Shown piece by piece: positions 1 to 64,000 of a DNA stretch of 64,000 nucleotides. The stretch lies in assembly GCA_963971285.1 (NCBI GenBank), contig OZ020262.1, positions 9,492,745 to 9,556,744 on the forward strand, in the 5' to 3' direction. This DNA is from Astropecten irregularis (Eukaryota; Echinodermata; Asteroidea; Paxillosida; Astropectinidae). The translations under genes and the position numbers were made by a program. The notes below the pieces were generated by a model. It made no database searches, was not told where the DNA came from, and saw only the letters and a program-made list of their open reading frames with translations. How positions within the stretch are numbered: the stretch's first letter is position 1; each line of letters opens with the position of its first letter.

Positions 1-75
1 CAGACGGTTGAACAAGCTTATAGTTAATTATATTCAATCATAGATACATAATGTAAGGTCATTTGTCTGGCCTTA

Positions 76-295
76 TATGCTTTGTGTGTGGATTTACTTG
101 TAGTTGACACTACTGACCAACACCGTATAGACCTTAATATTCACGGTGCATTCGGCCTACATTTGAAGCAGTGCAATCAAACCGTGGCTTGGATTCAAAA
201 CAGTCTGGTACCCGTTTTCGTTTTCAGAATTGGTTTTATCTTTTCCAATGGGTATACAAGGAATGTGACAAGATGGATGCACCGGGTCTAGAGTT
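76..295. mobile_element. inverted-repeat element, same family as 62098-62255
   Basis: TAGACCTTAATATTCACGGT, GTCTGGTACC, TTTATCTTTTCCAATGGGTA and GTGACAAGATGGATGCACC recur in inverted form at 62098-62255. Confidence 0.7.
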
Positions 296-2200
296 GAAGT
301 TATTGGAAATTTAATCCAATGAAGTTTGAACAAAGAAAGAAAGATTCCAATTTCAAATTGTCTGATTTTTTTTCATTGGCATCAGAAGTTGGAATTAGGG
401 GCGGAATGTTAGCGCTTGCCCCGGGCACCGTTTTCCCTAATTATGCCACTGCTCTCAGCATGCTAAGTGACAAGCTACGCAAATGCATGCAACATGACCT
501 AGCAGATTATGCATTGTACTCTTCATTTCTTTCAAAATATTAAGTGTTTAATTGTTAACAATATGTGTCAGGATCTATATATCATATAGCTTCTTCGCGG
601 TGGTTTAGAATTAAGAATTTTTGTTATGGCAACAATGCATTAAAATTTTTGCTATCTTCCCGCCTAAATATCCTCCACATTATCGTCTGTCAGCTCACGT
701 AGGCCTACTTGGAGCTATAACTTTCTTAAAATGGCTCCAGCGATGGATTTTGTCAGAGGTCATTTTTCACAGACTTCTTCAGCCAACAAAAGAGCAAATA
801 AATGGCGGTGAAATAGCGGTATAGACGATTTGAAAGGCAGATTCTGACATGGAGAAAATTAAGTGGTAGTCCGAAGTGGCGAAAGCTGTGCAAAGCTTAT
901 ACCTAGCTTTGGGCTTTACATGCTGAGTGCTATCGAAGTCCACCGTAACGGTATAACCGTGTGTGTGGACCTCGCAGCCCGGTTGAATTAAGGCACGTAC
1001 TTAAGCCGAAGACTCAGCACCGATATTGCCTTTAATAAGTCAACATGGTTTTAAGTCTGCTGGATATCCGTGACAAGTGATGTGTGCAACGTTTGACAGA
1101 TGACAGGACAGTAGTAGAAATCCACTACCAAACATGCAAGGACTCCATTATATAGGTCAAATGAAATGAAGATGTTTGAAAAAACACGTACAACCACGTA
1201 TAGCACATGTTATCTGATCTAGCTAACCTTACCTACCAGCCTGCATACCCCGATTCTCGCCAATATAACGCTGCAATGATACGAAACGTATCAGTTTCAG
1301 CCTGGGCAAAAGTCTATACGGTGGTCTAGAAACAATAAGCCAGCGATTTTTTATTTGTTCCCTTTCAAGGAATAGAAAGTAGGTCACGCTGGTAATGGAG
1401 TCGAGTTTGAATAAACTAAGCCGAGGGAAAAGTAGGCCCTATTCACCATGCACAAGTCAAACAGGTCTTCAATGCCTTTTAGGGGAAATAAGATGGCTTG
1501 TCACTCCACTTCACCCGGTTAGATTGATTCGACACAATTTATATCACTTTATTACTTTGTTTCCCAGTTCTTGAGAGGCGGGTAAATACAATATGCAGCC
1601 AATATATCAATGGTACAATGGTGTAAGGAGACAGGCGAAGATTATGTTTTCATTAAAATTGACGTCAGGTGTCAAACTTAATTAATTCTGTCAACAAAAA
1701 ATCAACAGTCACTGACTCTGATTGGCTATTTCCATTATCAGCAAATCGGTCATAATTATGTCCCGACATTTCCGTCTTATAAAATATAAATTTTGTCCTT
1801 CTAAAAATAAAAACCTCGTTGTTTTCATTCTATAGAATAGCGTACAGCTTAATATTCAGATATGTAATTAAGCACAATGCGCTGGTATGTTTGTTATTAT
1901 CAACCCACAAAACTAATAAGCCATAAAAATATTGGTTTTTCTTAGTTGTGCTGGTGGCATTCACCTATAATACCGTAATTACAACGTGAGAATACATGGC
2001 TTCATCCGTTCCTGTTCATTTTAATTTCCGGACTCGTGAGGAAAGATTAGTAATAAGATATGTCAATCTTAGTATCTGAAACGTTGTTGTTGTTGTTTTT
2101 TATATGATAACAAGTCGAATCAAAATAATAAATATATATATCACAGGATTGAAGTGCGTTTGAATGTATTTTCATGTGAAATCCATATATTTTTCATAAC
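296..2200. other. no gene recognised
   Basis: A+T-rich sequence with only short open frames and no convincing exon, RNA gene or repeat. Confidence 0.5.
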
Positions 2201-2349
2201 GTGGATTGTTTTTTTCACGAAGCACTACGATTGATCGTAACTCCAGTTACGAAGGATAAGCCCATCGTATCCTACGTAGGGCTTCAATGCATCATATACG
2301 TCCTACGATTGAAAAAAAGTTACGATGCGTTTGGTGAAATCCACCCCTG
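2201..2349. mobile_element. family C MITE
   Basis: Family C ends are GATTTCACAAAGC-like and the inverse GTTTGGTGAAATC, with ACGATTGATCGTAACTC and GTTACGAAGGATAACCCATCG inside. This copy runs from TTTCACGAAGCACTACGATT to TTTGGTGAAATCCACCCCTGG. Confidence 0.8.
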
Positions 2350-2756
2350 GTGTAATAATTATCCGCTGTGGAACTCCTTCCTGTTTTCCTAGGCTTAGAA
2401 CAACTTGTTAGCAATTATCTTTCTGCTAACAGTAAAAGAGAAAGAACCTAAATCTGCAGCTGTTCCTATCACGTCTACATCTAAGGATACCGGATACCGG
2501 ATACCAACGATCCAACTCCTGCTACCGAGTCCTCTTAATGACACGATCGGTTTTCCAATTAACCAGTGAGTGAGATGGGCGATTACTGACATAGATCGCC
2601 CTGATATCGCCGGCCATCTTGGTGCGGATTTCACCAATTATTTTAATGACGTGCCGAAAAACAGCAGGACACGCGGTTTACATGTCAGTGCAATGTATTA
2701 ATGAGCATACCAAGAGTGAGATAAGTCTCCTTGTATACGAAGTCCTTACAGAAATA

Positions 2757-3129
2757 TTTAAAGGCAATTTCATACTCTGGTTATTTTGTCAAAGAAATTC
2801 AGATTCATGGGCATAAATATCAAGAACGATGCAGGAACAGTCATCTGTGAAATTCCCAGTCGCATACGGTGTCTACTTTTTGAGGAAACAGTGAAAACGC
2901 CCACAGTATTTTAAAAATCTTTTCACGGGATTTGCGATCTTCCGAAGATCAAAATTGTTTTTGGTCAGTTGGTTTTACTCTTTTCTGTTTAAATACAGCA
3001 TTTCAGGCACAACGTTTTTATCGGCATATGTTTCTGCCATTACCATCTTTATACCCTGTGTAAGTTATAGGTAAATCAGTGAAAATTTCTGTTTCGGTAT
3101 GCTACTAAAGTATGATACTACCTTTTAAA
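2757..3129. mobile_element. family B inverted-repeat element
   Basis: Family B has ends close to AAAGGTAGTATCATACTTTG and its inverse, with internal marks GATTCATGGGCATAAATATC, CACAGTATTTTTAA and TTTCTACCATCACC. This is an older copy with several changes in the left end. Confidence 0.75.
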
Positions 3130-3379
3130 ACGGTTCCGAAAAATATCATGATTTGTTTACAGGTAGCAATTTTATTATTTGATTGTAAAACGCCGATTGT
3201 AAAACGCCAATTAAAGTCATCATAATTATTCAGGGTTGTAAAATAAATTTACCTCGTTAACCTTGAAATAATGACAATATTAAAATTGCATTTGTTTTAT
3301 TGCGCCATTATACTACTTCTTTAAAACGGGGTCAATAGTCTCTACTTGATGTACTCACTACTCCGCTCTTTGCAGATGT

Positions 3380-3594
3380 CCTTTAAAAATATTTCGAGAT
3401 CCCCGAGATCAAAACTGTTTTCTGTCTTTGTTTTACACTTTTCTAGATAAATAAACCATTTCAGGCGGACATATTTTAACGAAATGTTTCTACCAACACC
3501 ATCTTCATACCCTGAATGTTATACGTAAATCTGTGAACATTTCTGTTTGGGTATATTGTTACCAATTCCGTATTTTACCTTTAAAATAATTATG
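3380..3594. mobile_element. truncated family B element
   Basis: Only the half with GAGATCAAAACTGTTTTC, GGATAAATA-like, TTTCTACCAACACCATCTTC and GTGAACATTTCTGTTTGG remains. Confidence 0.7.
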
Positions 3595-3948
3595 TTGATT
3601 CCATCACAGACCGTAAAAAAGCAGTACAACAAGCAAGCGAGAAAGAGGTGAATAAATGTATGTGTATGCGAATGGAAAAACTCTGCTGTGTTAATCAACA
3701 CTCGACGGAAATTGGAATTAGGCCTGTATTGAATACAATGGCTACCCAACCATGCATGGTGTTGGGGAAAAACTCAAAAGGCTGCATTTTGCCTGGGGAA
3801 TACTAGGACGTGTATGAAATCGATACCGAACAAAATATCCAATTTTCTGCTCTGATTCAACAGCTGTTTAATTATTCTGTATAAGGTCGCGTTCTGTTTA
3901 TTACGCAGTCCAGCACTCATGTACGTGTATTCTCAGCTACATGATACA

Positions 3949-4163
3949 CAAACCTCGGCTCAGACTCAGACTCCGGCTCAGGCTCCGGCTTCGTCTCTGT
4001 CATCCATTATGCTGAAAATATTGCTAGTTGTGGTTTTTCATTGTGAAGCTGAAGCTCTGTTTTCCTTTTTAAACCAGGGAATCTACTTCCGAACCGCAGC
4101 CAAAAGCCTCTGTTTTGATACCCGTTATTTTATAATGGATTCACGAAATGGAGCGGGAGCCTG
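3949..4163. mobile_element. family D element
   Basis: Family D has purine/pyrimidine-biased inverted ends rich in GGCTCAGGCTCCGGCTC, with an internal GATACCCGTTATTTTA and GAAGCTGAAGCTCTGTTTTC. Five copies are seen in this window. Confidence 0.8.
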
Positions 4164-4170
4164 AGCCGAG

Positions 4171-4356
4171 CACCAAAATTTGCTTAAGCACCAAAAACCT
4201 TTGTAAATGAAATCAGTATGCCAGCCAAAACTCCTTGTGAATGTTATGCTCTGCAAACAATGGTTGAGTACAAGTCAAAAGCAGTGAACAGTCATGGAAC
4301 ACGTTTCATGCTTACGCAAATTGTGTGCTTAAGCAGCTCTATGAAATCGGCCTCTG
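4171..4356. mobile_element. family A MITE (TTAAGC subtype), abutting a family D element
   Basis: Family A ends are close to GGGCCAATTTCATAGAGCTG, then runs of GCTTAAGCACCAAAA, with an inverse copy at the other end (GCAGCTCTATGAAAT). The body carries CCAGCCAAAACTCCTTGTG. The left terminus is missing where it meets the family D element at 3949-4163. Confidence 0.8.
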
Positions 4357-4541
4357 GTCATGTGATTATATTTCAACGGATGAACTATTTCATTCACAGA
4401 TGGTATGTATAGTACGACCAAAAAGTTGAATATTTAATGAAATACCAATGAAGGATTTGTATTGACATAATATACAATGCATGGTTATTTTCAGATGTTT
4501 TGAACCTCAGTATTTGATAATTTGCAAACCGGTCATAAGCT

Positions 4542-4780
4542 GGGGCCAACTTCGACATAGAGCTGCTTAAGCACCAAAACTTGCTTAAGCACCAAAACTT
4601 GCTTTTAAGCACCAAAAACCTTTCCAGTATGCCAGCCAAAACTGCTTGTGAGTTTTGGCCGGTCAAAAAGCAGTAAACATCACATGCAATTTTGGTTGGT
4701 AACCCTGTACGTTTGATCAAGGAAGACTTTTCATGATTAAGCAAATTTTGTGCTTAAGCAGCTCTATGAAATTGGCTCCT
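4542..4780. mobile_element. family A MITE (TTAAGC subtype)
   Basis: Complete copy with GGGGCCAACTTC and ATAGAGCTGCTTAAGC at the left and the inverse at the right; the left subterminal GCTTAAGCACCAAAACTT motif is repeated in tandem. Confidence 0.85.
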
Positions 4781-5154
4781 GGTGGGGCGCGCCCACTTAA
4801 ATACATGTTAAACGATCGAGGGAAGGTTAAGAGAAAAATTTGCAAGTTAAATGCATTTCCAAGCTTGTTTGCCGCGGGAAACAAACAGAACAACTACCCA
4901 TCTTTACTACCCTCGCCCGCTGCAAGGTAAATACCACTCTATCGTGATATCACGTACAGTTCCTGTATTTACTGCACAAACAGAAACCATGGAATGAAGA
5001 GTGTATGGTACAATCATACGATCGATGGTAGCTGGTATACTGTCACTAAAAGCTATATCAAGCTAGTACTTTGGAGAGCTAAGCTTCCATTTAGACAACT
5101 GAACTGACCTCCAAACGTTCTTATATTACACCCATCTTCAGTTTGCTCTAGTAG

Positions 5155-5398
5155 GCCTGGGAGTTTCATAAACTGTTAAGCAAAAAAATTTGCTTAGCAC
5201 AAAAATGTCTCGCCCAATAAATAGAAACACCATTGAAAATTCCATTTGATATTAGTGGTCAGTGAACAACAGCCAAAGAACAATCACAAGTGATACACAA
5301 CACATGGACATTTTGTTGTTTATAACCCTGTTTTTATTAAGACAGAAATGTCATGCTTAGCAAATTTGTATGCTTAACAGTTTTATGAAATTGGCCCG
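5155..5398. mobile_element. family A MITE (TTAGCAC subtype)
   Basis: Carries the subtype body AACAGCCAAAGAACAATCAC and ATACACAACACATGGA, and ends in the inverse terminus TTTTATGAAATTGGCCC. Confidence 0.85.
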
Positions 5399-6117
5399 TT
5401 CTATCTGTATTCTGTTCAGTCTGTGGTTTGACCTCATTGCAATGGTGTTTCAATCATTCTTGGTTTATCAGAGTAGCGAAAATGGCATCATGGTTGAATT
5501 TGTAAGCAGTTAAAAAGTTGTGACTCATTTGGTATTTCGGTCATACACGTGGTGAGCCTCTACCCACTCGTTTTATCAGTCATCAGTGGGCCTAATGTAA
5601 CGTGCTTGAATGATATACTTTTCAGTGCCTGCACGGGGATACATTGTTTCGAAAGAGAGAAATAACATGACATAACGATATCATTCCAATCTGTCGCCAC
5701 CGCAATTTACCAATTTACAACTGTTTCTCTTTGAACATTCAACACACAGTCCATTTCCATTATCATCAGAATGTGATGTGGTGTCTCTTCCATAGTGACT
5801 CACAAATTCCGTCATTTTTTGGTCATCAACGACGACCAATGTTGTCAGCAATTGATGTGCATTTTTTGGCTAAATTTGGTTATTGGGAACAGGAGGCTCT
5901 TGTCGGTGGATTTGTAGCCGTGAAACGCGAGCGAATTACGGCACAAATGCGCCTGCAGCTGCGGTGGTGTCCGCGGTCTGCGTTCTGAACCACACGGGGA
6001 AACACAACCAGCAAAGAAACACACATGGGAAGAATACCATTCCAAGGACTCATAAACACCAATTCATGTTTCTGAATTAGATCAATATGACTGAAGATTG
6101 ATTACAACTTTTATAAT

Positions 6118-6345
6118 TTGAGAAAGATTTGAGGCTTTGCATGGTGACAATGTGGATCGGTATGCGAAACACCATGTAATATCCATTCGAACTTTCGCAC
6201 TTTTCATTTCGTCGCACTTCTAAATAGGTCAACGTTTCGACTGATGATGACTAAAGCAGGCTAGTCGAAACGTTGAGACCTTACGAGAAGTGTGACGAAA
6301 TAAGAAGTGTGAAAGTACGAACGATTCTTACATGGTGTTTCCGCA
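6118..6345. mobile_element. palindromic element also found at 51340-51470
   Basis: GAGGCTTTGCATGGTG and TTACATGGTGTTTCCGC at the ends, with an inner pair GTCAACGTTTCGACT and AGTCGAAACGTTGAG. A partial relative (GAGGCTTTGCATGGTGACAA, TTTCGTCGCACTTCTGG) lies at 51340-51470. Confidence 0.75.
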
Positions 6346-7060
6346 AACCGACCCCCATACCAACTTGTACTTCGTAAACCAACGTGTAAGCTATTGGCAT
6401 TGCACAAATGCAAAACGCAGGAGTAACAACCAAAAAATAGGGGAAGAAGTTGGGAATAAAAATTACGATGTAAATTGAATACGTGACGTGTTTTAAAAAC
6501 GTAACTAGAGCGTGGCGTGACACGAGACAAAACAAAAATGATATGCGTAAAGTGTGAAGAGTTTTATAAGTTACGGTTGGTACATTGCAGGGAAACATTA
6601 CGTGGCAGAAAAGTTTCCAAACGAAAAAAATCCGAAAACAAAAAAAGCAGGTCACGACCCCTGTTCAGTTTCGAGACTTTCTAAAGTTCATACTAGTGAC
6701 GTGGACATTTAATTGGCTAGTGTGAACGAACCCAACACTAATACCTCTACAAGCTGCGAAGACTTCACAAAATGCAAGCGTCACGCTCAATTTCAACACG
6801 CAACTGCCGTCACGCTAGCGTGATCAGACGTCAGCTGGGCGGGTCTTGCGTGACATTATTTAAATGAACCGTGATGTCTGCAGTCAGATATACTTATATC
6901 ACTATGCCATTTGGCATTTCAATTTCATTGTAGGATAATTTCTTTATTCCGTTACATCGGAGTGAGTATGGCCACATACGTGGTTTGCGTTTTGCCTAAA
7001 TTAGGCCTAAATATTATAATTATGTATATCAATTATGTACACCAATCATTGTAAAAGAAT

Positions 7061-7162
7061 ATGGCTGTGTATAGCTCAGTTGGTAAGAGCTTCGGTGATG
7101 CAGTGTTCCGAAGGTCACTGGTTCCAATCCCGCTCCATTTTTTCTGTGTTCACTTTTCAATG
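7061..7162 (+). repeat. tRNA-like SINE fragment
   Basis: D-arm-like TAGCTCAGTTGGTAAGAGC and T-arm-like GGTTCCAATCCCGCTCCA, followed by the shared tail TGTTCACTTTTCAATGA. The anticodon stem is poor and the T-loop is changed (TTCCAAT), so this is not a functional tRNA gene. Confidence 0.75.
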
Positions 7163-8177
7163 AATAAAAAGAATATCCTTGAGAAAACAATTGTGAATGT
7201 GAGAAAATGCAGGATACAATCTTACAACATTGATAAGAATTTACTAACATTGGGATTATTGAATTCTATATATTGTACATACTTTGATAATAGTTAAAGT
7301 CCAATAAAGTAATTAACACTTTGATAATTGCAGACCTACCAGCATGAGTAATTTGCATAAATCATGAATTGACCAATAGCTGGCGGTCACTACCAGCAGG
7401 TTTGCGCAGTGATAACCAATCAAAAGCTCCACTGAGCCAACCCATGATTGTCAATGGTTCCCTGTTATACTTTGTCGCAATAAACAATGAAGAAAAGTTA
7501 TTGGTTACCAGTGATACCTCGCCCTGTGATTGGCTGATTGTCCGAATAGACATGTCCAAGTCCATCCATCGTTTACCCTACAAACAGGTATGACGTCAAA
7601 TACTTCATCTTAATGGCTCAAGTCAATACCATGGTTATCAATGGTTTCCTGGTAACCAAGTTATCAAACTGACTGTAAACACAGTGGTAATGATAATGGT
7701 GAATTATGTCACATCAAACACAAGGTTGTATTATACATAGTCCGTAATTTAGATTTTATTGAACCAGGTCGTTTTCCTACCAGCAACATCTGTCTTGATT
7801 GTCATCATTTTATCGTTGACTTATTTAATTTGTTTTCAAATGTTTTTATGGTCAGTCGTAAAAAAAAGAAATGAACAATTAGTTTGTCGATGTAAATGTT
7901 TGCTACGCAACACATCTGGCGATGTGATTATTAATAGGATAATATCGTGTGTCAGGATTTTACGAGTATTTCATGGAAACTGCTCTGCAGTGTAGGCCTA
8001 TCATGCGTCATATGGTATCATGCATATCAAACCTTCAGTACAAATACATTAATCATGTCAAAAAAGGACAGCTTACATCAATTACATTCAATTTACTGAT
8101 AGCATTAATATTATGAAAAAGCAGCAATCCACGTAAAATGCAGTTCGTTATGCATACAATAAATCTATTTGCCTTTA

Positions 8178-8392
8178 CGAAACCAGGCTTGTGGCTAGGC
8201 TTGGAACTTATTTCGCTATACCGCCATTTTAGACCCATAAAACGAAACGAAGGGATTGGGCAACATGACGAAGCCAAAGAAAGGCCCCAGCTTCGTCATG
8301 TATCTCAAGCCCTTCATTTCATTTAGGACACAAAATGGCGCTACAGCATAATAAATCCAAAGCCTAGCCTCAAGCCTCATTTCATAAAGGCC
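8178..8392. mobile_element. palindromic element
   Basis: The outer GGCTTGTGGCTAGGCTT pairs with AAGCCTAGCCTCAAGCC, and the inner CATGACGAAGCC pairs with GCTTCGTCATG. Confidence 0.75.
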
Positions 8393-9356
8393 CTATCATT
8401 CACACGTATAGTATCTTTTTGGTGCGGCCGAAGTTGAAACATTGTCACCAAGTATGAAAAATGGACAGCGCAGCATTTACAACTTAAAAAAAGATGTCAA
8501 CGAGTGACAGTAACAACAACATCCCACCACACACGTCAAAAATGTCGGTTGATTTAACATTTTGACGGTAGAGCAGGTGGGGGAGTTTATCGTGGGTCGT
8601 GTACGTGTGTGTGTCATCGGCAACAAATATCGCCGCCGACAACAACTCATTTGGGACACTCGAACGATTCGATTCTGGAATTCAAACAAGAAAAAGAATG
8701 CAAGGAGATAAAATAAAAATGTCATCCATCTCATTGTTGGCGGGATGGCGTGACGATCAGTTGAGAAGGTCGTAGCGGGCGGAATCGGGCGGGAAATAAA
8801 GATAGGCGCCACTGTTATAAGGGGTGGCTTTTCACTGTGTATGTCATCCCACAAACAGATGCTACGCGTTGAAAAACATACACAGAGTGTAGTGGCATTT
8901 ATACAACACCCTAGAGATTGTTAAACCGACCGCTTTTTCATAGATGAGAATGAAATCGCCTCAAGACATCATGTCCCAACTTTAAGAGTGGAGATGTTCA
9001 TACTTTTTAATGTCATTCATGGTGATGCATTGCGTATGTGTATAATATGACTTTATCACGTAGTCCGTGTTTTATGACCTACATTGCAAGTCCTTATGCG
9101 GTGCCGCCAGTACCTCGTTACGGCCGGGATTCATCAAGATTGTGTCTAATCCAAACCCTGGAATCTTAAACATGGGTAAACCAGATGATCGCCACAACAT
9201 TCAATTTGCACATTTTTGACTCAAACGACCCGCCGAGTGGACTGCCCTTTTCCTGCTGCCCACAGACGGAAAAACTTAGTGATCCGTGAATTTTCAATAC
9301 AAAAGCGTCCGAACTTTAAAATAGTTCGGGTCACATTTTCCCACGACATAGGGGTT

Positions 9357-9569
9357 TTACGAAACGGAGGCACGGGCTACAGCTCCATTTCGTGAATCCA
9401 TTCGCAAAAACGGGTATCAAAAATAGAGGCTTTTGGCTGCGGTTTGGAAGTAGATTCTGTACTTTGAAAAGGAAAACAGAGCTCCAGCTTCAATGAAAAA
9501 CCACAGCCTTTATTTTCAGCATGTGGATGTCAGAGCTGGAGCCTGAGCATCCGTTTTGTAAACCTCCAT
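9357..9569. mobile_element. family D element, inverted
   Basis: TTTACGAAACGGAGGCACGG at the left; GAGCCTGAGCATCCGTTTTG at the right; internal AACGGGTATCAAAAATAGAG. Confidence 0.85.
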
Positions 9570-10023
9570 CGTGAAACATTGCCTTAATGTTATGGTCATG
9601 GTGCATGCTCCCTTTTGCACTTTGATATCACCGTAATATTCAAGAAATTTTAAGAGGAAATAATCTATTCACCCGTTTATTATTTCCATAAACTTTCTCT
9701 AGGATTTGTAGAGACACTGAGAGAAATATTGTCTTTTGCCTGCTACAAATTATTCCTCCTGCTTGCAGTGCAGTGGGTTTATTCGGAATAAAAATTGTCT
9801 CGTGTGACATGACCCTTGAAATCAAAAGACATTGGACATTATCAGACTCGTGGTGGCAGCAGATACAAGTTTGCTGCCACCAACGTCATCATAAATTCTT
9901 TAGACGCGAATGCCTTTAATCTTAAAAGCCAGAGACGCCCCATATGCATACCACAGTGTGAAAACAATCCCTATCAAAGTGTGAACATGATCTCATTCTT
10001 CAGAACATAGTTCAGAGCATACC

Positions 10024-10265
10024 CGGGACCAATTTCACTTCCCTGCTTAGCACAAAAGTTTGCTAACCATCAAATTTCTGTCTTCATAAAAACAGAATTA
10101 ACAACCAAATGCCCATGTGTTGTGCATCACTTGTGATTGTTCTTTGGCTGATGTTTGCTGACCATGAATATCAAATTGAATTTGTAATGGTGGTTTATTT
10201 TATTGAGACAAGACATTATTGTGCTAAGCATTTTTTTGTGCTTAGCAGCTCCATGGAATTGGCCC
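10024..10265. mobile_element. family A MITE (TTAGCAC subtype), inverted
   Basis: The reverse complement of the subtype body is present (GTGATTGTTCTTTGGCTG), between CCAATTTCACTTCCCTGCTTAG and CAGCTCCATGGAATTGGCCC ends. Confidence 0.85.
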
Positions 10266-10850
10266 CCGCCGATTATATTCCTTCCCATCTTCTTGTCATT
10301 GATAATTTTGTTTACCGTCGACAGCTGCGAAGCTGCTTTATAATGTAGGCCTGCTAGAACGCATTAGAGTGTTAAGTACACCATCATGTTTAGTTCTATA
10401 CTTGGGTGCAGATCAAGGATTGCTTGGATGCACCGCCAAGTATTTTGCCTATTCGTGACGTCATCTGTACATCCGGGCATTGCACTTGTTTCCCGCCAAG
10501 TATTTGTTTTGGTCTGAACTTTACGTTAGTATCACCGTCAAGTCGTTTAAAGCAACATTAATATACCATTTCGATGGTTCTCAACTTCGCCAATATTGAT
10601 TATTCGGCAATAGTAAAATGTCAAATACAAAGAAAACAGTGACATCATTGTCCCGAACACACACCCTGGCCTGAAAATCTCCGAAATTTCAGAGGGATAA
10701 TGTATCAAATTCTGAACCTTTGGTATACCACATAATAGAATGCGTTTCATGAAAGGTATGGAGTCAGTTTCATTTAATAAAGGTTTGCAAGATTCCCTTC
10801 GTGAAGCAAAATGACAAAAAGAAAATGTCCGGTTGGCTGAGTGCAATAGT

Positions 10851-10968
10851 CAATTTACGAAGCGCTGCGATCGATCGTAACTCGAGTTACGAAGGGTAAC
10901 CCGCTGCAATGCATCATAACTCCTACAATAGTCAGTTACGATGAGTTTGGTGAAATCGTCCCCAAAGG
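10851..10968. mobile_element. family C MITE
   Basis: Contains CGATCGATCGTAACTCGAGT, TACGAAGGGTAACCCG and the end GAGTTTGGTGAAATCG; internal deletion relative to 43162-43305. Confidence 0.8.
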
Positions 10969-11391
10969 AAGCACAACATTGAAGTCGTTACAAAATGTCT
11001 GGCTGTACGGGTTTATAGTCGTTTGTCGATCCCAGCTCTATTGCATTACCAAGGCCCATGATTCACTCTTTCCCAAATCCCAAAGTGAGGCCAAGGCCAA
11101 TACAAAATCCTTCTTCATCCATCAATGGCCCCGCCCCTCTCTTATGTAAACCCTAAGAACTTCACTGGTAAACGAACAGCCTTTATAATTTATAAGACGG
11201 TTTCCATGGAATATCTAACTTTGATGTAATCTGTACAATAATGGGCAGCTTATAGTGAGGTCAGTTCGTGTGGACGGAACGATCAATAACAATTAGCTAT
11301 AATCAAGCAGTATGCATATCAACTAAATAGCGTGTACGTAATAATGAATGCAGAACAGTACACAATAATATCGGTGTCCGTCAAATACCAA

Positions 11392-11641
11392 GGACACATT
11401 TCACAGAGCTGCTTAAGCATAAAATTTGCCGTTAAGCATGAAAAGTCTTACTTGATCAAACATGATTACCAACCAAAATGTTCATGTGATGTTTACTGCT
11501 TTTGACTTGTATTCGGCCATTGTTTGCTGAGCATAACATTCACAAGGAGTTTTGGCTGGCCGCTACTGATTTTATTTATACCAAGGTTCTTGGTGCTTAA
11601 GCAAAGTTTGGTGCTTAAGCGGCTCTATGAAATTAGCCCCA
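11392..11641. mobile_element. family A MITE (TTAAGC subtype)
   Basis: The left end CACAGAGCTGCTTAAGC and right end GGCTCTATGAAATTAGCCCC are inverse; the body is the inverted TTAAGC-subtype sequence (ATAACATTCACAAGGAG). Confidence 0.8.
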
Positions 11642-12519
11642 GGATGTTTATCAAAGGTAACTGTCTAACATTAGATTTTCAACCGAGCATTAAAAAAAAG
11701 CTTGAATGTCTCATATTCTCAGAAATTTTACATTTTACCTTTTAACAGGTTCCCATCTTGTTTTTAATATAACTATTTATAATCTTAATAATCAAACGGA
11801 AGTCAAACCAAAAAAGCGTAAAATACGTTTCATTGAATGATATTAAAAACAACAGCTTTACTCCAGAATGCAATGACTGATCTTGTCATTATTATTGTTT
11901 TTATTTCAAGGAATCAGGTTAATTTCTTCGATGTCAATTAATACTGCAGCATCAAAGGGCCAATAAGATAATAATTAAGAGTCTCCTGTTGTTCCTTGTG
12001 ATAATTCTACTGACACAAAATGACACGAGACGTCAATCAGCGCATAGGACTAATAAACTATCCATCCTGAACACGAATTTACGGACAATAACCACTGAAA
12101 GTATAATTAACTGAATTGGCGACCGAGCATCTCTCAACTAAAAACCTTACAAGTAACCAATAAAAATGAGACCTATATTGATGGAAATTTGTGCCTTGTT
12201 ATGCTGTCAATATCAAGCCATTTGCAGGTGGCTGAAGGGTCGGCTGGGGTTTCTGTTGATGGGTGATTGTTGGTGTAGGTGATTAGTGGTAACGAAGCTG
12301 GGAAATCACCACATCTCGCAAGAGATTTCGAATAAAATGATAGAGTTTCGCTTTATGTTCATAACCATAAAGGGTCCCTGGTGCTTTCTTGGTCAATTTC
12401 CACGTCAAATTGGGACAAACCATAGAAAAGTGAAGACAAAAAAAAACGATTTAAAAGTTCGGGGTTTAGTATAAAATCACAATATTGCAACGCGTGACAA
12501 TGGGACACCACCAACATAG

Positions 12520-12615
12520 GGCTGGGTAGCTCAGTTGGTAAGAGCGCCGGTAAGGTATTCCGGAGATCGCTGGTTCGAATCCCGCTCCAGTCAATTCTTC
12601 TTTGTTAACTTTTAA
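12520..12615 (+). repeat. tRNA-like SINE
   Basis: GGTAGCTCAGTTGGTAAGAGC (D-arm), GGTTCGAATCCCGC (T-arm, intact TTCGAAT loop), then the tail CTTTGTTAACTTTTAA. It has intact A- and B-box-like sites but belongs to the repeat family. Confidence 0.8.
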
Positions 12616-12926
12616 AAGATTATTATGTATTTGGACCCATGTATATTTCGATGTAATACTTATAAATGGAATTCCTTTCAACGTTTTCTCCAAAATTTCC
12701 CTTGAACTTGGTTCCTAGGTTTGAAAACATTTTCTGCAAGACTTAGTCATGAAGTGCAAATAGCAACGAACACCTCGCAAAGTAAATGTGGCATAATATA
12801 CCGCAATTGGTATGATACTTAAGACCTTAACCATAGGTGCAGAAGAAAAACCATTCCACTAAACTAATTATGATAATTATGGTTCTATCCCATTAAACCT
12901 AAGCATGTGAATAGATGTAGATGATC

Positions 12927-13174
12927 AGGGGACACTTTCATAGAGCTGCTTAGGACCAAAAATTGCTTAGCACAAAAATAGCTTGCCCAATAAAACAAAC
13001 CACTGATTGAATATTCCATTTGATATTCATGGTCAGCGAACAACAGCCAAAGAACAATAGCAAGTGATTGATACACAACGCACGGAAATTTGGTTGTTAA
13101 TCCTGTTTTTACTAAGACAGAAATGTCATGCTAAGCGAATTTTTGTGCTAAGCAGCTTTATGAAATTGGCCCCA
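12927..13174. mobile_element. family A MITE (TTAGCAC subtype)
   Basis: Left end GGGGACACTTTCATAGAGCT and right end GCTTTATGAAATTGGCCCC. The body has CAACAGCCAAAGAACAATAG. Confidence 0.85.
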
Positions 13175-13698
13175 GGTGCATATATTTATGCCCCAGAAGA
13201 ATGCCACTACAACACAGGATCAATCAATTTACCAAGACGTATGGGACCGGAAACTCACGTCATCCGCAAGAAAAATATAGTACGTGCATAGAAGTAAGTA
13301 ACATATTTCTATTAAAATGCAAAGACATTTTTACGAAGAGTCAATTTTGAAAAGAAGACGACAAAAAATAATTATGTCTTCGACCGGGGAGCAAGAAACT
13401 CGATTCGGCGGCAATGAGTTTGCACCTGCTGGCTGGCCAAAGAAACTGTGACCATCGGGACGAATTGCAGTCTTCGAGGACTTCCGTTTATAGCTGTCCA
13501 TACTGATTTATGGAGGAGTAATCTACCTTTGTGGGACACGTCGGGAGACGATCAAAGAAACTATAACTGGGGAACCCACGGCCTGTCCCAGCTACGCCAA
13601 CTTGGCCTCCCTATTGAAAGTCATCTCATCTTGCATTGTAAATCATTATTATCAAGGTCCAATGGCCAGACCAGATGGTAGATTTATCTAATCTGACC

Positions 13699-13961
13699 AG
13701 GGGTCAATTTCATAAAACTGTTAAGCACAAAAAGTTGCTTAAGCACCACAATTTGCTTAAGCACCAAACCCCTTGGTAAATGAAATCAGTATGCCAGCCA
13801 GCACTCCTTGTGAATGTTATGCTCAGCAAACAATGGCTGCATACAAGTCAAAAGCAGTAAACCTCACATGAAAATTTGGTTGATAATCCTGTTTGATCAA
13901 GGAAGACATTTCTTGCTTAAGCAAATTTTGTGCTTAAAGCAGCTCTATGAAATTGGCCCAG
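13699..13961. mobile_element. family A MITE (TTAAGC subtype)
   Basis: GGGGTCAATTTCATAAAACTG at the left, GCTCTATGAAATTGGCCC at the right; three GCTTAAGCAC motifs follow one another at the left end. Confidence 0.85.
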
Positions 13962-14261
13962 GGGAGAATTTTATGGGTCAAAGATGTTTTGCGTGTCCAG
14001 TTTCTGGATTTAGACCTAGGACGATAAATAAAATATTGCTTGGTCTGTGGTTCGACCACATGACTTTAATTTCGCCTGTCATCTTAAGAATGCAGTTGTT
14101 TTTTTCTGAACCATAGGTATCATCCACTTTCAATACCATCTCATTAATCCTGGCCAGGGCAGTGATCAAGAACGAAACCTGACCTAGGTCAAGGTAGCCG
14201 GGTCAAATAGAGTCTAATTTATGGCAACATAACGCGTTCACACGGTGTGTTAAATTCGATG

Positions 14262-14738
14262 TTAAAGGTAGTATCATACTTTGGTAGCAAACCGAAACAG
14301 ACATCTTCACAGATTTACGTATAACTTACAGGGTATAAAGATGGCGATGGTAGATACATATACCATTAAAGGTACTAAGGTAGTATCATACTTTGGTAAG
14401 GAACCGAAACAGAAATCTTCACAGATTTACCTATAGCTTACAGGGTATAAAGGTGGTGGTGGTAGAGAAACACACCTTAAAATCTTTCTGCATGAAATGC
14501 TGTATTTATCCTGGAAAGAGTAAAACCAATTGACCAAAAACAATTTTGATTTTTTTAAGGATCAAAAATAAAAGTGAAAGATTTTTTAAATACTGTGGGC
14601 GTTTTCACTGTTTTCACAAAGAGTGGGCACCGTATGGGACTGGGAATTTCACAGATGACTGTTACTGTATCTTCCTTGATATTTTTGCTCAAGAAACTGT
14701 GTTTCATTGACAAAAACCAAAGCATGATATTGCCTTTA
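14262..14738. mobile_element. family B element with a duplicated left end
   Basis: Two copies of the left 100 bp stand in tandem (14262-14371 and about 14379-14470), each starting AGGTAGTATCATACTTTGGT. The element then runs to the inverse end AAAACCAAAGCATGATATTG. Confidence 0.85.
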
Positions 14739-14889
14739 TTTTGATGTAATCCTGAATACATGCACGAGAAGATATAGTGCGTTCAGTTTGTTACTTTCAG
14801 AATGATAAACATTGCACGGTCATCAGGACCAAGTTTCTAGGTCTCATTAAATGTCTTGTTAACATCCCATAATTGCATAGCCTGTTTGT

Positions 14890-15140
14890 CTAAAGCCCAC
14901 CGCACACTATACGATCCGACTAGGACCCGACTGGTTTTTGGAAGGATCGCAAAGCATTTGGGGAGTCTTAACCGTGATTCGACAGTCGAATCCTGCCGAG
15001 TGGCCATCAGAGTGGCCATCAGAGTGGGTCTGCGACTGGGAAAAATCACGGTTAAGACTCCCAGAATGCTTTGCGATCCTTCCAAAAACCAGTCGGGTCC
15101 TAGTCGGAATGTCGGATCGTATAGTGTGCGGTTGGCTTAA
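14890..15140. mobile_element. near-perfect 250-bp palindromic element
   Basis: The two arms of about 110 bp (start CCGCACACTATACGATCCGAC-like, end its inverse) match with only a few changes around a centre with a 14-bp direct duplication (GTGGCCATCAGA twice). Open frames here occur on both strands because of the symmetry and are not genes. Probably a recently inserted MITE. Confidence 0.85.
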
Positions 15141-15638
15141 AGCATCGAGCTATAAGAGTTTTATAGCTCCATGTCTATTTAAGCGACCAGCTTTTATATA
15201 CGTGTTACCCTACCCACATGTAACTTGAACATTGACACGAACTGTCATCAAACACCCATATTGACACTAAATGTTACTGACAATCACGCTCCCAACCATA
15301 TCACGCTTGTGGCACGCAGGCCGTTTCAATTTACATAAATTGCATATTTATTCTGACTCGCTTTTTGTTATTCTTCCTCAACGCTTTTATTAAAACAGTT
15401 TCATTATCAACTGGAGGAAAAGGGTAAGGACTGTTCTCTGTCACAACAAATATTTGAAGGTCCCTATTATTAGATATAATAATCACAAATGTGGGAGTAA
15501 TTTGCCAATAATTATTATCCAGGCCTCACACAATGGCTGTTAATATGACATTATGTTAATCATTCTCAGCATTTTGCTGGTCGTTGGTATTTTTATTGTA
15601 ATTTCTGCACAGTGTATACATCAGTACATGGGAAACAG

Positions 15639-16423
15639 GTCAACTCGCCCCCTAGCCGACTCGCCCCTTACCGACTCGCCCCCTGACCGACTCGCCCCCT
15701 CCCCGACTCGCCCCTTACCAACTCGCCTCCTGGCCGACTCGCCCCCTGGCCGACTCGCCCCCTAGCCGACTCGCCCCCTGACCGACTCGCCCCCTAACCG
15801 ACTTTTGTGTTTTTGTCCTTATGACGATGTTTTTGAGTTTTTGTGACTCTTTGAGATAAAATAACAATTTTTTGTTTTATTATTCGATGTTCATTCTTAG
15901 AATATTTTGTTATCGTTTTGTTTTAAAATGTCTAGCTTTAACTTTAAGTGTTATTGTTGACATTTTTTGTAGACTTTTTTATTATGACAATGTTTTGTTC
16001 TATGGTTTAATTTAAGTGTTGATGTTGTTCACTTGTATTTCTTGTTTTTAAGTTGCGTTTTTGAAGTTTTGGTGTTTTTGGTTCTGCGAAGGAAATATTA
16101 AATTGCTTGAACTGCAATCGAACCATGCAGGAGTTTGTGTGTGGACTTTGTGCATTTTTCGTTCTTAATCATAAAATGTTTGACATAAACACGTAGTAGG
16201 CCCTACAAAAGGGTCAGAAGCATTTGGTTATTAATTATGATGCATAAATAACTTCACATTTTGCATCTCATTTCTGTATAAATTAGGGGGCGAGTTGGCC
16301 AGGGGGCGAGTCGGTCAGGGGGCGAGTCAGCCAGGGGGCGAGTCGGCTAGGAGGCGAGTTGGTAAGGGGCGAGTCGGTAAGGGGCGAGTCGGTAAGGGGC
16401 GAGTCGGCTAGGGGGCGAGTTGA
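15639..16423. mobile_element. fold-back element with minisatellite inverted ends
   Basis: The left end (15639-15803) is about ten tandem copies of a 15-17 bp unit such as CCGACTCGCCCCCTGA. The right end (16286-16423) is about nine copies of the reverse complement (GGGGGCGAGTCGG). The extreme ends are exact inverses (GTCAACTCGCCCCCTAGCCG). The 480-bp A+T-rich core has no coding frame, so the element is non-autonomous. Fold-back elements with such ends are known as Drosophila FB and sea-urchin TU; membership in TU is not shown. Confidence 0.85.
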
Positions 16424-16690
16424 CTTGTAATCGTACATTATACAGTACAAAGGTTGGAAGCCTAAGTATACACTTGTCATTTTCTTTTTGACATGATGGG
16501 TGCTTACTGTGTAATGCTATATAGTCTCTCCAGTAATAGGCAGTGAAATATTATATTTCATATTGCTACAGAACCTTCAATTGCAAGAGAATGGATATGT
16601 TTCATGATATTTCTATTTTGAGCAGAAATAGTCGTGAGATCCGTCATGAATTGGGTATCGACCATTTGACGAATAATGCTTTTATCATCA

Positions 16691-16888
16691 TGGAGCTGCT
16701 AAGCACAAAAATAGCTTGCCCAATAAAACGAACACCATTAAAAACTCAGCGAACAGCAGCCAAAGAACAATCACAAGTGATACACAACACATGGAATTTT
16801 GGTTGTTATAAAGTCCTGTTTTTATTTAGACAGAAATTTCGTGGTTAGCAAATTTGTTGTGCTAAGCAGGGACGTGAAATGGGCCCCT
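16691..16888. mobile_element. truncated family A MITE
   Basis: Lacks the outermost left end; keeps GGAGCTGCTAAGCACAAAA, the AACAGCAGCCAAAGAACAAT body and the right end GTGAAATGGGCCCC. Confidence 0.8.
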
Positions 16889-17304
16889 GGTCATGTTAAG
16901 ATGGGGGAGGGGTTATCTTCATCGTACCTAGACTGCCATTGCCATCCTAAACACCATCGTGACCTTATCACCATAAATCTTGACAGTCATTAGGCCTACC
17001 ATCACCAGTATTTTTCACATGTTTCACCATCACGGCATTAAGCAGTATCACCTTTTTGATCTTCTTTGGTATCACCATCAAGTCAATTATCACCATCATG
17101 ACACCTACCGGTATCACCATCATGGCATTCTACGTTATTAAGCGTAGTGACTCGAGAAGAAGACCCAGGTTTGGGCCACATTCCCGTTTATGTAACAGGT
17201 AACGTAAGGTTAGACAAACACGTAGCCTACCCTCCCCCTCCAACCCAACCCAACCCCGTCACACAAAATAGTTTAGTCCAAGTCCTAGTTTAGTGTGTAC
17301 ATAC

Positions 17305-17388
17305 CTGTGTAGACGTAACCCCATCCTGAACAGCCACATCAACAAGCAGAAACAACAGCAGAAACATCAGAAGACTTCCTCTCGCCAT
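17305..17388 (-). CDS. first coding exon of a secreted or membrane protein (signal peptide)
   Basis: On the minus strand an ATG at 17388 (A at -3, G at +4) opens 28 codons: a short basic start (MARG), a leucine/phenylalanine-rich core (LLMFLLLFLLV), then a polar run ending TSTQ before a clean donor, CAG|GTATGT, at 17305/17304. This is the layout of an exon encoding a signal peptide and ending in phase 0. An A+T run (TTTAATATA on the minus strand, about 17423-17431) lies about 40 bp upstream of the ATG and could be a TATA-like element. The next exons should lie at lower coordinates or beyond the window. I could not identify them securely, so the protein family is unknown. It overlaps no repeat family seen elsewhere here. 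Confidence 0.6.
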
Positions 17389-19721
17389 CTTCCAGCTAGC
17401 TCTACTAAACTGTCTCGGCTAGTATATTAAAATCGTCTTCAAGATCTAGCTTCGATCCACCCTCAAACGAACGTCAAAGACCCCTGACATCTACATGTTT
17501 CCCTCCCACGGTACAAGCCAAGAGACACGCTCGATTAGCAAGACCAAAATGTTTTCACAGTCTGATTGACTAGCCGCTGATCTTCAAAAAGAAATTCGCC
17601 TCTTCACTTCTTTTATCTCCAGAAAATTATTTGATAACAAGATGTTCACAGCCTCTCCAGCACAATTTGTGTAGGATAGCGGAAGTACACAAATACACAA
17701 ACGTCCACGGTGGTCTTCCAACCGTTGTTTTGTTGAGATGACGTCGAGGATGTGAAGTTGGCTAATCAAGCTAGAAGAAAGTTTCTGCTCCTCAAAGTCG
17801 GTATGCTTATGCCGCTTCTTTCTGCGTGTGACGTTTTAAATGCGCAACTCACCATCTGTAACACTGCTTATTGCGTCAGTGGAGTTCTATGAAGGGAACA
17901 TACCATCTCATGGAATTCCTCTAGGGCGAACTAGCGGATAAGAGCTCTGAGAAGAGAGTATATCTTCCTGACAAATTATATCTGAAGGCATAGATGTACA
18001 CTGCTGTTTAATTGTGATGTAATGTGTTCACCATTAGTCCGTGGCATGTGTGCGCTTAGCGTGTGTGTAGGAACAGTCTGACTAGCAGATGAATCTCGTT
18101 GGATATTCTCTTGGCAGCGTTCCGTGTAGTGATGAGAATATACTGGGAGTTTGTATACAAAAATCCACAAGCTTTGAATCAGTCCATAGTCTTTACATCT
18201 TTATAGATCATCACAGCACCAAGACGCTTGGTCCCCAGTTAGTAATACCTTCCTCCTGAGCCGCACAGAATCCAAATGAAAACTGATGACTGTCAGCCGA
18301 CTGCCTGACTACCGTACGAGTTCGTCTAATCCCGCGGCAATCCGACGCATTTGTGTGAAGCATCACCCGGAAGGCTTGTAACGCACACCGCGTGTCACAG
18401 CCTCAAACGCATCACCCGTGGTCAGGCGTTCACAAGCACACACGCTGTTGCATGGACCGCTATAGCTGATTGCACGCCGATTTTTGACCGCCAATTTGTC
18501 ATTTAGGCGGGAAATAAATACCTGATGGTCTAGAATAATCAATAAAAATGGTAATGTCGAAAAAAAATGCTGGTAGCCGAATGCCACTTCAAGCCTTCTG
18601 TTATGTATAGGACGTGCGCAGTAGCCGAGTTCCGTGCGTAGGCCTATTATCATACCTTTCCGATCTGCATATCTGTTTTGGCGCCAAATGACATCGCCCA
18701 ACTCTAAAAGCAGACGATCTGTGGTAACTGTGTTGTCACCTGGTGGGCTCATCCCATGTCATGCGCACTATGCGCAGCATGAGCAACCATTAGCAGTCTT
18801 GCTTCAAGTCGTTATAGTGAATTCGCCGCAATGTTTACTTTAGAAAAAGTCTTTTTAATGTTCAGATTTAATGAAATTGAATTCATTTCCAGTTTTCAAC
18901 GAAGTCTCTTATCGAATTTGATAGTTTTCAGAGGCATGTGTAATGACGTATTTATTAATGGTAAAACAATTGCAATTATGGACGTCGTAAGATTTATAAT
19001 GAAGAAAATTCATGGGTGACAAAAAACATCAAAATTTAATGTTACGACGTTTTGCCGTGTCTATAGTTGACAACAAGGGCCTACTAGGCCCCTATCTGCA
19101 GGCCAGCCCTATACAAAGTCAAATACTTAAACTCAATCCAAGATCACAACTCACATCGTGACTGGAAAAGAGTCTAATTGCCCAGTTCCCCCTCCCTGCA
19201 CGGAGTACATTGGTTCATGAGCAACAGTCAGTCATCACGAATTACATACCGCTTCCCTCATCAACTTAAAAATGGAATACGGGTCACTGGGGGCTGTTCC
19301 GTTTCCATCGGGAGGAAACGGTTGACATTATAAAAAGCTGTGAGTTAAAAGGGGTCTATACTCCATAGTTCGTGTGGACGGTATTTCAATTTCAAGTGAC
19401 CTAGTACAGGAACTAGATAAAGGTTTAAAGACGCACCATCTGTGATTTGCTCGAGTTTTAAAATACTGTATAATGTGTTAAAATTATATTCCTGTATACA
19501 AGTAATAAACTGCTCATTAGCCAAAATAATGACTTAAAATTTATAAAATGCTTTATAAAATGACGGTCATTTAGCTTTCGAAAAGATCCTGCTAGGATTG
19601 AAAGGCGTCAGGCCCTCCTAACTCCGAGCATTTTCAAATTATATTGTTAGCTTCATTCACTTAATGTAATAATTCATCAATGTACGATTACAAAGCTGTT
19701 AAAGTCATCTCTGATTCCGTG
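17389..19721. other. upstream region of the signal-peptide exon; no other gene recognised
   Basis: Should hold the promoter of the minus-strand exon at 17388. A minus-strand frame of 129 codons (18752-18363) shows no known motif. A short repeat motif at 19567-19625 (TCGAAAAGATCCTGCTAGGA ... TCAGGCCCTCC) recurs at 26725-26780 and 63318-63380. Confidence 0.45.
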
Positions 19722-20093
19722 TTAAAGGTAATATCATACTTTGGTTTTTTTTCAAAGAATTACAGATTCATGGGCATAAATATCAAGAAAGATACAGTAT
19801 TAAACACTAATCTGTGAAAATTTCAGTCGCATACGGTGCCCACTTTTTGAGAAAACAGTGAAAAACAGCAACAGTATTTTTTAAGTCTTTTCTCTTTTAT
19901 TTTTGATGTTTTAAAGATCAAAAAGTTTGTCGGTCGTATAGTTTTACGAATATCTGGATAAAAACACCATTTCAGGCGGAACTATTTTAACGGTATGTTT
20001 CTACCAGCACCACCTTCATACCCTGTAAGTTATACGTAAATCTGTGAACATTTCTGTTTGGGTTTCTTATCAAAGTATGATACTACCTTTAAC
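19722..20093. mobile_element. family B inverted-repeat element
   Basis: Starts TTAAAGGTAATATCATACTT and ends AAAGTATGATACTACCTTTAA; internal GATTCATGGGCATAAATATC and ACCAGCACCACCTTCATACC are present. Confidence 0.9.
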
Positions 20094-20410
20094 TGACGCT
20101 GCAATTTTTTTCCAACCTTCAACCAAATGTATCTTTGCTCTTACAAACTCAGGGAAATTCTTGAGCACAGCCAGAAGACTTCGGTATATGAGTGGTTAAT
20201 GTCGAAGGCAAATAACTAAGCATCCGATGCCGTGGAATATTTCTAATCAATATTGTACCTTTGCTTATATACGTATAGGCAATCAGCCAGATGTTCTACA
20301 ATGTATTCTAGATTTGTAACATTTGACATTTTTGAATGTCACCGGATGAATCGTTGCTCTTTCTGCTACATGGATCGTCTTTCGGGTCACTCAAGTCCTT
20401 ACAAACTCCT

Positions 20411-20775
20411 TTAAAGGTACTATCATACTTTGGTAGCATACCGAAACAGAAATCTTGACAGATTTACCTATAATTACAGGGTATGAAGATGGTGATGGTA
20501 GAAAAATACCGTTAAGATCTTTCTGCCTGAAATGGTGTATTTATCCAGAAAAGAGTAAACCCAATGACCAAAAACAATTTTGATTTTTTTTTTTAAGATA
20601 AAAAATAACGGTGACAAGATTAAAGAAATACTGTGGGCGCTTTTGCTTTTTTCTCAAAACGAGGGCACCGTATGGTACTGGAAATTTCACAGATGACTTT
20701 TACTGTATGTATCTTCCTTGATATTTTTGCCCATGAATCTGTATTACTTTGACAAAAGCCAAAGCATGATATTAT
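20411..20775. mobile_element. family B inverted-repeat element
   Basis: Opposite orientation to the copy 300 bp to the left. Left end TTAAAGGTACTATCATACTT; right end decayed (AAAAGCCAAAGCATGATATT). Confidence 0.85.
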
Positions 20776-20956
20776 TTTCAAGTGGTATTTTCTTGTAAAG
20801 TCTACAACGTGCTTATTATAATCTAGCAAACGAGACGCAGAGCTGCATGCGATAATTGCGAGTGCAATTTTTAATGGAGTATAATTCTTTCATATTTTAA
20901 TATCATATAAAAACGAACAAAGATAATAATTGACTATTAGGGATACCGCCTATTAG

Positions 20957-21060
20957 GGCTAGATATCTCAGTTGGTATATAAGAGCGCCTGTAAGGCATT
21001 CCGGATGTCGCTTGTTCGAATCCCGCTCCAGTCAATTTTTCTTTGTTCACTTTTCAATGA
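20957..21060 (+). repeat. tRNA-like SINE
   Basis: D-arm with a small insertion (CTCAGTTGGTATATAAGAGC), T-arm GTTCGAATCCCGC, tail TTTCTTTGTTCACTTTTCAA. Confidence 0.8.
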
Positions 21061-21231
21061 CATAGTATTGTCATTTATTGTCGTTATAATGTCTTCATGG
21101 TTTCCTGTCTAACTGTTGGGTTTTTCATAATCTTGATAACGGAAGTACAGCTGTATAGTTATAATTGGATTGTCAAAATGTGTACGTATGGTCGGGTTGT
21201 GATGAGCGCCAACACATGTATAATTCAACAC

Positions 21232-21578
21232 TTAAAGGTAGTATCATACTTTGGTAGCACACTGAAACAGAAATCTTCACAGATTTACCTATAACTTACA
21301 GGGTATTAAGATGGTGATGGTAGAAACATACCATTACCATTTTCCTGCTTGAAAAGAATAAAACCAATGACCAAAATAATGTTCGATCTTTTGAAGAACA
21401 GAAATAAAAGAGACAAGATTTTAAAAATACATTGGCAGTTTTTCTCTGTTTTCTCAAAAAGTGGGCACCGTATGGGACTGTAATTTGCACAGATGACTGT
21501 TACTGTATCTCCCTTGATATTTGTGCCCATGAATCTGTATTTCTTTGACAAAAAAACAAAGTATGATACTACCTTTAA
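21232..21578. mobile_element. family B inverted-repeat element
   Basis: Left TTAAAGGTAGTATCATACTT, right AAGTATGATACTACCTTTAA; both ends are intact. Confidence 0.9.
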
Positions 21579-22421
21579 TCTGCAAGAAGACCAGGCGATG
21601 ATAAACCATCGAAAAGAAGGAAATATTGAAGGTTGAATGACGAACATGCATGAAGTCTACATTTCTGATTAACGAGTACATGCTCTTTGCCTTATTATTA
21701 TTCTCAAAGAAATTACCACAAATCATCTTTCATTTCCATGACAATCAGTCAACATGTATATCACATGAAATGAAACGGTAAATGTTAATTGCACGTACGG
21801 GAATGGTTAATCGTGACGAGGTATATGTGGGCTTTTCTATATGGGCATCATAATGGTGATTGTATATTGTCAGTCCGATGTGCAATCAATTTAGGTCGAG
21901 TACAAATTGGCGCCACGGGGGAAATCAGTCGGTTTTGGTGCATAAATTAACATTTTCAGCCTATTGTTGTGATAATTGCATGAAGGCTTACTCAATGGTA
22001 TATGTCTTTCATGTTGTCAAAGTGCATATAATGGGATTGGAAATTTGTCTCATATACGTAATTATACTTCTATACATGGGCTGAAATTCACGAAACTTTA
22101 AGATTGATATAATTGCCACTACAAATATTTGTCTTAATCAGACAATAATTTAAAAAAATCGTCTAGATAAAAAAAAAAACATTTCCTTACAAAATCAAAA
22201 ATGCTGCCATACAATTCCTTGTAGAACTCGATTTGGCCTAATGTTTCAGTCATAGGGGCGTATGATATACAGTATGATGTGCATAAGTATATTATGGAAG
22301 AACGACCCAGCTACAGGATCACCCCCACCCCCCGCCCCCAACCCCGTCTATGCCACTGTTCAGTCACAAAAAGGAAATTACGAAAAAATGTGAGAATATG
22401 AAGTACAAGAGGATTGACCAT

Positions 22422-22648
22422 GGGCCAATGTCATAGAGCTGCTTAGCACACAAATTCGCTAAGCATGAAATTTCTGTCTCAGTAAAAACAGGATTAGCAA
22501 CCAAATGACCATGTCTTGTGTTATCATGCATTTGTGATTGTTCTTTGGCTATTGGCCGCTGACCATGAATATCAAAAATTTGTGATGCTGATTTGTTTTA
22601 TTGGGCTAAGCAATTTTCTGTGCTAAGCAGTTCCATGAAATTGGCCCC
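22422..22648. mobile_element. family A MITE (TTAGCAC subtype), inverted
   Basis: Ends GGGCCAATGTCATAGAGCTG and GTTCCATGAAATTGGCCCC with the inverted body TTGTGATTGTTCTTTGGCTA. Confidence 0.85.
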
Positions 22649-23400
22649 TGCATGTCTACGCCTGTCACAATAAGAAAATCATGACATTTGTGAGATAAAT
22701 AATTAAATAAGTACTGAGAGCATTGGCCCGAAATGATCAAATATATAGTGGAGTTTGGTTGATGTTTGCCAACAAAATCTGCAAAGTGCACAAGCCCCAT
22801 GTAGTAATTGATTGTCATAATGAATTAAGCAGGAGCATTTCAAAATGGAGAGCGAGCTAAAACATCACCATGGTGAAAATAATAATGAATTCCAGGCAAC
22901 GACAAGATGAGTAATCAGACAGTAGCTCATTACCCATTACCAGCACCATTGTGTGTTTGTTTAATCAACGTGCTTGATTAATTACGCTAATTACTTGGTC
23001 TTCTAATTAGTGAGGGCCGGCCGAATCCGTGTTTCCGCAATGTGCGCCTGGCGAAATAATTGTTTGCTATGAAAATGGCGTTATAATGGGTTTGTGTTGA
23101 TTCCTCGTCTGCATAAATATACTACTGATAAACATCACGGTGTACCGATTGATGGCTTGATTTGTGATAGGAAAGGAATTAGACTGCTATGCTAACTAAC
23201 GTCCTTCTGTCCTCCGAAGCTAGCTCATGGGGTACCCAAGACCAGGCCCAAAATTTAGATTTTTTTTGGGGGGGGGGAATTTAGATATAGTACATCCTAT
23301 GAATATTTGTTTTAATTGGCCATTTTGCGTGGGAGCCTTTGGGAAATTATTAAATGGTCTGCACCCTTGTACACTGAAAAATAAATCCCCACGGGCTTTA

Positions 23401-23624
23401 GCAATGGTCCCATGCAGAAACCCATGCACGAAGGCTGGGAACTTGACCGAATGTTACTGACTATGCCAAACATAATCAACGACCATTTCATGTCTCAACT
23501 CATGTTGGCCCATGCTAACTCTACGGGATTGCCTATAAGCGTGACAGGAATAGTCGTTGGCTATAGTCAGTGACATTTGGTCAAGTTCCCTGCTTCGTGC
23601 ATAGGTTTGTGCATTGACCATTGC
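23401..23624. mobile_element. palindromic element
   Basis: GCAATGGTCC ... CATGCACGAAG and the inverse CTTCGTGCATAGGTTTGTG ... GACCATTGC, with ACTGACTAT and ATAGTCAGT closer to the centre. Confidence 0.8.
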
Positions 23625-24120
23625 TTAAGCGTGTGAAGATTTTTTACGGCCGAAATAATCTTGCCCCCCTCCGAATCCTTCACGGTTACACCACGCTTTC
23701 GATATGCTAAAAACATCGTTCGGACGAACGATCTTTTTAAAAGACACTAAATTTCCTTGAAAACCCCAGCATCTGATGAACCAAGATTTCCCATGGTGGC
23801 TGTTTGCACTGTTTATGAACTGTTGAGTAAATGTTCTGTCTCAAACTCAATAAAAAATGTTTGGAGGCCTTGCAAATCCTGTACGCTTCCTCTTAAGTTC
23901 TCTGGTCGTAAAGAGATTGCCCTCGCAACTTCTAAGAATCCTTGGTATTAAACTGTAGCAGAATCATGTGGAATGTGTAGGCCATCTTCTATTAAGACAT
24001 CAATCTGACAGCTCCAGTTTGTTATAACTTATTCTCATCAATGACATCTTGAAGCTATGCTCTTGCAGAGTGACTGACTGCGAGTGCATCGACCCGGGTC
24101 TTAGCAAATTACATAACTCT

Positions 24121-24330
24121 TGATGGATACCAGGCACCAGCAGTATCCATTGTATGCCATTCTAGCTGGTAACCTGTATTTCTACTAAGCAAAAGCTGTT
24201 TGCTGACGGCAACTCCTGTAGTGATGACGAGACTCGTGATGGATACCAGGCACCAGCAGTATCCATGGTATGCCATTCTGGCTGGTAACCTGTATTTCTA
24301 CTAAGCAAAAGCTGTTTGCTGTCAGCAATT
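24121..24330. repeat. direct tandem duplication, period 116 bp
   Basis: TGATGGATACCAGGCACCAG at 24121 and again at 24237, with about 92 bp of near-identical sequence in each copy to GCAAAAGCTGTTTGCTG. Confidence 0.85.
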
Positions 24331-24928
24331 TTACACAAATTGCTCCTCGTCCTCCGTTAAAGATAACAGAATGTGAGTTCACGGTAGCCGAGACGACCCT
24401 CCATTGACAGCTACACTTCATCTTTCTGAAACAGCTGCCTCCTTTTCACAATCCTTGATTCACCCTCATCAAATCCAGGTCACATCACCTTCTCCCATTG
24501 TCCACCCTCAGTCATCTTTCACCTCCCCACCGGTACGGTAGACCCTGTCATGTCATCCTCCTCACACCGCTGCGATGACGGGCCCATAGATGACATCATG
24601 GAATGACAAGATCGCAAGATGCTCTGTCGATGATGGATGGACATTTAGCCTGGAGGTTCAAGAGGCTAGCCCTCCTGAGACGTCTCATCCTCCCAACAAT
24701 CGGACTCCTGTGACCGCCACAAATTAATATCGGACACTTTGACTTTAAATATAAACGGTGAATTCCCTCGAGGATGTTCAGGTTCAAACCCTGGCGTAAC
24801 CAGAGACTTATTCTTGACTCAGAAATCAGATTAGGCCAAAGCAAAACTATCCTTGTTAATAGACAAATTAACTCCACATTTTTCATCAATCCAATCTTTG
24901 TATAATTTGTTTGATGTAAACATGCAGA

Positions 24929-25026
24929 TTTCACCAAACTCATCGTAACTTACTATCAATCGTAGGACTACGATGGGTAAGATACGATTGGTTACGATCG
25001 ATCGTAGGACTTCGTGAAATCGACTC
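24929..25026. mobile_element. family C MITE, inverted
   Basis: Starts GATTTCACCAAACTCATCG and ends GGACTTCGTGAAATCGACTCC. Confidence 0.8.
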
Positions 25027-25213
25027 CAGCTATTGCTGGGTAATTGAAGTTCAAAAATGCCAACGAAAATGATGATCTATATATTTTGGAACTGTTCAGA
25101 AAAGAAAATAACAATTTAGGTTCAGGGTTGTCACACAAAGATTTGTTTGCAATGTGACAATCTCCGCCCATAAACTCCGCCCCTTCATGGTAGGGACACG
25201 GTGATGGAGTCCC

Positions 25214-25574
25214 TTTAAGGGTAATATCATACTTTGTTTTTGTCCAAGAAATGGAGATTCATAAGCAAAAATATCAAGAAAGATACAGCAACTGTGAAAT
25301 TCCCAGTCTCATACGGTGCCCACGTTTTGAGAAAACAGCAAAAACGCCCACAGTGTTTTTAAAATCTTTTCACGGTTATATTTTATCATAAATTTATCAA
25401 GATCAAAATTGTTTTTGGTCAATTGGTTTTACTCTTTTTCTGGATAAATACAGCATTTTAGGCAGACAAATTTTAACGCTGTTTCTATCATCACCATCTT
25501 CATACCCAGTTAGTTTTAGGTAAATCTGTGAAGATTTCTGCTTCGGTATGCCAAAGTATGATAGTACCTTTAAA
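25214..25574. mobile_element. family B inverted-repeat element
   Basis: Left TTTAAGGGTAATATCATACT, right AAGTATGATAGTACCTTTAA. Confidence 0.9.
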
Positions 25575-26869
25575 TCAATCCAGTCGCTCCTTGTAAATTT
25601 TCATGCTTACACGTGTTCTTTACATGGAGCTCGTTAGTGAACATGCAGAAAAACTATTATTTATTTAATACCGTGCACCAGGCTTCAAGGAAAAACCTTG
25701 AGAATAATTAGACACTACCCGCACATGATATCAATGACTGTATTTTATTCTGTCTGAATGAGTTCTAATGAGGAAGAAAAATGAAAAATAATGACAAATT
25801 ACATCCGGGATCCGGCCATACGGTAAAATTATAGGCGCTATTAATCCTGACTGCTTCGGTATTATCTTGGGGGAGAAGTGTTTTGCATTCAGAGAGAAAA
25901 ACGATTTAATTTAGGGTAAACAGAGCAAGCAAGTGATTTTTTTTAAGAATTATGATCGGCGGTTTCATCCCCCAATATACCCAGGTGTTATATCTCGACG
26001 TTCCTTCCAGAATATTCGAGCTGTTAATTGGGCATTTAAGAGGAATCTTCAAATTGCGATAATTTTCCAAGCAGATGGCCCTGGTTATTCACCTCCGTCT
26101 GCCTTAGAAATAACAGATTCCACAACTGAAAATCTGACATTCCGGGAGACGGCTTTCCCCCAGCGGCAAACAGTGGAAACGAGAGCCGTCATTCTGGTGC
26201 AATTTACGGTCTCCCCGTCGCGCTGTGCACGGTGCGTCCTACGAGACCGCGTGATATCGATAGAATATAAACATTCCATTGGTGAAATCAGTGTCTGAGG
26301 AAGACGTAAATTAATACGTGTATTAATGGGGATTATGACCAAGTGACAACGCCCTCTTCTTAGTAATGAGGTCGGTCAGTGACGTCATCTTGTTGCTATG
26401 GGGTGATTTCTCCCTCTTTTCGTTCTATCTTTCTTTTTTTGTTCAAATTTACTTTAAGTTTGTATAACTCATGAAAGAATTAGTTCTCTTGCACATTCCA
26501 CTTTTTACACAATTTAGTACCTTTGTTTTTAAGACTTTGTCTTATTGTAGTGCAGTACTTCTTTGAGGTTTGTATAATACTAATTATGCAACATGTGCTA
26601 CTACTTTTTTACTTCGAAAAGTAAGCCTTCTTCTCTAATAATTCAAAATGGATGATTACATCAGTACAAGTAATAAACAGGCTACAAACTGTACATCAGC
26701 CAAACTAATGACCTGTAAAAGGTATTTAGACTTCGATAAAGATCCTGCTATGATCGAAACGCGTCATCAGGCCCTCCTAACTCCAAGAAAAATTGAAAAT
26801 ATATAAAATTGATAATAGATCATACAAAATGCTGATCGTAGATTAAAAATGTCAGCGGTTGATTAATTA
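25575..26869. other. no gene recognised
   Basis: Open frames overlap on both strands at 25933-26342 without domain or splice support. A copy of the GATCCTGCTATGATCGAAAC motif lies at 26740. Confidence 0.45.
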
Positions 26870-27200
26870 AAGGGCGTATACAACATTGGTAACAAACAAA
26901 AAGAGAAATGTTCACAGATTTACGTATACCTTTCAGATATAAAGATGGTACCGATAGAAACATACTGTTAAAGTATTTTCCGCCTGAAATTGTGTATTTA
27001 TCCAAACACCAAAAACATTTTTGACCTTGGCAAGATCAAAAATCCTGAGTGTTTTATAAGAAAAATCGAGTCAGGTTTTGCTATTTTCTCGGGACTCAGA
27101 TGTCCGATTGAGCTCAATTTTCACAGGCTTATTATTTCATGTACATTCTGGATTAGGCAAAGTGTTAGTGCTGTTCTGTCACCTTTTCCCAACGTTGTAC
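26870..27200. mobile_element. family B variant, 3' to the minus-strand ATP1B gene
   Basis: The left half is family B-like (GTTCACAGATTTACGTATA). The right half differs and has GACTCAGATGTCCGATTGAG and TTTTCACAGG, which recur at 29226-29550 and, inverted, at 58126-58425. It lies within 30 bp of the stop codon at 27230, so it may form part of the 3' UTR. Confidence 0.7.
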
Positions 27201-27229
27201 ATGCCCTTTCACTATAGTAAAATTGCAGT

Positions 27230-30200
27230 TTAGACAGGTGATCGAACCATGATTCTGACTTTCAATCTAGACGGTTCCTCTCTGCTACCAAACAGCCCTG
27301 GTTCAGCCACGTCAGGTATGTTAGCAGCCCTCGCTCTGCACTCCATCCGCACGTCTACATCGTTCGTATTGATGCCAATCTGAGCGGCTACAACTGGCCG
27401 GATGTATCGGGCCTGTTGGGCGGGGTCAGTACCGACCACGTACGGGTAGTGACCAAAGGAAACGCCTTCTGGTGGGTAGATGTTCACGAAGTCTACGTAC
27501 TGTCTGTCCTCCTCGCGCTGTGAAAAAAGAAGAGGTGGACTTCTTAAAGGTACAGTACAGGATAGGTAACATACCTCAACAGAAATGTTCACAGATTTAC
27601 ATATAACTTTCAGGTTATTATGAAGATGGTGCTGATAGAAACATACCGTTAAAAAAATTCCGCTTAAAATTGTGTATTCCAGAAATTTGAAAAATAAAGA
27701 CTGAAAACAGCTTTGATCTGGTGTAAGACCAAAACCATTCTTTATGTTTTATAAGAAATATTGAGTCTATAAAATATTGCATCTTTAAAAAATCTTCCAT
27801 ACAAAGAAACTAAATTTAAAAGTGACTCAGCTATTATATGCGATGGCGTCGTGACTATTCACAAAATAATATTTCTCAATATAGGGCGCCCTCATGCAGC
27901 GAACTGTATCTAGTTATAACCGGCTGAAGAAAAAAAAAAGAGGTCGCTTAACCAGATAGGTATAGACGCTTCGGGACAAATAATGTTGGACCAAAGATGG
28001 CTGATAGTAATACGTGCATAATTATATGCAGCTATTGTCTATACCAGTTCATATTTCGCCATATCTGGTCCAATGTTCTGAACACAATACAGTATACACA
28101 CACAAAGTACTGAGACAACTTGAATAGAACAGCAATGGAGAACAAATTACATACATACCACGTCACACGTGAAGAGAATACGTTCGGTCGTGTAATTGGC
28201 GCTAGCCGGATCCAGATTCGCTTCAGCCAAAATCGCCTCCAACTCACTTTCATCATATTCCTCAGGAAACCAGCCCCAAACCTGACGAAAAAAGGGTAAC
28301 AAAAATCAAAGAATTTTTAATAACAAACTTTAAAAAGGTCCATGTTTAGATCTGAGTTGCAAACCCCCCCCCCCCCCCCCTCCCAGAGACGCCCCTCACA
28401 GAGCACAGCAATGAAACTCGTTCAGTAGATTTAAGTTTATTCAAATTGAGCATGTCCCAGGCAGCCTTTTAATGATTCTAACTCTAAAAAGATTTCAAGG
28501 TCTCATCAAAATAACCACAAGGGAAACTGACTGGGTTAATTTGAAGACATTGAAAAGCGAACAGAGAAAAATTGACTGCAGCAGGATTCCGAACCAGCGA
28601 CCTCCGGAATAAACGGAGGAATTGACTGGAGCGGGATTCGAACCAGTGACTTCATGGATACCGTACCTCCGGTATTCCGGAGGTCGCTGCAGTTCGAATC
28701 CCGCTCCAGTCAATTTCCTCCGTTATACCGGTGGTCGCTGGTTCGAACCCTGCTCTAGTCAATGTTTCTTTGTTCAGTTTTCAATTTCAAGGTCTGTTTG
28801 GTTTTTGTTTTGGCTGAAGTTTTGGCTAAGTTTTACCAACCTCATATAAATCGTTGCCAAAGCCTCCATCCAGACATTCCTCTAAATTTATGCGAAATAG
28901 ACCACAACAAGCCGAAAACATTCTTTGGTTTTTTTTGTTTTTTGGGTTTTTTTTTAAAGGGGGCACCGAGTTTCTCACCCTGTTCAGTCCCAAATACAGA
29001 CACGGTTGTCGCGAGTCGTATCCCCCGGTGAAGTTTCCCACGAGATCGGGAGCACACGGTCCAAGCAAAGCTGGGTCATACCGACAGAACCGCTGTTGGG
29101 GCGGGTCAGCTATGGGAACATTCGGTATATCTGGACAATCCTCGTGCGTTGATTGGTCCATATCAAGAACTTGGGTAAGGGGGAAAAAGACACCACAACA
29201 GTTTGCTAACCATGAAATTTCTGTCTTAAAGGTAGTATCGGACTTCGGTAAGACACAAAAACATAAATGTTCACAGATTTACGTATAATTTCCAGGGTAT
29301 GAAGATGGTGGTGGTAGAAACATACTGTTAAAATATTTCAACCTCAAATGGTGTGTTTATCCAGAAATTAGTCAAACAAAGACAGTTTTGAGATCAAAAC
29401 CATTCTTTATGTTTTATGAGACAAAAACTGAGTCGGGTTTTCGCTATTTTCTCGTGACTCAGATGTCCGATTGAGCTTATATTTTCACAGGTTTATCATG
29501 CCATGTGCATGTTTGATCAGACAAGGTGTGATTGCTATTCTGTGATCTTTACCCGTCATTGGTCTTTAAAAACAAACACTCATTCATAAAGTTCTTCATA
29601 ATTATAGTTAACGTGTTTATAATTGCATGTATTTTTAATGGAGTACAAACTTCGTCATGATTGATTTCCATTATTACATTCCATGACAAAAGGAACTGTG
29701 TCTCATTGTTGTACTACATGAACATGCAGTACTTTACTAAACAAAGAAATCACCAAGAAAATATATTACTTTTGTTATTCAAAGTGTGCAAGTGATGCAA
29801 GAAAATAGTCTTTGTCTGGATTGGCTTTTGTTTTTACCATTGAACACTCTTCTGATAATTTCTTCTTCATATCTCATTCTATCCACGTCTGTACTGTTCC
29901 TTCCATACTCAATGCGTTGTCCATCTGGGTAGGGAACGACGCTCAATCCTATGTAGAAATATTAAGGAAACAAAGGGTATGAAAGGGTAAAATTAACAGA
30001 TAAAGTCAAACTGCCAGTTTATTTAATGTTTAAACTAACAATCAAACAAATTGATTGCTCTATATATTTCAACACGAATGTTCATTGTGACTCTATTTTT
30101 GATGTGGATCTATTGTACCGGATAGCAATGTGATAATTATTTCAAAGTGGGGTAGGCCTATGCCATAATAAGACACTGTCAAGTCTGTAACGAGAAACTC

Positions 30201-32355
30201 AAATAATGGTCATATTAAATGTAAGCAGGAGGTCGTGGGTTCGAATCCCACCTGAGCCAGCATGTGATTTTTTTCACGTGCTCTCACAAGCACTGAGTAT
30301 ACAGTGCTCATCCACGTCGGTGAAGGGCAAGCCTCATTTGCATAAAATAATGGTATTAGTAATTCACTGAGCGACCAACCATGGCGTTCAGTTAACAACA
30401 GAGGGCAGTGTTTACCCGTGCTGATAATACTCTGAGTTTGTACTGAACTTGTTGCCTCAACGTTCTTTGTTGAATTATTTCTTCTTCTAATGTTCTATTC
30501 GTATGTCTTGATATAGCCATGTCTCGATCTTATACAAGCTGACGTTTTTATTCCTCGCTTCCTCTAACAATTATCCCAACACAAGTTTTTGAGTGGCGCC
30601 CTCTTTTGATTAAAATAGACAATGTGGTGGTGCCATTATTTCGTACACTGCCAAATCATCTTTTATTGAAATCTGGGAAGCCGGAAAGCTAATCATGAGG
30701 AAAAGACCGGTGGGGATATCCGAGAGATGTTGTCCATGCCGAATATTTTTTATAACTCTGTGTTCCTTTTAGAAATAAATCGCGCGCCACGTGCCCATGA
30801 GCTAGATGGTTGAAACACCACATCATTTGCTTTTTTAATCAAAAGAGGGCGCCATTCAATAAAAAAAGTGTGTTCGAATTACTGTACAATATTGTTTTAT
30901 TGATTTTAAGAGGAATAGTAAACGTTTATAACCGATAAATGAAATGAAAGAATGTCAATCTTACCCGGCGGAGTAACGAGTGAGTTGTACGTTGGCCGGC
31001 CTGTGGATACCGTTTGATAGAATATAGCAAACATTGCCGCCCAAAATCCAGCCAGGAAGAGGTAGTAAACCAGGTAAAACAGTCCAATTTGCGCTGAGAA
31101 AAATGATTAACATGATACAAATTTAAGCAAAGTATCTTTAATACAGATCAATAACTATAAATTAGTTGGAAGGCATTTTATCAAAAATGTCTTCCAACTG
31201 TTGCTTCTCGACAGCTTCGTGCTAATAAATCTTGCTAAGCGACAGTCTTTACTGCTAAGCAACAATAGGCAATTCGGCCCGTTTTACTTCTAGATAAGGC
31301 CTTTTTACAATGCTAAAGAAAAACTCGATCGCAAGGCTTGCGAGGTTTTTCCTCATGCTTGAGAAATTTCTCAAGGATTCACCAGTGACGTCGGTCACTC
31401 TCAAATATTGGTTACCTTTCACACGATGACACGTTCGTAAGATTTCGCAAGCCTTTTTTCATCATGTAAAAAGGCCTTCATTATATTCAAGGTTATTTCA
31501 ACATTTCCTGATTCTTGACCAGCCGTTATTGCACACTTTTTGAAATCATACACGAGTCAGGAATATATACTGTGGTTCTTTGTTCAATTTCCTGTTGCGT
31601 GAATGGAAAATTACCAGGTTTCGTTTGTACAATTCTGATTCTGATCATAGGGCTACAGACAAATTCTATTTGTATAGCTCTATGATCTGACATCCGTTCT
31701 CTCACACAACCCGGCCACGCCCATCACAGTGGGCACGTGTTAATTGTACTATACCTACGGGCATAATGTTTTGTCCTTTCTCAAACATTACTCTCGTCGA
31801 CCAATCAAAATAATGACTTCAAGATTTCTTTTCTCAAAATGTAGGGAAAGATCTTGTTCTTTGAGAAACAGCTTGCTAAAATGGAAACAAATTTCCAATA
31901 TTTTGAATAGCTCAGAAATTGATAGTAGACATAATGGTAAAACGTTAAGTTTTTATGTCAACAAAATACCAAGTTATACCATAGAAATTGCTCCCGAATA
32001 TTACACTTAGCATTTTCTTTTTTATTACACACAAACCATTATAGTCTATTATTAATATTCATAATGGGGCCAGAAACAAATTGACCGCGAACATCGAGAA
32101 AGGTCAAATTATTGAAATCATTATAAACTTACCCCAACTCTTTCTATTCCTTCCCATCACCTCCCTTTTGTCCGAATTCCACATGAACTTGCGAAACTTG
32201 TGCCATTCAATAACTAAATCTGCGGCCATTTTCCTGCCTCGTTGAACGAGAGATGCTAGTCTACCAGCAGCGGGCTCCTCCGTCTGGTCACCGGGGTGGA
32301 TGGCCATACCGTCCGGTGCAGAGGATGGCCCGGCAGCCTGGTCGTTTACGATCAT
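27230..32355 (-). CDS. ATP1B: Na+/K+-ATPase beta subunit, six exons, 354 aa
   Basis: Type II membrane glycoprotein that chaperones and stabilises the P-type ATPase alpha subunit. Exons on the minus strand: 32355-32133, 31093-30965, 29948-29838, 29169-28979, 28281-28159, 27517-27230. All introns are GT-AG with phases 1,1,1,0,0 and the sum is 355 codons. The first ATG after an upstream TTG is used, with A at -3. Residues 1-74 are cytoplasmic and end in the family signature F54..F57-M-W59-N60 ... M67-G-R-N-RKS-W74. The signal anchor spans about 76-100 (LFYLVYYLFLAGFW). Ectodomain Cys166, 183, 193, 211, 257 and 319 match the family's three disulfides. Sequons are at N135, N200 and N247. The cytoplasmic tail is about 34 residues longer than in the plus-strand gene, with alternative Met at 17 and 43. 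The gene is head to head with the gene at 34396. Family identity is firm; the isoform is not assignable. Confidence 0.93.
27540..27790. mobile_element. family B variant fragment in the last intron of the minus-strand ATP1B gene
   Basis: Shows AACAGAAATGTTCACAGATT, TTATGAAGATGGTGCTGATAG and the CATTCTTTATGTTTTATAAG variant motif; it starts about 23 bp upstream of the last acceptor at 27518. Confidence 0.7.
28503..28786. repeat. head-to-head tRNA-like repeat array in intron 4 of the minus-strand ATP1B gene
   Basis: Four GATTCGAACC/GGTTCGAATC-type T-arms occur in 200 bp, two on each strand, facing each other around 28650, so the whole block can fold as a cruciform. Outer ends are the common TTGAAAAGCGAACAGAG and its inverse. 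Confidence 0.8.
29226..29550. mobile_element. family B variant in intron 3 of the minus-strand ATP1B gene
   Basis: Starts TTAAAGGTAGTATCGGACTT and carries the variant right half GACTCAGATGTCCGATTGAG. It is preceded by a 30-bp piece of family A (GTTTGCTAACCATGAAATTT). Confidence 0.75.
30222..30262 (+). repeat. tRNA T-arm-like fragment in an ATP1B intron
   Basis: AGGTCGTGGGTTCGAATCCC followed by ACCTGAGCC: a T-arm and acceptor end without a matching 5' half. Confidence 0.55.
30594..30855. mobile_element. inverted-repeat element in intron 2 of the minus-strand ATP1B gene
   Basis: TGGCGCCCTCTTTTGATTAA and TTAATCAAAAGAGGGCGCCA are exact inverse ends, 262 bp apart overall. No clear target duplication is seen. 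Confidence 0.85.
31296..31478. mobile_element. palindromic element in intron 1 of the minus-strand ATP1B gene
   Basis: AAGGCCTTTTTACAATG and CATGTAAAAAGGCCTT ends; internal inverse pairs around GCAAGGCTTGCGAGG. Confidence 0.8.
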
Positions 32356-33343
32356 TATTTTATAGACGGTCAAGTCAGTCGGGGAAATTCAAAAGCTCCG
32401 CAGCAACAAAATGTTTGCTCTCGATCGAGTTGATGCACCAAGGGACTAGAATCAGTTCACTGTATCCCCTGCGCTAGCTGAGCTGACTGTTAGTATACTG
32501 CATAATCATGGTTCATTGTATTTGGTGTCACTCTTTCCTGTTTAAAACATTACAATATTAAAGGGATTCTTTGATTCACTCTTTTTTATGACCGAATGAT
32601 CTGATTTTAATAATCTGTTTTGTTCTGTTTGTTTTTTCTCTCTTCAGTGCCACTAAAATAGTAAAAGCTACTCTAGCCAATTAAAAATTTTCATGACATA
32701 ATTCTATAGTAAAACAGTAGTTAATTCGTCGGTTTTGCTCTGGTTTTTTTTTTAAAGGCAACTAGGGGAAAGAAGAATTGGTGAAATTGTCCCTTTAAGT
32801 TGAGCTCTACGTTCAGTTGTTTCAAGGAAGGAAGTTGGTTTCTATATGCACCCAGTTCAGGAAATACACACGGTTCATTTTTGGTATGTGTGCATAGCAG
32901 TGCAAACAAGATAACGGTTTCACTGCTGTAAAACATACTAAAATGCACACTGGTGATATACTGGTGTCCATGGTATTACATCAATCATGATCCTTGCACT
33001 GAACTCCGGGGCGATATATTATGTCCATAGAAGAATTTAGTTTTAAACTTTTACTGGATGGCGGGGAAACTATTTAAAAAACAAACTTTCCTTAAAAAAA
33101 AAAACTAGAAGAATAAAACTGAAGTTCCACGTCAGGGGCGTAGATAATTGGGATGAGGTGGGTGTGGGGATATACCCTCCCCCGAATTTCTTTTTTGTAT
33201 TTCTACATGTATGTATAAATTATATTTGTGCACAAACGTATTATGAACTACGACCTAGCTAGAGAATCTCCCCCTGATCTGAAGACGGCATGTGCATGCC
33301 AATGTTTCTCGTCCATAAACCCAAAATAAACTGTGCACACGCA

Positions 33344-33418
33344 CAATGGGAGACTTTGGAGATACCTGTCTTCAAGTCAACAGCGCACGCGCACGCAATT
33401 GTGAGCAAGTCTCCCATT
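33344..33418. mobile_element. family E MITE, truncated
   Basis: CAATGGGAGACTTTGGAGA at the left, AAGTCTCCCATT at the right; body TCAACAGCGCACGCGCACGC. It lies between the two divergent ATP1B genes. Confidence 0.85.
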
Positions 33419-33484
33419 TTCTACAACTCAACCTAAAAATATTGAATCAATAGACTTGTCTTTTGTTTACTAACATTCGCTGCT

Positions 33485-34000
33485 GGTTGGCATGGGCGGC
33501 CAAAAATGTTGCAAATCTTTACATAAGTTCACGAAAGACGGCGTGACCAAATTCAACATTAACAACTGAAAGTTTCCATAGCTGTAGAAAATACATACCG
33601 TCATTGCTTGTGTTGTTTCTATTACATTCAGCAATATATTTCAATATAATGTTTATGAAACGTTGTGTTCAAATTGTGGTTATTTTTATTCTCGGCTTTG
33701 ATGGCTCTCCATAGTTTCCGCCATATTGTTTGGCACAAATTCAGGCTGTGACGTTGTTGCAAAAGAAAGGTCTTTATACCGATGGCAAGCCATCAAAGCC
33801 GGGCATAAACAATAACCACAATTTGTACACGTTTCAGAAACATTGAAAGGATATTGCTGAATGTAATGGAAACAACATAAGCGCTGATTGTGTGTATTTT
33901 GTACAGCTATGAAAAGTTTTTCTTCAGATGTTGAATTTGGTCGCGCCGTCTGTAGATAAGACGAAATGATTTCAACATGTGGCTGCCCATGGCAACCTCG
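33485..34000. repeat. large inverted repeat (arms about 215 bp) upstream of the plus-strand ATP1B gene
   Basis: The left arm (about 33485-33704) contains GGCGTGACCAAATTCAAC and CGGCTTTGATGGC; the right arm (about 33789-34000) carries their diverged reverse complements, GTTGAATTTGGTCGCGCC and GCCATCAAAGCCG. The spacer is about 84 bp. It is probably an old inverted-repeat transposable element. It lies about 400 bp upstream of the start codon at 34396. A minus-strand open frame of 141 codons (34111-33686) reads through it, but the arm symmetry explains that frame better than coding. Confidence 0.75.
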
Positions 34001-34395
34001 AGCCAATTGTTGGATAATAATAATATTATAATAATGATCATCAATTATCCAACTTGTCTGTAGTAAACTTTGAATATCGCCCTCTATCATCACCATCGTG
34101 CCAGGCGGCAAACTCTACATCCGGGTACTTTACACCGCGCGGTTCACTCGCTGGTAACAAGCGTTACGGGGTACCAGCAAGGCATGCCGTAAAATACAGT
34201 CTTGTACCCAAACGCGTGTAATTATCATAAGCGTGTAATTAAATCGGACGAAAATGGAAATGTTTAAAGGGCGCCCGACTGTTTGGTATGCTAATGCGAT
34301 GTGCGGTCTCTTTTTTTTACCGGTGAAATTCTTCCATCGCTCAATTTCTTTTTTTCCTCGGTCTCTGGATAGCTAACGCGGTACCAACTTCAATC

Positions 34396-37300
34396 ATGGG
34401 CGAAGATCACAAACCAACATTTCTGGAAAATGTCCGCAATAATTGGACAGCATTCCGCCTGTTTCTGTGGAACTCGGAAAGGAGGGAGTTCCTGGGAAGA
34501 AATTCAAAGAGTTGGGGTAAATATTTCACGTTTTTTTCGTAGGTTTTTTGGAGGAGGCATTTCTCCGATGACTGACCTGGCTTGGGTTTTTTTTTACTCG
34601 ATCAATTCGACCGTAGAGGGCTCGTTTGGAGAAACCTTTTTTTGTGGTTTAATTTCAGTTTTTAGTCTTTTAACTTTACATTAAGCATAGGAGGGATAGA
34701 TAAGCAACATTCTTGGTTGAAATTGTGTTCATTTATAGCAAATTTAGGCTTAAATATACCAACCAAATAGACACGAAATAATGTGAGCAAAATGCTAGTT
34801 GCGATGATCGTAACCCTAGGTCTGACATGGGGACAGGGACCTTAGGGTTACGATCATCGCAACTAGCAAAATGCATGCATGCATAAATCGTTCATGTAGA
34901 AAGTGGGTAGGGCTGCATGCCTTTAGACTTCCATGTAAGCTTGTGAAACTTTCCGCCATAGCTTGCTATTTTCTCCAGGTCACACAAACTATCATTTTAA
35001 TCTTAAACGAAACAAGATTTCGAAGAGTTCTGCAGATGATCACCACATTGTCGTTGCTGGTTGTGGTGCTTAGCCTTAGTTGAAGTTCATGAGGAATCGT
35101 GCACATTTTCAATACATCGTAAGAAAGATTTTTGAGTCCCAGATTCACATGTTTTTGTTGTTTTGATTTGGTTCTTCCACCTCAATATATGACTGAATAG
35201 GATCGGCTTCAATAAGTTAACTGTATTTCTTATGGAAAGAGTGGTTGTCATCTGCAAAAATCCTTCCTAAAAAATCAACAAGAAATTCAAACAATTCATA
35301 TGAAATTGTAAAAACTATGTGTACATGTTGCAAGGTGTGATGAGCAGCATTTGTGTGGCTGCACAGATCACCATAGAGGGAGTACTTCGTGTAGCATGGC
35401 CTGAAAAAATTCCCGGGCTCAGCAAAGAAAATCCTACATAGTTGCGCTATATCAGTTTCTCTGACCCCACGGATTAACTCACTCTGACTCCATCTCTCGG
35501 TGGGGAGAGGACAGAAATATGACTGGGAATCACCCTGTTCCTGTCCGGGGAGGCTCGATGGCCTCGCAGGAAGTGAGTCAACATGATGAACCTGTCATAA
35601 TTAACCCCAGGATGAGGGATAGGGTCAGAGTAATTTCTAATGCCTACCTTCCCAGCACCCCCCCCCCCCCCCCCACCCACCCCTTAACTCCACGCTTACT
35701 GCTTTGTAACATGAGGGAAATGGGTTATATTAGGAGCGAGGAAGTCGCCAGTCACTGTACGTTAACCTGTAACCCAGGAGTTGGTGAGAAAAGTCTCAGT
35801 CGTTGCTGGAAATATTTGCCTCGACCTTGTACAGTCACCAAAACGTGGCTTACAACTGCCCTACAAACGACCACTTGTGTCTAACTTGAGTAGTTTGCCT
35901 GGGCTGGATTACACGAAACGTTAAGATTAAAGATGAGTTGTCAACTTGTCAGTATCACCATGGTAATTTGTAGTGTGACATCGCGCTTTGCATGGCAATT
36001 AAGATTTGTTCATAATTTAAGAATGGTGCTTGGTGAAATTCAACCACTGGTCTTACATTTTGAAAACTAGGTCATTTAAAGTTTCAAACTCTTACTTCTC
36101 ACAGGTCACTTTTATAAAAATGCTGAATTTTTCACATCTGCGAATTATGTTATTTTGGGAAACTTCATTGAATAATCATCCTAATTCTCATGTGATTCAC
36201 AACAGGTAATAAATGGATAATATTAGTGAACCCAATTTATGTCTGTTTGAGATGAATGATGGTTAATATTTGCTATATAATGCTGTAAAACTTGATGCAA
36301 TTGAGTTTGACAAGCCAATTTTGGGGTTTCTTATAAACCCCATGTGTGTCCATAAAGTCACATGCAGAATACATGTATGCAGATTACGCTTCCAGCAGTG
36401 ATCAGGATATTTCTACAGGTACCAGTCCCTGACCCTGTGAACTCGCCCACTATTGTGGAATTAAGACACGCTGTAATTGGGCTCCCTGTGTTAAGAGGGT
36501 AAAGTTCAATAGCTCAGTCAATGAATGACAGTCAGTTTAACCTGTGACTGGCCTTTCATTCCTATTAACTGATAAGAATCTGTAATTGCTGCCTTCAAAT
36601 CGAAATGATAATCCGCCTCATCAGAATTATCTCTTTTTGGTTGTGAAGAAATCTTGAAAAGGCTTAATTCTTATTCCGGTTGAAATGAAAACATCCAAAT
36701 GTTCCCCCTCTAAAACAAGTGCCATGTTGAATAGAATGTATTTGGTGGTTTTACACATGTACATGTACCTACTCCAATTACAAATTTGGGCAATAATTTT
36801 GCCCTCTATTTTATCATACACAGATTGATATCCATGTACAAAATACTGACAAATTAAAAACCCATTAGGCCTACTTCTGTTTCAATGGGAGACTTTGGAG
36901 AATTAACAGCGCACGCGCACGCAATTGTGAGCATGTGCGCCTTGCGCCGCCTTGTTTTATACGTGCGTACTCGTGTGCTGTTGACTTGAAGACCAATTCT
37001 CCAAAGTCTCCCATTGATCATTATACCCTCTATTTTATCTTTCCTAGATTCATATCCACGTACAAAATAGTACTGAAAATTAAAAACCCATTTGGCCTAC
37101 TTCTGTTTCAATTTGTTTGAAATATATCATCTATTATTTTTGGATGTATTGAATTTGTATACATTTTGTATTGGAGGTTTCCACCATCAACGTTTAAGTG
37201 TGTAGAGTATTCAGTATTGTGTTGGCCATAACCTACATGGTATAGAAGTTTAACTTTGTCACTACGTACCTGTAAAGTACCCTAGCCTGTTTGTCTTATC

Positions 37301-40300
37301 TTATCAGTGCTTGACTAGTACAAGTAGTAGCTTATGAATGCTGAACTGTGGATGATTAGGGCCATGTTTGTTCAAGTCAATGGGAGGCGTTGGTACAATC
37401 AATGAAGCTTTGTGTGTGTCACATGGACATGTATGCATGCACATTCCACTTAAAGAAGTTGCTCATTAAATATCTACATCCTGGTTTGGGTTTTTATTTG
37501 ATTTGTCGTAACCTTTTATCCGAGTTGTTGCAGGTTTATCGAACGTGATGTTATGCTTGATCAATCTTTTGGATATTTGAACCAAATCTGCATTGAAATG
37601 CAGTTCACTAATTCAAAATCCACTGAATGATTATAAATTTATACACATCTGTGTTTTGCACAATTTGAATACCCTTAACCCTAACCCACCTGAATACCAC
37701 AATACACCACAGTGTGGTTGTTCTGTTTTCATGGTAATGGTATGGTTTATGATCCAGTCCCCCTGTGGTAATGTTTGGTGAGCAGCTCTTGTCTTGTATG
37801 GTAGTTGTAGGGAGGGGAGGGTGTTAGCGTTAAAGGCATTCTCAGCATTAGATTTGCGTCATTTTGAAAATTTCTGTGGACAAAAAAAACATGGAAGTAC
37901 AATTAAATTTTGTGGCTGTTTTCATTTGTTTCTTTAAAAAAAATATTCAGAATGATTTTGATAAGAAAGAAATAAGAAGGGAAAAATGCTCTTTAAATTT
38001 ACATGTTGTTGACTGAAGGATACTACATTGTGATGCAATACTGTAACTCATCAAAGCTTTTCATCCAAGGCTCAATCTTCAATATCACTTGGTTGTTAAC
38101 ACCATATGGTCAGCGGGCTTTCTTGCAACCATTGAGAAAGATTTATTACATGTAATGAAATAGATCGCTTCAAATATTTGCATTTACACTAAAAGGGTTC
38201 AGTGCATGTGCAGTATCAGTTTGCGTAACGGCAACGTCCACACAGTGACAAAGGCATTATGGCCTGTCAGAGGTCTTGAATAGGCCTCGTATCTAATGAC
38301 CATTGATAAGGCCTTTTCCCACTAGAGCGCTCATCCCCGGGGCGAACTCACCCCGGCGCCACCCCGGGGTGAAAATTTCAACCCTGGTCCCGAGCAGGGT
38401 TGAACTAACCCCGGAGATAAGGCAATCTCGAGGGTGGCTCAGGGGTGACGGAGGGGTGAACATTTCAAGTGGGAATCGTGGCTTATTTTCACCCCTGCGT
38501 CACCCTGGGGCCACCCCTGAGATTGGTCAAGTGGGAAAAGGCCTATATACAATGATCGGTGACCTTGTTAATCGCTTTAAAGGCAGTATCATACTTTGGT
38601 AGCATACCGAAACAGCAATCTTTACAGATTTACCTATAACTTACGGGGTATAAAGATGATGATGGTAGAAATATACCCTTATTTTTTTTCTCCCTGAAAT
38701 ACTGTATTTATCCAGAAATGAGTAAAACAACAACCGAAAATCTTTTTAATCTTTTAAAAGATCAAAAATAAAAGAGTAAAGACTTAAGAAATACTGTGGC
38801 CGTTTTTCACTGTTTCCTCAAAAAGTGGGCACTGTATGGGACTGAAATTTTCACAGATGACTGTTATTCTATCTTCCTTAATATTTTTGCCCATGAATCT
38901 GTATTTCTTTGACAAAAACCAAAGTATGATATTACCTTTAAGTTCAACTTGAAATAAAAAAAAAAAAACATGTAATAATATTTTTTTTTTCATCCACTCT
39001 TTAAATTTTGTACAGTTTTATGAGTGTGTGTGGTGATGTGTAGCTTGTAATCTTATATTTGAACGCCTCTCAATCCTTGCGCTCTACACATTCCGTCTTC
39101 ATTCTTCTGGTTAATAATCTTCACAAGCATGAAATTCCCATATGTCCACCAGTTTCCATACATGTATTCCTTCATATTCTTCCTCATATCATTAACTAGA
39201 TATTTCCCTTGCTTGATAAACATCAGTGAACCCATAACGGTGTTGTACTTAATTTCAAAATGAGCTGTGTATGTTTTGTGTACTACTGTACTTTCTCATT
39301 TGTGCGAAAAACAAAAGAGCTGGCACTTGCAAGAATGGCAACGCGGTCGTGTGCTCACCGAAATGTATACCCGGAACCTCATTCATGATGCAGTTACTGA
39401 AATATAATTTAAAATTGTAATTCATGAAAAAAATTTTTTTTATACTTTTAAAGTGCTTATACTTAATTATGCAAATGTATGCATACTTGTACTCTGAAAG
39501 TAAATGCCATAGTGCAATGACCTTTACTTGCTGTTTTTTTTTTATAACACCTTGTCTAATCTGCAAAATGCACTTCATGTGAATTAAAATATGAACACTG
39601 CATTTTTTTTATATGAAACCAAACAATAAGTCCGCAATTCTTTGTGAAACCAGTGATGCTCACTGTCGTGTTTCAGCTTAAGATGGAGAAATAATCGAAG
39701 AAAAACAGACTTGCTGGCGTATGGCCAAGTTCATGGCATTTATATTATCAATCCCCGTTGAGACTAGTGCACAAGACGCAGTCCAGTACAAGATGTGTCA
39801 TAGTCACGCCACGGCGCTGTGTAAAAATAAACCCCTTCCTGTAATAGACCGTGCTGTGCCGTGCCGCTGCGACGTACATGTACGTACGAACGTAGTAGTT
39901 GTTGTATCCAGCTGATTGGTTAAGGTTAGTGTAGCACACCCGCATGATGTACAGTAGCATGGGAATGACGGCGCATGTGCACGTTCTTATAGTAATCATT
40001 ATTACATGCATGTATTATATGCTAACCCTTATAAGTGTGTGTAGTACAGTGTACATGTACACTGTGTGATATAGTGCAGATACCCATCTCTCATACAGTG
40101 TATAGGTCGTAACCATTCTTATCGTGATTATAAATTCTCCCACTGTGTGTATCAAATAAGAACCCTCAATATTTAACACTCGTCATTGCAGGAAATTGTT
40201 ACTGTTAACATTTTAGGCTTTCATTTTATATTTCTATTTAATCCACAAATTTACAAGCCTGGAATTTAACGGAGGCCATGGAGGCCATGGCCTTCATTGC

Positions 40301-43300
40301 TCTGGTTCTTGGCCTTTGTGCGAAATTGTGCCCGTGCAAATGTTTCCATAGACATAATGATTTTCCAATGGAAAATTGGCCTTGCCCTCACTAAACCTTA
40401 TTTCCAGCCCTGAATTTTAGAAGATCAGATTTTTCTGGAGCCTTGGTGACAATTTACTTTACATGTGCCCACATCATGTAATGTAATGCACAAATTACGA
40501 ATCATACATCGGGCAGTAACAGCAGGACAGAAATATTTTCCTCCGAGGAATTTGCTAATTTGATTTACTGGACATCCTATCATTACCAAGCTTCCTTTTG
40601 TTAAAATTCATTTCCAGTGTACGATCCATTTGCCGAGTGAGAGATGAATTGTATTGATGTCTAAATGCTGTAGGTTATACCATTACCAAGAATAACAGAC
40701 TCCTGTAATGGATGGGTTCTGCAGACATAATGTGTGGGGATTAATTGAATTAGACTTCATGTGGATGCACCACAGGGAGATTAATTAGCCAATACACACT
40801 GATATTTGCATAATTTATGCATGTATCTTGCTACAGTATTCACCTTGTAGTTCATTATGTTAATTTACATCCTTACTGGAAATGTGAAATTAAGTACAAG
40901 GGTATTTCATTTAGTTTTCTTTGAAAACCAACTAAGAGGGTTTGTAGTCTCACATGATTTTCAATGGAAATAAGAACAGTTTATGCCATTTATAAAGATC
41001 TTGTCCATTTTATTTGATTTCCAATTCCAAACATTAGGGAATTTGATGTAAGATTTGTAGATTCATCAATTTTTGGTCAGGAATTCCATTGACTTAGTGC
41101 TGCTGTGTCATATTGCCATCAAAAGCACTGTAGCTTAACTTTATAGACTCTTGCTTGGCGTAAGGAGGGGATTTCAATCCTAGCAGGATCGTTTCTCAAA
41201 TTCTAAATGGTATTTCATCAATTCCTAACAGTTCCAAAGTTATCAAAATATCAACTGGGATTTTCTTCGACATTTTCTCGTTTAACATTTTTCTGTGCAC
41301 TGGTTCAGAGTGTAACCATAAAAAAAATTGATGAAGTTTGCAGAGACAGTTTAGGAAAGGAAATGTTGAAAAATAATCTTATTTAGGACATAATTATCAC
41401 ATCATTATGAGTAAAACATGTGCATGGACCGAGCTTACCGAGCATGCATCTCAAAGTACATGTAATGACAGATATGCAGGTACATGTACTTGTAAGAGTT
41501 GCCCATGATAAATACCCGCCTTACAGGTACTACATACATTTACAAAACAGGTTATTCAACTTATGCCCATAAGCCGGGAATATAGGTTGCCTTAAATAAC
41601 AGTGGATATTTATGTTATTGTCTGCATCTTGTACAAATGTAGGTTTGGTTTAATAGAAAACCATTGTTGAATTATTAAAGCAGAAGAATAATGTTTAAAA
41701 TGGAAAGACAAATGAAAATGTTGCAGATGATGATATTTTTTTTCTTTTGGAATTGATGCGCATGACTACACGTGATTTGTAGAAACCTCATGTTTATTCA
41801 TCATTACAAAGAAAGGAAAACAATAGATTATTGTATGCAAATGAAAAGTTGGAAGCATGTTGCGTATGAATGGGACAATGAAGCCTGCGTTCTCAGAAGT
41901 TTTTCTTTTCAATTGAATGATTTTTGTAATCTTTTTTATCTTTCAGGTCAAATTGGACTCTTCTACCTGGTCTATTACATCTTTCTGGCGCTGTTCTGGG
42001 CTCTTATGATGTTCATCTTCTTGCAGACCGTGGATTCTGAGCATCCGACCTTTAATTCCTACGTTGGCGTACCAGGTGAGTTTCCCCCTCAAAATGTACC
42101 GTGTTTAGTGCGAACGAAATAGAAGTGCAAAAGTACTAATGATTATCACCTGTATGAGGCATTTTGGAGACAAGATATAAACGCATATTTTGTCTGTCTA
42201 ATTGATTAACTCAATGCAAAATGGCTCGGTCAGGGCTCAGCTGAATGACGGGTGACCATCAGGGTTCTAGCCAGACCAATTTTAGTGGTGGGCTCTAGAT
42301 ATGAAGTTGAGCCGTGGTGAGAAAAATGCAGCGCAACATGATCAAGGTCCAATGCCAAAATTTTCACTGTTCCGACGGCAGCGCCATTTAATGGTATAAA
42401 GCTACATTTTAAGGACTGATATTCAATGAATGTCAGATGTATAACAGAAAAGAGTGAACTTTTATTCCGGAATATGATAAAAATTCACGATATTGGCAAT
42501 GCTTTTATTCACTCTGTGGAAATTTGTGCTGGGCGGCAGAGTTTATTTCAGACCTATATTCCGGGCGCAAATTTCCAGTGCCGGGCTGGCCCGCCCAGCG
42601 CCGCCCACCGTGGCTAGAACCCTGGTGACCATAATACTCATACACCCCTCCTCCAGGAAAAAGAGTCATTTTCCTATTGAGCCTATGTACAATAATTAGC
42701 AGTCCATAAAATCCGTATTCACCTAAGCGCCAAGAACCAGGGCAACGAAGGCCATGGCCTCCGTTAAGTTCCAGGCTTGAAATACTGCATTTGGGTCTTC
42801 CTGTGTTTGACTATCTGTCTCTTTCTTTCAGGCTTGACATTGGTGCCCAAGTTTGACAACCAAGATGTAACATTCAACCCGGACGTACCAAAGAGCTACA
42901 AGGATCACGTGGACGCACTCAACAAAATCTGGAACGGTACGTTGATTCCATTCCTTCCTGCTGATAATCATTTCATTCCTCTTGTTTAAATTCAGCTTTG
43001 AAGTGAGACAAATGAACGCAAACATGCTGAGTGATATATGAGAAGAGTTGTTCCAAAAAATGAATCCTCTATCGACTGTAGAGTGGGGCTTGGTGGTCCA
43101 ACTTCAGAACCTTGCTGGGTTGTGGACTGTTCATTTGTATTGAAACATTAACAAGATCTGGGGTCGATTTCACAAAGCCCTGCGATCGATCGCAACTCAA
43201 GTTACGAAGGATAACCCATCGTATCCCACGTAGGGCTGCATTGCATCATAAGTCCTACGATTGATAGGGAGTTATGATGAGTTTGGTGAAATCAACCCCT

Positions 43301-45747
43301 GGTGTCGGTCACGTCACCCACAACCATTTTGCCACTTCGCCCATGCACCACTGTAACATTGTCCGGATTGTTCATTAACCATTAACCAACGCCAAGTGGC
43401 GTGTGGGCCAAGTGGTAAATTGGCGAAGTGACTATCAAACACCCGGGGTCGATTTCACAAAGCCCTACGATTGATCGTAACTCGACTTACGAAGGATAAC
43501 CCATCGTGTCCTCTAACTTCTATGTAGAGCTGCAATGTATCTAATTCCTACGATTAATAGTAAGTTACGATGAATTTGTTGAAATCGACCCCAGATCTTG
43601 TCCGTTCTATTCCTATGAAAAAAATATGAAAAAAATAAATAAGAAGCAAAAACTCGTCTTCTTCCTATGAGGATGGATAATTCCACAGAAGTATTGAATC
43701 CTTAGGAACTTAAAATGAGTGATTATAACCCTCATCTTCCCGATTTGATGTTTGTGGTGTAGATTTGGATCCGTCCAACCAGACGGGCAGCGAATTCGTG
43801 GACTGCACCAACGACACTGCACCAGAGGGGAAGTTCTGTCGGTTTGACCGGGAAGCCTTCGGGCCGTGTCAGCCACCAAACTTCGGCTGGGATGAAGGGT
43901 CCCCTTGCCTCCTGCTCAGCTTGAACCGAGTGAGTAATCCAGGGTCAGAAGAGGTCGACTGTCTCACGAGACTTCAAAACTGACCAAGTTGAACTGTCGA
44001 CACTCTTAAAACCTGGGGCCAAACCACAAAACAATGGGAGACTTTTGGAGAGTCGGTCTTGAGTCAACAGCGCAGGCACAAACCATGCTTGCGCAATTGT
44101 GAGCATGCGCGCGTTGTATTGCGCGTGCGTGTGCGCTGTTGACCCAAGACCGACTCTCCAAAAGTCTCTTATTGCTTGGTGGTTTCATTATAGTGTTGTT
44201 CCACTGTAATCATCAAGAGCCTATAGGTTGATTAGATTAAGGGATTAAGGGCTGGATAATCTGCAGATAACTACTGATACTTGGTAGATTAATCCCCTGT
44301 TGGATTACTATCTCACTGCTTAATCTTCAAACGCATTGGGAAATAGTTGTCAGTTGGCATGAGAAATCTTTTTAAGCATGTGTGGAATCTATACACCGAA
44401 CCGACGGTGCGACCATGGAGGTAGGAAACACCCGCCATTACTGCAGTGTCCCCGCCCGTATTTTGTCCGGCAACAAAATAACTTACGTCTGCCGCACTCT
44501 ATACTGCAGGGTGTACATCCCCTAATCATGGGATGTACACCATGCAATTAATGAGTGCGGCGGAGTGTAAAATCTTATGTTGCCGGACAAAAGGCAGGCG
44601 GGGACACTGCAGTAATGGCGGACAGTATAGCGTGCCGTCGGATCGGTCTATAGGCTTGATTGTACAGAGAAAAATCTGTGTGTAAAGTGTGAGAGCTTTT
44701 GGCATTCTGGGCCTGAAAGTATAGACATAACAGGTTATAAACCTAGTTCAAGCAGTTGCATTTGTTGATGATGAACTGTTTTTGTCGTTTCACAGGTTTC
44801 AGGCTGGGAGCCAGAGGACTATGAAGAAGGCAGTGTCCCAGAGGAGATTGCCGATGTCTACACTCCTGGGAACATTGCATTCCGGTGCATGAATTACGTA
44901 AGTCCGCCGATAATACAAACCCTGTCGGAGGTTTGAAATCCTCCCTCGTTTTGGCAAGATCCCACTCTGTGCTGCATCTTGTCTTACAGAAACCTTTCAT
45001 CTTTTATACCCTTTGCTTATAAAGTGAAGTAAGAAATGAAATAGAACTGGAATGGGAGCCAGGGTTTCAAATAAGTTCTTGGAAGGGAGCGAGGCATGTT
45101 CCTCCAAGATGTCCACTATGCTGTGTGTCTCCTAAATATCTTCCACACTCACTGCTCTGTCAGCCTGCATGCATTACATGTGCCCTTTTCCAAAGTTCGG
45201 CTCCGGCTCCGACTTTGTCTCTGTAATCCACATACTAAAAAAAAAATGGTGGCTTTTTATTGAAGCTGAAGCTGTTTTCCTTTTCAAACATGAGAATCTG
45301 CTTCCTAACCGCAGCCAAAAGCCTCTACTTTGATACCCGTTATTTTAGAAAAGCCGAAGCCGGAACCGAGGTTTGGAAATGGCCCATGGTCTGCATATTT
45401 CCCTGGTAACCTCTATCCCTGGTAACCGTTATCCCCGGTAACCTTTTATCTCCCTCTTACAGAAAAACAAGCACACCTACTCCAACAGCACCGTCTACCC
45501 GCGCGCTGGTATCCCGTTTGAGTACTACCCGTACGTGGGCTCTACCAATGAAACCAAGCGCGCTGGGTACATCCAGCCGTACGTGGCCGTCCAGTTTGAC
45601 TTCAACACTGAGGATGTGGTCATCAAAGTTCAGTGCATGACATACTGCGGTAACATCGCACCTATGGGCGGTCTGTACGACCTTGATTATCCGTCTGACG
45701 TTGTATACGAGTTTGTTTTATCAACGGCCGGCAAAGATGAATTGTAG
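34396..45747 (+). CDS. ATP1B: Na+/K+-ATPase beta subunit, six exons, 302 aa, ends in KDEL
   Basis: Beta subunit of a P-type Na+/K+ (or H+/K+) ATPase. Exons: 34396-34516, 41947-42075, 42832-42936, 43763-43929, 44796-44897, 45463-45747. All introns are GT-AG with phases 1,1,1,0,0, giving 303 codons including TAG. The ATG has A at -3 and G at +4. Signature F20..F23-L-W25-N26 ... L33-G-R-N-SKS-W40 is present, with Asn where the family motif has Thr. One signal anchor lies at about 42-66. Ectodomain Cys133, 144, 154, 167, 205 and 266 form the expected pairs, and Cys270 is extra. Sequons are at N124, N135, N216 and N237. The last four residues are KDEL, directly before the stop, on the lumenal side. 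Intron 1 is 7.4 kb and full of MITEs; the other introns are 0.56-0.87 kb. The first exon may also serve the exon set at 50248. Confidence 0.94.
34796..34865. mobile_element. 70-bp palindromic element with 9-bp target duplication
   Basis: TAGTTGCGATGATCGTAACC at the left is exactly inverted at the right, around a short centre. The flanks are GCAAAATGC on both sides (34787-34795, 34866-34874). It lies 280 bp into intron 1 of the plus-strand ATP1B gene. Confidence 0.9.
36790..37115. repeat. tandem duplication of host sequence split by a family E MITE
   Basis: The segment 36797-36884 (CCCTCTATTTTATC, CATATCCA-like, AAATTAAAAACCCATT, GGCCTACTTCTGTTTCAA) recurs at 37026-37110. The family E element lies between the copies. 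Confidence 0.8.
36884..37015. mobile_element. family E MITE in intron 1 of the plus-strand ATP1B gene
   Basis: Full palindrome, CAATGGGAGACTTTGGAGA to its exact inverse TCTCCAAAGTCTCCCATTG, 132 bp. Confidence 0.9.
38309..38544. mobile_element. palindromic element with AGGCCTTTTCCCACT ends
   Basis: AAGGCCTTTTCCCACT and AGTGGGAAAAGGCCT bound a C/G-rich body with repeated ACCCCGG and CACCCCTG motifs. Confidence 0.85.
38577..38941. mobile_element. family B element in intron 1 of the plus-strand ATP1B gene
   Basis: Left TTTAAAGGCAGTATCATACT and right AAGTATGATATTACCTTTAA, intact, 365 bp. Confidence 0.9.
39000..41946. other. rest of intron 1 of the plus-strand ATP1B gene
   Basis: A+T-rich with no exon or further element family seen except the repeat at 40258. 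The acceptor at 41945-41946 is preceded by a T-rich tract. Confidence 0.6.
40258..40393. mobile_element. repeat copy with AAGCCTGGAATTTAACGGAG end
   Basis: The end AAGCCTGGAATTTAACGGAG and the run CCATGGCCTTCATTGC, TGGTTCTTGGC recur inverted at 42714-42777. Both copies lie in introns 1 and 2 of the plus-strand ATP1B gene. Confidence 0.6.
42260..42624. mobile_element. hAT-like MITE with 8-bp target duplication in intron 2 of the plus-strand ATP1B gene
   Basis: The ends CAGGGTTCTAGCCA and TGGCTAGAACCCTG are flanked by GTGACCAT on both sides (42252-42259 and 42625-42632). Confidence 0.9.
42714..42777. mobile_element. inverted fragment of the repeat at 40258, beside an ATP1B acceptor
   Basis: GCCAAGAACCAGGGCAACGA and CCGTTAAGTTCCAGGCTTG are the inverse of the copy at 40258; 54 bp upstream of the exon at 42832. 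Confidence 0.65.
43162..43305. mobile_element. family C MITE in intron 3 of the plus-strand ATP1B gene
   Basis: Full copy: GGTCGATTTCACAAAGCCCT to GTTTGGTGAAATCAACCCC. Confidence 0.9.
43443..43593. mobile_element. second family C MITE in the same intron
   Basis: Same orientation as the copy 138 bp upstream: GGTCGATTTCACAAAGCCCT to TTGTTGAAATCGACCCC. Confidence 0.9.
44032..44175. mobile_element. family E MITE in intron 4 of the plus-strand ATP1B gene
   Basis: CAATGGGAGACTTTTGGAGA to TCTCCAAAAGTCTCTTATTG, 144 bp, with GCGCACGC-type alternating repeats on both sides of the centre. Confidence 0.9.
44390..44652. mobile_element. palindromic element in intron 4 of the plus-strand ATP1B gene
   Basis: The ends TATACACCGAACCGACGGTG and CGTGCCGTCGGATCGGTCTA are inverse. 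Inner arms CCCGCCATTACTGCAGTGTC and GACACTGCAGTAATGGCG are almost perfect; the centre reads ACATCCC ... GGGATGT. Confidence 0.85.
45199..45380. mobile_element. family D element in intron 5 of the plus-strand ATP1B gene
   Basis: Shows TTCGGCTCCGGCTCCGAC, TTGATACCCGTTATTTTAGA and the end GCCGGAACCGAGGTTTGG. Confidence 0.8.
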
Positions 45748-47692
45748 ACGTTCTGAGTCTCATTTCAAGATGTCCGACATTGCATCCTGATTTTCTTTCT
45801 TTCTTCTTTTTCTTTTTTTAATTTGAATGAATTTCAAATGGTTTTTTAGTATTCGCACCTTTTGTGTTGAAATATTTTGGGGGAGGTTTTGGTGAGGAAT
45901 CTTTCATCCGGCAAAAGGTCAAAGGTCATGAATCTCACTTTGAGGGTACTATTGGGAGTCGTGTCCTTTAAACTTTTGACATAAATTGATTCACTTCAAC
46001 TCGGACGACAAACAAGTCCTTTATCAGTTGCTAGCTGACTTAGAGGCCAATTTTTCTACCGTGTGGAATTGGTGCTCCAGGAAGCAGGCAGTTATGTACT
46101 GACGAGATCCGTTTTCATGGACTAGGGAGCAATTTTCAGTTGTGCACATGCCGTCGTTCTTATAACTGAGGCTTCCTCACGTACTCTGCTTGCATATTTC
46201 TGGCCGACTGATTTGTCGGGAGTTGAAGATGAGAGAGCTCACGAGAAAGAATGAATTTAATATGGATGTCATTCCATCTTGGCTGTAACAAAGTAGAATA
46301 ATTATTCTTTGGATTTTAAAATTCCTCTTCTTTTTCTTCTTCATTACTTTTCCCGTCATTCATTGTTTTGAAAATAGCACAATGTTTTTTTTTGTTTTCT
46401 TTGAAGAGATTGTCGTACAGAGCTGCAATCTTTGAGTGAAACCGATTCTTAGTATTGGGTAGCGAAAGCACGTAAAGTTCATAATCAGGCAACGGAGCCG
46501 TAGATTAAACAGGTAGTCTCTTTTCAAGCATAATATCCTTTCATCCAGGCTTTAGACAATTGTCGAGTTTTCACCAAGATGGTTCCCATCTAGGGTTGAT
46601 AAGAAGCCAACCATTTTATCGATCATTGACCTCGACAAAATAACGTTCTGATGCGTCCCTCCTGAAAATTTATAATAGATTCCTTTCCTTTGTTTTTCCA
46701 AGTGTTCAATTTTATTCAGTGGCATAGACTAAAGCTGTACATATTTTCGAGGGAACTGTAAATCGGGGTTTTTTATCGCGCCCCCCAAAAACAGTCTAGA
46801 GGTTGAATTTAGAAAAGATGTCAAAAAATATATTCCATTGAATAATAATTATTCGTGCATAGGTAATGTACATATGAATGTATTCCTATTTCCTAAGTAT
46901 CAAAACAGTAAACTAGTCAGTGAATTCCATGACGATCTTTATTGATAGCGGGGAGAAAGTTCCTTAGCAACAAGGAACAGCTTTTAGCCAATCAGATTAC
47001 AAGTGGGAACAAAAGAACAAGGCAATAATTAACGTTTTGAAAATTGAAAGTTTGAAAGTCAAGGTGAATATTTTTGGTACCAACTGAAGCATCTTGTGCA
47101 TTGGGAGGATTTGCCTGGATTTTGGACTGTGTAAAAACTGCCAAAGCAATGGTGTTATAATACATGAATATTCATGAGCACGAATATTCATAATACATGC
47201 ATATTCAGTTAAGTATACTGCACATACCAAAAGAAAGTAGCCAGACATTAGGGGAGATTCACTTTATTCTGATGGGACAGTTCGACGTGAGTTTTCAAGA
47301 ATTTGTCAAATGTGATATTAGTACAGTAGTTGAAAAAACCTACCTGAATCAGTACTGCACTCTGTGGGAACCGCCCGCCCCTGCCCCCCTGCTCTGTAAT
47401 TAGACTAACGAGGTAATTAGGCGGAGAGCAGATTTTTTGGAGATGTAAAGTTTGTATACAATCTGTGTCTTTAACAAAAGTAATTATGTGATTTTAATTT
47501 AATGTTAATTTTTTTTGTGGTTTTTCTTCTTTTCTTTTTTTGGTTTTAAATTTATTGTAGCCTTTCGGTTGATGAAGTGGCATTTAGTTTCTAAAATGCG
47601 TGAAATTAGATTATTTTAATGTTAGAAATGAACAAGACCCGACAACAACAAAATTTCCAATGAATTACTGTGACTGGTTCCATGTTCCATGC
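45748..47692. other. probable 3' UTR and spacer after the plus-strand ATP1B stop codon
   Basis: No second beta-subunit first exon and no repeat family is seen here; no AATAAA was found close to the stop codon. Confidence 0.45.
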
Positions 47693-47912
47693 AGCTGAAA
47701 CTAGTTGGAACTAGCTGAAACCAGTTGCAACTAGCTGAAACTTGTTGGAACTAGCTGAAACCAGTTGGAACTAGCTGAAACCAGTTGGAACTAGCTGAAA
47801 CCAGTTGGAACTTGCTGAAAATAGTTGCAACTAGCTGAAACTAGTTGAAACTAGTCGGAATTAGCTGAAACTAGTCGGAACTAGCTGAAACTAGTCAGAA
47901 CTAGTTGGAAGG
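47693..47912. repeat. 20-bp minisatellite, array 1
   Basis: About eleven copies of GGAACTAGCTGAAACTAGTC and variants (CCAGTT in place of CTAGTC early on). Non-coding, between the two plus-strand ATP1B exon sets. Confidence 0.9.
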
Positions 47913-48872
47913 AACAATCATGTGAATATTTTTTTCCATGTGGACAACGTGAAATCCAGATGAAACCAGTTCACAAAAGATAATTCTTTTTCCCCAGAAT
48001 TATCCTAAAAAGAGGGGCCAAAATATGAAGATTTTTCCTTAGAACATTTAATTTTCAAGTCAATTTTAGCCATTGCAATCACGTGTGTACTTTTTAGACT
48101 GTTAAATTTCCACAAAGTACTGTATGTAATATGGTTTTTTGGTTAATTATTGCTCCCGAGCGGACATTTAGAAGTAGGTGTATTTCAAACTAATTTACTG
48201 AATGTTTCATACAGCAGTCCTATTCATTTTCTTAACCAATTCATTCTCGACCCACGAACAGAGGAAATATTTGTGGTTTTCAACTTGCTGCTATAAAAAC
48301 CACGCATATTTTATGATTTTGAGAAAAATGTTTTGGTTTGAGAAATGGGATTGCGTGCAACATTTCATATTGTGTAAATTAGTGTATGTATTCAAATTAA
48401 ATTGTATTCTCTAATCTCTAATGTTGTATTCTATTATATAAAATATCTCTTGACGTACAATTTTTTCATTCACTTAATTAATTGAGTTCAGACGGTTTTT
48501 TAATTAGTTTGTAGAAAGAAAAGAAATTGGGAACGTGAAATTATGTCCGAACTTTTGAAGTACTACTACTAGGTTTAAGTATTATGATTAGATCTATGCA
48601 CAAAATTGATGTCAGCTTTTTGGGTTGGAGTTTATGATAATTGACGTAGGATAAGTGAGCAGCACTGTCGTAGCTTCACAAGTTTGATGTAATTTATGAA
48701 ACACAAAATGTATTCTAAACAGGATTATTCACTGTAACTTAAAAAGCAAAACAAAAGTATTAAGACCTATCTTGTAGAACTTGTCGGCGTAATATTTCAC
48801 TGTGCGCTTCAGTTATATTCCATCGAAACCTGGGAGGAAACATCTAAGAAGAGTTCTTGTAATCAACATCGA

Positions 48873-49160
48873 GTTGGAACTAGCTGAAACTAGTTGGAAC
48901 TAGTCAGAACTAGCTGAAACTAGTCGGAACTAGCTGAAACTAGTCGGAACTAGCTGAAACTACCGGTAGTCGGAACTAGCTGAAACTAGTCGGAACTAGT
49001 CGGAACTAGCTGAAACTAGTCGGAACTAGCTGGAACTAGTCGGAACTAGCTGAAACTAGTCGGAACTAGCTGAAACTAGTCGGAACTAGCTGAAACTAGT
49101 CGGAACTAGTTGAAACTAGTCGGAACTTGCTGAAACTAGTCGGAACTTGCTGAAACTAGT
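48873..49160. repeat. 20-bp minisatellite, array 2
   Basis: About fourteen copies of the same unit in the same orientation, 960 bp after array 1. One copy carries a 6-bp insertion (ACCGGT). This array is more uniform than array 1. Confidence 0.9.
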
Positions 49161-49632
49161 GAAACTGAAGATGATTTTTGTCATTTTTTGTGAAGGAAAG
49201 AAATAATTACCTCATCCCAGAAGTGGGATTATAGGGAAAGCAGCCGGTATGAGATCAAATCCTTAAACAGCTGAATACTGGAATGATTTGAAACCATCAG
49301 AAATGCCACCAGTAACTCTTAATTCTTTCTACTTCATCCAGGTCTCGATGGAATTGTTTAAGAACATCAACTTGAAGTATCATTCAGAGAAAAAAAAACC
49401 ACAAAACCAAACAATAACACCCCAACTTTTCAATGGAATTTTCCTGTGTGTGTGATAATTATGTGATCATATTATTGTATCATTCGTGATGACATTTTTA
49501 ACCGTATTTTCCCCCCCTTTAAAAAAAATACAAGGGCCTTATTCTGGGAGTTGCCATGGCAACGGGACACTGTGAAAGAACCCATGTGTCATTTTACTGG
49601 ACTTAAAAACAGGAGTGTTGCTCCAGGTTACT

Positions 49633-49638
49633 AATAAA
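49633..49638 (+). promoter_or_regulatory. possible polyadenylation hexamer between the two plus-strand exon sets
   Basis: AATAAA followed some 15 bp later by a T/G stretch. It lies 3.9 kb after the stop codon at 45747 and 0.6 kb before the next exon set. If used, the 302-aa transcript would have a very long 3' UTR including both 20-bp minisatellite arrays. Weak evidence. Confidence 0.2.
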
Positions 49639-50247
49639 ATTCAGTTGTTGACCCTTAAAAAAAAATTGCATGCTTGTGACTTTGTGTTTATTTTGTACTC
49701 TCCTTACCGTGTAAAAAGCATTTTATTCTGTAACCGGTCATCTTTTTTGTTTCAGATAAAATGACCCTCCTTTATAGTTGGTATGGTATTTTGTATCCAA
49801 ATTTGAATCCAATTTGTTTAAATTTAGTAAAAGTTATTCTGAGGTTGTTTGAATCGCAACGGGATTCCGCATTTCATCTGTTCAAGCCAAAATTGCTGTA
49901 TTTGTAGTTGGATGATGACTTTTAAGGCAGTATTGTTCCTGAGTAGTCTCTTGCAGCTGGTCTGCTTAGCTGGCCCTCTGACACTTAAATTTTAGAATTG
50001 GCAAATATTGCAGGTAGTGTTTCTCTTCAAATGGCTTGGCTCTTTGCTCTCTAAACCACGCCCAAACCACACCCTGACCACGCCCTACCCTCAGATCAAT
50101 TCCTTCAATAGGACAAGACAAAGTTGGTATACATGTACTTGGCAGCTCTTATTGCACATAATAATGTCTTTATTTAGAATTAATTAGAAATTACACCTGT
50201 CATTAACACGCACCTGTTTCTTCGTCTCATCTTCTTTCTCTTATTAG

Positions 50248-53175
50248 CTCAAGTTGGTTTCTTCTACTTAGTCTACTACATTTTCTTGGCCGGTTTCTGG
50301 GGTCTGATGTTTTACATCTTCTGGCAGACCATTGATATGGAGCGACCATCTTACAGTTCCTACGTCGGCCGACCGGGTGAGTTCACATTGCTGCTGTCTT
50401 TATGGCAAGATTAGTGCTAAGGCTCGTATCCTAGGTTAAATGCTCCTGACTACTATTTGAAGCAGACGGAATTCAAGCCTGACACTTCTGTCATTAAAGG
50501 CATAATACAGGATTGGTAAAGGTAACAGAACAGCTGCAGGCTGTTCATAACTTGTCTTGTCTTGAACAATTCTTTGACAAAAACCAAAGTATGATATTAC
50601 CTTTAAAGTTAATATCATACTTTGGTTTTTGTCAAAGAAATACAGATTCATGGGCAGAAATATCAAGGATGAATAGATACAGTAACAGTCATCTGTGACA
50701 TTTTCCAGTCCCATACGGTACCCGCTTTTTGAGAAAACAGTGAAAAACGGCCACAGTATTTTTAAGTCTTTTCTCTTTTATTTTTGATCTAAAAAGATCC
50801 AAAATAATTTTGGTCACTGGTCTTACTCTTTTCTTGATAAATACAGCATTTCAGGCTGAACAATTTTAACAGTAATATTTCTACCATCACCATCTTTATA
50901 CCCTGTGTTGGGACTAGGTAAATCTGTGAAGATTTCTGTTTCGGTATGCTACCAAAGTATGATACTACCTTTAAAACCTGACTACGTGTATTTTTTTGTC
51001 CTCTCAGGTCTGAAAGCGTCTCCGCACAGTGGGGACAATGTCCTCCAGTTCTCCACGGCTAATAACAACGACTACGCCAAGTATGTGGAACAACTCCAGG
51101 AAATCTGGGATTGTAAGTACAATGAGACAGTGGCGTCACCAGACTTTTGAGTCTGGGGGGGCACAAGGGGGGCACTAGCAATTGTTGGGGGGGGCACTAC
51201 AATAATATTTTTTTTTTTTTCACGAACCCAAATCTCAAATGGGGGGGCACGCGGGGGGGCACGAGGTTTTCCAGGGGGGGCACGTGCCCCCCCTGGCCCC
51301 CCCTTGGCGACGCCACTGCAATGAGATTGAAGATTCGAAATATTTGAGGCTTTGCATGGTGACAATTGGTATATGGAACAGTTTGCGGAAACACCATGCA
51401 AAAGTCGTTCATATTTTTGCATTTCCTATTTCGTCGCACTTCTGGTTAGGTCTCAACGTTTCAACCAGCCTTCTCTAATCATCATCATTCACAACACATG
51501 GAAATTTGGCTTTTAATCCTGTTTTTATTAATCATCAAATAACCACAAGGGAAACTGACTGAATTCTAAGTCATTGAAAAGTGAAGAAAGAAAAATTGAC
51601 TGGAGCGGGATTCGAACCAGCGATCTCCGACTCGCTCCATGCAATTTTTCTTTGTTCACTTTTCAATGGCTGTTTTTATTAAGAAAGAAATTCATGGTTA
51701 GCAATTTTTTTTGCTAAGCAGGGCCGTGAAATTGGCCCCTCAGGCTACCAGCCAAAAGTACTTGTTTGACGCATACCGCTTGTTTAATACTGGTATTCTA
51801 CCAAACGTTGACTGACGACATCCTGCTAAATAACATCCATGCATCTCTCTGATTGGCACTTGCATCTCTCTCCTATCGTAGCCTTAGCTCCTGAGAATCA
51901 GACAGAGGGTTACGTGGACTGTGAGAACGGAACTGGACCTCCCGAAGGCAAATACTGCAGGTTTGATCGTACCTTGCTGGGTGAATTCTGCATTCCTCCC
52001 GACTTTGGCTTCGACCAGGGCAAACCATGTGCCTTTATCAGTCTGAATCAGGTAAGATGTTGAAGAGGTCTTACTGCTCCTGACCCTTCATCAGAAATCT
52101 AAATGTTCTGAAAGTCAGAATCTATTGGAAAACTGAACAGCAGTGAACTAAGGAGGTTTACGAAAGGGCGGCTCAGGCTCCAGCTCTGTCATCCATTCAT
52201 TCATAATGCTGAAAATATAGGTTGTGGTTTTTTATTGAAGCTGAAGCTCAGTTTTCTTTTTCAAACCAGAGAATCTACTTCTGAACAGCAGCCAAAAGCC
52301 TCTATTTTGATACCCGTTATTTTAGAATGGATTCACGAAATTGAGCCTGAGACAGAGCCTGAGCCTCCGTTTCGTAAACCCCCTAAGTCTCTTCCTCAAA
52401 CCAATTCAAAGACCTTGTTGACTGTTGATCCTTCTTTTATCCTAGACAGGATTTCTAAGTTGAAATAGGTAGCACCAGCTGAAAAGAGTAGTCCAACCTT
52501 CCTCAACCCACTTGGACCTATTCCACTCACCCTGGGGTGATCCAACGTACCCCACCACCCCTATTAGCCTCCTATGTGTGTAACCTGCGCAACCCATTCC
52601 CCACTTCAAACCCCTATTTCACTCATCACTCCATCCTAGGTGTATGACTGGGTTCCTGAGGATTACAAAGAAGGCGAAGTCCCGGAAGAAGTAGCTGAAT
52701 CTTACAAGCCTGGTTACATCTCCTTCAAGTGTGGATCCTATGTGAGTATCGTAACTCTAGTTACAAAGGATAACCCATCGTAGGGGCCTATCCTAAGCCT
52801 ATCCTAAGTCCTACGATTGAAAGTTACGATGAGTTTGGTGAAATTGACCCCTGGTCATTTTGTTCAATTATTCCACAGAAAAACAAGAAGCCTGAGCAGC
52901 TTGGTGAAGGGACGAGGATCTACCCCTACTCGGGAATCCCCTACCACTTCTACCCCTTCCCCGGCACCACCAATGTCACCAAGAGGGCTGCGTACCAGAA
53001 GCCCTACGTGGCTGTCCGCTTTGACATCCTTGCCAAGGAGGAGGACGTGAAGGTGCAGTGTCAGACCTTCACGGGGTCCATCGAGCCTCTTAAAGGGATG
53101 TATGACACCAAGTTTGAATCCATCGTTGTCTTCACCATTCATCTCACTAAGGAGCCTGTTAATTTGGAGCTTTAA
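50248..53175 (+). CDS. ATP1B: second ATP1B exon set (exons 2-6) with no first exon of its own seen
   Basis: Five exons repeat the layout of the upstream gene: 50248-50376 (129), 51008-51112 (105), 51882-52051 (170), 52640-52741 (102), 52879-53175 (297, stop TAA). The corresponding upstream exons are 129, 105, 167, 102 and 285. All have AG/GT borders and the first exon here needs a donor in phase 1, as supplied by the exon ending at 34516. Joined to it the product is 307 aa, with signal anchor at about 42-66 (FFYLVYYIFLAGFW), Cys132, 144, 155, 168, 206 and 270, and sequons at N124, N134 and N241. It ends in LEL, without the KDEL of the neighbour. I found no exon resembling the W-N ... G-R ... 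S-W start between 45748 and 50247. It is either an alternative 3' cassette or a tandem duplicate with a diverged first exon or lost start. Confidence 0.9.
50494..50974. mobile_element. two family B ends, tail to tail, in the first intron of the second ATP1B exon set
   Basis: A short remnant (50494-50606, ending AAGTATGATATTACCTTTAA) is joined to a full copy (50604-50974) starting TTTAAAGTTAATATCATACT and ending AAAGTATGATACTACCTTTAA. The full copy stops 33 bp before the acceptor of the exon at 51008. Confidence 0.85.
51128..51318. mobile_element. hAT-like MITE with 8-bp target duplication next to a splice donor
   Basis: The ends CAGTGGCGTC and GACGCCACTG are exact inverses and are flanked by CAATGAGA on both sides (51120-51127 and 51319-51326). 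An 8-bp duplication and CAG...CTG ends fit the hAT superfamily. The body is made of G-rich GGGGGGGCAC runs. It begins 15 bp after the end of the exon at 51112. Confidence 0.9.
51340..51480. mobile_element. fragment of the element at 6118-6345
   Basis: Shares GAGGCTTTGCATGGTGACAA, GCGGAAACACCATGCA, TTTCGTCGCACTTCTGG and GTCTCAACGTTTC with the copy at 6118. Confidence 0.75.
51532..51669 (-). repeat. SINE with 13-bp target duplication nested in a family A MITE
   Basis: A 138-bp tRNA-like unit (TTCGAACC, TTTCTTTGTTCACTTTTCAA) is flanked by CTGTTTTTATTAA on both sides (51519-51531, 51670-51682). That sequence is the internal part of a family A MITE whose pieces continue at 51491-51531 and 51670-51740. 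Confidence 0.85.
52157..52382. mobile_element. family D element in an intron of the second ATP1B exon set
   Basis: GTTTACGAAAGGGCGGCTCA at the left and GAGCCTCCGTTTCGTAAAC at the right are inverse. It lies in the same relative region as the copy at 45199 but in a different intron, so it is an independent insertion. Confidence 0.85.
52746..52854. mobile_element. family C MITE filling a 137-bp intron of the second ATP1B exon set
   Basis: Begins about four bases after the donor GT at 52742 (GTATCGTAACTCTAG) and ends GAGTTTGGTGAAATTGACCCC, 24 bp before the next exon at 52879. It makes up most of this intron. Confidence 0.85.
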
Positions 53176-53343
53176 GTCAGTCATGAGGATTATTAGAGGA
53201 CAGGGGGTTGTGGTGGGTTGGAGGGTTGTGATTAAAGAATTGGGAACAGCATGTGATTAGAGATAATAGGATGAGTGGACAGGTGCTAGGTGTCGTTATT
53301 TGTGTAGAGTTATGCAGAAAAGGTCTTCGTGTAACATTTAAAC

Positions 53344-53820
53344 CCTGCTAGACCAACCCAACACCCACCAGCACCCTGTTACCCAAAACCTTAACCTTAC
53401 AACATCCACACAACATCTTCTCTCCCTCGCCTGAATCACCACACCCAGTCACCCACACCTGAACCCACCACACCCATCCTACACCCAATCACCCACACCT
53501 GAGCTCACCACACCCACCTTACATCCACACCTGAACCCAACACACCCATCCTACACCCAATCACCCAAACCTTAACCCACCACACCCACCCAACACACAA
53601 TCACCCACACCTTCACCCACCACACCCAATCACCCACACCTTCACCCACCACACCCACCCAACACCCACACCTTCACCCACCACACCCCAACCCACCACA
53701 ACCACCCTACACCACGTCACACCCAACCCACTCCCCCATCCTACACCCAGTCACCCACAACCCAACCCACCACACCCATCCTACACCCAGTCACCCATAC
53801 CTGAACCCTACTAGACCCAC
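53344..53820. repeat. CACCC-rich tract after the second ATP1B exon set
   Basis: Irregular repeats of CACCCACC, CACACCCATCCTACACCC and CAATCACCCACACCT over about 480 bp, strongly C/A on the plus strand. Starts 170 bp after the stop codon, so it is probably within the 3' UTR. Confidence 0.85.
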
Positions 53821-54163
53821 CTCCCTATAGTAACTCATCTTCAAAGATTATTCTTTATAGTTATGGAACTTTTATGCAGTTTAATTTAATAATGAAATGG
53901 AAATCATGCATGCTTGACCTAATCAATTAGATTAGGTTCTTTGTTAAATCTTCATCGCATGACAGAAACAGTTTGGCCTACATTTTCTATGGAACTGTAA
54001 TTGAGCCTCAACAATTGGTTGATTCCTACACACACGTGACTCTTCATTAATTGCAGACCTTTTGATTGGTTTAAAACTTTTGGACTCATCCAAGGGGATG
54101 TTTTGCATATTTTTGAAAGAAGAATGACTGTGAAATTGTTGAATTGAAGCACATTGTGATCCC

Positions 54164-54233
54164 AATAAAACATGATTAAATTCTTTCCCCAAGAAAGTGT
54201 CATAACGTGTACTCGTTTTCACTTAAGAATAAA
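54164..54233 (+). promoter_or_regulatory. candidate polyadenylation signals for the second ATP1B exon set
   Basis: AATAAA occurs at 54164-54169 and again at 54228-54233, about 1.0 kb after the TAA at 53175 and after the CACCC-rich tract. These are the first good hexamers I see downstream on this strand. The assignment rests on position only. Confidence 0.35.
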
Positions 54234-54559
54234 GTGTACGTACGAAAATCACAGAACACAACCACGCAATATTTTTTTTTACAGACATAGCGCCCCCATC
54301 GGTCGAATCGGTCAAAGAAATTTTTAGGCGCGCTAATTTTGTCCATTTTACCACAGCGCACTAACACGTGAAGCCACAGCCTCTAAAAGAACCCAATTTG
54401 AACACGGCTGTGGATCATGCAATCATATAATTATATATACAACATATAATGACTAGTTCTTGGAAACACAGGTAAAGAGGCTCGATCACTTTCGCCTTGG
54501 ATCCAAAGCTGCTGCTGACGTCGATATAACGTCATGGTAAACTAAATGGCACAGTCGGT

Positions 54560-54902
54560 GAAAGGTACTATCCGTACTTTGGTAGCATACCGAAACAGTT
54601 ATCTTCACATCACATTTACCTATAACTTACAGGGTATGACAATGGTGATGGTAGAAACATACCGTTATAATGTTTCTGCCCGAAATGATGTACTTATCCA
54701 GATATAAGAGTAAAAACCAATGACTAAACACAATTTTAATCTTTCAAAGATCAAAAATAACGTTGAAAAGACTCTAGAAACACTGTGAACGTTTTTTCAC
54801 TGTTTTCTCAAAAAGTGGGCACCGTATGGGACTGAAATTTTCACAGATGACTGTGACTGTATCTTGCTTGATATGTTTGCCCATGAATCTGCATTTCTTT
54901 TA
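54560..54902. mobile_element. family B inverted-repeat element
   Basis: Left GAAAGGTACTATCCGTACTT; internal marks intact; right end lost after GCATTTCTTTT. Confidence 0.8.
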
Positions 54903-55354
54903 GACCACCATCTACACTCATGCACCGTTGATCATCACCGCTTACCTCAAACACCCACCCATAAATCCGGGGGCGATTTTGTTCTTGTTTATAACTCCTA
55001 TAAACGGCATCAATAACCTTCCAATATTATCGGCAATCCTTCTTTGTCAAGCATGGACGCTAATTGCCACATTAGTATCGGATATACCCTTTGCAGTCCT
55101 TGCATGCGGTGTGTAATTGATTTAGATTAGTGGTTAGATATCATAAACACCAGGTGGATGATTATTCCTTCCCCTGGGAATCCCCTCATTTAATATCAGC
55201 CCTTTCCTTGTCTCGTTCTAATTTATCTACGGTCATTATAAGTGATTTTACTATTATTTTTTTCACCACGGTTGAGTTATTGATCATTGGAAACGGTAGA
55301 GAACAACGGGAAACATTTGGAATTGTTATGTGAAATTGTAAGGTGATTGTAATT

Positions 55355-55537
55355 GTGAGGTTTTGATCTCGGAGATCAAAACTGTTTTCGGTCTTTTGTT
55401 TTACTCATTTCTGGAGAAATACCGCATTTCAGGCAGAAAAATGTTAACGGTATTGTTTGTACTTAGATCTATACCCATAGGTAAATCTTTGAACATGTCT
55501 GTTTTGGTTTCGTACTAAAGTATGATAGCGCCTTTAA
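55355..55537. mobile_element. truncated family B element
   Basis: Only the half from GGAGATCAAAACTG to AAAGTATGATAGCGCCTTTAA remains. Confidence 0.75.
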
Positions 55538-55689
55538 AATGCAGTCTCGATCACTTTGTTTATCGAAACAATTTATCATTTTGATGAATTCAAGGCCCAA
55601 AATGAAAGCACTTTGTGCTGTTTCGGTTTACCCAGGATAAATATATAGGGATACAGAAAAAAACTATGTTTGATTATATAGGTTCTTCT

Positions 55690-55994
55690 CAGGCGCGGTT
55701 CTAGAGCCAACATTTAGGGGGGGGCTAGAAGAGCCATTATTTTTTTTGGGGGGGGGGGCTAGAAGACGCAATATTTTGGGTTCTTCTAACACTCGCTTCT
55801 GCTATGTCTTATTAGGGGTCGAAAAACATGCACATTATAGCCCAAACAACGCGTTTTTTTTATGTAATTTGCGCTTAATAACTGCAAAAATCCAGTATTT
55901 TCAATTATTTTTTTTTTTCACTTGCATTTTTTTGGGGGGGCTAGACAAAATTTGGGTAGCCCCCCCCCCCAGCCCCCCCGTAGAACCGCGCCTG
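55690..55994. mobile_element. hAT-like MITE with 8-bp target duplication
   Basis: The ends CAGGCGCGGTTCTA and TAGAACCGCGCCTG are flanked by GTTCTTCT on both sides (55682-55689 and 55995-56002). G-rich subterminal runs (GGGGGGGCTAGA) resemble those of the element at 51128. The open frame at 55746-56222 starts inside it and is not a gene. Confidence 0.9.
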
Positions 55995-56528
55995 GTTCTT
56001 CTGATCAAAAGATATGGAAATTATTTTGTTTGCAGTATAGGCGTTGTCAAAAGTATTATGAGTTTGAACAGTCTTCTTGTTTCGTCTGAGCTACGGAAAC
56101 GGTTCATCGGATGCTATCCTCATGAGGACCAACCACCACACCCAGGTCCCACCCCCGCCACACCCAAGCCAACCCCAAACCCCACCCAAAACCACCGCCC
56201 ATCACATGATATTAAGTCATAGATACCTCCAAACCTCCCTCATTTTATTCAATTCCTCGGCTTCATAATCACTCTTTCGCTTCGCCCTTCAGTCAAATGA
56301 GTGATCTGCGGCCAGGTTTCGGGTCGCAAAATTCTGGGACGAAACCAAATTCAGTCGTGACGAAAGGTGACGTCTGAGACGTAATTAATTGTGCTCTCAC
56401 GAGAGAGAGTCAATGGCACGGGATGAGACGAGACATGACGAGACTTTCATTCATTGTCAGTTGTTGTTGTTTTTTTTGTTTTTTTTTTTGGGGGGGAGGG
56501 GTGAGGTGGTAGGTACTGAATGGGACAT

Positions 56529-57112
56529 GGGGCCAATTTCATGGAGCTACTAAGCACAAACAATTCACAAAATGTCTTGCTCAATAACTTACAAAACCAC
56601 CATTAAAAGTTCCATTTCATATCACGGTCAGCGAATAACAGCCAAAGAACAATCATAAGTGATACACAACACATAGAAATTTGGTTGGTAATCCTGTTTT
56701 TAAAGGTAGTGTCATACTTTGGTTTTCATCACAGAAATACAGATTCATGGGCAAAAATACCAAGACAGATATATACAGTAACAGTCATCTGTGAACATTT
56801 CAGTCCCCTACGGTGCCCACTTTTTGAGAAAACAGTGAAAAACGGCCACAGTATTTCCAGTAAGTCTTTTCTCTTTTATTTTGATCTTTTAAAAGATCCG
56901 AAAAAGATTGTCGGTCCTTGTTTTACTAATTGCTGGATAAATACACCATTTCAGGCGGGAAAAATTTTAACGGTATCTTTCTACCACCACCATCTTCATA
57001 CCCTGTAAGTTATACGTAAATCTGTGAACATTTGTGTTTTGGTCACTTACCAAAGTATGATACAACCTCAAAGCACATTTTGTGTGCTTAGCAGCGTCAT
57101 GGAATTGGTCTC
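56529..57112. mobile_element. family A MITE split by an inserted family B element
   Basis: The left part (56529-56700) runs from GGGGCCAATTTCATGGAGCT to the internal GGTAATCCTGTTTTT. A family B copy occupies 56701-57070. The right part resumes with AGCACATTTTGTGTGCTTAG and ends GTCATGGAATTGGTC. Confidence 0.85.
56701..57070. mobile_element. family B element nested in a family A MITE
   Basis: Left AAAGGTAGTGTCATACTTTG, right CCAAAGTATGATACAACCT; sits inside the family A copy at 56529-57112. Confidence 0.85.
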
Positions 57113-57304
57113 TGTTCGTTGTTTTTTTATATATCTTGTTTACCCTGGGTTTACCTGCTCAGTGAAACACACACTGTTTTCCAGAGGTTCCCAGCAATAC
57201 AATATGAATTATGAAGGATGGTGCTACACGTGACCGAGAAGCAGGCTTTCATGGGCGCCCTTTGGCAGCCAGCCACATCTGAACCCATATATGATCACGA
57301 AGCA

Positions 57305-57472
57305 CAGTTTAAGATGGAAAGTGTTTGGTTTTTGTGGAGGGAGGAAAACCCTCGAAGCATAGTAGAGAACCAAACGCACAACTCTACTCACATACATGAC
57401 CCACGGCCGGGATTGAACCCGGGCCACATTGGTGAGAGGCGAGTGCCCAACGCACTTTGCCACCTATCCCCC
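57305..57472 (-). repeat. tRNA-derived SINE of a second type
   Basis: On the minus strand the head has GGGTTCAATCCCGG (B-box-like T-arm) preceded by GGCACTCGCCTCTCACC, and a non-tRNA body with GAGGGTTTTCCTCCCTCC. Known SINE layout; not related to the other tRNA-like family here. Confidence 0.75.
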
Positions 57473-58125
57473 CCTAATACACAGGGTCAGTTGCTTAATA
57501 AGGGGTTGACATGATCATTTTGGTCTGAGTGTGTTTTAAGTCACGGTCTCCATTCTCCACACCCACCCACCCAATAACATCGCTCCGATCTCGTTATTAT
57601 ATGACCCATCCCCATCTTCGACCTATGACGTCAATTACTCATTCTTTTATGACTTCGTTATTGTAACCATAGCAACCGACATCGCCCAATCGTCTGATCA
57701 TTATGAAACCTAAGCCCAGACGGTAATATTTTGGGAAAATAATGCATGAGGGGGAAAATTGTTGTTCTTTTTTTTTTTTCAGAGACGAAAGGGGGAGAGG
57801 CAGACGATAAATGTGGTCATTATTTTCAGCTTAAATGCGGCTCTTTATCAATGAGGATTCATGTTGAAAAAAGAAAAAGCTTTCCGTTATTTTTACCGCA
57901 ATAAAATAAAGAGGAAAATGATAAACATAAAATCAATTAATTTTTTTAGTTGAATGCTTGTTTGTTCATTCACTTCAATTCATTTTTTTATTGGACCAAG
58001 GTAGACATTTATTTCATTCTTTCAATTTCTTTGATAAATCTGTTATGATTTTATTCGCGTGTTCTTTCGCTGAAATAATATATTTTATTGTATTGTATTA
58101 ATGAATATCAGTGTGATTTACACAT

Positions 58126-58425
58126 TAAGGGTTATAATACATGATTGGTAAAGGTCACAGAACAGCACTCACACTAGTGTCTGACCAAACATGTACATGA
58201 AATAATAAACCTGTGAAAATTTGAGTTTGATTGGACACTCCGAGTTACTAGAAAATAGCAAAACCCGCCTCAATTTTTCTTATAAAAATAATAAAGAATG
58301 GTTCTGATCTTACCCCGAGATCAAAACTGTTTTCGGTCTTTGTTTGACTAATTTCTGGATAGATACACCATTTTAGGCGGACATATTTTAACGGTATGAT
58401 TCTACAAGCACCATCTTAATAATAA
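58126..58425. mobile_element. family B variant
   Basis: Has the variant half in the other orientation (GACCAAACATGTACATGAAA, TTGGACACTCCGAGTTAC) followed by GAGATCAAAACTGTTTTCGG and the family B end region. Confidence 0.7.
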
Positions 58426-58667
58426 TAATCTCATTTCCCTATACTACAAAGAGTAGTTGTTATAATTTGGTTATCCCGGAATTTTTTATTCCATTTTTTT
58501 ATCATCATAATAATATTTTTTTAGTGAATGAAAAAAGTGAAAGAAAGCCCGCCCTCTACGGTACCGTGTTCTCGCTTCGGTCTCGGCACTAGTCTTGCTT
58601 CAAAACGTCGAATTTAAGCCACAGGTAATTATCACTGTATACATACGCGTCCCATCAGGACTGAATC

Positions 58668-59024
58668 AAAGGTAATATCATACTTTGGTTTCTATCAAAG
58701 AAATACAGATTCATGAGCAAAAATATAAAGACAGATACAATAACCATAATCTGTTAAAATGTCAGTCCCATGCGGTGCGCACTTTTGGAGAAAACAGTGA
58801 AAACAGCCACAGCTTCTCTCTTTTATTTTTGATCTTTTAATTTAAAAGATCAACAAGGTTTTCGGTCGTTATTTTACTAATTTCTGGATAAATACACCAT
58901 TTCAGGCGGAAAAATTTTAACGGTATGTTTCTACCACCACCACCATCTTTATACCATGTAAGTTATACGTACATCTGTGAACATTTATGTTTTGGTTTCT
59001 TACCAAAGTATGATAGTACCTTTA
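58668..59024. mobile_element. family B element 200 bp upstream of the orphan first exon at 59224
   Basis: Left CAAAGGTAATATCATACTTT, right CAAAGTATGATAGTACCTTT. The right edge lies 200 bp before the start codon at 59224, so it is within or next to that gene's promoter. Confidence 0.85.
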
Positions 59025-59223
59025 AAAAACGCCTGGAACAAAGACTTGTAGTAGGATAGAATGAAAACACAGAGCACATGTGATGGTGTATAGTAGTAAT
59101 ACAGTGTAAAGCTATGGGACGTATACACTGTACAGTGATCGCACGGTCAGTCATAGCATGCATCGTGTGCATTGCAATAGCCACCATACTACCACCAGCT
59201 ACTACTAGCTACAGTTGATCATA

Positions 59224-59400
59224 ATGGCGACTCCGGACACGATCGCCGTGTCCTCCTCGCCTAGCGTTTCACCCGATCACGGCGTCAAAACCCCGGTGAA
59301 AAGCACCTCAATGGAGGACTCCAGTGACAGTGAGGGGGAGATCGAGACATCGAAGGCCTTTCATCGACGTGTGTCTACTTCTAAACAGATCAAACACAAG
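59224..59400 (+). CDS. first coding exon of an unidentified Ser-rich acidic protein
   Basis: An ATG with A at -3 and G at +4 opens 59 codons and ends at a good donor, CAAACACAAG|GTAGGT, in phase 0. G+C content rises sharply against the flanks. The encoded start is low in complexity and rich in Ser, Thr and Pro (AVSSSPSVSP), then acidic (EDSSDSEGEIE), then basic with HRRVSTSKQIKHK, where R-R-V-S fits a protein kinase A type site. This looks like the disordered N-terminus of an intracellular protein. No later exon could be supported in the 4.6 kb to the window end, so the gene probably continues to the right. The family is not recognised. Confidence 0.6.
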
Positions 59401-59781
59401 GTAGGTCTTACTTAGTTCAGCTCAGTTAGGCCCACTTCATTTTTTAAAGCCAATTTCTGTCATTTAAAAAAATACTATGCATTGCTCAATACAAATTCTT
59501 CTATTGGGCCTACACTGGTGGCCCAGGTATTTGGCTTTTGCTGTTTTTCATTTTGTAATGGGGTTACTGAAGTTTAGTACACCAGGATTATTTTCACACA
59601 CACAAACAGTAAGGAAATCGTATTTTTACACTGAATTATTGTCGAAACATGTTCAATGTAACTTGTAAGGGTTCCAGGACTCGGGAACATTTGTTTGAAG
59701 ATACAAGCCTCATTTTGGAAAGCTGTATGATTTTGTGAAAATAAACCTGTTCTATTAAACCTCAGTAATCCCCGTGTAATT

Positions 59782-59853
59782 TAGTTGCGATAATCGTAAC
59801 CCTTGGTCCCAGTCCTCATGTCATCAGACCAAGGGTTACGGACATCGCAACTA
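59782..59853. mobile_element. second copy of the 70-bp palindromic element
   Basis: TAGTTGCGATAATCGTAACC and GGTTACGGACATCGCAACTA ends match the element at 34796. It lies in the first intron of the orphan gene at 59224. The flanks no longer show a clear duplication. Confidence 0.85.
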
Positions 59854-60470
59854 ACTTTTATTTGAAATTATTACTTGTATCTTGTATTAAATTGTAAGGG
59901 AAAAGTCTTGTAATTTGTATTGTTTGTTTGTTTTTACTTTTTATAGCCTGAAAGAAAAATGAAAACTCATTAAAAATGACTATTTCTTGAAAATTATATC
60001 AAACTTCACAAAGCAAGGAGGAAAATATTCTCCTTGTGTTTTTTCAACACAATTTGTTTAAATTGATTAAATAATTTTCAGATAAAAATAAATTTCTTTG
60101 CGTACCCTGACATACAAACGTAACTGAATTCACTTGACATTGATGTGAGTAAGAGCGTTCATAGAGTTGCTGGTACGACACTTAAAGTACGGGTCAGTGG
60201 ATAAAAAACTTACCTTATTTAAAAAAATAATTAATGACGTTCTATTTTCTGTTTCAATTAATTCTTTGTTCATTAATTACCGTGAGTAGTTAGTTCTGTG
60301 CATGGACTCAAAAGTACGTTACGAGGTTATTCTGAAATGCTTTCAAAGAAATTCCTAATTTATGTGCATTTGTAAGTGTTTTCATTCTATAGAATAATGA
60401 TATGTTTATTAAATTTTATAACAGTAAAATTGAATGCAGTTAAATTCTACAATTGAGCAGATAGTCATAA

Positions 60471-60628
60471 TAGCGCTCCGCACTTGTGCTAAAAATAGCA
60501 CCGGACCTCAGACAAACATTGCAACCATGCACACATGCGTGGGTGTGCACGTGCATGTACAGTCGTGTGTGAGTCAATGTTTGTCTGACATCCGGGGATT
60601 TTGTGACGTCATTAGTGCGGAGCGCTAT
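60471..60628. mobile_element. palindromic element
   Basis: TAGCGCTCCGCACT and AGTGCGGAGCGCTA ends, with GACAAACATTG and CAATGTTTGTC inside. Confidence 0.85.
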
Positions 60629-60936
60629 ATGAACACTGGTACTATATGAAAGACAAGTATTTCTGCCGAGTGCAATTTTGACGCCTGCGCAAGTTTTAGA
60701 CTGGGCCGGGCCCAATTTTGAATTTAACATTCATTTGGATTTGTTTTTTTAACTGCGGCACGTAGAGCTCTACTTTCACTTCAGTTTATAGGCCTAGGTT
60801 AAAAACGTTGGACACAGCTAATACAGGTTTTCTTTTAAAACAAGTCACTTCTGTCAGACAAACATTTAAAGATTGCGCTCAACATTTCCAATAATGTAGG
60901 CTCAGCTGTTGCAGTAAGGCGTAAATAATTATAAAA

Positions 60937-61073
60937 CATTGAAAGGTGAACAAAGAAAAATTGACTGGAGCAGGATTCGAACCGGCGACCTCCTGTATAC
61001 CGTACAGGCGCTCTACCAACTGAGCTCAGTGACTTCAAAATTCAGTCAGTTTCCCTTGTGGTTATTTGATGAT
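60937..61073 (-). repeat. tRNA-like SINE
   Basis: On the minus strand: GAGCTCAGTTGGTAGAGC, a 5-bp anticodon stem CCTGT/ACAGG with a 7-base loop, GGTTCGAATCCTGCTCC, then the family tail. The base before the anticodon is not T and the acceptor stem is poor, so it is counted as repeat. Confidence 0.8.
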
Positions 61074-61796
61074 TAGAATAATTATTACAGACGGAAATAT
61101 TGAAGTCCATTAATTCAATTCAACTTCGATCATCTCAAAATATTCCTTGCCAAATTTAACTCCCAAATTTTCGCAGAATTAAAAACAAAACACGAAGACT
61201 GAAGACCATAGTCTAGGCTCAGCGTAATTATGCAGTCCCGTACGAAGAATGCGCCATCGGGCGTTTTGAAGTATTCATGATATATCCTGGCCAGTAAGCC
61301 TTGGGGGAGGGGGGGGGGAGGGGGATTTTAATTAAAAGCACCACTCAGTACCACGCGGAGCCATTTGTCATTGATTTCTTTCCGGAGACCTTAACACCTA
61401 CTTGAAGTCTTGACCTCAATTTTTTATTTTGGGGTCAGATTGAGCAATTGCTATGATCATTATATCGTTAGTGTTATCACTCATTTAACCACCTATGGAC
61501 ATATAGGGCGCATTCGCTAACACGGGTCAGCCCTTACTGGGAATGGTCGTGTTTTACTGCACAAAACAAGTGAGAGAATGGGGACGAGGTTAACTGGTGT
61601 TGACCCGGGGGAGCTAAACGAATGCACCCACAGTTAGAAACCAGGAAGTTACATGTAAGCTCTTCTGAATCCCATAGTTAGTACTTAGGAGGCTCAGGCT
61701 GCATCCGAATCTGTTGTCTAGAGCTAGGTCTTCGCTCCATTGGAAATACACGGAGACATCAAGACAATAGACCTAGCCGTAGCTCTGGAAGCCCGT

Positions 61797-62037
61797 TTCG
61801 GACACGGCCCAAGGCTCCGTCTCAGGATCCGTCTCAGGCTCCGGCTCCATTTCATGAATCCATTCTACAATAACGGGTATCAAAAATAGAGACGTTCGGT
61901 TGCGGTTCTGAAGTAGATTCTCTGTTTTTGAAAAAGAAAACAGAGCTTCAGCTTCAGTGAAAAACCACAACCTATATTTCAGCATTTGGATGATGGAGAC
62001 GAAGCTGGAGCCTGATCCTGAGCCCCTTTTCTTAAAC
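61797..62037. mobile_element. family D element inside another palindromic repeat
   Basis: Starts after TCGGACACGGCCC with AAGGCTCCGTCTCAGG and ends TGAGCCCCTTTTCTTAAAC. The flank at 61690-61796 is an inverted repeat of its own (TAGAGCTAGGTC ... GACCTAGCCGTAGCTC). Confidence 0.75.
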
Positions 62038-62097
62038 GCTTTTAGAGCAATTCTGGCTGATCTGTGATAGTAGATTTTGCATAGATATCATGTCTAT

Positions 62098-62255
62098 AGA
62101 CCTTATTCACGTCGCATCCATCTTGTCACCTTGTATATCCAATGGAAAAGATAACACCAATTCTAAAAAAAAAACCGGTACCAGACTGCTTTGAATCCAG
62201 ACTACTTTGATTGCACTGCATAAAATGTAGGATGGATGCACCGTGAATAAGGCTG
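62098..62255. mobile_element. inverted-repeat element, same family as 76-295
   Basis: ATAGACCTTATTCACGTCGC at the left and ATGCACCGTGAATAAGG at the right; inner ATCCATCTTGTCACCTTG is the inverse of the copy near the window start. Confidence 0.75.
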
Positions 62256-64000
62256 GCGTATTAAAAGCCTTTTGAAAATATGAGAAAACGATTGGTAATT
62301 TTCAAGCCCAAATCATATCACTCTCATTGAGAGATCTGTGGAATGATCAGCAGCGCTGAGACCTATTTAGGAGTCGGCGACAGTTTCATAATTAATGTTT
62401 GATGACATGAAAATGTCACAGCGCTGTGCACATGCAAGCAGTTTATAAATAATTATCACATGGAAAAAATATCTAATTGGGTTCGCATGAAGTCATACTT
62501 GTCAATTAACTCATGCACTCTCATTTGTGAAAAGGTCTAGATACATTAATAGGCAGATGTACAATGTGTACTCGCTGTACTGCTGTACATGATCCTGTAT
62601 TAAATTATGAAAATTAGAAATTGTTTCATGATAATTCTAAAAACCAAGTGTGATTCCATAGGGCATTGGTTTTAGCTTCGGTGTTGACAGACGTCCCTGC
62701 GTAGACACACCAACCTGTTGTTCTAGTTCCCGAATAGAATATCTTCCCTCCCTTCATTTAAAAAAAAATTAAATGAAATTATATTGATGAAACAGTTGAA
62801 ATTCATATTCCTGGTATTAGATGCGCTAAAGGTTTCATTTGGCGACATATTTTTTGTAATTAATATCGATGCATATCATTACTGTTATCAGTATCCGCCG
62901 CGAATTATGATATCCCCCCACCCCCAACACCCTAGGGGAGATTGGAGCAGTGACCTGTATCTAGTCGTTAATCCACCTATTCCCGCGGCCATATACGCAA
63001 GCCCCTTACTCTGCCTTGGCCCCAGCCCTAGCCTTCAAAACATGACCATACTTGCTATTTGGCCGTGTGCGAGGCGCGGAGGCAGTGAAGCGATTTATTA
63101 CTATCCCTGTGGTTGGGAACCAGCCGTAAATGAATATAAACTAAGTCCGCATTGAATGACAATACTTGGGACTGATTGCAATGCACGTGTGCATATTTGT
63201 GCTGGCACTATGTCAAAACAATTTTTATTTCCTCATCTTTTATATAGGCCTACTGAAAATAAAGAAATCTACGTGGTTATAGATACCGTACCAATACTTT
63301 CTTGCCCTCTTGTCATTTAGCCTTCGAGAAAGATCCTGTTCGGATTGAATTCGAAACCTGTCAGGCCCTCCTTACTCCAAGCATTTTTATAAATTTCAGG
63401 TCATTTTTTGGGCTGATGAGCAATTTGCAGCAGTTTATTACTTAAGTATTGAAATACCATTTTGTTCATGAATAGTTTGCAGTCAAAAGTTACACTTGTT
63501 TTAGAATAGGGGCCACATTTTTTAATATTTGTACTTTTTTGCTGGTCCCAGGTTGGCTTTTAAAGGATTCAGATTTCATCAAATTATTTTGATAAAATAT
63601 TTCCTGTATTTTTAAGAGAGACTCCACAGGTAAATTCAACAAAACAAATATTAATTGCAATGACATATTGCACCGTGAATGAAGTTTATGTTAATCATTC
63701 ACCAGTGAAACATGAAAACATGCAATTCATTTAGTTAATAACTCAAGAAGAAAGTACCTGTACATGTGTACACATTAACCTACGACAAATGTACACCGCC
63801 AAAAAAATAGGCACTTTATGAAATTACATACATGTACAGTAGACCTATGTAAATTACATGGCTCGTAAATTTGTTTGTGTAAGGGTGCCCCTTTAAATTT
63901 CTGTGGTTCTCATTTCTTTTTCACCTTGAGGGAGGGTCGGTCGGTTGGACAAAAAAAAAGTTTGTTGAAAAAAAATCTGGCTGAATACACAAAAATCTAA

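Follow-up and report, generated by a model that had tools for sequence, protein, structure and literature searches.

How two complete sets of downstream exons can be supplied with a beginning when a single recognisable first exon lies on their strand is the question raised by this Na,K-ATPase beta subunit (ATP1B) locus. In the window (the whole 64-kb stretch of Astropecten irregularis DNA that was analysed), an exon on the plus strand encoding the conserved cytoplasmic start of ATP1B (exon 1, 34396-34516, 121 nt, equal to 40 codons plus 1 nt, with exon end GGG and intron start gtaaat) is followed on the same strand by two sets of exons 2-6. Set A consists of exon 2, which encodes the transmembrane segment (41947-42075, 129 nt, phase 1 to 1), exon 3 (42832-42936, 105 nt), exon 4 (43763-43929, 167 nt), exon 5 (44796-44897, 102 nt), and exon 6 with its stop codon (45463-45747, 285 nt). 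Set B has the same order, with the transmembrane exon 2 at 50248-50376 (129 nt, phase 1 to 1), exon 3 at 51008-51112 (105 nt), exon 4 at 51882-52051 (170 nt), exon 5 at 52640-52741 (102 nt), and exon 6, stop codon included, at 52879-53175 (297 nt).

This exon anatomy is real. The coordinates, lengths and phases of both full sets are as the preliminary description had claimed; the phases are 1,1,1,0,0 in both, every intron has GT-AG borders, and the frames are open. Two homologous, phase-compatible 3' sets stand behind one common exon. The phase-1 donor of exon 1 does fit both acceptors in frame, its final G completing a Gly codon at exon 2A and GCT (Ala) at exon 2B; Ala is also the junction residue in gene C, a third ATP1B gene of the window. 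Joined to exon 1, set A gives 302 amino acids and set B 307, with no internal stops. The acceptor of exon 2B has pyrimidines at 18 of 20 positions. A G at donor position +5 is missing from 2 of the 14 modelled donors, those of exon 1 and of gene C exon 3.

The predicted products of both sets are Na,K-ATPase beta subunits, by sequence matches far beyond chance. Joined to exon 1, A matches PF00287 (Pfam) with 212.8 bits (7.4e-63) and B with 191.4 bits (2.4e-56), where the curated cutoff is 23.3 bits, and among solved structures both match Na,K-ATPase beta chains best (A at 1.1e-38, B at 4.1e-38). The six conserved extracellular cysteines of the beta subunit form three disulfides. A has 7 cysteines and B has 6; in the alignment with solved beta chains, six coincide with the cysteines of those chains.

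Gene C (27230-32355, minus strand, 354 aa) is complete with its own exon 1, its six exons lying at 32355-32133, 31093-30965, 29948-29838, 29169-28979, 28281-28159, and 27517-27230. Its phases are the same as those of A and B, and it matches PF00287 at 169.3 bits. Exons 2-6 are thus present three times at the locus, and exon 1 twice. Gene C stands head-to-head with exon 1, with 2,041 bases from ATG to ATG; between the two genes lies an imperfect palindrome (33569-33919, arms of 69 nt and 28 nt, each 86%). The predicted cytoplasmic N-terminus of gene C is the longer, with 74 residues up to SW versus 40, and over their final 70 nt the two exon 1s agree at 49 positions. The FLGR..SW cytoplasmic start is present on exon 1 and on gene C, and set B would have it only if exon 1 is shared. 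The earlier statement that only one exon 1 is visible holds for recognisable homologues on the plus strand of the whole window, but it overlooked the exon 1 of gene C on the minus strand (32133-32355), which provides a positive control for exon-1 detection.

We searched for a first exon of set B with a profile of seven sequences, exon 1 and gene C among them, that models the conserved end of exon 1. Over both strands of the 64 kb it found exactly two strong places, exon 1 (score 77.3) and 32134-32202 on the minus strand, in gene C (74.2). Leave-one-out scores were 68.9 and 64.0 for these two and ranged from 51.4 to 76.6 for all seven; the lowest belongs to gastric H,K-ATPase beta, and all seven exon 1s were still recognised. 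On the plus strand from 34517 to 50247 the best score was 6.3, or -3.0 with a phase-1 GT required, while 20 first-order Markov resamples of the same interval gave plus-strand maxima of 7.3-16.9. The best other plus-strand place elsewhere scored 20.5 and overlaps set B exon 3 in another frame. A looser motif search of the plus strand returned exon 1 and two further places, at 47269 and 58858, both of which lack a correctly placed Trp and donor; the sequence at 47269, LMGQFDVSF, is missing the final Trp and has no donor directly after it. In tblastn searches with A and B, nothing beyond the exons of A, B and C had E below 1.0; on the plus strand, three such rows touch exon-1 residues: 25319-25369 (E 1.9; contains a stop codon), 50627-50662 (E 9.9), and 56724-56849 (E 7.4).

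We also considered starts within the introns directly upstream of each exon 2. Extension of exon 2B into its own intron was rejected as a start, as its frame contains no ATG before it is closed, 22 codons upstream, by the stop at 50181. The frame upstream of exon 2A is open and contains ATGs back to a stop at 41763; it has no family similarity in the profile scan, and we take this alternative start to be due to chance. Every letter of the window is A, C, G or T, which leaves no marked gap in which an exon could hide. Given the profile, motif and tblastn scans, the stop upstream of exon 2B, and the unbroken sequence, a homologous second exon 1 on the plus strand of the window is very unlikely.

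A homologous exon 1 for set B could still lie beyond the window, at a distance of more than 34 kb on the upstream side of exon 1; alternatively, trans-splicing could supply exon 1 from another transcript. The window's plus strand has no other recognisable exon 1, and the final G of gene C exon 1 would also give an in-frame junction with set B. An outside exon, however, would need an intron of more than 50 kb across gene C, exon 1 and set A, and trans-splicing would call on a process without direct evidence here when a suitable cis donor is nearby. We regard both routes as very improbable.

The main rival explanation makes set B a tandem gene in its own right, driven by a promoter of its own and beginning with a first coding exon without recognisable homology to other ATP1B first exons, which would lie in 45748-50247 or in the first intron. 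Old duplicates usually carry their own promoters, which counts against a shared exon 1 and in favor of this explanation. Stretches that run from an ATG to a phase-1 donor do occur in both intervals. Between the sets (45748-50247) there are 6 of at least 35 codons, compared with a resampled mean of 2.3 (14 of 200 resamples reach 6), and the same 6 of at least 25 codons, compared with a mean of 4.75 (68 of 200). Intron 1 has 29 of at least 25 codons versus 14.5 (3 of 200) and 10 of at least 35 codons versus 7.5 (56 of 200). One of the stretches between the sets, starting at 47197, contains the loose LMGQFDVSF motif. The six stretches, however, represent three start sites, each counted with several donors, and many of the candidate counts are of this kind, one start site with several donors. 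The filter used here, with loose donors, recovers both controls, exon 1 and that of gene C, while a stricter one with G at donor +5 finds gene C exon 1 and misses exon 1; neither is selective enough to decide. Against a separate gene there is further the family profile, by which nothing exceeds 6.3 on the plus strand of 34517-50247 even though all seven tested exon 1s are recognised when left out, the lowest at 51.4, and the interval before set B shows no rise in CpG. We therefore consider a separate set B gene unlikely, while giving it appreciable weight. Of the earlier alternative, a tandem duplicate with an unrecognised first exon, the version with a homologous exon 1 is very unlikely on the plus strand of the window, and the version with a non-homologous one survives in these candidate stretches.

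CpG observed/expected has a median of 0.69 across 26-56 kb and reaches its maximum of 1.22-1.23 at 33751-34500, in two windows just upstream of or reaching exon 1. Before set B, all CpG windows starting at 45751-50001 are at or below 0.90, with those starting at 49251-50001 at 0.39-0.54; the window across the end of exon 6A (45501-46000) has 1.04. The absence of a CpG rise before set B, unlike exon 1, makes only a weak case for a shared promoter, because the start region of gene C has just 0.77 and windows inside gene C, which are not known promoters, have 1.12-1.16. A bacterial-type promoter scan of 45748-50247 gave 15 sites versus a mean of 13.4, a result that is uninformative for an animal genome.

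The sole AATAAA between the two sets (49633-49638, plus strand) is followed by a GT-rich stretch and is the probable poly(A) signal of set A. If it is used, the 3' untranslated region of set A would be 3.9 kb long and stop some 600 bases short of exon 2B. This would leave little room for a separate B promoter, first exon and intron unless these overlapped the 3' untranslated region. ATTAAA variants between the sets at 46504 and 48396, if used, would give more room for a separate start of set B. The possible poly(A) signal of set B is an AATAAA at 54164-54169 (plus strand), with another at 54228. Between A and B there is also a 20-nt tandem repeat (AACTAGCTGAAACTAGTCGG and variants) in two arrays, 47693-47910 and 48872-49166, both inside the possible 3' untranslated region of set A. 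Directly 3' of set B lies a C-rich imperfect repeat of the ACCCACCACACCCA type (53437-53821), and the strongest GC skew of the window, -0.275 in the 2-kb interval 52001-54000, covers it.

Our preferred reading, which we hold to be reasonably probable with splicing deduced from the sequence, is that one promoter and the first coding exon are common to two alternative five-exon 3' cassettes. Joining the donor at 34516 to exon 2A across a 7.4-kb intron would give beta-A, and joining it to exon 2B across a 15.7-kb intron, past all of set A, would give beta-B. Because exon 6A ends in a stop, a transcript that takes A would also be bound to use a poly(A) site between the sets, for which the AATAAA at 49633 is the best candidate; choice of B would need the A acceptor and this poly(A) site to be passed over. 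The donor of exon 1, weak through its missing G at +5, may delay pairing with the nearby acceptor and so give the distant one a chance to compete. The two proteins would have the 40-residue cytoplasmic tail in common, and the differences between them would lie in the transmembrane helix and the outer domain. A point against sharing is that passing over five exons and a poly(A) site asks much of co-transcriptional splicing. The two sets probably go back to a tandem duplication that took in just exons 2-6 and had its 5' breakpoint within intron 1, which would have left set B without a first exon from the outset. The junctions, poly(A) use, single promoter and duplication origin are all what we infer. 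The shared first exon put forward in the preliminary description is partly supported, by the lack of a homologous plus-strand rival, by an exon 2B without a start in its intron, and by the fit of phase and junctions; what that description said of the two products went too far.

The membrane and outer domains of those products had been called entirely different. This is overstated, because outside exon 1 A and B are 50% identical in amino acids (exons 2-6), rising to 67% for exon 2 with its transmembrane segment (29 identical among 43 aligned residues) and amounting to 56% over 300 aligned positions when the shared exon is included. Over exons 2-6, identity to gene C is 40% for A and 35% for B. 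A tree of seven sequences groups A and B against C plus the others with a support of just 52%, so the pairing of A with B rests more on identity (50% versus 40% and 35%) than on the tree. Between A and B, dN is 0.44 and dS 2.38, with pS 0.72, near saturation; the synonymous distances A-C and B-C are saturated. The path from A to B in the tree is 1.13 substitutions per site, compared with 0.66 between bovine and shark beta-1 chains. The near-saturated dS and this long path suggest that the A-B duplicates are probably old.

We compared the 1,000 nt upstream of exon 2A with those upstream of 2B, the 1,500 nt downstream of 6A with those downstream of 6B, and the 1,000 nt upstream of exon 1 with 45748-50247. 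The only similarities in these three comparisons were 14, 19 and 17 nt long (E 0.010-0.045), too little to place the duplication breakpoints. Complementary arms in intron 1 and 45748-50247, which could loop out set A, gave no match at E 1e-3. A search for relatives gave no match in the viral_contigs collection.

Set B might instead be an orphan or in decay and not be expressed as protein, and in favor of this, no first exon of its own is recognised. Its sequence is intact, however: five open exons, splice sites all present, the six cysteines kept, an alignment with solved beta chains, and dN well below dS. These features count against decay, and we assign this explanation only a slight probability. 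Exons could also be mixed between the sets, for example as 1-2A-3A-4A-5A-6B, to give hybrid beta subunits. Each of the four A-to-B switches that we tested keeps the frame and brings in no internal stop, so such hybrids are possible on paper. The agreement of phases is nevertheless expected from common descent, and hybrids may fold poorly because the sets have diverged to 50% identity, so that mixing of this kind seems a distant prospect. On balance we lean slightly towards a regulated either/or choice between two old cassettes, which would produce two beta subunits with the same tail and a different helix and outer domain, in-frame hybrids being possible.

Drosophila nervana 2 is a Na,K-ATPase beta locus that makes isoforms. 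Its alternative exons lie at the 5' end and vary the cytoplasmic tail while the remainder is common, the mirror image of the present locus. Vertebrates use separate beta genes. If our preferred reading of a shared exon 1 is correct, pump tuning and the outer surface would be switched by splicing alone under one promoter. In work on mammalian pumps, the beta transmembrane helix is given as the main determinant of the beta-2 shift in the E1P-E2P balance, and the cytoplasmic and extracellular beta parts are each exchangeable without major effect (PMC4742777). Exon 2, the first exon swapped here, encodes this helix, and a common tail with an exchanged helix would be functionally sensible because the helix carries the main isoform effect (PMC4742777).

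Duplicated 3' endings chosen by splicing are already known, with GNAO1 and oyster alternative oxidase (AOX) as smaller precedents; here 5 of 6 exons and nearly the whole protein would be involved. In GNAO (G alpha-o; GNAO1), exons 7.1-8.1 and 7.2-8.2 are described as duplicated and mutually exclusive (PMC5896119). The likeness lies in a duplicated multi-exon 3' ending that gives two proteins with a common N-terminal part, and the difference in that GNAO swaps the final pair, exons 7 and 8, with two transcripts reported, whereas here 5 of 6 exons would be exchanged by inferred splicing (PMC5896119). Oyster AOX, as reported, likewise has a tandem duplication at its 3' end and alternative 3' splicing in a marine invertebrate, but a single exon 10 is duplicated and both mRNAs were shown (PMC5589949). 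This locus would belong to the class of tandem duplicated exon substitutions described in human, in which C-terminal swaps are enriched (77 of 236 events) and of which one event, DUSP13, covers the whole protein; the main text of that report contains no words beginning ATP1B (PMC9741552). Among the literature matches listed, comprising titles and abstract starts from a library with few subscription papers, none concerns a shared-exon ATP1B gene. If the preferred reading is correct, the 3' cassette would be unusually large at 5 of 6 coding exons, and old by its divergence. With gene C head-to-head beside it, the cluster lends itself to testing how partial as well as full duplicates come to be retained.

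Apart from the ATP1B genes, seven long ORFs of the window were scanned against Pfam, and none matched a family. A dispersed repeat of about 380 nt, with copies 77-85% identical and in both orientations, occurs at 50560-50990 and, almost at full length, at ten further places, for example at 38576-38941, 20410-20774, and 56699-57068; copies also lie in introns of the locus, and 45748-50247 has none at E 1e-10. Two tRNA-like sequences were found, one at 12520-12593 on the plus strand (48.6 bits by Rfam, tRNA-Thr GGT by ARAGORN) and one at 60970-61026 on the minus strand (34.3 bits by Rfam). By eye, stretches of the GGATTCGAACC type in introns near 28620-28750, 30240, and 51600 are similar to tRNA-like sequences, which suggests that they are tRNA-derived repeats.
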